Below are positions 1-64,000 of a stretch of 64,000 bases of DNA, one piece after another (within the stretch, counting starts at the first letter, position 1; the number at the start of each line of letters is the position of its first letter). The translations under genes were made by a program, and so were the position numbers. Under the pieces are notes generated by a model. That model made no database searches. It had not been told where the DNA came from and was given only the letters and a program-made list of their open reading frames with translations. The DNA lies in contig OX424564.1 of the NCBI GenBank assembly GCA_949152475.1, positions 6,448,001 through 6,512,000 of the forward strand, read 5' to 3'. The DNA comes from Terebella lapidaria. Taxonomy: Eukaryota; Annelida; Polychaeta; Terebellida; Terebellidae.

Positions 1-1900
1 GTTCATTTGTGTTTATTGCACCCTCTACTCATTTCCTGTACCTTATCTGCCATTTAGGAAATTGGTTGGGCACTTGTGTTGATCGAGCTTAAGATATAAT
101 CCTCAAGAGTCAAGAATCGATGGTAAAGAATATCTATCCGGTCATTAGTCGTTATCATTCATGATAGACACCACGGTCAGAAAAGCAGGACAAGACAATA
201 TTTTTTCCTTATCTGTTTGGAACGCACATATAGTCTTAAAACAGTAAGATAACTGTGATTGGTGTTGTCTCGTTAATAGATCGGGGCCCCGCGACTACAC
301 ATGGCGTGCGATCAAAGAATGAGCGATGAAGCTATGATATTTGTAGGAAGAATCATACGATATATATACTGGGTTTGATCACTGGGCTTAAGTGCGAAAA
401 AGCCTGGTCTTGTGTTTATTGTTTCGTTGGCCGCGGAAATGGAAATAATCATCCCAGTACATTTGTACATGATATAAGAAATCCCAGTTCATGATATAAT
501 TTCAAGGTACAGGTATATCCATTGTACACAAAAGATATATTTTGTCGTTCTGGGTATATCAAATATTTCACTAATCAATATTCTGTTTGAGTAACCACAT
601 ATGTTTTGGAAATACAAGCAGTTGGATATACAACAACTTCTGGCTTAACACCATACACACTATCATTGCTGAGGACACATATGAATCAACGAGGGTGGAA
701 TTGTGATTTTGCAGTCACAAACATGCAATATGTTTGCACTTGTTGAATTCATGGTGTCTATATCTTTGGTTTGAGGCTACGCGTATGTTGGAGTGAACGG
801 GATTCTGTAAATTTCTGCAATTGAGAACGATACTGTCGTATCACGCATTAGTGAATTGATTGCAGTTCACAAGAACAAATAGCGATAAATTTGTTCCCAA
901 TATTCGGATGTACATCATGATTTCTGGTTCTAAGTACAAATCAACAGATCTTTAACAGGCAGGAAGACTAGAATCCGTATAACATTATGGTCAACGTATA
1001 CTCGATCGCATTCACACGATTTATCATTGAAAGAATAGTGAAATTACAAACATCACAAAACCCCACATGGTGAGTGTATAACAAGTACGTAAATATCCAA
1101 TCACAAGTCAACAAGCAACTAAGTTTATACTTTATAATTCTTGTTAAATTCCATTAACTTAACTCGAAAAAGATTAAGGAACACAAAGCTAAAACACAAA
1201 AATATGCTAATAATGGAGTTTAATCAGTGCGAAGAGCAGTGTTTTTACAAACTGGACTAGTATATACTAGTAGTTATCCAATGTTTGTTCACGGAATACG
1301 GAATCTAGGCAGCTAAAAAGATATATAACTCCCTGAACAGGCATTTATCACTGACTGAAAAGAAAAACATGCAAAATTGTACACAATTCATTGCAATTTA
1401 CAACACACCCCACACTCCAGCTTGCAGAGCATTTAATAACATATGGTATATTACAGGAATGAACAGTTACACAACTGGCAATAGGGAGAGATCAAATTAT
1501 ATGGACGGCGGTGCGTTTCAAAACGAAACTCGCAAGGGGTACGGGAACTTTATCGAAGGTGGCGCGTGCACCGTTATCTAATAAATTAGATATTCAGGAT
1601 ATGGGTTTTATATCACCGTTGCGATTGGCCGATCACATTCTCGGATTTGTTTTCAGTCTGTGATAAAGTTTTATACAGCCATTCATGTGTACGGTTTAAA
1701 TAATAAACGAGATCAGCATTCCAGAAATTGGTGGATAAACAAAAGCACACGGTTGATTTTACTCACATTTAAATCTGAGACAATGGGATTATATCTGCAG
1801 TTTGACGTTTTTTTCTTTAGACAACAATGCCACATACTATTGTTTATCAACCTAATTTACGTTTTTACGCATGCGCTCTTGTAATGCTGAACTAGCTTAT
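1..1900. other. AT-rich flank, no gene recognised
   Basis: No convincing gene. The open frames here are short and show no domain I recognise. The one piece of structure is about 285-440 on the plus strand, which resembles, in inverted orientation, a segment that recurs on the minus strand elsewhere in the window (see its own entry). Confidence 0.5.
285..440 (+). other. Inverted, diverged copy of the 'ACDH' segment
   Basis: Read from 301 the plus strand gives MACDQRMSDEAMIFVGRII. This resembles the minus-strand peptide at 14,690-14,830 (VTCDHPIVDDGAVIYAGEIT) and its relatives near 6,150, 16,990, 25,650, 39,220 and 62,590. The following bases (gtgcgaaaaagcctgg, 391-406) match the same place in the 14.7-kb copy with one-base indels, so the homology is at DNA level too. 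A TGA stops the frame at 376. It is a broken, inverted relative; its function is unknown. Confidence 0.4.
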
Positions 1901-1939
1901 TCTGTCATTATCCAATGTCAAATATTCCGGACGGCCGTT

Positions 1940-2130
1940 TTGATATAGGGGGGGGGGGGGGAAGTATCAACTTAATACTACCAACACAACCAGATTTTGA
2001 TGATGCCAATAACAGCCTAAAAATTAAATCAAAGCGGTGGCCCCACCAATTATTCATATTCAAAACCACACCGGCGTCATCGGAACCAGATAGATATGCA
2101 ATGTACTCTATTCAGCTAGGCAATTGGATA
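1940..2130 (+). repeat. Diverged copy of the GTAAGTATCAATC repeat family
   Basis: After a run of G (about 1,950-1,961) the segment reads gaagtatcaacttaatacta, then agattttgatgatgcc and a later 'ggcgtcatcgga'. These keep the order of the family seen at 3,332-3,540, 19,917-20,155, 46,959-47,082 and 53,619-53,850. It is the most diverged copy. Confidence 0.5.
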
Positions 2131-2139
2131 GTTGCTTGA

Positions 2140-3330
2140 TGCCTTATCCTTTCTCCCCACAAAACCTAACATATAAGGCGCCAACTCTTGCCCCGTTGGA
2201 TGGAGTCTGACACCGTTCTCCATCAATGAGGATATCATGGGGGCATAATGAGGATCGTTGGTAATCAATATGTAATCTAGCACACATAAAAGTGAGAACG
2301 ACGTGAGCTCCCTCAGGAAGATGACTTTTCCATCAATGTATTAAGACATTACTGTTGTTATTACCCATCTAATTAATTTCGAGGTGACGATGCTCTTTAG
2401 CCGCCAACGTCATATGTTTTGATCTTAGATTGCGACATTTGAGATGATGTACTCGCTTCAACCTGCAACTATATTTAGTTGTTGCCATACGAATGGTGTG
2501 TTCTAACTTCTTGTGTTCTAATGGTGTGTTCTAACTTCTATTCAATCAGTGTTTTTGTGTAATTATTTGATAAAAACGCTGTTATTTGTTCATTTCATTT
2601 GCATGAAAGCTATGAAATTGTGTGCCATATACAATTTCAATATGTATCATCACACGATGGCATTCTGAAGTGATAATGTCTTAAATCAAGGTCGTTAGCA
2701 CATCCACAATCTTATTGTCTCATCATATAAAATTGCTGCTCAGGGTAGAGCGACTTTGGAAATTGGAAAAAAAGCAGATATAAAAATGCACTGGTTTCAA
2801 CCCAGAATAAGTTGTATTCTGCTCGACGCAAACAATGCATGAAGAGTCTGCTGAGAAGATTGTTTGGATATAAATATATTTCATCAGTTCCAAGTAGTGC
2901 TACGATAATGACACACTAAACTTCCAACGCTGTAGCCATGATGAACTGTGTCCCTATTTGATTACAGGATGACTTTGAAATATCAGAGGTTTGTTGATTT
3001 CTTTGATATAACCTTTTCAAACCAATATCTGCCGCATAACCTTTTCAAACCAATATCTGCCGCATTTACCCTGTATTCGGATTTCCACGACAAACAAGTT
3101 GTTCATTAGTTATCATTATTTCTTGCTATTGACAAAACCACTGTCAATTTTTACTGCTTGAATAATAATCCACATCGTATTTCCCCTGATTCAACATCAA
3201 TACCGGAGCCGACCTTATTTTACATGATAGATATGCTTTTGAAATGACGCTGATATCCATCGAGCTGTGTTGTGGGGTGTTATGTAGACACAGCAACACA
3301 CTCAAGTGCAGAAATGTACATTTATGTTTC
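2140..3330. other. Non-coding stretch with small tandem duplications
   Basis: No gene seen. Local duplications include a 27-bp unit (aaccttttcaaaccaatatc...) repeated head to tail at about 3,010-3,064 and a short 'aatggtgtgttctaacttct' repeat near 2,492-2,540. Confidence 0.5.
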
Positions 3331-3331
3331 A

Positions 3332-3540
3332 ACCCAACCTATTACCGCTTATAACAAGATTTTGATGATGCCAATAAAGAACCCAACATCAAACACTTTC
3401 AGAATAGAAACAAAGCCTGACCAAACTTTTATATCTGAGGCCACACTGGCGTCATCAGGGGCAGAGAGTGTGTAAATATAGTTGTTTCCACTGTTCACCA
3501 GATGGAATAAGTACACGACTGCCCAACAACTTACCAAAAC
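3332..3540 (-). repeat. Copy of the GTAAGTATCAATC family, open on the minus strand
   Basis: Contains the family landmarks 'gattttgatgatgcc', 'aaacaaagcctgaccaaa' and 'cactggcgtcatcaggggca'. On the minus strand it has an open frame (3,349-3,537) with the peptide TLSAPDDASV, shared with the 53,625-53,810 copy (NTLSAPDDASVSFDELFGRA). Downstream residues differ by frame shifts, so coding status is uncertain. Confidence 0.5.
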
Positions 3541-3797
3541 AATTTAGAAAAAGACATGGGTGTTTTTGACTCAAGTAAAATTGCGAGAAACTTGTCCCAG
3601 ATATCTGTAATGTGTGTTAATAGCATTTGGAGTTGTCTGAATCTGTCACACGGCCACATGTAGGAATCTGAAAAATGTTGCAAATAAAACTGTGCTTGGA
3701 ATATTGGAGTTTCGATGATGTTCATCACGCTGATTTTTCTTGTTATAATTCCTTCAGAAATGTCCCGAAAACAGCATTTCTCCCAATAATCGTGTCA
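3541..3797 (-). pseudogene. Recurrent minus-strand segment 'SIIE..Q.QFY.QH' (copy 1)
   Basis: On the minus strand this copy reads NIIETPIFQAQFYLQH and on to DRFRQLQMLL, then DIWDKFLA. The same frame recurs in the 24,761-25,014 copy and, at greater divergence, at 13,030-13,215 (SIIEIPILQVQFYSQH...DRFRQQQ) and 33,920-34,100. About 160 bases align between the 3.6-kb and 13.1-kb copies with only one 1-nt indel. I do not recognise the family. The segment is moderately hydrophobic. It could be an exon remnant of a tandem gene family. Confidence 0.4.
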
Positions 3798-4035
3798 ATA
3801 GACGTGGAATCAATACCCAGTATCAAGTATTCCGAGCAAACAAAACAGGGTCCGTTATCCAATCTCATAGTCCGGGGACAGAAAGTCATATCAGGCATAC
3901 GAAGTGAGAGAAAACAAAAATGACAGGGAAACTCATGAACCCCCGTAAATGGCCATCAGGAGGTGAAATCAGGTGTTCCGGAAAGAGTGAGCATTTCCTG
4001 CCCCACTAGTGGCACCCGTCATGAATTCCCCAAAA
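3797..4035 (-). mobile_element. 3' non-coding tail of the Penelope-like element
   Basis: This lies between the RT stop codon and the point (about 3,797) where homology to A2 resumes (24,995), so it is the 3' tail of the inserted element. On the minus strand it reads 'gaattcatgacgggtgccac' then 'ggaacacctgatttcacctc', wording I associate with 3' regions of bivalve retroelements; that association is from memory. A related tail is at 61,290-61,535. Confidence 0.6.
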
Positions 4036-5538
4036 TTAACATGAAAATAGATCTAGTTGCATGGCAGACATGGATTTGCTGTATTTATCAACCAGATCAT
4101 GATGACGTCCATAGAATTTCTTAAACGCAGCGATAAGTCTTGGTAAAACATATCCTTGTCGTAGCAGTTTAGAGACTAGCTGGGCACTTCGATAGACAAA
4201 GTCCTCATATTTGCAACTAGCTCTGGAATAGCGTATAAGTTGAGAAACAAACACACCATATGCCGGTGACATAGGAATGATGCTGCTTAGAAAAGGGAAA
4301 TTGACTATGGAAAAATTGAAATCATCACGTTTGTCATATAATCTAGTTGACAGGTTAGAATCATTATCAATCTCCAACCTCAGGTCTAGATAGTTGGAAA
4401 AATTAGCGGATTCTGTAGTATCCTTAATTTCAAGTTCCTTAGGATATATGATATCCAAATAATCACCAAACTTGGGATTATTTAGCGACAATACATCATC
4501 TATGTATCGGAAAGTGAAATTAAAATTACATGTTAGTTTCTTAGAACCTCCTCTTTGTAAATGTTGGATAAAATCTGATTCATATGAGTATAAAAACAGG
4601 TCTGCCAATAATGGTGCACAGTTTGTACCCATGGGAATACCAATAGTTTGTTGAAATATTCGACCACCAAATTCCACAAAAATATTATCAATCAGAAAAT
4701 TAACCATATTTACCACATCTATTTCAGTATATTTGTATGGGGCATCAGAGTCGCCTTTAACAAAATAAGCGGTATTATATTTAACTACAATATAGTGGTA
4801 CCGACGTTGTCCCTTTTTAGAGAAAAATGAATTATTGATTAGTTTTTTAAGCTGAGATTTCAGTTCAGAATGAGGTATAGTTGTGTACAAAGTGGAGAAA
4901 TCAAATGTTTTGATAGACGTTACTTTTGAAAGTGTGTGCGCATGTAGATATTCCAATAAAGATTTGGAATTTTTTAATATCCACATTTGGTTTATACCAC
5001 TTCTAGAATAGATGGTTTCAGAGTACTTTTGGAGACCCTGTTTAATTTTAGACAATATAGTAGTTAATATTTTAGAAAGGGCTTTGGTAGAACATGATGC
5101 TGAACCTGGAATATATCTTTGTTTGTGTGGATTTTTGTGCAACTTTGGGATCCAATATAAGTTCGGTAGATTAGAATCTTTACATGAGGTAGTAATACCA
5201 AACGAATGCAATACAGACAAATGATTTGATAAGATATCCTGTTTGGGCACGGTAATGGCTCGGTATGTACTATTGGGATTAGTATTGTTGGCAATACCCA
5301 GTTCGTCAAACAGACACTGTATATAGTATGCTTTACAAACAAAAACAATATTATTAGAAGCTTTATCTGCAGGGACAATGACGAACCTTTCTTGAAGTTT
5401 CAACAAACTATTAGTAACCACGGGATCATTGAAGACAGAGCTATATTTAGTACTAACTGACTTTGACAAAACATTGATGCGTTTGTTTACCAATGACCTA
5501 ATCTGTTTGACCCATTCTGACAGAGAAGAATTTTCTCC
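4036..5538 (-). CDS. Reverse transcriptase of a Penelope-like element, 5'-truncated
   Basis: The frame is open from the stop at 5,539-5,541 down to 4,036. Counting from the leucine codon at 5,493 as residue 1, it shows an N-terminal VPADKASNNI (40-49), PKLHKNP (116-122), catalytic motif A FDFSTLYTTIPH (197-208), GIPMGTNCAPLLADLFL (285-301) and the active-site box FRYIDDVLS (328-336). The order and spacing fit an RNA-directed DNA polymerase that copies the element's own RNA. The DFSTLYTT and IPMGTNCAP boxes resemble Penelope-like RTs common in molluscs; family-level placement is tentative. No natural ATG starts the frame and the N-terminal extension and any GIY-YIG domain are absent, so the copy is incomplete though the RT core has no internal stop. 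A2 lacks it (junction at about 24,995), so it inserted after the duplication or was lost from A2. Confidence 0.85.
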   Translation of the reverse strand, partial: GENSSLSEWVKQIRSLVNKRINVLSKSVSTKYSSVFNDPVVTNSLLKLQERFVIVPADKASNNIVFVCKAYYIQCLFDELGIANNTNPNSTYRAITVPKQDILSNHLSVLHSFGITTSCKDSNLPNLYWIPKLHKNPHKQRYIPGSASCSTKALSKILTTILSKIKQGLQKYSETIYSRSGINQMWILKNSKSLLEYLHAHTLSKVTSIKTFDFSTLYTTIPHSELKSQLKKLINNSFFSKKGQRRYHYIVVKYNTAYFVKGDSDAPYKYTEIDVVNMVNFLIDNIFVEFGGRIFQQTIGIPMGTNCAPLLADLFLYSYESDFIQHLQRGGSKKLTCNFNFTFRYIDDVLSLNNPKFGDYLDIIYPKELEIKDTTESANFSNYLDLRLEIDNDSNLSTRLYDKRDDFNFSIVNFPFLSSIIPMSPAYGVFVSQLIRYSRASCKYEDFVYRSAQLVSKLLRQGYVLPRLIAAFKKFYGRHHDLVDKYSKSMSAMQLDLFSC

Positions 5539-7285
5539 CTAGCTCTTAATATAGAAATTTATGTATCAACCTATCACCACTCAAGGAACAAAATTCGTGT
5601 TATGGTAGTGAGCTTCGACATCGGGCAATTAGCTATTCCGCAAATTCCAGACACACATATTCTGTTGGAATGCCATAGCCAGGAATCTCTCCTTCACTTT
5701 TGTCAGTAGAATACCTGGAGACTGTTGGCACGTTCGGTGGATTTCAGCTTTCATATTGGTTCGTAATCCCACTTGATCGGAGTAATTATTTGGAATGTGA
5801 ATAGTTTCATAATTGCATGATATATTGTTATATTGAGTTCCGGTGGTGCTATCTGTCCTGGCATGCTGCCTTATACATCTGCAAGACAAATGAACAATAA
5901 ATTCCAATCTCCCAACATATTATTACTCTAGAATTTACCATATAAAATGTTGTTCCCATCAAGTCCAAATCTTACTCATTGGCCATGACTCATCATGGCC
6001 AATGACCACTCATTGCACGGCGACTTCCGGTATAAATTTATAATTGGAAATGTAGGACAGCAATTTGACCCAATACCTCGTGTATATTCTCCTGCATATA
6101 TATTTTCCTATCATTCATCCTAAGATGATCACAAGCCACGTATGTACCCGTGGGGTCTTCAACTCATAGGCGAGACAACACCGATCTAGCGGAAAGCACG
6201 ACAATCTAGCGGAGACAAGGTTTATTGCCCCCCTGTTTTACTTGTCATTCTCTGTATCAAGGGCGGAAACAACTGGATTAGTTTTATCCAAAGTCGATTT
6301 TGAGGATTATACCGTAAACTGAATCAGTTCGAATTCCTGAGTGACATACCAGGTGTAAAAAAGCCAGAGGAGGGTGCAACAGGTAGGTTACAAGTGAATT
6401 ATTACCAATGGGATGCAAATTGAGTGACCAAGGTTATTTTAGATCGAAAACTGTTGTTCTTTGCCCGCAAAGCATGTCCAACATTACATTAATTTCCAAA
6501 CTAGCCGGTGAAAATGGTCATGCTGAATTTTGACTCACTTGTAAGGTGCTTTTTCGTGGGATTAGTTAGCTTAGCCATATTCTACCATGAAAAAACAAAA
6601 ACAAAATTTCACAGTCAGCTGACTGTGTACATATGATATGAATCTATATATAAAATATTCAATACACATTCTGCTTATTTATTACTTTTCAAGATGTTTT
6701 CCATGGATTTCGCGTTGAACTATGGAATTGTCCGATTGTCGATATTTGATTATCCCATATGTATTTCAGGCAAATCAAGTCAAGTGTAGTGCAGATTCGT
6801 TTGAATCTCATCATCACAAGACTGCTTGCTAAATGACCACTCTCAGAATTGTGTTAGTCGTTCCATACCGTTGTTTAATCCCGCGAACAGAAGCTCAAGT
6901 CACTACAAAATCTTTAGATTCGCAAAACCTCCTTGAATTCATATCTATAAAATTATTATTATAGTCTTAGACATACATTATTTAAACCACGTACGTGTTT
7001 TATGACGACACCATCGACGCATGAACAGGAAAGCCTTCAGTAACCCACTGGAAATGTCCTATTGGATGTAGTTACTAACAGCGAAACCAAAGTAATTTTA
7101 TTGACTTGTTTGTGTCAACAAGTCAGTCAATGTAATTAGGACAATGGAGTTCTTGTGTTCCAAATTATACAGTTCAGCGACCCCAAGTTAGTGTCCATGG
7201 GTTGGGCTCGAAATCGATCCATGACGGAGTTTAAATGAATGGGGTTAGTCATACATGTATATTGCTATCGATGTCACTTGTAGGA
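5539..7285 (-). other. Duplicated module U1, possible exon remnants
   Basis: Collinear with 25,030-26,640. On the minus strand, 5,640-5,705 reads KVKERFLAMAFQQNMCVWNL; the A2 copy at 25,145-25,210 reads KVKDRFLAMAFQQNICIWNL, with conservative changes. At 6,070-6,165 the minus strand reads EDPTGTYVACDHLRMND, the 'ACDH' segment. The rest is AT-rich and looks intronic or spacer. I see no complete gene; in-frame stops lie close to both segments (for example right after the first). Confidence 0.35.
7090..7150. repeat. Conserved 60-bp core, copy 1 of 6
   Basis: The block attttattgacttgtttgtg followed by tcaacaagtcagtcaatgta recurs almost unchanged at about 17,974, 21,455, 26,437, 41,947 and 55,305. 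It is more conserved than most surrounding sequence in the older copies. Confidence 0.7.
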
Positions 7286-7289
7286 TGCA

Positions 7290-8025
7290 TGCTCATTGGC
7301 CAGCGCGTCGCGCTGGTCTTCTAAGTTTGCGTAAAAATATCATTTGTTAAATATAGTAATCTCAACAAAAGGATCACAGCACTTTCAAAAATAATATTTC
7401 TGATTGTTTCCATGAGGTTTTGCATTTTAATCTTGTGAATAAACGCAAATACTGTGAAAGCTTTGCGATATTTGTTGATTTACCGTAATATATACGCATA
7501 CAGTGGGCCCGGTCCTGCTATCATTTGTTAAATATAGTAATCTCAACAAAAGGATTACAGCACTTTCAAAAATAATATTTCTGATTGTTTCCATGAAGTT
7601 TCATATTTTAATCTTGTGAATATACGCAAATACTGTGAAAGCTTTGCGATATTTGTTGATTTACCGTAATACACACGCATACAGTAGCGCAACAAAAATA
7701 TTGAGCTAAATTTTTGATATTAATTACGAAAGGTTGCCAACTTTTATAGTTTACGATATAGAAGTGTTAAAATGTGATGAAAAATATTTTTTTACACCCA
7801 AATATACACATAAACTATCAATTTGATCCGAAACATTGGGCAACATTAAAACCATTGAATGTCTGTGCTCGGATATACATCGATAGATATGTTCGTCTTC
7901 GTTTATTATATGGAGAATAATGAACAATTTAATCCAATAAATTAAGGTTATTAATCACTTAAACTTTCCCATCCCAACATATTTTCGCTGGCCACAAAAA
8001 TAATTCTCCCCACTATAGGTTACTT
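7290..8025. mobile_element. A1-specific insertion with palindrome and 181-bp duplication
   Basis: A2 passes directly from 'gtgctcatt' to 'aacattaacgcgg' (26,638-26,655, again at 30,622-30,640). A1 has about 735 extra bases between the same words. The left edge carries the palindrome CCAGCGCGTCGCGCTGG. Inside, a block of about 165 bp is repeated with a 181-bp period (starting 7,341 and 7,522). No coding frame. It is probably a non-autonomous element, although deletion from A2 is also possible. Confidence 0.5.
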
Positions 8026-9728
8026 GTTAACATTAACGCGGCTTTATGAAAAAGTTATATTTGTAGTGTACTAGAGTGTATTACAATTTGTAACTTCAAT
8101 GATCGAGACATCACAACTATGTTCGTAACCAGGATTTCTCAACACAATGTACTATGTATATATTTACAATTTGAATTAGTGTAATACATGAATCAATATG
8201 CAATTCATCAGTGTACATAATCATAGCATTTATATTCATAGTGTATTTAATATGTAATGTCATATGGGTACATACCCGATAATTGGTAATGACACATGTC
8301 GCGTTGCATATTTCATGCTTTGAAGTGACATTGACAGAAAGTTTTACATGGTTTGCCGTGCATTTCTGACCGAGCGCACATGTACACACTAGTTATACAT
8401 GTGTGCTTGATTTGTTCATGAAATGCCCCTTTTTAACTGATTTTACTGTTCATGGTGGAGATCGTTTGAGTTTGTTAACACAGCCGCCTTTCTCAGTGAT
8501 TTGATACAACAGGATTTCAGGTTATTCGTATATGTCGAGCGTAAACTAGGTCAGTTCAGAGGTAGCTCTGAGTGGCACAGAGTAAAAGCGGTTGCTAGCT
8601 CTGTCAAATTTATCCAACTAGATAACCATAGTTCGTTCCATAACCGAATTTTGAGGTCATCGGGCATACTTGTTGTTGATTTGGAACAAACATTTTTTGC
8701 CAATGCTATATATGTTGCCTCATAAATTCAAAAAAAATGCTGTATCTTGCATAATTTTACAACATTGCAATCATTCTTTCATCAAATGACAAATGAGGCA
8801 ACATAATATACGTGTAACAGAATAAATTACTTTTGTGTGTGTTAACACAGAGGTGGATTACGCGTGTGTGCTTATTGTCTGTATAAGCACGTCGCCGCCT
8901 CCTTGACCTCGAAATGATTTCCGAGGTTAAGGTCACTGTAATTACCTTGCTGTACATAATCTGAACGAGTAGAATTTGCTGGTGCTTAGTTTGATAGTTC
9001 ATTTGATGTACTTTGCCGGTTCTTGGTATATATGGCTGTAAAACATTGTGACACTACTGGAAAAATGTAAGGAATTCTAATTTTTGCAATATTTTCTGCA
9101 TGATGTCGAGGTCGAGAACAAGAACCAATGGAGATAATGAAAAAAATCCCAAAAATATATGTTTCAAACCTTTCACACTTGCACTGCAAAAAAGTATTAC
9201 AGCAATTTAAACACATTAATTTTTTTTAGTAAATTTCTAATTCTATGCCGCATATTTGTGAACACTGGAAACTGACAGAACATGTATTTGTATTCACAAT
9301 GCACACTGTTCAATGCGCCACGCTCTTCATGTCGTAAACGTCATCTTCCACATTTACTTTCACAAAACCAACTACTGATTCAATTACCACATCGTGCGTT
9401 CATTCACATGGTTCATAATTATTGAGCATAGCCATGGTTCAGGTGCCAATATATGGTCTTTAATTCATTCTTCCATCAATGCATTAGCACTCTGATTAAA
9501 TTATTGACTTGTGCATTCTGCTTCAGCGGCCACTGCCGTCACTCTTCGGTAGACAGACGATAATGTTTCCTTGCAGCGTACTGGATATGTTTTGCTCTCT
9601 AAATCCAGATGGTAATATTACCCGTTAGAGGTCGTTGTCTTGTATTGAATAAAGGTAGGTACCAAACGGATGTATCCCAAACTAACAGTCCAGATAAAAT
9701 AATGCGTTTTTTTCAGTCCAGAGCTTTT
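8026..9728. other. Duplicated spacer, third member of the 26.6/30.6-kb family
   Basis: Collinear with 26,645-28,560 and 30,630-32,550. On the minus strand around 8,370-8,460 the peptide VNKLKRSPP...SVKKGH recurs in the other copies (VNKFKRSPSGTVTSVKKGHL at 27,000-27,110) and, diverged, at 44,870-44,990 inside the transposon (VNKIKISPPETPTKSIRKGS). No complete gene is visible. Confidence 0.4.
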
Positions 9729-11190
9729 TAGGTTACCGGACCTTTGGTCCGATAACCTATTGGCATGGCGTTGCGTCCGTCGTCCGTCCGTCCGTCCGGC
9801 GTTAACATTTTTATCGTTAAAGTTAACGATCAAATCTTTCTGAAATTTTGCACAAAAATGCCTGAAAATATTTTGAGAAGGAGGTATTTTTTTGTTTTTG
9901 GATTTTTGTCGAAAAAACTCTATTTTGGAGTTCGACGGCCATTTTCTCAAAAACTGTCTGATCAGTTTTGAGTTTTTGGTTTCAAAAGATTCCCCTCATA
10001 TACCTCTGTGATATGTATAAGTTTGGTTGCCCTAAATTCGCCGGTTTCCGTGTGGCGGCCATTTTGAATTTTTGGCGGGTCGGCGAAAAAAAAATTTTTC
10101 GCCCCAAATTGCATCACTATCCATTTTGGGCCATTTCTAGGGCAAAAAAAATTTTTCACCCTGTGAAAAAAATTTTGGACTGAAAATTTTCGGCACTTTT
10201 TTCCTCCATAATGGGAGCTGTCCGGACTGTACTCATAGAACGCTTGAAGATAGAGCTTAGAAATTGGCACTTTCAAATGGGAAGTCATATATGGCGATTT
10301 GTGTGGTGACCTTGAATTTGACCTTGGATGACCTTGAAAGGTCAAAACAGCCATTTTTGGGTCGAAAAATGCTCAAATTTGTACCTGGTCTGTATTTTCT
10401 CAAAAACTGTCTGATCAGTTTTGAGATTTTTGCTTAAAAAGATTCCTCTTATATACCTCTGTGACGTGTATAAGTTTGGTTGCCCTAAATTCGCCGGTTT
10501 CCGTGTGGCGGCCATTTTGAATTTCTGACGAGTCGGCGAAAAAAATTTTTTTCGCTCCAAATCGCAATACTATCCATTTTGGGCCATTTCTAGGCAAAAA
10601 ATTTTTTTCACTCTTTGAAAAGAATGTTGGACTTGGAAAATTTTCGGCACTTTTTTCCTTCATAATAGGAGCTGTCAGGACTACTCATAGAACGCTTAGA
10701 AATTGGCATTTTCAAATGGGAAGTCATATATGGCGACTTGTGTGGTGACCTTGAATTTGACCTTGGATGACCTTGAAAGGTCAAAACAGTCATTTTGGGG
10801 TAAAAAAATGCCCAGATTTGCCTCTATAGATGAAATGCTTGCAGATAGAGTTCATGTTTGCATTATGAACATATAGGAAGACATATATGGCACAACTAAT
10901 GATGACCTTGAACTTGACGTCAGATGACCTTGAGTGCCAAATGTCTGACTTGGAATGTGTAAATTGACCTGAGCGGCCTAAACGATTCCACCCAACATAT
11001 AGAATATCAAATGCCGCACACGTACATGTAATGGTAACATCGAAGTTAATACAGATGACCTTGATTGGTAAATCCCAAGGTCATATGTTTACACTGCGAA
11101 CCTTGATTGGTAAAAGGTCTGTTACCTGCCAATGCTGCCATGGCCAAACCAAAATTGTCCGGTAACCTATCTTAGCCTTTGGGCTAATTT
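9729..11190. mobile_element. Non-autonomous element with hairpin ends
   Basis: The left end is GGTTACCGGACC TTT GGTCCGATAACC, an 11/12-bp hairpin, followed by gtccgtcgtccgtccgtccg. The right end has the inverse word TCCGGTAACC (11,159-11,168) and a second small hairpin agcc-tttg-ggct. The interior carries a repeated unit of about 430 bp (9,900-10,330 and 10,380-10,800) and many TGACCTTGAA words. The short minus-strand frames inside (for example 9,962-10,354) echo this repeat and show no domain. Both A2 copies show the empty site: 'agcttttttcagactatcat' at 28,549 and 32,533, so the target was a T-run. Confidence 0.7.
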
Positions 11191-13029
11191 TTTCAGATTA
11201 TCATCGTACAATTGAATTTATCTGATGATAATCAAATCTATACCAGAAGGATATATCGTAGACTTAATTTCCGCTGCTAAATAAAACTGCATTCTAAATT
11301 CTTGTTCAATTATCGAAGCTTTATCATTTAACCCTATCACTTTTAATTTTTTTGGGACAGTACATCCGCAAAGAACAAGCTTTTGCATTAATCACGTAGT
11401 TCGAATTCCCTGAGATTACACATCGATTAAAACTATCCACATTTTTTTGTGGATTTAACAAAACTTGATACAAACAAACTGACGGAATGTTCCTTTCAGG
11501 AATTGATATGATTTTTTGTTGAAATCCATAATTTCAAAACAGTAGCTGACCCAAAATAGCAGCACTGGATTGCCCATAGAACAGTATGCCATGCCGTGTG
11601 TATCGAATTTGAATATATTAACTCCTGATAGGAGTAACAATTATATATTGTTATGGACGTAACCACTACCTTCCCTATATCCATCATACGCAGCAGATAT
11701 TAATATGTATTCGGATTACTACACATATACATGTAGTTGCTGATTTTAATTTGCATATTCTCAGGATAATACATCAACGAAACTCGCTCTGCCTTTTTTA
11801 TTTAGCATATTTCGCACGCTTCGTGATGTGCGACAAAATCGGGCCCCATCATAAACTATGCAAAGAAGATGCATCTCGATAAATAAATTGATTAGAATGG
11901 ATAACTCACATGGAGTGCAAAAACGATGGGACATGAATCCGTGAAGAATGGAGATTCATTGACAGTCATGAATCACATAACAACAACAGTCTTATGAAGA
12001 CATATGGACCAATATATGCAGTCTCATAATGAATTTTTATTGCGATTGTTTTTCTTGAATATTACCGTTTTATACTGTTGTGAACTCACATGACGAACGA
12101 ACTGATATCCTTGTAAAATTAACTGACTAGTGGGATTCATTTAGTTTCGTTAATATGGAGTTTTCAACCCTTCACAGTAACATGGCAATTGTATAGTAAT
12201 GATATCAAGTGTACACACACTGTCTGCCCTTGGTGACGGCAGGGTGGTTTTTGCTGTGAATACTTGTAAGGTTTTTGTCTTCATCCTGACAATGTTGAAA
12301 TGCGAATTGTTCCAAATTTTTACCAGATGCATATTTGAATTCATATACAAGTGCTTCCCATGTCTATTCTATTTAATTTAGTTTTGTGCTCATGCAGCGA
12401 TGACAGGAGAACAACTTTTCAGTTCAATTTTTAAAGACAATATTAGGTCATATATTTGTTATTGAGCCAAAACTACACAGGCATAACAAATAGTTGGAAG
12501 ACCAGACTACAATCACGAACCAAGGTAATTTATAAAACAAAAAATGCAACGACATGTCATTAGGATAACAGACTAATAATGTGATAAGAGAAAACACATT
12601 TGTCTAGCGCAGTACAAATCTATTTCTGGACTGTACTGATTTAGACTGTAGCAATGACCGGTTAAGCCTAAAAACACATATTTGTCTAGCGCAGTTAGTT
12701 TATTTAGCGGACCACAATATTCAGATCTGATGTTAGAATGTTGTCATTTGAATTATTTATAGAAATCTATGTAATATCATTAGTGTTGGTGTGTTGCTAT
12801 CATTGCAATCGATTAGCACTTGCCTTGGTGTTATGTAATCTCGAAATATGTTTTTCAAGTAGACTCTAACCGTGGTCATGTGGTTGCTTCGAATATGCTG
12901 AATGAAATTGGACAACAATTTTTACACACCGATTCCGAGTGAACTAGAATTATTCATAACTATCTCATTGACCTGGACAGCATGCATCTTTGTCAAAAAC
13001 ATAATATTGCATATATTATATATAATAGC
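11191..13029. other. Duplicated spacer
   Basis: Collinear with 28,560-29,408 and 33,180-33,920. No gene recognised. Open frames shared with A2, such as 12,199-12,381 plus strand, are expected from the high identity and are not evidence of coding. Confidence 0.5.
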
Positions 13030-13215
13030 ATCTGCTGTTGTCTGAATCTGTCACGTAGCAACATATAAGAAGCAGAAGAATGTTGTGAATAAAACTGTAC
13101 CTGTAATATTGGAATTTCGATGATGCTTATAAGAGCGATTATTTGCTGTTGTAATCCCTCTAGAAATGTTGCGAAAACAAAAATTCTCCCAATAATGGTG
13201 TCGATGTGTCTTGCA
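13030..13215 (-). pseudogene. Recurrent minus-strand segment 'SIIE..Q.QFY.QH' (copy 2)
   Basis: Minus strand reads DTIIGRIFVFATFLEGLQQQ, then SIIEIPILQVQFYSQHSSAS and DRFRQQQ, with no stop across about 55 residues. Compared with the 24.9-kb copy (DTIIGSCFRDISEGII then SIIETPIFQAQFYLQH) the residues agree better than chance while the DNA differs at roughly one base in five. It has no recognised domain. It is a possible transmembrane-type exon of an unidentified gene family. Confidence 0.4.
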
Positions 13216-13464
13216 AATTTCTATCCTGAAGCATCAAATCGTTTCCATGACAAAAAGGTTTGAGCCCCTCAAATAGGATTGTATGTATCAAAATATTACC
13301 AACAACAAGTACTGATCGACTAGAGAAATTACAGGAACAACCAATTTTTAACCAATAAAATTGACGTTGTGGTAGTGAGTGAGCTGTGACATCGGGCATA
13401 CGGCTATTTCGCAAGTTCCATGTACATATATTCGCTCAAAATGCCATAACATTTAGCAGAAGAA

Positions 13465-13645
13465 TGGGTCCGAATTCCCTTGCGCCAGTGGCAGCAACAT
13501 ATTGGTGACTGTCTATGGACAGTGGTCGGAAAGTGGTTCCAGGCCACAAAATCGGGGGTAATAATTGTAAAAGCTTTGGGGATGTTGGAAAATGTTTTAA
13601 AGGGCTATATATAAAATCTAAACTTTTTAAATAGCCAGGAATCTA
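13465..13645 (+). repeat. SINE-like insertion with CR1/L2-type tail
   Basis: Begins near a B-box-like word (gggtccgaattccc; in the A2 copy, gggttcgaatccc) and ends 'aagctttggggatgttgga' ... 'aaagggctatatataaa', the tail type shared by L2/CR1 LINEs and their SINEs. It interrupts the segment that at 5,640-5,705 is continuous. Present in both duplication copies, so it predates the duplication. Confidence 0.45.
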
Positions 13646-15550
13646 TGCTGTTCACTCTGGTGAGGCGAATTATCAGTTTAGAAGATTTTTCACTTCTGTG
13701 GACTACAAGAATTCGCCTTCATCCCTGACACAGGTAGGTGCTATTTGTGTAGTTGTAAACTTCGAGCGAGATAAAGAAATCAAGCAGGACAAGAAATGTA
13801 TACCAGGACATTGATCGTACGTTCGGTGGGTATCACGTTTCCATGTTCTCCCATGACGTGAAGCCAGTAATAGCCTAAAGATATTATTCCAGCAATATGA
13901 TATCACTTGCCAGTGTTTCAGTCTTCATATACAGTATTTGCTTCATGCGCTATTGAAGACAATTTTTCATGGGAGGTGGCAGAAAAACACTTGCTTCATT
14001 GTGAAACTCTACACGAGTTGATCTCAAATCAATATGGTTCTGAGATATAAATAGATCCATATATTGCCTCTTATATGTTCATATATTGAGTTTACGTAGT
14101 ATACATCTGCAAGATAATGGGACAATGAATTCCATCTCCCCAATATATGATTATCCCAGAATAAACCATCCGAAATGTTGTTTTAAGTCCATCAAATTTG
14201 TCATAATCTTATTACTATCTCACGGTGACCACTCAGGGAACGGGAACGATATGATATTGATATGGACATGCACCAACTTCAACCCATATTGATGATGGCA
14301 GGAGATCGCATCTGTGATGCAAACACAAAAATTGTCATGTTTTTCATGCGTGCACACCAGACTCGGGACCTTCTTTGGGATTCAAAGGATTGTTTTTCCA
14401 AATGCAATTGTTCTAATGTTTGTTGTTCATTTAATTCAGCAGAAATCGAGAGTTATAACAATATGCAAATATTGACTTCTATTAGTTTGGTTGGGCATTA
14501 TCTTCTATTGTTGGAATGTTGAATTTATAGATCCAGAACAACTATCTATGCATCGTAGCTTATGAATACAACAGATAATCTTGTATTTTCAGAAATAGCA
14601 TGTCGTTAATGTATTGATGTTCTGCAATAATACAATGTCTGCAGCCAATCATTGCAGTCAGGGTGATTTATCTCTAATTCCAAGGCGAACCAGAGAATAC
14701 AACACAAGCCAGGCTTTTCGCACCTTATGATTAAATGCAATATCGCGTGTAATTTCTCCGGCATATATCACGGCCCCATCGTCCACAATAGGATGATCGC
14801 AAGTCACGTACGTGCCCCTTGGCTCTTAAAATCATATACTCGAGACTCACTGTTTTGGAGTATCTGTAGTCCCACATTTGTAATGTGAAGGGAGAGAGAG
14901 GAAGCAAAGTTTTATTTTATTGTGCCCTGGTTTTCTGGCCACTCTCTCTATTATAAGAGGTGAAGACTGGATTACTTCTATCTACCATCTATTTTGCGAT
15001 TATTATCATCAGTCGAATCAATACAAATGCGCAACTAATTTACTAATAGGCAGATAAGATATAACAAATAATGAGATGATGGTACAATAAACATAAATCA
15101 ACTAATTAGCACCGAAATCATGTTGTTCCTTGATGGTGAGAAATCTCCCAAATTTCACTGCACAACAAGCGGGCGGAAGTGTTCAGATTTGACTTGCATG
15201 CAGAAGTGTTGTTTCATGGTTCATCTTGATGAGATGGGAAATGTATCACGATTGTATTCGTCCGGGTGATTGACCAGTAATTTTTGTTTTTGAAGATTGT
15301 ATGTCCAACTAACAAGCCTTAGGTTCAAATAGGCCTTAGGCTCCTGCTTCACGAACATGGCTTGCCAACTGTTGCTCAATATTAAAAGCTGTTATCTACC
15401 ACCAAATGCGTAATCTCACACTCGACTGTCTGGGTATCTGTGTTATTAAAAGAAAATATTCAATACCATTTTGTTTATAAAGCGGATTTTCAAAGTGTAT
15501 TCCGTGGATTCTGCCTTGAACTAAGAATTGTCTGGTTGTCGCTATTCAGC
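13646..15550 (-). other. Duplicated module U2
   Basis: Collinear with 34,530-36,405. At 14,690-14,830 the minus strand reads VTCDHPIVDDGAVIYAGEIT then RDIAFNHKVRKAWLV, the fullest version of the 'ACDH' segment. At about 14,230-14,330 it reads toward a KMVHVHINII-type peptide in the A2 copy (34,990-35,080), related to LKLVHLHINI near 62,320. No complete gene can be assembled. Confidence 0.35.
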
Positions 15551-15559
15551 CGTCCTATT

Positions 15560-16839
15560 TTCCAATGTAATACAGAATCGATTTCATAACCCCAACATTG
15601 CAAGAATGCTAACTGGCCACTTCCAGAAGTATTCTAATCGTTTCAAACAGTGGCATACACCCGGCGAACAGTCTGGCAGCACCTCAAACCAATTAAAAAC
15701 TTGATATGCATAACATCATGGCAATCATTGCCATGGACGGTAAGAAGATTATTGACATTATTTCATACGATACACTCCACCTAGGTTTGTGTAGCGCTGA
15801 CACTGTGTTCTAAGACCACGTGTTTGTCTTACAATGGTGTAAAACTCTGTAAGCCAATTTACACCCAGTAAGAGGCCGAAGACGTGATGTCTGTCATGCG
15901 ACTGACATTCTTATATCGAGTAATTACAACCCCTGCCAGTGGCAACCGTTCTTCACAGTTAATAATCACTTCCCTAAAGAGAAACAGTATAGGACCTACC
16001 TGGTACCAAATACCTGGTCCCAAATCATTTTATTGAAATTGCCCAAGTAAGTGTGCTTGTTTTGTTTTTTTTTAATTTCAACGAATAACAAGGTGGCAGA
16101 CATATTAACACACATGATTCGAGGGGATGAAAAATATTAAAGGGCAACTCAACCTATCTGGGCCCAGTTGCTCTACCTACAAAAACCCTTTTCTAAAATT
16201 ACATACGAATAGTATTCTTGTTTGATTCGAGAAGAGTGTACCAGTATAATCAAGAAATTGACATTTCTTCAACATATGATTTTTTTCAAAATAATTTTCT
16301 AACAATTTTTATCTCGTTCTTGATTATATTTTTATGATTTTTTTCAAAATAATTTTCTAACAATTTTTATCGCGTTCTTGATTATATTTTTATGTTGGAC
16401 AAATACTACTTGACTAGAAAAGGTACGATCGGATATTAAAGTGTGCAATTACCAGCTTCGGTCCATATTGGTGATTGGATGGAGAGCATAAACGGCTGCA
16501 ACATCCAACGACATCCAACGACTGCCAGGGAATTGTCTACCAGCTGCGAATTTCTCAAGTCTTCAAACCACAATCCCGCTATCGATAAAAAGTATCTAAC
16601 CGTTACCTCTTGTAACTTATCTGGTTTCGCTGAAATCGAGAGATAAAATGTAACACAAATATTGACTCCTGATGAGGTTGATATGACACTATCTTCACTT
16701 GTTCCAATCTTAGTTTTCCCAAAGTTTGTGAAGAACGAAGTTCATGATCCAGAACGACATACTAATTCATATGACTAGGATATCCTTGCACCTTCAAAAA
16801 TACCCTCTAATTATTGTATGGGTTCTACACAATAGGGAT
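15560..16839. other. Duplicated spacer
   Basis: Collinear with 37,795-39,056. No gene recognised apart from the tandem duplication noted at 16,276. Confidence 0.5.
16276..16393. repeat. 58-bp tandem duplication
   Basis: The unit from 'atgatttttttcaaaataat' to 'gttcttgattatattttt' occurs twice in a row with a 58-bp period. The paralogous site in A2 (38,562-38,622) has one copy, so this arose after the duplication. Confidence 0.85.
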
Positions 16840-16854
16840 TTACAAGCGAATCGA

Positions 16855-17036
16855 TGAGGATGATCCATCGCCAGTTATAAGGACAATGCAACACAGGAAC
16901 GTGGCGTCTCTCATCTTGTGGTTAAACTCAATATCGCGTGTAATTTCTCCTGCATATATCATGACCCAATCAGTCATTTTAAGATGATCACCAGCCATAG
17001 ATGTGCTCGGGGGGTCTTCACCTCCCACGCAAAACA
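16855..17036 (-). pseudogene. Recurrent minus-strand 'ACDH' segment, copy 3
   Basis: Open on the minus strand: EDPPSTSMAGDHLKMTDWVM, then IYAGEITRDIEFNHKMRDAT and FLCCIVL. The A2 copy (39,057-39,275) keeps the frame with a few replacements. A possible splice acceptor precedes it: on the minus strand A2 reads gttgttttgcgtag|gag. I do not recognise the family. Confidence 0.4.
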
Positions 17037-17099
17037 ACACCATTCACCATATCTAAGTGTTGTCCCACATTTGAAAAGGGCAGAGGAGATCGGGACCTG

Positions 17100-18260
17100 A
17101 TATCGCCCCTGTTGTTATTGCTATTCTCTGTATCAAGAGGATAGACAGGATTACTCTACCATAGATCTTTATATTTATAGCACACGCTGAATCAGTACAA
17201 GTGTCCAACTAATTCCCTAAATGACAGATAAGGTACATAACAAGAGATAATGGTACAATAAACACAAATGAACTAATTAGCACTGGGATACAAGTCGTGT
17301 AACTGCAGTCAATTGAAATCGACAGCTGGTTGTCGTTGATATAAAGCATGTCCACAACACGACACAACTCAGTTCCAAACTAAGTGGTGAAATATTCTAC
17401 TGTTCTGTGGTTCAATCGAACTTGTATTGCCGACAGGACTTTATTGCCGATCAACAGGCTCCAGGTTGAAATCCAGAACCCACTCACAATCATTACTTGT
17501 TATCTGTCCCTCCATATCATCAGCTTAGCTATACTTTATCACAAAATCTCACACAACTTGCTGGATAACAGTAACATTAGCATATATCCAGGATCTTCTT
17601 ATTAAATCTGCACGGATCTTCAAAATATTCTCCATGGATTCTGGTTTGAAGTAGTCTGGCGTTGATATTCAGTTTAAATGCAGAGATTTTCTCAATGTGG
17701 GTCAGGTTTAGTACATTTTCAGTTTCATATCTCATCTCGCATGAATGGTTGCTAACTGAAATCTTCTCAAATTGTCTTAGACGTTTTAGGCACTGATGTA
17801 TATTCGGCGAATGGCCTGGCAGATGCCTAAGTCAATATACCATCTATGGAAAGGCTAAACCTCCTTATTATCATAGTCTTACATATACCTTACTCAGGCC
17901 ACGTGGATCTTTAATGACTGGACTAGATTTTTAGAGTGTAAAAACATTGTATTTGAGAGTATTGTCAGCAAAACCAAAGTAATTTTATTGACTTGTTTGT
18001 GTCAACTAGTCAGTTGATGTAATTAAGACAATGGAGTTTTCGTGTTCCAGATACTCGTAATACAGTTCAGCCACCCCACGCTATTCTCCATGGTTTGTGT
18101 TCAAAATTGATCCATCAAGAAGATGGAAAGAATAGCGTTTGACACATAGTACGCATGTGTATATTGTTATATTGGATTGAACGATGAACCATGTTCTTGG
18201 ACGATGAACCATGTTCCTAACATTTCATCGGTCAGCACAAACGAAGGTGAATGCAATCTA
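17100..18260. other. Duplicated spacer with conserved 60-bp core
   Basis: Collinear with 39,300-39,775 and 41,640-42,210. Contains copy 2 of the 60-bp core at 17,974-18,033. A2 carries an inserted 1.85-kb array in place of about 180 bp here (17,525-17,690). No gene seen. Confidence 0.5.
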
Positions 18261-18261
18261 G

Positions 18262-18400
18262 CAAACCTGATTCAGGGATAATTCAGAGTCGAAATATGTG
18301 GGAGGAACACCAGGAATTTCTATCCTTATAATAACACTTTTGAAGCATATACAGAGTGCGCTGTGTTCGAGCCACACCAGATTTTCTGTGAGGTATTCTG
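18262..18400 (-). pseudogene. Recurrent minus-strand segment 'SVIIRIEIPGVPPTYF'
   Basis: After a possible acceptor (minus strand 'catgacccag') the frame reads YLTENLVWLEHSALCICFKS, then VIIRIEIPGVPPTYFDSELS and LNQ, followed by a GTTTGC donor-like word. The A2 copy (42,205-42,345) has a stop (TGG to TGA) and the 55,580-55,700 copy is shifted. It could be an exon that is intact only in A1. No family recognised. Confidence 0.35.
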
Positions 18401-18942
18401 GGTCATGGTGTTATTGGTCACCATCGAAAATGATACTTGTTTTCATAACCCAAACAGTATGTACCATCAACTTCATACTGAGGTAAATTGATAGCGAGTG
18501 TTTTGAAAAAGTTTGATATTTCGTTTAATACATTGATTGATTTATTTCAATGGAATCAGTGAAACTGAAACTACAACGTGCTGCTTAGAATGTGATCAGG
18601 GAATGGAAACGGTCAAATGTCCGGACAAAACTCTATTGATAATTCTCTCAAAGGAAAATGTATTTAAAGCAGAATTGTTAGTGGATACAAAAGCAAATTC
18701 GCTGCAGCGCGTAACATGAAATCCAATTCCTTTGGATTTACCCCACGGTGTGCTCGCCAAAACTACATTCCCGTGTTATGTGGTACACATTTTAAACCGC
18801 TGGCCTGAATAAATATAGCGTATATGGTCTTTGTTTTATGGGAGCAAATATTAAATTTGGGGTTGCACGCGTTATCGCTTCTGTGTGTCATTCCTGCTCA
18901 CACACACAAACGACCACAACCAGGGGATTATTGGTCTAGGCT

Positions 18943-19022
18943 TATATATAATGCAACCTTATCACAGCTTCGTGATATTCATATAATCACAATGTTGTTA
19001 TGCAACTTCTGCTGTGACGTCA
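18943..19022 (-). promoter_or_regulatory. CRE + TATA promoter-like pair (A1)
   Basis: TGACGTCA (CREB/ATF site) at 19,015-19,022 and TTATATATAA at 18,943-18,952. On the minus strand the CRE lies about 62 bp upstream of the TATA, as in an RNA polymerase II core promoter. Both motifs and their spacing are kept at 42,915-42,995 and 56,027-56,107. Transcription would run left, toward the recurrent minus-strand segments. Both motifs are near-palindromic, so strand is inferred. Confidence 0.35.
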
Positions 19023-19916
19023 TAATAATATGGTTTAAGAGCATTCTGCCCACACTTCCTTCACCTAGAACACACTACTCTTTGTAGCGCTGATACTGTT
19101 TTTCTAAGACACCATGTGTTTGTCCTTCGATGGTGTCGTCCACGGTAAGTAAGACTTTGCGAGCCAATTAACACCAAGTCAGAGGCTTAGGACGTGATGT
19201 CTGCTATGCGACTGACAGTCTCCTATTTGGTGATTCTAACCGTGAATGCGGGTGGCAGCCTTTCTCCTACGTGAATAATAGTTCCTCTAAATGCGAAACG
19301 GTCAATGACCAGCCTGCTCTTCAGTAATCAGTGAAAAGCATTATCCAATTAAGCCAGATTTGTATTAATCGAATGTATTCGTTGATTCACATTTCCACGA
19401 ACAGTGTCAAGCAGACTTGCTCGAATTCCCTAATGGGACAACATGAACTATTACCTCATTCGAACATAATCCTAATCAGAGAACGAATAATTTTAATACT
19501 CAATGATAACTAATGTTTCCGATTCCAGATGTAACGATGAGTTTTAACCATGTGGAATTAAGCTTGTTGATTGCAACGCCTGGTTCAATACATTGAATGT
19601 TATCCTCGTGTACACAGTGAAACAGAGTATCATAAAGAACAATTTACTCGCGGAGCGTGAGACCAGAGAGACAATGATTTGACGTTATGATTTGCCGAAT
19701 GGATATCTCAGCGACCTTTTATAGAACTAGCTGATTCTATGATGACTAATAACTCGCAGTCCGCAAATTACCAACATGCAAATCATGCCCAAATCACGTT
19801 CAGGTCACATCCAAAATGACGAAAGCGAACACAAAGGATCGTGAACAAGGGATTGTGGGTGTGTGATTACTTAAAATCACTTGTCTGGATGAAAGAATAT
19901 TATAAGGTCTTGATTG
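19023..19916. other. Duplicated spacer
   Basis: Collinear with 42,996-43,866 and, partly, 56,108-56,680. Nothing gene-like beyond short open frames. Confidence 0.5.
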
Positions 19917-20155
19917 TAAGTATCAATCTATCACCACCAATACAGCCAAATTTGGATGATTCCAATAACAAACGTAAAATACAACATTTTGCAATAGAAA
20001 CAAAGCCCGACCAAATAATTCATCAAACGACACACTGGCGTCATCAGGCGCAGACAGTGTGTTAGATGTAGTTGTCTCTACTGTACACCTGATGGATGTA
20101 ACTATTGTATGCTAATGGAATTAGCATACACCTGCCCAACAACCTATGAAAATAG
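19917..20155. repeat. GTAAGTATCAATC repeat; empty site of the big transposon
   Basis: Starts TAAGTATCAATCTATCACC, ends near 'cctatgaaaatagtttag'. A third paralog (57,190-57,225, 'acttgattttataacagata') lacks this block, so it is itself an insertion of about 240 bp. The TAA at 19,917-19,919 is the uninterrupted target where, in A2, the 9.75-kb transposon sits. An inverse copy of the same end (attggtggtaatagattgat) follows at 20,409-20,434. Confidence 0.65.
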
Positions 20156-20159
20156 TTTA

Positions 20160-21060
20160 GAAGCAGATATCAAAAGGAGGTATTACGTGCGTTATCTCTG
20201 GTGTCCGATGTGCCTGAATAAATGACCGCATTCAAAATGTACCGGCTGCTTCATTAATAAAAGATTAATTACAGGCCATTAATTGTCTCCGAGTGAAGCG
20301 CTACCGGTTCAGGGATTAACATGAAACGAACCTGGTGATAAAATTTAATGAAATCCATTGCAAGCTGATGAGAAGCTTTGTGACATCATATTGTAGTAAT
20401 GTATTGGTGGTAATAGATTGATACTTACATTCATACCACTGAGTTGGTGTCACTGCTGGCAGACGTTAAATCTGTCCCCGAGGATACCATCAAATCAGCA
20501 GCCTTCTGGCTTGTGATTAGGTACTTGAAACCCGTGATTTAAAACTTATATCTTCTGAATGCGTTCCTGTCCCCGACATCATTAGTGATCAATCAAATAT
20601 GAGATACGTATAATGGCAACGCCCAGGACTTGATAGTGATGTATTGACACGTTACATGACATCCACGGAAATGATGAATTACATGTAAAGGTAGTTGATT
20701 TATTTTGACACTCTTGGGCAATTGATATCGCTCAGTGGTTTATGATAACCCGTGATATATACAAATAAACATGCAACAACCTTTTGGGTCTCAAAAATTA
20801 TCTGCTGTTCTTTCATTCCATAAATGATGCCTGTAGACAGTAAATTTCTCTCTTTCTCTAACACGTTTCCCAAATGTCGCAATTGCAGGTGCGTTGTTTT
20901 TCTACTCCAAATCAGAGCGTCTGCATGATTCTGTTCCTAATATACCTATTGTACCATAGACCAATCATATCTCACACGCTGTGTATGACGTCACATCATA
21001 CCTCAAGTACTCGTGAGTCGTAACGTATGTATTACCACCAATACCACACACTTTTGATGA
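20160..21060. other. Duplicated spacer
   Basis: Collinear with 53,850-54,747 and with the more diverged 57,225-58,110. No gene recognised. Confidence 0.5.
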
Positions 21061-21068
21061 TATATAAA
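20986..21068 (+). promoter_or_regulatory. CRE + TATA promoter-like pair, plus strand
   Basis: TGACGTCA at 20,986-20,993 and TATATAAA at 21,061-21,068. The motif is repeated at 54,680/54,748, and in decayed form at 58,049/58,115 (agacgtcac ... catataaac). It is followed by a conserved 'actcgacgttcaa' and, 30 bp further on, 'cagatgagcttgaattg', which includes an ATG. No long frame follows. Confidence 0.35.
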
Positions 21069-21508
21069 ACTCGACGTTCAATTAGTTCCACAGATGAGCT
21101 TGAATTGTTTCATATTATATTGTCCCAATATTCTCCCAATCAGGAACAGAACGCATAAATGCTACAACAACGCACAAGTCACACAAGAAATGCTTCATCG
21201 ATATTCATTCGAATTTTGATTGGTTTGTATGTCAGTTTAAGTCAGTAAACTTGGTTTGTATGTCAATATGCCTAAGTCGATATACTATCTATGGATATGC
21301 TAAACCTCCTTATTAGCATAGTCCTGCATATACCTTATTCAAGCCACGTAGAAGTTTAAAGACTGGACTAGATGTGTCGTGAACCAGGAGTGCATTCAGT
21401 AGCGTACTGTAGAGTGTAGAGAACATTGTATTTCAGAATACTGTCAGCAAAACCAAAGTAATTTTATTGACTTGTTTGTGTCAACTAATCAGTCAATGTA
21501 ATTGAGAC

Positions 21509-21740
21509 GCATATTTAATGCGCTTTTCCCAGGGCTCAAAGCGCAGTACATTGAGAAATATGAGTAGTGAGAAATGTACAAGAACATAAAGATGTTTACA
21601 TAAAACAAGATGTGCATATTTAGACAAGATGTTTGACAAGTTAGACGAAAGCCTGTTTGAAGAGACGGGTCTTTAGGTTACTCTTGAAGATGTCCATTGT
21701 TGCACACTGTCTTAGACTAGCCGGGAGAAAATTTCTCAGG
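21509..21740 (-). mobile_element. 3' end of an L2/CR1-type LINE
   Basis: On the minus strand a frame ends ...LPASLRQC then FKSNLKTRLFKQAFV with its stop at 21,641-21,643. This is the usual C-terminus of L2/CR1-clade reverse transcriptases. It is followed by a 3' UTR ending in the hairpin 'gcgctttgagccctgggaaa'. Only the last 35 or so codons remain, as is typical of 5'-truncated LINE insertions. It terminates the A1 duplication at 21,508. Confidence 0.75.
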
Positions 21741-22290
21741 ATCAGTTTTTGAACAAACCTACTCAATCAACTCAGCTTTGGGTTGCAACTCAGAAAATAT
21801 AATTTATCTATACACTTGTAAGCTTTGCGAAAAACAATATGTAGGTGAAACCGGTAAATCACTCAAATTCAGAAACAATCGTCACCGTGCTGCAATAACT
21901 AGCTGCAATGAGGAAAATGCATTATACAGTCATCTATCTAAATTTCACAGCAAAACTGAATTTTCCATCGATTGTTTTTCTCTTTTACGGATTGCACATG
22001 TTTCCGATCTTGGTGATGAACTTTTAAACAAACAATGGCGACTTGAAAGGGAATATTGTTGGATTGATACTTTAGGCACTTTCGAACCTCATGACCTCAA
22101 CGTTCAAAAATTTACAAAGTATGACCCTTTGAACAAAAGTAAAAATAAATTCGACTTGGTGTATATAGTACCCTTCTCAAAAACAGGTGCTCTTTCGTCC
22201 CAAATTGTTAAAAAGCATATGAAACAACTCAACAAAAATACGGATGGTGATATTGAAATAGCAAGCATCAGAACCTTACAGAACTTTTAG
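21728..22290 (+). CDS. GIY-YIG endonuclease of a Penelope-like element (3' part of one copy)
   Basis: The frame opens after a stop at 21,718-21,720. It contains NIIYLYTCKLCEKQYVGETG (GIY = IYLY, YIG = YVG, with the CxxC pair), then FRNNRHR and LYSHLSKFHSK, giving the two histidines of the CCHH set typical of Penelope EN domains. REYCWIDTLGTFEPHDLN follows, with the expected glutamate region. In canonical elements this nuclease is C-terminal to the RT and nicks the target DNA. Here no RT precedes it: the upstream neighbour is a LINE tail. No ATG begins the frame, so this is the 3' stub of a truncated element. It is intact to its stop. Confidence 0.85.
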
Positions 22291-22858
22291 TCAGAAGCAG
22301 ACTTAAATAATCCAACCAAATTTGTTCAATGTCGCTCATTGAAATTTTATTGATGTTTTATGTTATGTGTTACTCTTACAATTATCTTGTGCCAGTGCAT
22401 TTTTTATACTCTTCAAAACATACTTAGCCTGTGCCTAGCATATTGTTAGAGTCAAAACACATTGTATGAATATTTTGTTCTTCAGTTCATTTTAGTACAT
22501 TTTGATTTTATTTCATCTCATTTTATTTCATCTCATTTTATTTGAAGTCTCCTGAAGCAATGCAAGTCAATTTGACACATCTTCAGTTTCAAAAAACAAT
22601 ATCATGCCTAATAAAAACCTCTGGCTAAGAATCTATTGCTGGAAAGCACCGCAGTAATACCATTTCAAAAATGCTTTCTTTCAGCATACTTAAAAAAATA
22701 TAACTTCAAATGCTAATTATGTATGTCAATCAACTAACTGCTAATTGTTTTACTCAGTGTCAGATACGCATATAAAAAACAATTGAATTCACTAACTGTT
22801 AATTATCTATACTCAACATATGTCACTCTTCTTGGCAAACTGTTCTGGAAACTGCTAA
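22291..22858 (+). mobile_element. 3' UTR / inter-copy region of the Penelope-like element
   Basis: AT-rich and non-coding. A stretch at 22,548-22,600 (tcctgaagcaatgcaagtca ... cttcagtttcaaaa) recalls the short structured motif found downstream of GIY-YIG in many Penelope-type elements. I cannot draw a convincing hammerhead core. No trace of a separate gene. Confidence 0.5.
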
Positions 22859-23560
22859 TTGATTTGCTCAACCAATTTGCTCTATCACTATCACAAAGCC
22901 CGGTACCATGACTGTCAACACCTAGCCAATCGGATTCTTAGGGCTCCCCATGCAGGAGTGGCTAAACGTTTGGCTAGTAAAATTCCTAGCCTGTCCCCGT
23001 TCTGGCATAAAAGTCAAAATGGTATCATGCGTCAACTTCTTCAAGTTAAGTTTAATTCTTGCAAATTGTTCCTTGACACTCTGATGGGTCTACCTGAAGG
23101 GTGTCACATTGTCCATCCAGTTCCTGACAGCCACTGGGGTGTTAATCGTCATGGTCAAGGTTCTAACTTCTTTGGCCACCTCCTAATGGACCTAAAACGT
23201 ACCAACTCTCCTACTAACAATCCTAAACCCTCTCGCTCTTCACCTCCATCTTCAAATAACACCCTTCCCAAAACCCTTCCCTCAGTGTCCACTGCTAACT
23301 GCTTCCAGCTCCCTGACACTCTCTCTAATCCTCCTTGCCTCTCATCATCTGATGATTGGCCACCTCTCTCTCACTCTTCTCCTGATAACCGCCTTAGTGC
23401 CACGCCCAAACGGCGTCCGCGCTCTCCTTCTTCTCTTGAACTCTCCTCTCTACCTAAGGCAAAAGCTCTCGCTTTGCCTCTCCTAGAAACTCTCCTAACA
23501 CCACTTTCCATGTATCTCCTTCCACTATCAGAGGGCCCAAACTCTTTGGGCCCTTCCTAA
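22859..23560 (+). pseudogene. NADAR (YbiA-like) domain ORF of a Penelope-type element
   Basis: The frame shows NADAR hallmarks: HYHKARYHDCQHLANRI, then IMRQLLQVKFNSCKLFLDTL, then SHWGVNRHGQGSNFFGHLLM with the diagnostic W-G...G.N..G..L. NADAR proteins act on NAD/ADP-ribose-related or riboflavin-pathway molecules (YbiA is an N-glycosidase); the role in a retroelement is unknown. The domain's N-terminal third is missing or unrecognisable and no ATG precedes it. A Pro/Ser-rich linker follows. The next domain is in another frame, overlapping at 23,556, so the original reading frame is broken. The T-S-P-rich linker and the RT start downstream tie it to one element. Confidence 0.7.
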
Positions 23561-24053
23561 ACTAACCTCCACTGTCGTCCTCGGCTCTTCTAACCTCTCT
23601 CGCATCACCAAATCCCCCGTCAGTGATATCCAAGTTGTGTCTTATCCTGGAGCTTTGTTCAACCATCTCAGAATGATGTTCACGGCCTGTAAAAAATCCT
23701 TTGATGCCCCCAAAAACTTAATCTTAAATGTCGGCCTGAACAATCAAATCTCCAAACCAAGTGTTACTTCAATTCCAGAGCTGAGGAATATGCTCAGCAG
23801 TGCTTTCCGAATCTTCCCCCACTCCAAAATTCTTATTCCAAAAATTAACTACTCAGACAATCTTCCGTCTGTAGAGAAACGCAACTTGGATATGATCAAC
23901 AGGGCTTTGGATGACATGAGTTCACGTTTCAGCAATCTCACAGTTGTTAAACAATTGGATCCAATCAAGTTCTCTACACAGCCAGATAACACACATTGGA
24001 CTGAACAAACGGCCAATGAAATGTTGAAATGCTGGCTCAGTCATTTAAACTAA
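23556..24053 (+). pseudogene. SGNH-hydrolase-like domain of the same element
   Basis: Begins TVVLGSSNLSR (block I, serine in GSS where GDS is usual). NLILNVGLNN resembles block III (G.ND/N). DNTHWTEQTANEML matches block V with D-x-x-H. The roughly 165 residues fit an SGNH/GDSL fold. Such esterase-like domains occur in the 5' proteins of several animal retroelements. It ends at a stop and overlaps the start of the RT N-terminal frame by 25 bases (24,029-24,053), in a different frame. Catalytic activity is not certain because block I is GSS. Confidence 0.6.
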
Positions 24054-24553
24054 ATCATTCTGAGAGTCCACCGAACTCCAGTACAACTAATTATGTTGTA
24101 AACCTCTCCAAATTTACACTTTCGGACACACAAATCGTTCTTCTAAATCGTGGTTTGACTTCTGTTCCCACATCCAAAATAACATTGGATCCAATTGAAC
24201 AAGCTGTGCAAGTTTTGGGTAGAAAACTCAAACTTCAAAATTATTTTTCTCATCATCCAAATTCATTCACACTAGATCAAAATTCACTCCAAAATCTACC
24301 TGGACACCACCCAGTTCCATGATTGACAAGCCTGTTTTAGATTGCATTTCGGCAATATTTAAAGAAATTGAAAATTTGAAAATTCAACCAGAAACCAAAA
24401 ACCTAACGAAAATGTGTCATCAAAAAAGCAGATGAAGGTAGTGCAGTCGTAATTATGGATAGGCAAAATTATATTAATGAAGGCCTTCGTCAATTATACA
24501 ATCCAGCTCATTACAGAGAAATTGACACTCCTCTTTACCTAGAAAATTCATAA
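24029..24553 (+). pseudogene. N-terminal region of the element's reverse transcriptase, truncated
   Basis: VVNLSKFTLSDTQIVLLNRG then VLGRKLKLQNYF is the conserved pre-RT block of this retroelement group. After frame shifts, MIDKPVLDC and KKADEGSAVVIMDRQNYINE and GLRQLYNPAHYREI follow; KADEGSAVVIMDR corresponds to the RT's KPADKGSAVVI motif. The catalytic core is absent: the sequence runs into another repeat by 24,660. Stops and shifts at about 24,322, 24,420 and 24,553 show it is dead. Confidence 0.75.
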
Positions 24554-24657
24554 AAGAACAAAAATGTTAAAAGGAATACGCAATTCTGGATGCCTTTCTG
24601 AAAAAGTATTCCAATTTCTTTTACCACCAGAACGCCCTTTTTAAAATTTCAGGAAGA

Positions 24658-24757
24658 TTCGATTGTAAACTTTAAAGATAAAAATGTATATGGTCGACGA
24701 CGACGGATGCATCGCCATACCACTAGAATATCGGACAAAAGGTCCGGTACCCTAAAA
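24658..24757 (-). mobile_element. End fragment of the hairpin-ended element
   Basis: Read on the minus strand, 'ggtaccggaccttttgtccg' ... 'ccgtcgtcgtcg' ... 'atctttaaagt' is a diverged copy of the left end at 9,727-9,830, in inverse orientation. It joins the dead RT to the start of duplication copy A2. Confidence 0.65.
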
Positions 24758-24760
24758 AGG

Positions 24761-25014
24761 GAAAAAGACATGGGTGTTTTTGACTCAACTAAAAATGCGA
24801 GAAACTTGTCCCAGATATCTTTGATGTGTGCTAACAGCATCTGAAGTTGTCTGAATCTGTCACACGGCCACATATAAGAATCTGAAAAATGTTGCAAATA
24901 AAACTGTGCTTGGAATATTGGAGTTTCGATGATGCTCATCAGACTGATTTTTGCTGTTATAATTCCTTCAGAAATGTCGCGAAAACAGCTCCCAATAATC
25001 GTGTCAACGTTCAT
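24761..25014 (-). pseudogene. Recurrent minus-strand segment 'SIIE..Q.QFY.QH' (A2 copy of U1)
   Basis: Open over about 85 residues: MNVDTIIGSCFRDISEGIIT, then SLMSIIETPIFQAQFYLQHF, then DRFRQLQMLLAHIKDIWDKF and LAFLVESKTPMSF. Relative to A1 a 5-base difference near the start restores one continuous frame that in A1 has a stop. No domain recognised. Confidence 0.4.
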
Positions 25015-26510
25015 GGCAAGTTTCTATCAAGAAAAGATTTTTTTTCCCAAGCTCTTAGAATAGAAATTTATGCATTAACCTATTTCCACTCAGGGAATAA
25101 AATTTGTGTTATGGTAGTGAGCTTTGACATCAGGCAAATGGTTATTCCGCAAATTCCAGATACATATATTCTGTTGGAATGCCATAGCCAGGAATCTATC
25201 CTTCACTTTTGCCAGTAGAATGCATACTTGGAGATTGTTGGAACGTTCAGTGGATTCCATGCTTTCATCTTGGTTCGTAATCCCACTCGAGTAGTTAATT
25301 GGAATGTATATAGAAAAATTCATTGCATCATATATTGTTATATTGAGTTCCGGTTGTGCTTTTTGTCCTGGCATGCTGCCATATACATCTGCAAGACAAA
25401 TGAACAATAAATTCCAATCTCCCAACATATTATTACTCTAGAGTTTACCATATAAAATGTTGTTTCCATCAAGTCCAAATCTTACTCATTGGCCATGACT
25501 CATCATGGCCAATGACCACTCATTGCACGGCGACTTCTGTAATAATTTTAAAATTGGAAATGTAGGACAACAATTTGACCCAATACCTCGTGTATATTCT
25601 CCTGTATATATATTTTCATATCATTCATCCCACGATGATCACAAGCCACGTATGAACCCGTGGGGTCTTCATCTCATAGGCGTGACAACACCGATCTAGC
25701 AGTGAGATCAACAATCTAGCGGAGACAAGTTTTATTGCCCCCTGTTTTTCTTGTCACTCTCTGTACCAAGAGCGGAAACGACTGGATTAGTTTTCTCTAC
25801 CGTCGAGTTTGAGGTTTATACCATAAGCTGAATCAGTTCGAATTCTCAACTAATTTCCTAAGTGACATACCAGGTATAGAAAACTTGGAACAGAGAGGAG
25901 GGTGCAACAGGTAGGCTAGAAAATGCAGTGGGAAAAGCAGTGGGATGCAAGTTGAATGACCAAGGTTATTTTAGATCGAAAACTTTCGAAAGTATTCAGT
26001 ACCATTCTGTTATTATTTTTCAAGATGTTCTCCATGGATTTCGCCTTAAACTATGGGATTGTCCCATTGTCGATATTCAATTATCCCACATCTATTTCAG
26101 GCAGATCAAGTCAAGTGTAGTGCAGATTCGTTCGAATCTCATCATCACAAGAATGTTTGCAAACTGACCAATCTCAGAATTATGTTGGTCGTTTCATGCA
26201 GTTGCTTAATCCCACGAACAGGAGCTCAAGTCACTACAAAATTTTTAGATATGCGAAACCTTGAATTCATATCTTTAAAATTGTTATTATAGTCTTAGAC
26301 ATACATTATGTAAACCACGTAGGTGTTTTATGACGACATCATCGACGCATGAACCAGAGTGCCTTCAGTAGCCCACTGAAAATGTCGTATAGGATGTAGT
26401 TACTGGAGTATTGGATGTAGTTACTAACAGCGAAACCAAAGTAATTTTATTGACTTGTTTGTGTCAACTAGTCAGTAAATGTAATTAGGACAATGGAGTT
26501 CTTGTGTTTC
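25015..26510 (-). other. Duplicated module U1, A2 copy
   Basis: The minus-strand frame 25,090-25,428 includes ILLAKVKDRFLAMAFQQNIC and NLRNNHLPDVKAHYHNTNF. The A1 counterpart has a stop after NLRNS. At 25,590-25,680 EDPTGSYVACDH recurs. It looks like decayed exons in intron-like DNA; the family is unidentified. The 60-bp core copy 4 is at 26,437-26,494. Confidence 0.35.
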
Positions 26511-29178
26511 AAATTATACAGTTCAGCGACCCCAAGTTACTTTCCTTGGTTTGGGCTCGAAATCGATCCATGACGGAGTTCAAATGAATGGGGTTAGTCA
26601 TACATATATATTGCTATCGAGGTCACTTGTAGGATGCGTGCTCATTAACATTAACGCGGCTTTGTGAAATAGTTATATTTGTAGTGTACTAGAGTGTATT
26701 ATAATGTGTAACTTCAATGATCGAGACATCACAACTATGTTCTTTACCAGGATTTCTCAACACAATGTACTATGCATATATTTACAATTTAAATTAATGT
26801 AATACATCAATCAATATGCAATTCATCAGTGTACATATTCATAGCGTCTATATTCATAGTGTATTTATTATGTAATGTAATATGGGTCCATACCCGATAA
26901 TTGGTAATGATACATGTCGCGTTGCATATTTCATGCTTTGAAGTGATATTGACAGAAAGTTTTACATGGTTTGAAGTGCATTTCTGTCCGAGCGAAGAAA
27001 ACATGCACATGTACACGTTAGGTATACATGTGTGCTTGATTTGTTCAAGAGATGCCCCTTTTTAACTGATGTTACTGTTCCTGATGGAGATCGTTTGAAT
27101 TTGTTGACAAAGCCGCCTTTCTCGCTGATTTGTAGCCCATGATACAACAGGATTTCAGGTTATTCGTATCTATCGAGGGTAAACTAGGTCAGTTCAGAGG
27201 TAGCTCTGAGTGGCACAGAAAACAGAATAATAGTAAAAGCGGCTAGCTCTTTCAAATTAATCCAACTAAATCACCATAGTTTGTTCCATAACCGATTTTT
27301 GAGGTCATCGGGCATACTTGTTGTTGATTTGGAACAAAAAAAATTTGCCAATGCAACTTTGTTGCCTCATAAATTCAACAAAAATGCGGTATCTTGCATA
27401 ATTTTACAAGATTGCAATCATTCTTTCATCAAATGACAAATGAGACCACATAATATACATATAACAGAATAAATTACTGTGTGTTAACACAGAGGTTGTT
27501 AAAGCGTGCGTGCTTATTGCCTGTATAACCACGTCGCCGACTCTTTGACCTCGAAATGATTTCCGAGGCTAAGGTCACTGTAATTATCTTGCTGTACATA
27601 ATCTGAAAGAGTAGAATTTGCTGGTTCTTGGTATGATAGTTCATTTGCTGTAATTTGCCGGTTCTTAGTATATATGGCTGTAAAACATTGTGACAGTACT
27701 GGAAAAATGTAAGGAATTCTAATTTTTGCAAATATTTTCTGCACGATGGCGTGGTCGATATAATGTCAATCATGGTCACCTTTATTACCCTGCTTTTGGT
27801 TTGTGTATGTTATCTGTTTTTTTCACTCCCACTTCGGAGAAAATGCTGAGAAGTCGGAGTTTTGTAAAAAAAAAAATCAATATCTCAAGAACCAATGGAG
27901 ATAATTTAAAAAAATCCAAAAGATATATGTTTCAAACCTTTCACACTTGCACTGCAAAAAAAGTATTACAGCAATTTAAACACATTTGAATTGTTAGTAA
28001 ATTGTCTAATTCTATGCCACATATTTGTGAACATTTAAACTCTGGAAACTGACAAAACATGTATTTGTATTCACAATGCACACTGGTCAATGCGCCACGC
28101 TCTCCATATCGTAGACGTCATCTTCCACATTTACTTTCACAAAACCAACTACTGATTCAATTACCACATCGTTCGTTCATTCACATGGTTCATGATTATT
28201 GAGCATAGCCATGGTTCAGGCGCCAATATATGGTCTTTAATTCATTCTTCCATCAATGCATTAGCACTCTGATTAAATTATTGACTTGTGAATTCTGCTT
28301 CAGCGACCACTGCTGTCACCCTTGAGGTATGACAGACGATAATGTTTCCTTGCAGCGTACTGGATATGTTTTGCTCTCTAAATGCAGATGGTAATATTAC
28401 CTGTTGGAGGTCGTTGTCTTGTATTGAATAAAGGTAGGTACCAAACGGATGTGTCCCAAACTAATACTTCAGATATAACAATGCGTTTTTTGTCAGTCCA
28501 GTCATAATAATGCGGTTTCTTTTAGTCCAGATATAATAATCAGCTTTTTTCAGACTATCATGGTACAATTGATTTGAGCTGATGATAATCAAATATATAC
28601 CAGAAGGATATATCGTAGACTTAATTTCCGCTGCTAAATAAAACCGCATTCTAATTCTTGTTCAATTATCGGAGCTTTATCATTTAACACTATCACCTTT
28701 TATCTTCTCGGGACAGTACTTCCACAAAGAACAATCTTTAGCATGGATCACGGAGTTCCCTGAATTCCCTGACATTACATATCGATTAGAATTTTAAAAG
28801 TACCCCCAATATTTTGTGGTTTTAGCAAAACTTGATACAAACAAACTGACGGAATGTTCCTTTCAGGAATTGATATGATTTTTTTTGTTGAAATCCAAAA
28901 TTTCAAAACAGCAGCTGACCCAAGATAGCAGCACTGGATTGCCCATAGCACAATATGCCGTGCCGTGTTTATCGAATTTGAATATTTTAACTCCTGATTG
29001 AGGTAACAATAACAATATGTCTTTTCTACCAATAACTCAGTGGAACCACTACCTTCCCAATATCCATCAAACGCAGCAGATATTGATCTGTATTCGGATT
29101 GCTACACATATACATGTAGTTGCTGATTTTAATTTGCATATTCTCAAGACAATACATCAACGAAACTCGCTCTGTCTT
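26511..29178. repeat. 2.67-kb recent duplication, first copy
   Basis: Nearly identical to 30,495-33,165 (scattered single-base changes and T/A-run length differences), much closer than either is to A1 (7,166-11,790). Contains the minus-strand frame GGFVNKFKRSPSGTVTSVKK. No complete gene. Confidence 0.9.
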
Positions 29179-29408
29179 TGCAGATTTCGCACGTTTCATG
29201 ATGTGCGACAAAATCGGGCCCCGTCACAAACTATGCAAAGAAGATGCATCTCGATAAATAGATTGATTAGAATAGATAAATCACATGAAGTGGAAAAGCG
29301 ATGGGACGTGAATCCGTCAAGAATGAAGATCCATTGAGAGTCATGAATCACATAAGAACAACAGTCTTATGACGAAATATGGACCACTAATTGCATTCTC
29401 AAAATGAC
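29179..29408. other. Duplicated spacer, unique part between the two 2.67-kb copies
   Basis: Matches A1 11,795-12,030 (gatgtgcgacaaaatcgggc onward). The second 2.67-kb copy lacks it. Confidence 0.7.
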
Positions 29409-29590
29409 TTTTATTACCCTCGCCCCGATAGGGGGAGAGGGTATTGCATTTGGGTCTGTCCGTCTGTCTGTCTGTACGCGCGCATACCTCGAAAACAAAT
29501 GGTTCGATCGACTTCAAACTTATGGCGATGAAGGGGATAAAAACGTCGAAATCGGATAAACATAGGGCCAAGGACCCTGTAGCTCACCGG
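29409..29590 (+). mobile_element. Fragment of the 'gggagagggtatt ... gtctgtccgtctgtc' element
   Basis: Begins ccctcgccccgatagggg, then gtctgtccgtctgtctgtct, then 'ggttcgatcgacttcaaact'. It is related to the first 180 bp of 36,405-36,600. It is inserted where A1 12,030 runs on uninterrupted. Confidence 0.6.
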
Positions 29591-30494
29591 AATTATAAGG
29601 CAACCATAATATTTCATCAAGTAGTAGTTTATTTCCACAGCATGTATATAACAAAATAATTATTTTATATATGAAAACAAGACACATTGCTGTGGGGGAC
29701 AGCACGTAGCCAAGGCTGTCTTCCCGTGCTGACCCCATGAAATAGAAAATAGTACAGTTATTACAGACATCAATGTAATGATACATTTAGCATACATTCA
29801 TACAGTATGGCATGGTATGTGCTGCCGCCGATGGGATTTAATGCGCTGACATGCCAATACCACCGCAACGCGAGAATGACACGAGCCACCTGAGCGCCAA
29901 GAGGAGAGCATGAAGCAAGTGGTAGCCGCCCAAGGCCACCACCTGCTTGACCGGGAAGCGATTTTGAATACAGTTATGGACAAATCATATATTTTTCAAA
30001 AACATTCATTGCAATATGGGTTATCGCAATTCACCACATTACTGTAACTATCAATTAACTTACGAGTAAGTGATGATTTCAATACGTTTCTGTTAGAACA
30101 TGTTCTACAGGACGATTCTAAATTGTTCCATACAAGTCCAGCATTGTAAAAAGCACAATTTCGGGAAAAATTGGTTCGAGGGATCGGTAGATGTACACAG
30201 TTTTCCTGTCGGGTTCTGCTGCTCGATTGGTGTTGCGGATAGAATTGGCGGAACGATACCGGAAGACGATCGTTCAGATAGTCAAAAACAAACAAAGCCG
30301 ATGTCAGGGTATAAAGATCACACAGTTTGATAATATTGCTTCGTTTAAATAATGGTTCTGTGTGAGATTTGTATTTAGATTTGGTGATTATTCGGATAGC
30401 TCTTTTTTGCAGTTTACAAATTTTCCCTATCGAAGCGCTTTTGCCCCATGCTAATAAGCAGTAGTTTAAATGGCTATGAATTAACGCAAAATAC
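29591..30494 (-). mobile_element. 5'-truncated LINE with RT C-terminus
   Basis: Minus-strand frame 29,996-30,494 reads MYFALIHSHLNYCLLAWGKS, then KLQKRAIRIITKSKYKSHTE and PLFKRSNIIKLCDLY. This is the C-terminal 'thumb/connection' region common to Jockey/CR1/RTE-type reverse transcriptases (LIH.HLNYC...W; LQKRAIRI; PLF...I). Catalytic motifs are missing because the copy is 5'-truncated at exactly 30,494. The 3' UTR runs left to about 29,591 and includes an AATAAA on the minus strand near 29,630. The frame has no internal stop. A1 lacks it. Confidence 0.8.
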
Positions 30495-33165
30495 AAATTA
30501 TACAGTTCAGCGACCCCAAGTTATTGTCCTTGGTTTGGGCTCGAAATCGATCCATGACGGAGTTTAAATGAATGGGGTTAGTCATACATATATATTGCTA
30601 TCGAGGTCACTTGTAGGATGCGTGCTCATTAACATTAACGCGGCTTTGTGAAATAGTTATATTTGTAGTGTACTAGAGTGTATTATAATGTGTAACTTCA
30701 ATGATCGAGACATCACAAAATTATGTTCTTTACCAGGATTTCTCAACACAATGTACTATGTATATATTTACAATTTAAATTAATGTAATACATCGATCGA
30801 TATGCAATTCATCAGTGTACATATTCATAGCGTCTATATTCATAGTGTATTTATTATGTAATGTAATATGGGTCCATACCCGATAATTGGTAATGATACA
30901 TGTCGCGTTGCATATTTCATGCTTTGAAGTGATATTGACAGAAAGTTTTACATGGTTTGCCGTGCATTTCTGTCCGAGCGAAGAAAACATGCACATGTAC
31001 ACGTTAGGTATACATGTGTGCTTGATTTGTTCAAGAGATGCCCCTTTTTAACTGATGTTACTGTTCCTGATGGAGATCGTTTGAATTTGTTGACACAGCC
31101 GCCTTTCTCGGTGATTTGTAGCCCATGATACAACAGGATTTCAGGTTATTCGTATCTATCGAGGGTAAACTAGGTCAGTTCAAAGGTAGCTCTGAGTGGC
31201 ACAGAAAACAGAATAATAGTAAAAGCGGCTAGCTATGTCAAATTAATCCAACTAAATCACCATAGTTTGTTCCATAACCGATTTTTGAGGTCATCGGGCA
31301 TACTTGTTGTTGATTTGGAACAAACATTTTTTGCCAATGCAACTTTGTTGCCTCATAAATTCAACAAAAATGCGGTATCTTGCATAATTTTACAAGATTG
31401 CAATCATTCACTCATCAAATGACAAATGAGACCACATAATATACATATAACAGAATAAATTACTGTGTGTTAACACAGAGGTTGTTAAAGCGTGTGTGCT
31501 TATTGCCTGTATAACCACGTCGCCGACTCTTTGACCTCGAAATGATTTCCGAGGCTAAGGTCACTGTAATTATCTTGCTGTACATAATCTGAAAGAGTAG
31601 AATTTGCTGGTTCTTGGTATGATAGTTCATTTGCTGTAATTTGCCGGTTCTTAGTATATATGGCTGTAAAACATTGTGACAGTACTGGAAAAATGTAAGG
31701 AATTCTAATTTTTGCAAATATTTTCTGCACGATGGCGTGGTCGATATAATGTCAATCATGGTCACCTTTATTACCCTGCTTGTGGTTTGTGTATGTTATC
31801 TGTTTTTTTTTCACTCCCACTTCGGAGAAAATGCTGAGAAGTCGGAGTTTTGTAAAAAAAAAAAATCAATATCTCAAGAACCAATGGAGATAATTTAAAA
31901 AATCCAAAAGATATATGTTTCAAACCTTTCACACTTGCACTGCAAAAAAAAGTATTACAGCAATTTAAACACATTTGAATTGTTAGTAACTTGTCTAATT
32001 CTATGCCACATATTTGTGAACATTTCAACTCTGGAAACTGACAGAACATGTATTTGTATTCACAATGCACACTGGTCAATGCGCCACGCTCTCCATATCG
32101 TAGACGTCATCTTCCACATTTACTTTCACAAAACCAACTACTGATTCAATTACCACATCGTTCGTTCATTCACATGGTTCATGATTATTGAGCATAGCCA
32201 TGGTTCAGGCGCCAATATATGGTCTTTAATTCATTCTTCCATCAATGCATTAGCACTCTGATTAAATTATTGACTTGTGAATTCTGCTTCAGCGACCACT
32301 GCTGTCACTCTTGAGGTATGACAGACGATACTGTTTCCTTGCAGCGTACTGGATATGTTTTGCTCTCTAAATGCAGATGGTAATATTACCTGTTGGAGGT
32401 CGTTGTCTTGTATTGAATAAAGGTAGGTACCGAACGGATGTGTCCCAAACTAATACTTCAGATATAATAATGCGTTTTTTGTCAGTCCAGACATAATAAT
32501 GCGTTTTTTTTTTAGTCCAGATATAATATTGAGCTTTTTTCAGACTATCATCATACTATTGATTTGAGCTGATGATAATCAAATATATACCAGAAGGATA
32601 TATCGTAGACTTAATTTCCGCTGTTAATAAAACCGCATTCTAATTCTTGTTCAATTATCGGAGCTTTATCATTTAACCCTATCACCTTTTATCTTCTCGG
32701 GACAGTATTTCCACAAAGAACAATCTTTAGCATGGATCACGGAGTTCCCTGAATTCCCTGACATTACATATCGATTAGAATTTTAAAAGTACCCGCAATA
32801 TTTTGTGGTTTTAGCAAAACTTGATACAAACAAACTGACGGAATGTTCCTTTCAGGAATTGATATGATTTTTTTGTTGAAATCCAAAATTTCAAAACAGC
32901 AGCTGACCCAAGATAGCAGCACTGGATTGCCCATAGCACAATATGCCGTGCCGTGTTTATCGAATTTGAAGATTTTAACTCCTGAATGAGGTAACAATAA
33001 CAATATTTGTTTTCTACCAATAACTCAGTGGAACCACTACCTTCCCAATATCCATCAAACGCAGCAGATATTAATCTGTATTCGGATTGCTACACATATA
33101 CATGTAGTTGCTGATTTTAATTTGCATATTCTCAAGACAATACATCAACGAACTCGCTCTGTCTT
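30495..33165. repeat. 2.67-kb recent duplication, second copy
   Basis: Starts at aaattatacagttcagcgac, immediately after the LINE's 5' end, and ends where the sequence jumps to the A1-12,315 equivalent. Near-identical to 26,511-29,178. Same minus-strand frames, no complete gene. Confidence 0.9.
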
Positions 33166-36100
33166 CGAAATACCAATTGTGGGATCCACATGTTTTCACC
33201 AGATGCATATTTGAATTCATCTACATGTGCTTCCCATGTCTATTTCATTTAATTTATTTTTGTGCTCATGGAGCAATGGCAGGAGAACAACTTTCCAGTT
33301 CGATATTTTAAGACCATTTTAAGTCATATTTGTTATTGAGCCAAAAATACACAGACATAACAAATAGCTGGAAGACCAGACTACGATCACGAACCAAGGT
33401 AATTTATACAAAATTACAAGTTTTTTATAAAAAAAACACGACATGTCATTAGGATAACCGACTAATAATGTGATAAGAGAAAACACATTTGTCTAGCGCA
33501 GAACAATCCTATTTCTGGACTGTACTGATTTTAGACTGTAACAACGACCGGTTAAACCTTAAAACACACATTTGTCTAGCGCAGTTAGTTTATTTAGCGG
33601 ACCACAATATTCAGATCTGATGTTAGAAAGTTGTCATTTGACGTATTTATGGAAATCTATGTAATATCATTAGTGTTGGTGTGTTGCTATCAGTGCAATC
33701 GATTATTACTTGCCTTGGTATTATGTAATTTCGAATTATGCCTTTCAAGTAGACTCTAGCCGTGGTCATGTGGTTGCTTCGTTTATGCTGATTGGAAATT
33801 GGACAACAAACAATGTTTACATACTGATTCTGAGTGGACTAGAATTATCCATAAATATTTCATCGACCTGGACAGCATGCATCTTTGTCAAAAACATAAT
33901 ATTGCATATATTATATATAATAACATCTGCTGTTGTCTGAATCTGTCACGTAGCAACATATAAGAAGCAGAAAAAATGTTGTGAATAAAACTGTACCTGT
34001 AATATTGGAATTTCGATGATGCTTATGAGAGCGATTATTTGCTGTTGTAATCCCTCTAGAAATGTTGCGAAAACAAACATTCTCCCAATAATGGTGTGTC
34101 TTGCAAATTTCTATCCTGAAGCATCAAATCGTTTCTATGACAAAAAAGGTTTGAGCCCCTCAAATAGGAAAATATGTATCAAAATATTACCAACAACAAG
34201 TAACTATCGACCAGAGAAATTACAGGAACAACCAATTTAAACAATAAAATTGACGTTGTGGTAGTGAGTGAGCTGTGACATCAGGCATACGGCAATTTCG
34301 CAAGTTCTATGTACATATATTCGCTCAAAATGCCATAACATTTAGCAGAAGAATGGGTTCGAATCCCTTTGCGCCAGTGGCAGCAACATATAGGTGACTG
34401 TCTATGGACAGTGGTCGGAAAGTGGTTCCAGGCGAAAAAATCGTGGAAATAATTGTAAAGCGCTTCGAGAATGTTGGAAAATGTTGTAAAGCGCTATATA
34501 TGAATCTACAATTATTAAATAACCGGGAACCTATATGCTGTTCACTTTGGTGAGAAGAATTATCAGATTACTTCTGCGGAATACAAGAATTCGCCTTCAT
34601 CCCTGACACAGGGATGTGCTATTTGTGTATCTGTAAACTTCAAGCGGAATCATATTAGCATGACAGTAACAGTCTAACGATATTATTCCAGCAATATGAT
34701 ATCACTTGCCAGTGTTCTATGCTTCATATGATTGTTTCATGCTTTATTGAAGAAAAAAACTGACGGGATGTGGCAGAAAAAAGTACTTGTTTCAATGTAA
34801 AACTCTTTGAGTTGATTTCAAATCAATATGGTCCTGAGATATAAATAGATCCATATATTGCCTCTTATATGGGACAATAAATTCCGTTTCCCCAATATAT
34901 GATTATCCCAGAATAAACCATCCGAAATGTTGTTTTAAGTCCATCAAATTTGTCATAATCTTATTGACTATCTGATGGACAGTGACCACTCAGGGAACGG
35001 GAACGATATGATATTGATATGTACATGCACCATCTTCAACCCATATTGATGATGGCAGGAGATCGCATCCGTGTTGCAAACACAAAAATTGTCATGCTTT
35101 TCATGCGTGCACACCAGACTCGGGACTTGCTTTGGGATTAAAAGGATGTTTTTTTTTTCCAAATGCAATTGTTCTAGTGTTTGTTGCTCATTTAATTCAG
35201 CAGAAATCGAGAGTTATAACAAAAAAAAAATGCGAGTATTGACTTTTATTGAGTTTGGTTTGGCATTATCTTTTATTGTTGGAATGTTGAATTTTAGATA
35301 TACTTTCCGAACAGCAAAACTTGAATTCATGGATCCAGAACAACTATCTATGCATCGTAGCTTATGAATACAACAGATAACCTTGTATCTTCAGAAATAT
35401 CATGTCGTTAATGTATTGATGTTCTGCAATAATGCAAGGCCTGCAGCCAATCATTGTGGTCAGGGTGATTCATCTCTAATTCCAAGGCCAACCAGAGAAT
35501 ACAACACAAGCTTGGATTTTTGCACCTTGTGATTAAATCCAATATCGCGTGTAATTTCTCCGGCATATATCACGGCCCCATCATCCATGATACGATGATC
35601 GCAAGTCACGTATGTGCCCCTTGGCTCTTAAAATCATATACTCGAGACTTACTGTTTTGGAGTATCTGTAGTCCCACATTTGTAATATGAAGGGAGAGAG
35701 AGGAAGCAGTTTTATTTTATTGTGCCCTGATTTTCTGGCCACTCTCTCTATTATAAGAGGATAAAGACCTGATTACTTTCTCTACCATCTATTTTGCGAT
35801 TATTATCATCAGTCGAATCAATACAAATGCGCAACTAATTTACTAATAGGCAGATAGGATATAAAAAATAAGGAGATGATGGTACAATGAACATAAATCA
35901 ACTAATTAGCACCGAAAGCAAGTTGTGTCACCGAGGTTGATTAAAGTCATATTCTGTTGTTCCTTGATGGTGAGAAATCTCCCACACTTCATTGCAAAAC
36001 AAGTGGGTGGAAGTGCTCAAATTTGACTTGCATGCAAAAGTGCTGTTTCATGGTTCATCTTGATCTGGATTTATGAGATGTGAAATGTATCACGATTGTA

Positions 36101-36404
36101 TTCGTCCGGGTGATTGACCAGTGAGATTGTTTTTAAAAAGTTGTATTTCCAACTATTAACAGGCCTTAGGTTCAAATAGCCTTAGGCTCCTGCTATACGA
36201 GCATGGCGTGTTATCTGTTGCTTAATACCAATAGCTTTGCTATTCTCTACCACCAAAGACAAAATCTCACACTCGGCTGACTGGGTATCTGTGTTATTAA
36301 AAGAAAATATTTAATACCATTCTGCTCATTATACGGATTTTCACAGTGTACTTCGTGGATTCTGTCTTGAATTATGAAATGTCTGGTTGTCGAATTCAGC
36401 CGTC
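33166..36404 (-). other. Duplicated module U2, A2 copy
   Basis: Collinear with 12,310-15,540. Holds the 'SIIE' segment at 33,920-34,100, a SINE-like insertion at 34,360-34,530 and the 'ACDH' segment at 35,480-35,610. Frames match A1 but carry independent indels. No complete gene. Confidence 0.45.
34360..34530 (+). repeat. SINE-like insertion (A2 copy)
   Basis: B-box word gggttcgaatccc at 34,364-34,376, then 'gactgtctatggacagtggt', ending 'aaagcgctatatatgaat', a CR1/L2-type tail. No full tRNA cloverleaf can be folded, so this is tRNA-derived at most. Confidence 0.45.
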
Positions 36405-37790
36405 CGATAGGGGCAGAGGGTATTATAATTGGGTCTGTCCGTTTGTATGTCTGTCTCCCTGTCTGTCTGTCCGCGCGCATATCTCAAAGGAGAATGGTCC
36501 GATCAACATGAAATTTATAGAGATGAAGCGGTATCTCAGTGGCTCGGTCCTCCTCGAATCTGGTCAAAATCGGACAAAAACTGTTGCCATGGCAACGGAA
36601 AATGTAAAAATCAATATTGACCATAACTTCGGTTCTAATCAAGATAATTTTTTCTAACTAATTTTGTATTTTTCTATGGCCAATTCCTGATCATCTGATA
36701 TATAGCCCGTGGTCGTACGACCAAAACTCTCCATTATCGCCCGATGTCGAAAAATTGGGGGTCACGGTTTCGATTTTTTTGGCCAGCGACGTTTCAGTGC
36801 AAATGTCTGCGCTCATAACTCAAAGGCAAACGGTCCGATCGATTTGAAATTTATAGGGCAAGAGTGCTATGCTGGTGGCTCAGTTTCTCTAAAATTTTGC
36901 CAAAATCGGATTAAAACGGTTGCCATGGCAACGGAAAAAAAATCACATAATTGGCTCTAACTCCGGTTCTACTCGATATTAATTTTCCCAACTATTTTTG
37001 TATTTTTCTTTGGCCAATTCCCGATCGTTTGGTGTACGATTGATGGTCGTACGACGAAAAATCTCCATTATCGCCCGATGTCGAGAAATTGGGGGTCACC
37101 ATTTCGGTTATTTTTGGCCAGCGATGTTTCCGTGCAAATGTCTGCGCTCATAACTCGAAGGCAGAAGGTCCGATCAATTTGAAATTTATAGGGCAAGAGT
37201 GCTATGGTGGTGGCGCAGTCTCTCTAAAATTTTGCCAAAATCGGATGAAAACGGTTGCCATGACAACGGAAAAAAGAAAATCACATAATTGGCTCTAACT
37301 CCGGTTCTACCTGATATTAATTTTTCCAACTATTTTTGTATTTTTCTTTGGCCAATTCCCAATCGTTTGGTGTACGACCGATGGTCGTACGACGAAAATT
37401 CTCCATTATCGCCCGATGTCGAAAGATTGGGGGTCACGATTTCGGTTATTTTTGGCCAGCGACGTTTCAGTGCAAATGTCTGCGCTCATAACTCAAAGGC
37501 AAACGGTCCGATCGATTTGAAATTTATAGGGCTGGAGTGCTATGGTAGTGGCTCAGTCCCTTTCAAATTTTGCCACAATCGGGTTAAAACGGTTGCCATG
37601 GCAACGGAAAAAAGAAAATCACATAATTGGCTATAACTCCGGTTCTAATCAATAATAAATTTTCAACTTATTTTTGTATTTTTCCTTGGCTAATTCCCAA
37701 TCGTATGGCGTACAACCGATGGTCTTAGTATCGCCTAATTTTAGTTACTAAATCTGAAGGGCGAGGGTCTGCAATCTCTGATTGTCTCGT
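36405..37790 (+). repeat. Inserted tandem array of 337-bp units with RFX X-box palindromes
   Basis: Opens with gtctgtccgtttgtatgtct, then about three and a half units of 335-338 bp (landmark ccgatgtcga at 36,741, 37,076, 37,415). Each unit carries GTTGCCATGGCAAC, a perfect palindrome, at 36,583, 36,919 and 37,592, with one mismatch at 37,254. Open frames in the units repeat with the array (SVSLKFCQNR...) and are not a known protein. In A1 the site (15,533-15,545) is uninterrupted. Confidence 0.8.
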
Positions 37791-39774
37791 TCCCAATGTA
37801 ATACAGATTCGATTTCATACCCCAACGGTGCAAGAATGCTAACTGGCCACTTTTAGAAGTATTTTAATCGTTTCAAACAGTGGCATACATCGGGCGAACA
37901 GTCTGGCAGCACCTCAAACCAACTAAAAACTTGATATGCATAACATCTTGGCAACCATTGCCATGAACGGTAAGAAGATTATTGACATTAGTTCATACGA
38001 TACACTCTCATAAACGTGGCGTTAAGAAACAGTTTTATCACTACAATGTTTTTATATGCAACTACATGTACTGCCATTACGTCATAAAAATATGGTTTGA
38101 GGGGCAATTCTGCTCGCATTTATTTCACCTAGGTGTACGACTCTGTAAGCCAATTTACACCCAGTAAGAGGCTGAAGACGTGATGTCTGGCATGCGACTG
38201 ACGTTCTCATATCGAGAAATTACTACCCGTGCCAGTAGCAACTGTACTTCACAGTTATTAATCACTTCCCTAAAGAGTAAAGGGCCTAGCTGGTACCAAA
38301 TACCTGGTCCCAAAATTATCTTATTGAATCTGCCCAAATAAGCTTGCTTGTATTATTTTGATTTAAACGAATGACAAGGTGGCAGACAGATTAACACACA
38401 TGATTCAAGGGGGTGAAAAGTATTAAAAGGACAACACAACCTATCTTGGCCCAGTTGCTTTACCTACAAATACCCTTTCCATAAATCACATCCGAATTCC
38501 AGTAGTATTCTTGTTTGATTCGAGTAAGTGGATAATCAATAAATTAAAAAATTTTCAACATATGATTTTTTTTCAAAATAATGTTTTAACGAATTTTATC
38601 GAGTTCTTGATTATATTTTCATGTTGGACAAATACTACTTGACTAGAAAAGGTACGATCAGATAAAAAAAAGTGTACAATTTCCAGCTTCTGCCCATATT
38701 GGTGATTGAGTTGGGAGTATAAACGGCTGCAAAATTATTTCAACGAGGAAATTGTCTACCAGCTGCGAATTTCTCGAGTCTCCAAACCACTATCCCGCCA
38801 TCAATAAAAATATCCAACTGTTACTTCTTGTTACTTATCTAATTCCGCTGGAATCGACAGATAAAATGTAATACAAATATTGACTTCTGATGAGTTAGAT
38901 CCGACACTATCTTCACTGGTTCCAATATTAATTTCCCCAAAGTTTGTGTTCGAACAATGAAGAACGAACGAAATTCATGATCCAGAACGACAGACTAAAC
39001 CATTTAAATAGGATATCCTTGCACCTCCGAAATACCCTGTAATTATTGTATGGGTTCTACACAATAGGGATTAACCAGCGAATCGATGAGGATGATCCAT
39101 CGCCAGTTCCAAGGACAATGCAACACAGGAACGTGACGTCTCTCACCTTGTGGTTAAACTCAATATCGTGTGTAATTTCTCCTGCATATATCATGACCCA
39201 ATCAGTCATTTTAAGATGATCACAAGCCATGGATGTGCTCGGGAGGTCTTCACCTCCTACGCAAAACAACACCATTCATGGCTATATTACTGTAAAGGAG
39301 TATCTAAATGTTGTCCCACATTTGGAAAGGGCAGAGGAGATCGGGACCTGATATTGCCCCTGTTGTTATGGCTACTCTCTGTATCAAGAGGATAGACAGG
39401 ATTACTCTACCATAGATCTTTATATTTATAGCACACGCTGAATCAGTACAAGTGTCCAACTAATTCCCTAAATGACAGATAAGGTACATAACAAGAGATA
39501 ATGGTACAATAAACACAAATGAACTAATTAGCACTGGGAAACAAGTCGTGTAACTGCAGTTAATTGAAATCGACAGCTGATAGTCGTTGATAGTAAAGCA
39601 TGTCCACGACACGACACAACTCAGTGCAAAACTAAGGGGTGAAATATTGTACTGTTCTGTGGTTCAAGAAAATTTGTATTGCCGACAAGACTTTATTGCC
39701 GATCAACAGGCTCCAGGTTGAAATCCAGAACCCACTCACAATCATTACTTGTTATTTGTCCCTGCATATCATCA
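37791..39774 (-). other. Duplicated module U3, A2 copy
   Basis: Collinear with 15,560-17,520. Minus-strand frame 39,057-39,275 is the 'ACDH' segment (MTDWVMIYAGEITHDIEFNH). Otherwise intron-like. Confidence 0.45.
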
Positions 39775-39777
39775 GTC

Positions 39778-41630
39778 CTGATTTTGGACTTTGGCGGCCA
39801 TTTTCTCAAAATCTGTTCAGTAACTTTTTTTCTTTTTGATACATAACACTCCTCATATGTACTCCTATGACGTGTATAAGTTTCGTTGCGCTTGAATCGC
39901 TCAAAGTGGGTCATTTTGGCCCAAACTCGGCCCAAATGGGACTTTCCCTTGTTAAATTCTCCAATGCCTTATAATGGCACACATTATGCCTAATGAATCA
40001 CTTAATATTGAGATTAGAGACTAGGAATCAATTGTGGACATATAGGAGATGATAACCTTGAATTTGACCTCTGACCTCCGTTTCAAGGTCAGAGCACAAA
40101 ATGGCTTATATCTCGCTTATTATCGACTTTACAGCTTAGGAATCAATTGTGGACATAAAGGAAATGATATATGCTGAATATATTCTGATGAACTTGAATT
40201 TGACCTTTGACCTCATTTTCAAGGTCACAGGACAATATGGCTAATATCTCGCTTGTTATCGACTTTACAGCTTAGGAATCAATTATGAACATATAGGAAA
40301 TGATATATGCTGATTATTGTCATGACCTTGAATTTGACCTCAGCCCTCATTTTCAAGGTCACAGGACAAAAGGGCTAATATCTCGCTTGTTATCGACTCT
40401 ACAGCTTAGGAATCAATTGTGAACATATAGGAAATGTTATATTCTGAATATTGTCATGACCTTGAATTTGACCATTGACGAAATTTTCAAGGTCACAGGA
40501 CAAATTTGGCTAATAGCTCGCTTCTGATCGACTTTACAGCTAGGGAATCAATTATGAACATATAGGAAATTGTATATACAGACTATTCTCATGACCTCCA
40601 ACTTGACCTTTGACCTAAATTTCAAGGGCACAGGACAAAATGACTAATTTCTCCCTTATTATCGATTTCACAGCTTAGGAATCAATTGTGAACATATAGA
40701 AAATTATATATGCTGAATTTTGCCATGGCCTTGAATTCGACCTTTGACCTCATTTTCAAAGCCATAGGACAAAATCGCTAATATCTTGCTCCTCTGTTGA
40801 CTCTATGGCTTAGGAATCAATTGTGGACATATGGAAAATGATTTACACTGATTATTTTGATGACCTTGAACTTATATTCAAGGTCAGAGCACAAAATGGC
40901 CAATATCTCGCTTATTATCGACTTTACAGCTTAAGATTCGACAGTGAACTTATAGGGAATGACACAGCTGAATATTTTGGTGACCTTGAATTTGACTTGT
41001 AACCTCATTTTCCAGGTCAGAGAACAAAATCGTTAATATCTCGCTTATTATCGACTTTACAGTTCAGGAATCAACTGCGAACAGGAAATGATATATGCTG
41101 AATATTCTCATGACATTGTACTTGACTTTCGACCTCATTTTCAAGGTGAGATCACAAATAGCTAATATCTTACTTATTATCAACTTTACAGCATAGGAAT
41201 CAATTGTTGTTAAACTACAAATGATATATGCTGAATATTCTCGTGACCTCCACTTGACAATTGACCTTACTTTCAGGTTTCTTTTGACCTGATTTTCAAG
41301 CTGACAGGATAATGGCTAATATCTCACTTATTGACTTCATAGTGTGGAAATCATTGAAGGACATATGGGAAATGCTATACGCCAAATATTTTTATGACCT
41401 TGAATTTGACCTTTGCCTTCATTTTCAAGGCCACAGGACAAATTGCTTATATCTCTCTGTTTATTGAATTTACAGCTTAGCAATCAACTGTGGACATGAT
41501 AATATGCTTAATATTATATATGCTGAATATTCTCTTGACCTTGAATTTAACCAGTGACCTGGATAACATCTAAAATATGAAACATATATTGTCCGGTAAC
41601 CTATCTTTGGCCCTTGGCCTATTTTTTTTA
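39778..41630 (+). repeat. Inserted array of ~115-155-bp units rich in TGACCTTGA
   Basis: About twelve units marked by 'aggaatcaattgtgaacata' near 40,024, 40,139, 40,275, 40,411, 40,547, 40,679, 40,811, 41,055 and 41,193. The left end resembles 9,910-10,030; the right end TTGTCCGGTAACCTATCTT (41,588-41,606) equals the right end of the 9,729-11,190 element, so it belongs to the same superfamily but lacks the left hairpin. Non-coding. Confidence 0.75.
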
Positions 41631-41639
41631 TTGTGAATC

Positions 41640-43866
41640 AGGTTTGGTTCATATTCAGTTTCATATCTCATCTCGCGAGAATGGTTGCTAACTGAAATCT
41701 TCTCAAATTGTCTTAAACGTTTCAGGCACTGATGTATATTCGGCGAATAGCCTGACAGATGCTTAAGTCAATATGCTATCTATGGATACGCTAAACCTCC
41801 TTATTATCATAGTCTTACATATACCTTACTCAAGCCACGTAGATGTTTAATGACTGGACTAGATTTTTCGTGAACCAGAAGTGCATTCGGTAGCCAACTG
41901 TAGGGTGTAATAACATTGTATTTCAGAGTACTGTCAGCGAGACCGAAGTAATTTTATTGACTTGTTTGTGTCAACTAGTCAGTCAATGTAATTAGGACAA
42001 TGGAGTTCTCGTGTTCCAAATACTCGTAATACAGTTCAGCCACCCCACGCTATTTTCCATGGTTTGTGTTCGAAATTGATCCATCAAGAAGATGGAATGA
42101 ATAGCGTTTGACACACAGTACGAATGTGTATATTGTTATCTTGGATTGAACGATGAACCATGTTCCTAACATTTCATCGGTCAGCACAAACAAAGGTGAA
42201 TGCAATCCAGCAAACCTGATTTAGGGATAATTCAGAGTCGAAATATGTGGGAAGAACACCAGGAATTTCTATCCTAATAATAACACTTTTGAAGCATATA
42301 CCGAGTACGCTGTGTTCGATTCACACCAGATTTTCTGTGTGGTATTCTGGGTCATGGTGTTATTGGTCACCATCGAAAATGATATTTGTTTTCATAACCC
42401 AAACAGTATGTACCATCAACTTCATACTGAGGTAAAATGATAGTGAGTGTTTTGAAAAATTTTGAAAATTTCTGTTGAATGCAGTATCTCGTTTATTACA
42501 TTGATTGATTTGTTATTTCAATGGAATCAGTGAAACTGAAACTATAACGTGCTGCTTAGAATGTGATCAGGGAATGGAAACAGTCAAATGTCCGGACAAA
42601 ACTCTATTGATAATTCTCTCAAAGGAAAATGTATTTAAAGCAAAATTGTTAGCGAATACAAAAGCAAATTCGCTGCAGCGCGTAACATGAAATCCAATTC
42701 TTTTGGATTTACCCCCATGGTGTGCTCGCCAAAACTACATTCCCGTGTTATGTGGTTCACATTTTAAACCGCTGGCCTGAATAAATATAGCGTATATGGT
42801 CTTTGTTTTATGGGAGCAAATATCAAATTTGGGGATTACTCGCGTTATCGCTTCTGTGTGTCATCCCTGCTCACACACACAAACGACCACAACCAGGGGA
42901 TTATTGGTCTAGGCTTATATATAATGCAACCTTATTACAGCTTCGTGATATTCATATAATTACAATGTTGTTATGCAACTACTGCCGTGACGTCATAATA
43001 ATATGGTTTAAGAGGATTCTGCCCACACCTCCTTCACCTAGAACACACTACTCTTTGTATCATTGATACTGTTTTTCTAAGACACCATGTGTTTGTCCTT
43101 CGATGGTGTCGTCCACGGTTTGTAAGACTTCGCGAGCCAATTAACACCAAGTCAGAGGCTTAGGACGTGATGTCTGCTATGCGACTGACAGTCTCCTATT
43201 TGGTGATTCAAACCGTGAATGCGGGTGGCAGCCTTTCTTCTCCGTGAATAATAGTTCCCCTAAATGCGAAACCGTCAATGACCAGCCTGCTCTTCAGTAA
43301 ACAGTGAAAAGCATTATCCAATTGAGCGAGATTTGTAATGATCGAATGTATTCGTTGATTCACATTACCACGAACAGTGTCAAGCAGACTTGCCCGAATC
43401 CCATAACTATCACCTCATTCGAACATAATCCTAATCAGAGAACAAATAATTTTAATACTCAAGGATAACTAATGTTTCCGATTCCAGATGTAACGATGAG
43501 TGGAATTAAGCTTGTTGATTGCAACGCCTGGTTCAATACATTTTAATGTTATCCTCGTGTACACAGTGAAACATAGTATCATAAAGTACAATTTATCGCG
43601 GAGTGTGAGACCAGAGAGACCATGATTTGACGTTATGATTTGCCGAGTAGATATCTCAGCGACCTTTTATAGAACTAGCTGATTCTATGATGACTAATAA
43701 CTCACAGTCCGCAAACTACTAACATGCAAATCACGCCCAAATCACATTCAGGTCACATCCAAAATGGCGAAAGCAACACAAAGGATCACGAACAAGGGAT
43801 TGTGGGTGTGTGATTACTTGAAATCACTTGTCTGGATGAAAGAATATTATAAGGTCTTGATTGTAA
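41640..43866. other. Duplicated module, A2 copy of 17,690-19,919
   Basis: Very similar to A1. Holds 60-bp core copy 5 (41,947), the 'RIEIPG' segment with a stop (42,205-42,345) and the CRE/TATA pair at 42,915-42,995. Ends at TAA 43,864-43,866, the left target duplication of the transposon. Confidence 0.6.
42915..42995 (-). promoter_or_regulatory. CRE + TATA promoter-like pair (A2)
   Basis: TTATATATAA 42,915-42,924 and TGACGTCA 42,988-42,995, same spacing as A1. Confidence 0.35.
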
Positions 43867-43960
43867 GGCCATGCCAAATAATAAAGTTGGTCGTTGGAAT
43901 CGCCGCCCCTAAAATTCAGATAGGCAAATAATAGTAAAAAAAATCGCCGCCCCTATTTTA
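43867..43960 (+). repeat. Left terminal inverted repeat and subterminal repeats
   Basis: TIR at 43,867-43,898, followed by the word AATCGCCGCCCCTA twice (43,898 and about 43,947), a subterminal direct repeat that could bind transposase. Confidence 0.7.
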
Positions 43961-44112
43961 CATCGCCGGAAAATAACGACTTAAATTTTTTTCAACCTAA
44001 CGGAGTTTTTATTCAGTGCGCGTTTCTAGATGTACTGATCGATTGGTAACTGAATGTCAAGGACGTCTGATCAGCCATGTGAAAAGTTGAAAGGAAAAAC
44101 GAAAAAGTCGTA

Positions 44113-44371
44113 ATGAGTTCTCTAAAGACTGTAGATCCACCGCTTGTGTATGTTATCGCTCGAATTGAGGGTAAACAAACTGTGTATTATCTGCCTGGGA
44201 ACACAACGTTCCAGGAATTGTATTGCAAAGCCACCGATGTGACTGGGCCTGGGGCAGTCGGCGATGCCAGTGCCACTGCCAGGTCTAACGAGGTTAGCGC
44301 CCGTCTACATGCCTTGGGCAAATTCGACCCAGACTCTGGGGTAATACACCAGTTTACAGTTTGCCAAATAA
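44113..44371 (+). CDS. Possible first coding exon of the transposon gene
   Basis: An ATG 246 bp inside the left TIR opens 87 codons: MSSLKTVDPPLVYVIARIEG, then KQTVYYLPGNTTFQELYC, ending FDPDSGVIHQFTVCQI just before AG|GTAAAG, a good splice donor. Its composition is more GC-rich than the flanks, like the exons at 49-52 kb. Phase does not fit directly onto the exon at 49,151, so further exons would be needed. No domain recognised. It could be a chance frame. Confidence 0.4.
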
Positions 44372-45290
44372 GGTAAAGTTCGGGTAAACAAACCACACGT
44401 GCATCAGCACGACAGCAGCAGTTTTATCTGTCAGAGTAAACCAGTGTGAATACTGTACACGAATAAAAACTCATATATTTACAAGCCCACCCCTTGAACA
44501 CCCTAGATTTCTTCCTGAAGAAAGAAAACATTTCTATAAATTTATTGAACCGAATGACAAGTTGACAGCTGCAGGACCATCCGAGGCTATGATGTCTGAT
44601 GGCTGCCATTTCAATTCTCGCTACCTCGGGGGAGAATGAGCAATGCATTACACCGAAATAACGATGCAGTTTAGCAACTGTGATGCTAAATAAAATATTT
44701 TGTGCCGCACATAAACGTCGAGATTCTAAACTTTAATACAAGTCATTGATTTGGTGAATTGATTGGTATTATTGAGAGACTATTTGTATCTTCATAATCT
44801 GTAGGCCTATCAGTCTGGTAATTAAAGTGATATTGGAGTAAAGTTATGAGTTTTTTCATACATTTCTGATCGAACGGAAAAAGCATGATAGTTATATATC
44901 TGCACTTGTATGCCCAAACAGACTCCCCTTTCTAATTGATTTCGTTGGAGTTTCTGGTGGAGATATTTTGATTTTGTTTACAGTAACATCATTCTCCGTG
45001 CTTTGTATCTCTTGATGCAATGCGATTGCAGCTTACTCGTATATGTCTGAGCTAATCGAGCTTGAAATGGGTCAAGTCAGAGCTAACGGCGCACAAAAGA
45101 AAAGAAAAGCCGCTGCTTGTATTGTCATATGCTTCAACATCATCGTTTATCCATCTGATCAAGCGTAATTTGATTTGTAACCCATTTTTCTGAGACCACA
45201 GGCATATATGTAATTGATTTGAAAAAATAGTTTTCCTGCCAATATCACTTGTCGACTTTTAAATGTCAAAAATATCTGAACAATTCGAGA
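44372..45290. other. Transposon interior with diverged copy of the 8.4-kb segment
   Basis: 44,855-45,255 aligns with 8,345-8,715 (catttctgatcgaacggaaa; gtttctggtggagatatttt; actcgtatatgtctgagcta). The minus-strand peptide VNKIKISPPETPTKSIRKGS matches VNKFKRSPSGTVTSVKKGHL of the 27.0-kb copy. It is possibly captured host sequence. Confidence 0.55.
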
Positions 45291-45299
45291 TGTGCTAAA

Positions 45300-46015
45300 T
45301 ATGCTCCAGTACTACTGGGGGCATAGGGAGACAGGCTACATATTGTGTGTGGCGATTTTGCCCAAAGATCGCGGCAGGTGATTCTTTCTAAATACGCTTG
45401 TTTCTGGCCTTGTTTTGGACGCTTCTGTTCGGAGCATGTGCGCTGCTTGGCAATGCCCTCTAACTCTCTCGCTCAGTATGCTGTAGAAATGGTCTTACGT
45501 CACTTCTCTCGTTGTTCAGTGGAGTTGTCTCAGAGCTGAACAAGGCTAGAGAACGACGGAGGGCTCAGCCATGAGCCCTACGTCCTCACTCGGCTAAGGC
45601 CCGCGAGGGCCCTGGGGACAATATCCATAGGGGGCTCAGGTGGGAAAGACCTTGATGACTCGGGGGTGTACGCCCTCAGGATCACCGGCCTCCCACCTAG
45701 GATGGTGCAACACAGGCTCTGGCGGACCGTCGGGCTGTCCGGGGTTCCAATCCCCCGTGGCAAACCGCGGCAAGCCGGCCTTGCAGTTAACACCACGGTG
45801 ATGATCGTGTATCTGTGGGGTCCGCATGACTGGGCTCGCAGGGCGGGCTGCTCCTGGTTAACGTTCCGTAGTAAATACTGCACATGCAGTGACCCTCGGT
45901 GAGCGGACTATCTGCGAGGATCTGAGGATAGCGGGTGCGCGTTCACCGTGACCCACGGTGAGCGGCTTATCCACGAGGATCCGGGATAGCGGACGACGTC
46001 AAACTTTACATGTGT
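45300..46015. other. GC-rich block inside the transposon
   Basis: Markedly more GC-rich than the window. Ends with two ~60-bp tandem units (gtgaccctcggtgagcggac / gtgacccacggtgagcggct, about 45,890 and 45,949). Frames on both strands look coding-like by composition only; none shows a domain. It is probably a decayed nested element. Confidence 0.4.
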
Positions 46016-47165
46016 ATGAACTAACACTATTTTTCAAATGAAAAAGCAATCCGTGCTTCGTGGCAAATAGTTCATTTTTCAAAGACGTGTCGTAACTGAC
46101 AGTCTGCAATTGAATTTGTCAACATTCTCAATAGGCCTATGGTACCTGTCACCCAGCGATGGGGTGGCTATTTTCGTCTACAGCTCTGTAGGGACATTTA
46201 GTGCATTAGACAATGGCGACACGAAAAACTGCATACACTGATTGCATACATGATGTATACATGATCATATCCATCTTGGTGATAAAGTATATGACACCAA
46301 TGTGAGAATGTAACTTCAATAAAGAAAAAGCGCATCATGGTGAAACCAAAAGGCCTAGCAACGTAATTCTGTCCACATCACCACATATTTCAAATATTAT
46401 TCCCCAATATCATGTGATCTATACTTGGTATTCTGAATTCATCAACCACAATACAACATATTAAAGGGCCCATATTCAACTAGACGTCAAGGCCTGACGA
46501 TGCCTTGGGGCATTTCGTGTGAGAACTATTCCTAGCTAACATATACCTAAGAGACCGTGTCTAGAACCATGATGACTCTGAAACTGTCCGTGGTCAAAGT
46601 TTAAGTGACATACCCCGCCCTTAGGCATCTTTGCGTTTCGCTCTACGACGCACCGTTTCCGAGATACAGCCAAACAGGAAGTGCCGAGTCGGCAGAAAAA
46701 AATTCGACACCAGGGGGTCGTTTCAACCCAAGATACCCTCTAGACTAGTTTGTCTAGTGCCAGGAGGCCGAAATTGAGCTCCGTTTCGCTCTACGACGCA
46801 CCATTTCCGAGATATGCATGAAAGCCTCAAGGATGAATCAGCAAAAATTCTTCCGAGCTCTAGGTCAGAGGTTGTTCGACGGATTGATCCCAAAATCAAT
46901 AGGGTTCTTCCCTGGTGGTATATGAACTCCCATGCATAGAATACTTGCCATTGCATGAATGTAAGTATCAATCTATTACCACCTATACAATCAGATTTTG
47001 ATGATGCCAATAAGAAACGTAAAATACAACATTTTGCAACAGAAACAAAGCCCGACCAAATAGTTTATCCAAAGACACACTGTCCTTTTTTGAGTTATCG
47101 ATCGGAAACCAAGTCTCAAAATTATGGTTATATCCCGCCAATGATGCCTCTGACATTGAGTCATC
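46016..47165. other. Transposon interior, non-coding, with small repeats
   Basis: Contains a duplicated word gtttcgctctacgacgcacc (46,635 and 46,786) and, at 46,959-47,082, a partial copy of the GTAAGTATCAATC family that breaks off after 'aaagacacactg'. No gene. Confidence 0.5.
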
Positions 47166-47169
47166 TAGA

Positions 47170-48460
47170 TTCAGGCGGAATCTTTATCTGACACTATGGT
47201 CCATGGTGCCTGTGATGCCCCGGATCGTGGGCCGGACCTGGGTGGCCTCGCTGGACCAGCGCACTCAGGCTGCAACTTCGGGGAAGAGCCAGTCTTCTGG
47301 AACGGCTCCAGAGACAGTGCAGCCCCCTTGCTCACAAGGCGTGTCCTCTGCTGTGGCCCGTCCTTCTCGACTGACTGTGACACTGCCTCCACTAGTGTCA
47401 GCAATGCACATGGCAACTCAAAAGCCATCGCATCTGCGAGCACAGCATCCAGTGCCAGACCCAAGGTCCTTGCTGCTGCTCCGTTCGCTGAAGTTGCTCC
47501 TATATAACTGCCACCTCTTACCAGGTTGGCGTTTGTCTCCTCGCTGTTCTCAGAAAGTGGGTCCGTGGGGTGGCAAAGTACAGCCACGCTGGACCTGGAG
47601 CCTCTGAATCCAGTTGAGGAGATGCTCAGGCAGTATGGCTCGGACACTGCTTGGATCTACGAGACTTTCAGCAAGTCCTTAGGTCAGGAGGTGGACCATC
47701 GACGAGATGGCCAGGAGCGGGTACCACTTGGTGCAGGGCTGGCCAACCTGCCGGTCCCCCGGGCCCTTCAGGACCTAAGGGTGTCAGGAATTGGAGCTCT
47801 GACGTGCGTGAGAGGGGAGTACCCCTCAGGTCACCCCCTGGCACAGCTTGGAGAGCTACTAGACTGTTGCCTATGAGCAGCAGGCGTATCATGAAGGAAT
47901 GGCTGCTGCTAGAGAGGCAGCAGAGTCACGGCTGACTCCCATCCCTGACGATGTGCAGGAGGAACTGCAGCGGTTTTGTGCTGGGAATGAGGATCTCAGG
48001 CATTGTCTTTGCAATGCTTAGCTAGCTCAGGCTCAAGGGCAAGAGGGTGTTGATGACTCCGGTCTTTTACCCTCAACCAGATCGTTCCGGACTGATTTGA
48101 CGCACCCCTAGAGGTTGTGCTCTACCCTATCTTGGTCCGGAAATGGGGCAAGCGTGTCAGGGAACACCGCATGGTCGATAGAGTGATGATGATCTCTGTG
48201 ATTGCGCCGCTGAATGCTGGAAGTCTCCCCTCAATCCAGGAAGCCCACCTCTGAGGCTATGTCTTCCTCCCTTGTTGAGAGAGCCGGAGTCCCCGGGAAG
48301 AAGGACCACCAGCCGATAAAGGAAGGCTAGTGAGGCTGACTGGTCACGCTCCGTAGGGCCGCAGTGATATTGCCGAGTCGCTTCTTGCAGCTCCACCCTG
48401 CACGGATATTCTCGGATCTGCTGGCGCCAGTTGGCAAGGGCAACCGGCAACACTTTTTAG
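47170..48460 (+). pseudogene. GC-rich coding remnant inside the transposon
   Basis: Overlapping open frames in all three plus frames (47,196-47,507; 47,203-47,607; 47,526-47,876; 47,651-47,935) suggest one ancestral reading frame broken by indels. Pieces include MLRQYGSDTAWIYETFSKSL and DDVQEELQRFCAGNEDLRHC, acidic/hydrophobic patterns as in a retroelement structural protein. I cannot name the family. GC-rich unlike its surroundings, hence probably a nested insertion. Confidence 0.35.
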
Positions 48461-49150
48461 AAGTACCTCATTTTCCATTACTGGTTTTTCATTTTACAAC
48501 ATTTCTAAAATTAAAAGGTTAATTGAATTCCAAGCACTCGGCACACCTTCCCTTTCAGTGGGTGACCTTCACAGGTCATCATCCATTCGGGAATTCCTGG
48601 CTCAAAATTTTAGCTTGCTTATAATGGGCTCAGTCAAATTTCTGGAGCATTACAGTGTAGTCCATAAGTTTTGGGGTTAGTCCCTATTCTTCCAAAACAG
48701 ACCCTTAAGGTCTGATCGTTTTGCATCGCGACTTTGGATTCCGCTCACCTTGCTTCTTCCTGGTTACTATGATGATGTATTTCTGAATTGTGTATTGGTC
48801 CGGATCCCGTCTGGCGGACTATCGTACCTGGTTTTAGCTATGTAACTTTTCTAGAAATAGCCCACGTGTTAAATGGCCACTCCATTTGGTGCAATTGGAA
48901 TATCTATTTGGAAATGAATATGAAACAACAAAAAGAATTCGCGTCGGTTTTGTGTTACTTCGTCTCGTTATTCGGTCCCTCGGTTTTGAAATACTAAAAT
49001 GGCCTCAATCGGACACCATACTATGACAGTCCCGAGCACGTAGTACTACACTGTTTACATGATACTAGCCTCATGAATATTGGAACCGTAAACTGGTGTA
49101 TACTGTCCTCTCTCACGTTGCCCCTATCGTTGCCCTATCGCTGTGTGCAG
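48461..49150 (+). other. Probable intron upstream of the transposase exon
   Basis: AT-rich, no coding signal; ends in a pyrimidine-rich tract (tgtcctctctcacgttgccc...) and tgtgtgcag, a good 3' splice site at 49,150. Confidence 0.45.
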
Positions 49151-51657
49151 ACCTCAATCTTCGTTTTATTGATTTTACACGGTCACAGTCTCCAGATCTT
49201 GAACCCCAGGCTTCGACGTCTGCTGCTAGATCTGCATCTGCCACAACACCCACAGTTTATGATGTACTGATGAAATCAGGGAATAAAAGAGTATTGCCTG
49301 ACAAAATAGAAACAACTAAAACCCAGTCCTTGAATTCACAGCAACAAATGTACAATGATGTTGTGGACTGGATGTCCGTACATGACTGTTCGTGGACAAA
49401 AAATACACTTCACAGTGGGACATTAACGGTCCGGTATTTGGTCAACGCATTGTGGTATATTGAGCATGCCCACGAGCAACTTTCCAAACAAGGTTGCCAC
49501 ATCCCACATTGCTTCGCAAAATTTCAAAATTACAGGGATTATTCAAAGTTGCACAGGGCTCGCCCTGCCTTTTCATGGGAAAAACTGAATGAAATTTGCC
49601 TGAACCTGACGAAAGCGCTGTCTTATCCTTCAACGAGAGAAAATGTGATGTTGTCAAAGGGAATTGAACAACTACTGGCCGCACTGTCTAAATATGCTGA
49701 ACATTTGCAGAAAGACCGTGACTTGCATCAGAAAAAACGTGCAAAAGTCTCACCACCCAGAATGCCACACTATGAAACAAGTTTGACATTCATTGACGCA
49801 ATTCCCAAAGCCGATCAAAGCATTCCAGAGCTCTCGATACCCATTTGTCCAACATCAAACCGTATGCTTTCGTAGACTTGGACGAATTTTCACCACCTGA
49901 TCGTCTCAAGAGACGAAAGTATGTAAGTCAACTGAGAGTGAGCGAATCCATCATGCTGTATAGAGTGGTGTATGGTGGATCTCTGGGTACAATCAACTTT
50001 GTCTGGAAGATAGTCAAAACGGACCCGGAGGCACAGAAAATAGTGGAAAATGCTGCAGTGATTGAGGAGTTGACGAAAAGCCTCCCAAAGTACAGCTCAA
50101 GAGCAGCCAGACGAGATTTCATCGAGAGCTATGCTAAGGTGGTGAAGTGCCCGAAATCTGTGCTGAGGCATATGTACTCAGAATTGACTGGAACTGTTTG
50201 CACTGCAGAAACAGCGATGCAGCAAGAAGTGGACGATCGAGATTTACGTGAAGAAAAAACAAGTACTGGAGACACCAAGTTTGACGTGTTCTTCGATGAA
50301 GTTGAAAAATATCTCGGTGATCAACTTGCAGTGCAAGAACGACGACATGGAGAGGAACAGTATATACCATTCGCAATGTCAACAGAGGACCTGAGAGCAC
50401 AGGTAATGCAGAGAGTTCCACAAGGTACACCAGTACCAAGTACTGAGACTTTGCGTCTCCAGTTTCACCCAGGGAATCCTTACAGGAAAACGGCAGAGAG
50501 ATACAGTGGTCGCTTTGATGTGAAGTTTCGCGTTCAAACACGGATGTCGAGAATGCACCACATTGACATGAGATACGTTGCCACGCAGTTCAAATACCTT
50601 AAAGAGTTTGCTGTTGTCTTCAAAAATCAATCAACAATGGTGTTCATGGATGATAGGGCAGTAGTGCCAATAGGGGAACCAGGTCTCCCAATATCCACTG
50701 GTGTCCGAGGACATAATAAAGTATTGGCACAAGTAGACAAGCCCTTAACAGCGCTGGATCATGACTTTCATACGGCTGGCATCATCCCATCTGTTGCTAT
50801 GGTGGCGAAAATACCAAATAACAAATCAGACAGTTTCTTTGATGGCCAGGTAGTTGTAACTTTGAAAGACAAAGTGTTTCAGCCGTCTTCGCCATTTCGG
50901 CATGCAGCAGAGCTGTCACGATTACTTCGTGACGGGTACTCAGATGATGATGTATCACTCTCAAAACCAGTGCTGTTACTTTTCATAGACGGGGGCCCTG
51001 ATCACAGGATCACTTTCGACACTGTCAAAGTATCGTTATTGGAAATCTTCATGCAACTGGACCTTGATATGCTCATTGCCATGCGAACAGCCCCAAATAA
51101 CACTTGGGTTAATCCTGCTGAAAGATGCATGTCAATCCTAAATCTGGGATTGCAGCATGTCGCTCTGAGCAGAACCAAAATGACAGATGAACTGGAAGCA
51201 GGAGTAAAGAACGAGTCAAGTCTGACAGCGCTTCGCAAGTATGCTGAATGGAAGGAAGGTGTCGCTCAAGCTTACGCGGCCAGCATGGAAGGGGTGATTC
51301 AGCTGCTAGCTGACAGATTTGCACGACTATCCCTTAAAGGTGTCCCCTTCAAAACATACACTGGTTTGACCACGGAGGAAGTGGCAGAGCAGCTGGATAT
51401 TGTCAAGCAAGTTACTGACTCTGACAACAGAATCATCATCGAAGGCTGTTCGAGGGCACAAGGAATTGATGGAATTCATGAAAACCCACAGTCGCAGTGC
51501 TAACTACTGCTATCAACTCAAGAAGTGTTCACGTGATGAGTGTGGTTACTGCACTATCAACCCCGTAAGAATGGACCAGGAGACGTTCAGCAGACTGGCC
51601 TTCCTACCAGAACCAGAACCCGAAGGAGGAGACGACCACTACAAAGAGTTCTCTCAG
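49151..51657 (+). pseudogene. Transposase-like protein, main exon (DDE-like)
   Basis: From the acceptor at 49,150 one frame runs to 49,875: LNLRFIDFTRSQSPDLEP, a Ser/Thr-rich linker, then VRYLVNALWYIEHAHEQLSK. The second frame (from 49,797 to 51,503) continues with YAFVDLDEFSPPDRLKRRK and a catalytic-type triad: MVFMDDRAVVPIGEPG, LLLFIDGGPDHRIT, NTWVNPAERCMSILN. If the codon at 49,845 is residue 1, the acidic residues are D269/270, D382 and E426. A third frame gives CYQLKKCSRDECGYC up to CAG|GTGAGT at 51,657. The two frame changes (-1 near 49,800-49,860, +1 near 51,440-51,500) are opposite one-base shifts: decay or assembly indels. Similar uncharacterised multi-copy proteins occur in sponges, cnidarians and molluscs, as I recall. 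Confidence 0.7.
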
Positions 51658-51777
51658 GTGAGTCGTGACGTGCTGATTTACATGTATTATCTCATATATC
51701 ATGTATATATTCTATATTCCCGTTGCAATGATACCATCACTGAATCCTGATCTGGAATATAATTTTCTGATTCCCAG

Positions 51778-51978
51778 CTGTATGGCAAGGAACTGCCTGA
51801 ACGACCCGATCGTTATATGCCTTCGGCCAAGATTCATGGGATAGATCCGGAAGCACAAGACTCTGACAAATCCTGCAGGGATGTTTCGAAGTCTGGCAAA
51901 GTCAGGGCCAGTATCGACTGTTCGCAATGCCTCAATCCCAGATGTGTGTATTCCATGCAAAAGCTGACAAAGATACAG
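51778..51978 (+). CDS. Transposase-like gene, exon with Cys motif
   Basis: Bounded by ttctgattcccag| and CAG|GTTTGT, 67 codons, phase 0 on both sides: LYGKELPERPDRYMPSAKIH, ending RASIDCSQCLNPRCVYS. The CxxC...C set suggests zinc binding. The intron before it is 120 bp (51,658-51,777). Confidence 0.65.
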
Positions 51979-52207
51979 GTTTGTGTATAGAAGTTTATGT
52001 TTGGCATATCATTATATTGTTTATTCATAGTTGGGGCATTTTAAAGAATAATGTTGTCACGTTTTCACAACACAATTGTTTTCAGAAAGCAACCACTGCA
52101 TTTGGCTTCTATATCAATTTGTATATGTACAAATCTGATATTCCAACTCCATACATGTGGTGTTTTGTGATATATAAAGAATTTTATTTGTCACTGTCAC
52201 CCCCCAG

Positions 52208-52537
52208 GAAGACTACCTGGAATCCGTGCGAGACGATGTCTGGTATACCTGCGGTGATGGTCTGTCGGATGTCAACTTGGTCGTGCGCCGAGCCATAGAC
52301 TGCACAAGCCCAGTCGAAACCACGTACTATTCATGTTCCATATACTTACCATCTGTATGTATTCATTGTGGGGATCCAGAAGACTTGTTGGATGACTATC
52401 ATGATTATATGGTTGAAATGCATCAATTGTACTCAACGGTTCGTCCATTGTGCACATCGTGCTACAGCACTGGCAAGCAGGCTGTGACATGGGGGAAGAA
52501 ATTCTTCCATAAGAAACAGAAATTAGATAAGAAGTAG
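52208..52537 (+). CDS. Transposase-like gene, last exon (zinc-ribbon tail)
   Basis: Starts after gtcaccccccag| in phase 0 and ends at TAG 52,535-52,537. EDYLESVRDDVWYTCGDGLS is followed by YYSCSIYLPSVCIHCG and STVRPLCTSCYSTGK: three Cys pairs that look like zinc ribbons. It ends in a lysine-rich tail. A 229-bp intron precedes it. Confidence 0.65.
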   Translation, partial: EDYLESVRDDVWYTCGDGLSDVNLVVRRAIDCTSPVETTYYSCSIYLPSVCIHCGDPEDLLDDYHDYMVEMHQLYSTVRPLCTSCYSTGKQAVTWGKKFFHKKQKLDKK

Positions 52538-53400
52538 AGGTGAAAATTGGGTTCATTTGTGAAGCCTATTGTAGAGTCTTATTCATGTTGTAACTTGTTA
52601 GAGTTCGTAATTTCAGAGTGTTGGATATTTTATGACCCAAGTGGTCATCTGCGAATATACTGTTCAAAATGACATTTTGTTTGTCAGTTGCAAGTTTCGT
52701 TTTAATGCTGATATGATATACTTTGAGATGCAAACCTATTTTTAGTCATGTTTTTTTTTGTGGAATATATTCCTGTGTGCATGTTGCGATACAGTATTTT
52801 AACTGGACATTTGATGCGATAAGTGATTGATGACCTTGAACTTGACCTGCATTAGAGGACCTTGAGTGATCAATCTAGGGGTTCTGTAGATTTTGAAGTA
52901 GAAAATTTGCCTGTATTTTGGTCACAAAAATCATATGGTGGAAACTTTCTGTGAACATTACCATAATCTTTGTTCTTAACTTGGAGATAACAACTATTAT
53001 TGCCTACCTGGCACTTGAGCATGTGTAATATTACAACTATTTTATTCAACAATGCATTTGTACTGGTCAAAATATAACCTACATGTATGTGCTTTGTTCA
53101 GAAAACAAGTACTTTGAAATAGGACAGAAACACTATACCAGCTTTTGTTGTGCAATATACACTTTTATTTATGTTCCGCCATGATGGTGTTTCCTTTTTA
53201 CAATGCACTTGATACATGTTGAACATCATTACATGAATTGCATGTATTTTGAACATATGATTTTCAATAAATTACGATTACTTTTACGGAAATTATTTGG
53301 AATAGTCTTCTATACCTATATAAAACGGAAACATAAGGACAATATAGGTATTTTATGTCCATAAAAAAGTTGTACCCGATTTGGTTTCTGATATTATTTA
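52538..53400 (+). other. 3' UTR and right flank of the transposon gene
   Basis: AT-rich and non-coding. AATAAA at about 53,265 is a possible poly(A) signal. One TGACCTTGAACTTGACCT cluster at 52,830. Nothing else seen. Confidence 0.5.
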
Positions 53401-53414
53401 TAACAACATAATAA

Positions 53415-53618
53415 AAAAAAAACGTATGAGTTTTGGCATGATCGAATCCAAAGACAGAAAATTTACTTCTAAAAAAAAAAAAAAAATTCCCCGTATGAGT
53501 TTTGGGGTGAAGAAATCCAAAGACGAGAGATTTACTTTAAAAAAAAAAAAATATCGTACGCTCGTATGCTTTTTTTTGGACGAAAATCCATAGACCAATT
53601 TTATAATTTGGTGTGGCC
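53415..53618. repeat. Right subterminal repeats and terminal inverted repeat
   Basis: A unit of about 70 bp (cgtatgagttttgg ... aatccaaagac ... atttactt + A-run) occurs at 53,423 and 53,493, with a third degenerate copy in inverse-like form before the TIR (53,587-53,618). Confidence 0.7.
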
Positions 53619-55345
53619 TAAGTATCAATCTATTATCACCAAAACAGCCAAATTTTGATGATACCAATAACAAACGTAAAATACAACATTTTGCAATAGA
53701 AACAAAGCCCGACCAAATAATTCATCAAACGACACACTGGCGTCATCAGGGGCAGACAGTGTGTTAGATGTAGTTGTTTCTACTGTACACCTGATGGAAT
53801 TAGCATACAACTGCCCAACAACCTATGAAAATAATTTAGAAGCAGATATCAAAAGGTGGTTACATGGTTATCTCTGGTGTCCGATGTGCCTGAATAATTG
53901 ACCGCAATCAAAATGTACCGGCTGCTTCATTAATAAAAGATTAATTACAGGCCATTAATTGTCTCCGAGTGAAGCCCTACCGATTCAGGGATTAACATGA
54001 AACGAACCTGGTGATAAAATTTAATGAAATCCATTGCAAACTGATGAGAAGCTTTGTGACATCATATTGTAATAATGTATTGGTGGTAATAGATCGATAC
54101 TTACATTCATACCACTCAGTTGGTGTCACTGCTGGCAGACGTTAAATCTGTCCCCGAGGATACCATCAAATCAGCAGCCTTCTGGCTTGTGATTAAGTAC
54201 TTATGTACTTGAGACTCGTGAGGTAAAACTCATATCTTCTGAATGCGTTCCTGTCCCCGACATCATTAGTGATCAATCAAATATGAGATACGTATAATGG
54301 CAACGCCCAGGACTTGATAGTGATGTATTGACACGTTACATGACATCCACGGAAATGATAAATTACATGTAAAGGTAGTTGATTTATCTTGACACTCTTG
54401 GGCAATTGATATCGCTCAGTGAATTATGATTACCCGTGATATATACAAATAAACATGCAAACAACCTTTTGGGTCTCAAAAAATGATCTGCTGTTCTTTC
54501 ATTCCATAGATGATGCCTGTAGACAGTGAATTTCTCTCTTTCTCCAACACGTTTCCCAAATGTTGATGCACTCCTCAATTGCAGGTGCGTTGTTTGTCTA
54601 CTTCAAATCAGGGCGTCTGCATGATTCTGTTCCTAATATACCCAATGTACCATAGACCAATTGTCTCACACGCTGTGTATGACGTCACATCATACCTTAA
54701 GTACTCGTCACGTGTGTATTACCACCAATACCACACAATTTTGATGATATATAAAACTCGACGTTCAATTAGTTCCACAGATGAGCTTGAATTGTTTATA
54801 TTTTCTTTTGAAAATTATACATATCTATCACCAGTATTTAGTTTGTGAAGTGACTCCATAGTGTATGTGAATACATAACTAATTCCCTGAGCACAGCCAA
54901 GGTAAATCGCCATAAAACTCGACGTTCAATTAGTTCCACAGATCTTGAATTGTTTCATATTATCTTGTCCCATTATTGTCCCAATCAGGGACAGGGCGCA
55001 TAAATGCTACAACAAGGCACAAGTCACACAAGAAATGCTTCATTGATATTCATTTGAATATTGATTGGTTTGTATGTCAATATGCTTAAGTCAATAAACT
55101 TGGTTTGTATGTCAACATGCCTAAGTCAATATACTATCTATGGATATGCTAAACCTCCTTGTTAGCATAGTCGTGCATATACCTTATTCAAGCCACGTAG
55201 AAGTTTAATGACTGGACTAGATGTTTCGTGAACCAGGCGTGCATTCAGTAGCGTACTGTAGAGTGTAAAAACATTGTATTTGAAAGTACTGTCAGCAAAA
55301 CCAAAGTAATTATATTGACTTGTTTATGTCAACTAGTCAGTCAAT
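53619..55345. repeat. Segmental duplication, copy A2 (right part)
   Basis: Resumes exactly at the right TAA and is collinear with 19,917-21,508. Includes the GTAAGTATCAATC repeat (to about 53,850), its inverse end (54,083-54,109), a plus-strand CRE/TATA pair (54,680/54,748), a local duplication of 'aaaactcgacgttcaattag' (54,753 and 54,914) and 60-bp core copy 6 (55,305). Confidence 0.8.
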
Positions 55346-56690
55346 GTAATTAAGACAATGGAGTTTTCGTGTTCCAAATACTCGTAATACAGTTCAGCCA
55401 CCCCACGCTATTTTTCCATGGTTTGGGTTCAGAATTGATCCTTCAAGAAGATAAAATGAATAGCGTTTGACACCCAGTACGTATGTGTATATTGTTATCT
55501 TGGATTGAATAATAAAACATGTTCTTGACAATACATCCGTCAGCTCAAACTAAGGTGTATGCAAAAACAATCAAAGATTATTTGGGGATAATTCAGAGTC
55601 GAAATATGTGGGAAGCACACCAGGAATATCTGTCCATATACATAACACTTTTGAAGCATATACCGGGTACGCTGTGTTCGATTCACACCATATTCTTTGA
55701 TGTATCCTGGGTCATGGTGGTATTGGTCACGATCGGATATGATATATGTTTTCATAATTGATAGCGAATATAACAGAAAATTCGCTGCAGTGCGTGACAT
55801 GTAATCCAATTCATTTGGATTCACCGCATGGTGTGCTCGCCAAAACTATATTGCCGTGTTATGTGGTACATATTTTAAACCACTGGCCGGAATAAATATA
55901 GCGTAATATGGTATTTGTTTTATGGGAGCAAATATCAAATGTGGCTATTACTCGCGTTATCGCTTCTGTGTGGCATCCCTGCTCAGACAAACAAACGACC
56001 ACAATCATGGGATTATTAGTCCAGCTTTATATATAATGCACCCTCATTACAGCTTTGTGGTATTTATATTATTACAATGTTTTTATGCAACTACTGACGT
56101 GACGTCATAATAATATGGTTTGAGAGAATTCTGCCCACACTTCCTTCACCCAGAACACACTAATCTTTGTAGCGCTGATACTTTTTTCTAAGACACCATG
56201 TGTTTGTCCTTCGATGGTCTACTGTAAATAACACTTCGCGAGCCAATTAACACCAAGGCTTAGGGTAAAGACGTGATGTCTGCTATGCGACTAACAGTCT
56301 CCTATTTGGTGATTCAAACCTTGACTGCGGGTGGTAGCCTTTCTTCTCAGGTGAATAATAGTTCCCCTAAATGCGAAACGGTCAACGACCAGCCTTCTCT
56401 TGAGTAAACATTGAAAAGCATTATCCATTCAAACCAGATTGGAAATGATCGAATGTATTCGTTGATTCACATTATAACAAACCGTGTCGAGCAGACGTGT
56501 CCGAATTCCCTAATTGGACAACATGAACTATTACCTCATTCGAACATAATCCTAATCAGTGAACGAATAATTTTAATTTTCTATGATAACTAATGTTTCC
56601 GATTCCAGGTGTAACGATGAGTTTTAACCATGTGGAATTAAGCTTGTTGAGTGCAACGCCTGGTTTACTACATTGATTCATGGAGTCAGT
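55346..56690 (-). repeat. Third copy of the 18.0-19.6-kb module
   Basis: Matches 18,030-19,640 and 42,000-43,560 with more divergence. Contains the 'RIEIPG' segment (shifted frame; IKEYGVNRTQRTRYMLQKCY) and a CRE/TATA pair (56,027-56,107). No gene intact. Confidence 0.7.
56027..56107 (-). promoter_or_regulatory. CRE + TATA promoter-like pair (third copy)
   Basis: TTATATATAA 56,027-56,036 and TGACGTCA 56,100-56,107, preceded by an extra TGACGT. Confidence 0.35.
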
Positions 56691-58300
56691 GAAACATGAC
56701 CTGCAACTCGTTGATACTAGTCGCGGAGTGAGACCAGAGAGATTGGGACATGATTTGGCACGAAACTATCTTGATAATTTTCTAAATGACGGATGTTTTT
56801 CTTTGCAAAACTGATAGCAATTCTAGTAGTAAGTTCTGACTGTATTGGTGGTAATAGATTGATACTTACATTAGTTGCGACAGGTGACATGATATTCAGT
56901 CTATTTAGATTCATTTAGGTTGTATTTCCGTTGTATGTAGTGGTGTGTGCACACTCACTTGTTACGTAAAATGTGCTGGTGTCTGCCATGAAAAAAAAAT
57001 TATGACACAACGCGAGTGCGCCCATCCCTTATTCAACGTTACAGAGGGAATTTAGCTAGGCAAGGTTGGACAAATTATATCGGGAATCGCGTACAATGTA
57101 CCGTAACTTTCATGTTCCTTTGGGAAAAACATATATATGTAGGTTCGTGGTACATACTCGAAATCACTTGTCCGGATGAGAGGAGATTATATGGACTTGA
57201 TTTTATAACAGATATCAAATAGTGGTATTATGTGCGTTATCGCCAGTATGCATAATGCCTTCCGAAATGGTCACATTCAAAATGTACCGACTGCTTCATT
57301 AAAAAAAGATTATTTACATGCCATTAATTGTCTCTGAGGGGAGCGCTACTTGTTCGGGGATTAACATGAAACGAATCTGGTGATAAAATTCAATGAAATC
57401 TATTGCATACTGATGACCCACTTTGTGACATAATATTATAAAAGTGTGCACCAAATATGATATGACGTCATGACGCACAGTAGGAATACAGTTTATTTGC
57501 AAATGGCTGGCAATCTCAAAAGATTCTCAATATTAAATTCATGAATTACCAGCACACTGAAGCATTCTATCCACATACAACCCGTAAGGTAAAACTTATG
57601 TCTTCTGAATGCGTTCCTGTCCTCGACATCAAGGGTGATCAATCGGATATGAGTCGTGATTGATAGTTGTTTATTGACACATTACATGACATGTACAGAT
57701 ATGATAAATTACATGTAAACGCTATTGATTTATCTTGACGCTCTTGGGCAATTGATGTCGCTCATTGCTTTATTGATACCCCATGATATATACAAATAAA
57801 CATGCAACAACCTTTCGGGTCTCAAAAATTGTCGGGTTTTCTTTCATTCCATAAATGATGCCTGTGAAACAGGAAATTTCAACCTCTTTTTGCTGACAAG
57901 AGAAATGAAAACGTCTTCATTCTAACACGTCCCAAGGTTTGCAACTGCAGGGGCTTTGTTTTTCTACTCCAAATCAAAGCGGTTGCATGAGTATTTTGCC
58001 ACTATATACATTGTACCATAGACAAATCATATTTCACACGCTGTGTAAGACGTCACATCGTAACTTATTTACTCATCACGTGCGTGTTACCACCAATACC
58101 ACAAAATCTTGATGACATATAAACCTCGACGTTCAACTGGGTTCACAGATGAGCTTGAATTGTTTCATATTATTTTTCTAATTATACGAATCCATCACCA
58201 GTATTTATTTCTTGAAGTAATTCCATGATGTGTATTCGAATACATGAAATAGTATCACAAATATCTCGTGGAAACGTGATGCTGTGGTCCACACTATGAG
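56691..58300. other. Unassigned DNA then diverged copy of 20.1-21.1 kb
   Basis: 56,691-57,160 shows an inverse end of the GTAAGTATCAATC family (56,838-56,870) and nothing else. 57,165-58,200 is a diverged paralog of 19,875-19,916 plus 20,155-21,120, without the 240-bp repeat. Confidence 0.5.
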
Positions 58301-58379
58301 TTGCTAATTAGACACGGTGTACCATGACCCACACTATAGTGTAAGGAGTACAAGGTCACTTTAACATCGTTAACTTTCC

Positions 58380-60300
58380 TATCAAAACACTTTAGATCAT
58401 TTGATGCACATCGTTGATCACTGAATTTGTCAATGTGAAACGCGGTATGAATAGCTCATACTGGTGAAAATGTGTTTCGAAAAAATAAGGAAGCTTCAAT
58501 ATTTGTAATAGTTATTATGTGAAAAAGCAACATATAGTTTCATAGTGACAAATGTATGATCGGTTATAGAGTGTACAAATTGGGCCTAATATGCATCAGT
58601 TATAGTAAATGGTACAAACCTAATGCACAGCCTCCTTGTCTCGAGTTTTTAATGTCTACACAAGAATCATACCTGGTGCAGAGCACCAGATCTCCCCGGA
58701 TGACAGAAGTAAAAGCGCGATCATTTCTAGCACTGTTTTCAATTTTATTCCGTGCGCATATTATATAGGCCTACGATGCCCATGCCGGACGAATATACCG
58801 ATGTGAAAGCAATTGGTACCGTCTAGTTCGTATGAACACTGATCGAGTACGCCCATAAAAAAATCGAATCCCTGATCGATTACGCCCATCAAAAAATAGC
58901 AAGGTGTTCATAAAATTCAGCACCCTTTTCTATTTGGCTCAAAATTCAATATATTCGTAAAGTTGTTTTTGGTCAATAGTGTACAAATATGCGACAATAT
59001 ATGTCATATGAGAAGTGTCCAATAAGTTTGAGTACCGTCGGAATATTTTATAAGCACTATATCAATGTTGAAGGCGGTGGTGTTGAACTCGGAACCCATT
59101 CCGACTTTTACACATTGCCAACAATAAATACCACGGTAATCAATCTTCCGCACTTTGCGAGCAAAAAATTAGCTCGCTGTGGGACAGCGAAAAATAAATG
59201 CGTATGGTTGTTAGAAGTGAAGGCGCAGTCGGGAAATGGGACGTAACAAATGTGCTAGTTTTACTGCTCCAAAAAACAAGAAAAATTTGGCACTGACATA
59301 AAGAAAAAGCGTGAGAAATGAGCGATGACTCGACAGTAGAGACAAAAGTGATACACGGTTGACTGAATGCACACCGTAGTTATGTATTTATTCTCAAATC
59401 CAGCCGAAACGCTAATGTTCCCCTAAATCACCTGTAAATCGACGATAGTGACGAACATCTTGCACCATTCGACGAAAATATTCGTTAGATTATATTAATT
59501 AACTGAATTATTTACTTCGAACTCTGTATAACACACGTTCAAAGTATTTTCTCTTCGAAACCAGGTTTTTCCCCCAGTCGAAGAGTATTTTCCCCATGGG
59601 AATCTCAGAGAGCGTTTGAGAAGTCTCCCCTGCGGGGAGACAATGAGTCAATTTAGTAGCTTTGAGTCAATGTAGTTTTAGTTTGAACACTCATATATGT
59701 CAGAGGTAAATACGGCAATAAGATTATATATTCCTCATTATATGCCCACAACCGCGAATATCACATATGATCATATTGCCTCATCAAAGATGACCATGTA
59801 ATGGAACTTCATCCACTGCATATTCATCTTTAATTACGCACTGTACAATGTATATACCAACATATCTTCACAATGTATATACCAACCTATCTTGTATATA
59901 CCAACCTAACTCCCCACACGATTTGGATGATGTGAGTTCCATTCACAGCAATCTTGGAATACATTGGGATAACTAGTATTGGATCCATGTACACTACACA
60001 ATTAAACACGGTTCAATAAAGCTTTCACCTTCCGGGAGTCAAGCAAACTTAGAATCAAGAAATGTAAAATAGCTATACGAAAACCGTGACATGAAACTCG
60101 AACTGATGACGTGTTATATATATTGACCCCTTCCAACAGTTAGTGATCAACAATTTCCAGTGAATTTGAGATGTGGTAGTTTCCCTTAATCTGCACTATG
60201 AAATGCAGTTTGTTTTGCAGCGGAAATTAAATATATCGAATTAGATATAGAATACCTAATATTTGTAATATATGAAAATGAAAGTGAGGGAAAAAAACTC
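58380..60300. repeat. Duplicated pair, first copy
   Basis: 58,380-58,655 matches 63,150-63,425; 59,641-60,300 matches 63,430-64,000. The 985 bp between (58,656-59,640) is absent from the second copy. Confidence 0.75.
58656..59640. other. Insertion absent from the paralog
   Basis: About 985 bp with an open frame at 58,989-59,246 (INVEGGGVELGTHSDFYTLP) of unknown meaning, a repeated 'tgatcgagtacgcccat/tgatcgattacgcccat' pair (58,843; 58,874), and a small hairpin tctcccctgcggggaga (59,625-59,641) at its right edge. No recognised domain. Confidence 0.45.
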
Positions 60301-61289
60301 ATTATTATATCAGGACGGTTAAGAGTCTGGGACACATCCGTATACCAAGTACCTAACATTCGAAAAAACGGCCTTCGAATAGGCTGAACAAAGCAAATCC
60401 AGTTAGCTGTTGACGACAGTAAACAGTATCCAATCATCTGTCTCATGTTACAGTGAAAACACGAGACACTGGCCACTGGAGTGCAATTTTCAATTACAAG
60501 TCAATGAGATAATCTAATGAGATATTCTATTACTAATGCATCGACGGAAGGATGAATGAAGGACCATATTCCCGCCTTAACCATGGCTATGTTCTCTAAT
60601 TATGATCCATGTGATTAAATGAGCGATGTGGCACTTAAATCGGTATCAGCAAGAAGAGGTGATGTTGCACTGAACAAAATACTGATCAAAATACCGCGCG
60701 ACAATTCGCAGTTGGGGAAGCATTGTCGCATTAACTATGTTAATAAATTAGTTGCAGATTCTCAAGTACCATATAGCAGCAATTGTGTTTCCCATTATTG
60801 TAGAACTGAATCATGCCTATATCCTGTTTTCTTTATCACATCAACACAATCATAACCTGAAATTAAAAGTGTACGTATCACATTGTGACTTTTTAATTTT
60901 ATATTTAATTGCATTTCGTACCGAGTAACATGTGTGAGAGCTTTGATTATTATATATTATTCTCTTTCAACTGAATTCGAACACCGTTCTTTTGTATGGC
61001 TTTTTACCTAAATGCACACCAAGCCGAGGACAGATTTGCGACTTGGGGAAGGAAGTTCAAGCTATCTATCACTGAAAGAATGCTCCCTATGCATATGCCC
61101 CGACATTGATATATCAAGATGACATCGTCAATACCGAATGAACCACGTGGCGTAATGTTATCGTGTATATTTTGATAATCTTATGGAAAAACAAGTATGA
61201 TACCAAAAAATTTACACAATCGGTATGTAAAGGTTGGACAAAAATTCAAAATTGGTGATCAAGGTCCGAGCAATTTGAATATCACAGAC
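60301..61289. other. AT-rich spacer
   Basis: No gene recognised; short frames such as 60,619-60,855 show no family features. Confidence 0.45.
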
Positions 61290-61535
61290 ATCCGGGGAAG
61301 CCAAATGTGGGATCAGGTGTACCAGTAAGAGTAAGCTTCTCTTGCCTCGCATGCGACACCCACTGTAATATCCAAAATAAATGCCATCGAGATGAAGGAC
61401 ATAATTAGGTTATAATAACGACTCTACAAGTACCAATCAACATGATATGATAATATCTCCCAGCATCTGAGTTACAGACAGACCGAAATGATCTATTAAT
61501 TCCTGATGACGACAATAAAACTTCTTAAAGGTGGA
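61290..61535 (-). mobile_element. 3' remnant of the Penelope-like RT element
   Basis: The minus strand reads KKFYCRHQELIDHFGLSVTQ, matching KKFYGRHHDLVDKYSKSMSA at the C-terminus of the 4,036-5,538 RT. The 3' words gtcgcatgcgaggcaag and ggtacacctgatcccac echo 3,950-4,020. It is only the last 35 or so codons and tail. Confidence 0.65.
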
Positions 61536-61540
61536 CTGCA

Positions 61541-63060
61541 ATCTAGGTTTCAAAAATCACCTAGATTGCAATCACTTCCATTATTTAAATCTTTGACATT
61601 CTCCAGTTTTTCACAAATTGCCAATCTGTGGACTACACGAATCCCCATTTATGCCTGGCCTATAAACGTGTATTTTTTTTAGTTGTGACCTTAACTCGGG
61701 ATCAAGTGAGCATGGCACAGAGTGTGTACCTGGTCACGGAAGCCACGTTCAGTAGACTCATGCGACCATATTGGGTTCAGATATTTTGATCTGATTTCAA
61801 TTTTGGATGTAATAAAGCTAGAAGGACCCTAACGATATTATCCCTGCAACTTTTGATCACTCAACAGTAGTTCACTTTTTATTTTATTCATTTCACTCCT
61901 TCTTTGCTCTTTATTTCAGAAGATTTTTTACGGGATGAGACGAAAATATTCATTTAATGTTTCAGTGTAAAACTACACATGGTTTGCTCTCTAACCAATA
62001 TTTGTTCGTGTTATGTTAACACTGTAATAAAGATTTGGATGAAATTATATATTATTTTGCATTATATATTATATAGTCATATATGTATTTTCAGTAATGA
62101 TATTTATCAAAGCATCATGCTATATACAACTGCAAAATATGTGGACCACAAATTCCAATTTCTCAACATATGATTACAATGGATTTACCATCTGAATTGT
62201 TGTTTCCATCGAGTCCATCAACCTAGCCATAACCTTATTGACGCATCGTGAACAATGACCATCAGAGTAACCTTTGTTCCAACTCTAAAATGGGAAATAT
62301 AGGATATTGATATGTAGATGCACAAGCTTCAACCCATATTGATGATCTGAAGGAGATTACATCCTTGTTGCAAACTTAAGATTGTCATACTCTTCTTTCC
62401 ATACGTATAACAAATCAGGACATCCTTTACCGTACCAGAATGCTAATATTTTCTATAGCCAATTGCTTCAATTTTTTTCCATTTGATTCACGTTGAACTG
62501 ACGTTATGATTTCTCTCACCTATTGATTAGGTCCACTATTGCGTGTAATTTCTCCCCCCAAAATAGTGTCACATCATTCATCCTAAGATGATCACAAGCC
62601 ATTATGACCTCTTGGGGTCTTCACCTCATACAGGAGACAACATCAATCACGGTTATCTTACTGTATTGAAGTATTTGTGCTTTCCGCAGTTGAAAAAGGG
62701 GAGAAAAGAGACAAAATATTATGGTCCCCTCCTCTTTTCTGGCGGAAGATTACCTTTCTTTACCACGGATAGTGAGTTCATATAATCAGCTGAATCAGTA
62801 CAAACGCCCACATAATTTTCTAAATAGCAGACATACGGTATGGAAAATAGGAGACGACGGTGCAATAAGTACAATTGCACTAACTATCATTGGGATCAAT
62901 TTGGGTGACCAACGCAGACCACGGTTACTTGAGATCGAAAGCTATTGTTCTAGTAATGCATGTCATTACACACCTACATATCAAATTATCAGGTGAAAAT
63001 GTTTACACTTGGCTTTGACTTTCACGCCGGTTCCATCGATATTGTCTGGTTACGTATGCG
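61541..63060 (-). other. Diverged module (fourth relative of U1/U2)
   Basis: Shares landmarks in order with U1 and U2. The minus strand near 62,540-62,620 gives IMACDHLRMNDVTLFWG (the 'ACDH' segment), and near 62,320 LKLVHLHINI. Stops occur close by. No gene assembled. Confidence 0.4.
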
Positions 63061-63090
63061 AGTTACAAACAATAAGCTGTATATTTACCG

Positions 63091-63119
<29 letters not shown>
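63091..63119. repeat. (TA)n microsatellite
   Basis: About 29 bp of uninterrupted TA dinucleotide. Confidence 0.95.
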
Positions 63120-63123
<4 letters not shown>

Positions 63124-63149
63124 TGGGTCGCATGAAACTTTACCGATCA

Positions 63150-64000
63150 AAACACTTTAGATCATTTGTTGCACGTGGTTGATCACTGAATTGGTTAATG
63201 TGAAACGCGGTATGGATAGCTCATACTGGTGAAAATGTGTTTTGAATAAACAAGGAAGCTTAAATATTTGTAAAAGTTATTATGGGAAGAAGAAACATAT
63301 AGTTTCATAGTGACAAATGTGTGTCGTTCTTGATAGTGAGTATACAAATTAGGCCTAATATGCATCAGTTATAGATTATAGTACAAACCTAATGTACAGC
63401 CTCTTTGTCTCGAGTTTTTAATGTCAATATTTGTCAATTTAGTACCTTTGAGTTAATGTAATTATTCGTTTGAACACTCATATACATCTTAAGTCAATAC
63501 GGCAATAAGATGATCTATTCCTCATTATATGCCCACAACCGCAAATATGCACAATGACCATAATGCCTCATCAAAGATGACTATGTAATGAACTTGAATA
63601 TATTACATAGTCATTTTTGATGAGGCAATTTACAAATCAACCTACATCCACACACGATTTGGATGATGGGAGTTCCATTCACAGCAATCTTGGAATACAT
63701 TGGAACAACTAGTATTGGCGCCATGTACATTACACTACATAATTATACCCTGTTCGATAAAGTGTTAACCTCCTGGAAACTTAGAAACAAGTAATGTTAA
63801 ATAGCTACACGAAAACCGTGACATGAAACTGGACCTGATGACGTGTTATATATATTGACCCCTTCCAACAGTTGGTGATCAACACTTTCCAGGGGATTTG
63901 AAATGTTAGTTTCCCTTAATCTTGATATTCCCTTTAATATTGAAATAGATATAGAATAGGTAATATTTCTAATACATGAAAATGAAAGGGAGGAAAAACT
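63150..64000. repeat. Duplicated pair, second copy
   Basis: Direct copy of 58,380-60,300 without the internal 985-bp insertion, running to the window end. Confidence 0.75.
63565..63626. repeat. Near-perfect 25-bp hairpin
   Basis: Arms 63,565-63,589 and 63,602-63,626 pair at 24 of 25 positions around a 12-nt loop. Left arm begins GCCTCATCAAAGATGACTAT. The paralog at 59,779 has the left arm but not a matching right arm. Confidence 0.85.

Follow-up and report, generated by a model that had tools for sequence, protein, structure and literature searches.

An interrupted DNA transposon in Terebella lapidaria from a family of probable ISAzo13-type/Zator-type ancestry

ISAzo13 elements are insertion sequences of bacteria and archaea (Pfam PF07592). 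Among eukaryotic DNA transposons, PIF/Harbinger elements are marked by a TWA target site duplication, a Harbinger/IS5-type DDE transposase and a second gene with a Myb/SANT domain, and Academ elements encode either an XPG nuclease (AcademX) or a helicase (AcademH). A passage of PMC10045372 pairs the superfamily Zator with ISAzo13 and gives 3-bp target site duplications for both, and the pairing is given again in part of PMC5718144. Here we describe a locus within a 64,000-nucleotide stretch of the annelid Terebella lapidaria (the window), which we consider likely to hold a real animal cut-and-paste transposon of ISAzo13-type/Zator-type ancestry, rather than a Harbinger element, with a DD(43)E transposase. 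The window copy is a dead member of a ~5-kb eukaryotic cut-and-paste DNA transposon family, interrupted and carrying frame changes. Its ends and overall structure are as follows.

43864..43866, no strand: left target site duplication TAA, read from the letters, with an empty TAA at the paralogous site
43867..43898, plus strand: left terminal inverted repeat (TIR), GGCCATGCCAAAT..., matching the right end at 26/32 positions, with the same end in sibling copies
43867..44344, plus strand: left part of the transposon with the N-terminal coding segment (ATG at 44113), from sibling identity and the continuing frame
44345..49100, no strand: nested insertion of ~4.75 kb interrupting the transposase gene, missing in 5/5 siblings, coordinates read from the letters
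49101..53618, plus strand: right part of the transposon, with the remaining transposase gene and 3' region, from sibling alignments
53587..53618, minus strand: right TIR, GGCCACACCAAAT... (read inward), the same in four sibling right ends and in copy C14
53619..53621, no strand: right target site duplication TAA, read from the letters
19917..19919, no strand: empty site TAA in the paralogous segment, from the colinear duplication

The sequence-only reading had regarded the boundaries as exact, citing TIRs that begin GGCCA, TAA on both sides and an uninterrupted TAA in a duplicated segment, and each of these observations is borne out. The two arms (GGCCATGCCAAATAATAAAG.. and GGCCACACCAAATTATAAAA..) agree in 26 of their 32 positions, and among 20,000 right-arm placements tried as a control the runner-up reached 19. 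The flanks of the empty site are colinear with those of the element, 17687-19920 matching 41623-43867 at 90.5% on the left and 19917-21116 matching 53619-54802 at 91.7% on the right. The outer span between the duplications is 43867-53618.

This span had also been called a complete 9.75-kb transposon, a description that does not hold. The piece from 44345 to 49100 is absent, at the same point, from all five siblings examined in the same genome (L092-L095 and L097), so the transposon proper measures ~5.0 kb. The left part is 98.5-99.6% identical to these five copies, and the right part, in aligned blocks longer than 160 bp, is 93.7-97.5% identical to siblings; the C14 copy has one block of 100 bp in which identity is only 81%. 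The intervening piece, with termini TACACCAGTTTAC.../...GTAAACTGGTGTA, is a later, nested insertion, and two ORFs inside it gave no match when compared with Pfam. That the 9.75 kb could instead be a single unbroken element containing a 4.75-kb intron is suggested by the single TIR pair and single target site duplication surrounding the whole, but 5/5 siblings lack the piece at exactly the same position, inverted ends of its own (TACACCAGTTTAC) flank it, and it breaks up a frame that stays open there in L092-L094. We find such an intron (4.8 kb) scarcely credible and have dropped it.

The genome contains multiple copies and several lineages of the transposon. In each of the nine copies where both ends could be located, the ends are GGCCA and the 3-bp duplication is perfect (TAA in four, TTA in four and TCA in one). 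These copies cover three protein lineages, the siblings at 91-99% and two others at 58-69% and ~41% identity, and in the last of these two genomic copies align up to identical points, where TTA meets GGCC. The sequence-only reading had asked whether other copies share these ends and a TAA duplication: the ends and the 3-bp length are constant in 9/9.

The transposase gene carries the following features, numbered by codon in its main frame.

49797..51503, plus strand: main transposase frame of 568 codons with the DDE catalytic domain, from homologues and a predicted RNase H-like model
50649..50654, plus strand: codons D285/D286 in MDDRAVVPIGEPG, one of the pair being the first catalytic Asp
50988..50990, plus strand: codon D398 in IDGGPDH, second catalytic Asp, invariant and directly after a model strand
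51120..51122, plus strand: codon E442 in NPAER, catalytic Glu, invariant and inside a model helix
51421..52537, plus strand: Cys-rich C-terminal coding segments, from tblastn of full-length relatives at 23-50% identity

The protein with MDD..IDGGPDH..NPAER motifs and a Cys-rich tail noted earlier is indeed present in the window; it is a DDE transposase with a conserved triad and an RNase H-like core predicted by modelling. D286 is invariant among 41 sequences and D285 is found in at least 90% of them; the pair lies at a strand end in the structure model and aligns to the DxK motif of ISAzo13. D398 and E442 are separated by 43 residues, a spacing kept in 123 of the 125 relatives having both motifs (153 scanned). 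Several exons had been proposed. In siblings L093 and L094 most of the gene is covered by a single frame, 984 codons from stop to stop, and what survives of the proposal is a pair of gaps in its 3' part (near 51658-51777 and 51979-52207) that have GT..AG borders, separate Cys-rich segments and look like introns. The N-terminal segment is assigned to the left part because the frame is continuous in the siblings, where it runs on from that segment in L092-L094; an HMM built from the N-termini of relatives (12 sequences) did not recover 44083-44376 at E<=10. The family transposase is one large DDE protein of ~1,000 residues or more.

The RNase H-like fold of the core is a predicted one. The top Foldseek match to the model was the mariner transposase Mos1 (E 4e-4), which also gave the highest structural Z (9.6; rmsd 3.3, 172 aligned), with retroviral integrases nearly tied, and Mos1 filled ranks 1-7 when the model of a full-length relative was used. 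In a relative, the N-terminal segment was modelled as ubiquitin/PB1-like. Mos1 and the present protein have the RNase H-like catalytic fold in common, but having this fold does not in itself make an element a member of the group; Tc1/mariner elements duplicate TA, in contrast to the 3-bp TNA duplications (TAA, TTA or TCA in 9/9 copies), DD43E triad and far larger protein seen here, and membership in that group was rejected.

Neither NCBIfam nor Pfam contains a model that recognises the transposase, the 41 family members giving no Pfam match better than E 0.015. For these members, 25 of the 33 Pfam families at E<=10 were listed, and PF07592 is the sole DDE transposase family in that list. Named proteins among the 120 matches listed per homologue search were 'uncharacterized', 'hypothetical' or 'unnamed', many of those listed coming from bivalves. 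The best match in a PDB sequence search was a CRISPR ring nuclease (E 0.063), taken as chance, and Rfam gave nothing at the gathering threshold for 43500-54000. A tblastn search of plasmids with the family core gave a single match, a Fic family protein (E 2). In viral contigs a pattern picked out 18 stretches, none of which codes for a relative, nor did these contigs match a 61-aa eukaryotic peptide.

Profile comparisons indicate that the transposase is related, distantly but specifically, to bacterial ISAzo13-type transposases. Eight plasmid ISAzo13-type loci were fetched and seven aligned, L008 being omitted because its frame is broken; hhalign matched the family to this alignment with a probability of 82.8, an E of 9e-6 and a score of 56.4, with the catalytic residues colinear and ~14% identity over the aligned core. 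In control comparisons, 20 column shuffles scored at most 23.8 and reversed profiles 17.9 and 20.4. With a narrower, 82-sequence profile the match had an E of only 0.001. Taken singly, all seven ISAzo13-type sequences scored 20.2-35.4, above all six other transposases (IS1, IS30, IS5, IS21, an rve protein and an IS630-type fragment) at 12.8-17.3. The shared core has colinear DxK..G..DHDF, DGG and N..E motifs, and its D-E spacing is nearly the same, at 42 residues in 79/79 ISAzo13 sequences having both motifs (82 scanned) and 43 here. Many ISAzo13 members also have GG ends with a TAA or TTA duplication: among 32 bacterial ISAzo13 loci where a triplet matches, it is TAA or TTA in 26, and 24 of these 26 begin GG, although likeness of the TIRs past the GG is weak. 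The measured ISAzo13 elements are mostly ~1.3 kb, unlike the present ~5-kb elements, which have intron-like gaps and a ~1,000-residue protein extended at both termini. Members of the family are not recognised by the PF07592 model (best E 0.14, in 1/41 members, short of the cut-off), and so we term the family related to ISAzo13 and do not file it as a member; PF07592 found 0 matches in the T. lapidaria genome, but its control was silent too.

The ISAzo13 relationship explains why the ends look like those of Harbinger. The TWA target (TAA or TTA in eight of nine copies, with one TCA) and the GG..CC ends could be taken to indicate a PIF/Harbinger element, but the same two traits are found in ISAzo13, and alone they do not identify Harbinger. 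The transposase was not recognised as Harbinger/IS5 type, in line with the earlier view of the protein: no Harbinger DDE domain appears among the Pfam families listed for the 41 members (25 of 33), and IS5 scored 15.7, at background. A second, Myb-like gene was not seen, again as first noted; the Myb/SANT domain is absent from eight window ORFs, sibling loci L092-L095, outside the last 0.6-0.7 kb, contain no further frame on the same strand that exceeds 143 codons, and the one match to a Myb model (E 0.06, in 1/41 relatives) is taken as chance. Harbinger membership is thus extremely improbable. Academ, set apart here by domain content, is also very unlikely: no XPG nuclease or helicase domain was found in the eight window ORFs or among the Pfam families listed for the 41 members, and the ISAzo13 link would be left unexplained, even though part of PMC10045372 gives AcademX duplications of 3-4 bp, fitting the length here, and a passage of PMC10294476 describes Academ as abundant in bivalves, the source of many named homologues among the matches listed.

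The sequence-only reading had favoured an undescribed or poorly described superfamily, which in its strict form would be a eukaryotic group with no greater affinity to ISAzo13/Zator than to the remaining DDE groups. The absence of any Pfam or NCBIfam match, the uninformative names of the homologues (120 matches listed per search) and the large additions at both termini speak for it, but similarity to the ISAzo13 profile exceeds that to six other transposases and to shuffles, the D-E spacing nearly equals that of ISAzo13, and the TWA target and GG ends are common to both. As stated the proposal is not supported, is weakened further by the ISAzo13-Zator pairing published in passages of PMC10045372 and PMC5718144, and seems to us unlikely. 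Zator, as described in those passages, resembles the present family in its 3-bp duplications and ISAzo13-related transposase, and the family is possibly a divergent Zator or a separate superfamily, a distinct lineage beside Zator. A bolder reading, which we consider less likely than not, makes the family a eukaryotic superfamily in its own right that descends from ISAzo13 in parallel with Zator, marked by several anciently split lineages in one genome, a ubiquitin/PB1-like N-terminus, a Cys-rich C-terminus and its escape from the Pfam and NCBIfam libraries.

For the favoured reading, an animal cut-and-paste transposon of ISAzo13-type/Zator-type ancestry, the protein would comprise a ubiquitin/PB1-like N-terminal segment, a helical linker, the RNase H-like DD(43)E core and a C-terminus that is rich in Cys and probably binds zinc, the roles of the terminal domains, like cut-and-paste activity itself, being inferred. 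The transposase presumably binds the inverted GGCCA.. ends and would then excise the element, and insertion into T(A/T)A-like triplets, staggered by 3 bp, would yield the TAA and TTA duplications. Like Zator, or side by side with it, the family may have arisen from an ISAzo13-type element, and the ISAzo13 link gives it a superfamily neighbourhood. Since labels among the listed matches are uninformative and no Pfam or NCBIfam model passes, annotation pipelines built on these models could count members of this widespread animal family as host genes. Members of the transposase family occur in molluscs and also in an echinoderm, a hemichordate and a priapulid.

The inverted ends of the element, at 43867 and 53618, are identical at 26 of 32 positions (the next best of 20,000 right-arm placements tested reached 19), and both flanks carry TAA. 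These flanks are duplicated colinearly at 17687-21116, with identities of 90.5% and 91.7%, and this paralogous segment has one TAA (19917-19919) at the point occupied by the element in the other copy. Because inverted ends, flanking TAA and a single TAA in the duplicate are found together, this is a real insertion, and the exact boundaries and empty site described in the sequence-only reading are borne out. Over the 2.1-2.7 kb compared, identity between the window copy and its siblings is 98.2-98.7%, versus about 91% between the flanks and the empty paralogue, so the duplication is older than the insertion, as the empty site demands. Several old duplications, tandem or segmental and about 70-98% identical, make up the window as a whole, among them the following.

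17687-21116 and 41623-58176, duplicated segments
5522-13768 with 25030-34646, duplicated segments

The genome of the host (761.6 Mb in 438 contigs), searched with the protein, yielded at least 63 matches, among which ends were pursued at nine places, chosen as the best preserved or as belonging to two-copy lineages. In five close siblings (C7, C8, C16, C12 and C14), positions through 44344 abut 49101 onward directly, with the junction letters ..GGGGTAATACT(G/C)TCC.., and the intervening stretch bears its own inverted ends.

44345-49100, nested insertion, 4.75 kb, ends TACACCAGTTTAC/GTAAACTGGTGTA, between GGTAA and TACTG

The reading frame cut by this stretch stays open across the same point in three sibling loci (L092-L094), two of which (L093 and L094) have a stop-to-stop frame of 984 codons there. 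The stretch 44345-49100 is a later insertion into the transposon; the span previously taken for a complete 9.75-kb transposon is thus composite, and the element proper measures about 5.0 kb. By arithmetic from coordinates, four siblings are 5,014-5,021 bp long, and C14, at about 6.6 kb, includes a private insertion of about 1.6 kb. Set against the sibling empty sites, the nested insertion shows either no duplication or a TA duplication plus one extra TA, and neither of its two ORFs tested has a Pfam match.

Left and right triplets were identical in all nine copies with both ends found.

Triplets flanking each copy (left/right)
Window: TAA/TAA
C7 sibling: TAA/TAA
C8 sibling: TTA/TTA
C16 sibling: TCA/TCA
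C12 sibling: TAA/TAA
C14 sibling: TAA/TAA
Second lineage (58-69% protein identity), C1 near 93.27 Mb: TTA/TTA
Third lineage (about 41%), C5 near 34.07 Mb: TTA/TTA
Third lineage (about 41%), C1 copy near 12.58 Mb: TTA/TTA

As a test of whether other copies have TAA duplications, this gives a matching 3-bp duplication throughout, with TTA and TCA beside TAA. Sibling ends were taken from the alignment, and GGCC-like or GG..CC seeds were used for the C14 right end, C1 93.27 Mb and the third lineage; the triplets played no part in the search. The third-lineage border was located twice independently, by an inverted-repeat search and by an abrupt alignment stop between two genomic copies. At C17 there is a left TAA, and no right end was found in the 3.4 kb searched; the second C1 12.58-Mb copy has only a right TAA, its opposite side being broken by the other copy. 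At that locus (L103/L139/L111/L140) one third-lineage copy is nested in another in opposite orientation. At eight distant loci (L098, L101-L104, L107, L110 and L119) no convincing end was seen in 1.5-kb flanks, which are too short to inform.

That a DDE transposase moved the element by cut-and-paste, acting on the inverted ends with a 3-bp stagger, is inferred from the duplications together with the empty site and the conserved triad; any activity today would be putative. With a gene that is interrupted and shifts frame, the window copy itself probably encodes no functional transposase.

In Pfam scans of the family (22 members, 17 families; 41 members, with 25 of 33 families listed), PF07592, the ISAzo13 DDE domain, was the sole DDE transposase family listed, at only E 0.14 in one member. 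ISAzo13-type transposases were drawn from plasmids and from genomes (the best 80 of the latter). A profile of seven plasmid sequences (four annotated ISAzo13 and three unannotated relatives) matched the family profile with E 9e-6, probability 83 and score 56.4, the DxK..G..DHDF, DGG and N..E motifs being colinear; none of 20 column shuffles exceeded 23.8, and the reversed profiles gave 17.9 and 20.4. When 82 ISAzo13 sequences, most of them close, formed the profile, the score was 41, with E 0.001 and probability 21. As single sequences, seven ISAzo13-type transposases scored 20.2-35.4 (two of them under the best shuffle), versus 12.8-17.3 for six other transposases. The host's sister lineage (39.6) and third lineage (32.5) each matched the ISAzo13 profile separately. 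Of 153 relatives scanned, 125 have both motifs, and in 123 of these the D-E spacing is 43; of 82 ISAzo13 sequences scanned, all 79 with both motifs have a spacing of 42.

Bacterial ISAzo13 copy pairs had clean borders in two of four cases, TTA followed by GGAGACACGC.. and TAA followed by GGAATCCCGCC..; the pair L031/L033 combined a TTA end with a TAA end, and L025/L051 had no clear border. Among 78 ISAzo13 loci with room, some of them same-genome copies and hence non-independent, clear inverted ends were seen at 56, and at 32 a matching triplet stood within reach. Since this triplet was TAA or TTA at 26 of the 32 loci, with the element starting GG at 24 of those 26, TWA with GG..CC is also an ISAzo13 trait, and the association with Harbinger made in the sequence-only reading is not confined to that group. 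Past GG, ISAzo13 ends bear weak likeness to those of the present element.

In 2009 Bao et al. reportedly derived Zator from 'transposase 36' (PF07592). Passages in published sources present Zator as the counterpart of ISAzo13 in eukaryotes (PMC5718144), give 3-bp duplications as common to both (PMC10045372) and put Zator near IS630-Tc1-mariner (PMC7386202, PMC8533490). The element fits the ISAzo13/Zator neighbourhood, Zator being compared by description, not sequence; for that reason, and because PF07592 fails to recognise the element, we do not file it as Zator. Among the open-licence PMC papers listed, judged by the starts of their abstracts, none names a family of this kind, though Repbase or subscription papers may do so.

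Two homologues, P0084 and P0136, are labelled Candidatus Thioglobus and Sedimenticola proteins, and are probably bivalve host contamination in symbiont bins. Immediately to the right of the insertion site there is a dispersed repeat, about 125 bp long and beginning near GTAAGTATCAATC, which recurs within the nested insertion and in genome loci L106, L112, L115, L116, L130 and L134. By eye, three reading frames in the window resemble a GIY-YIG (Penelope-like) segment and fragments of reverse transcriptase.

46955-47082, 19911-20037, 53619-53739 and 3335-3448, dispersed repeat
21721-22287 (+), 29999-30520 (-) and 4039-5538 (-), reading frames
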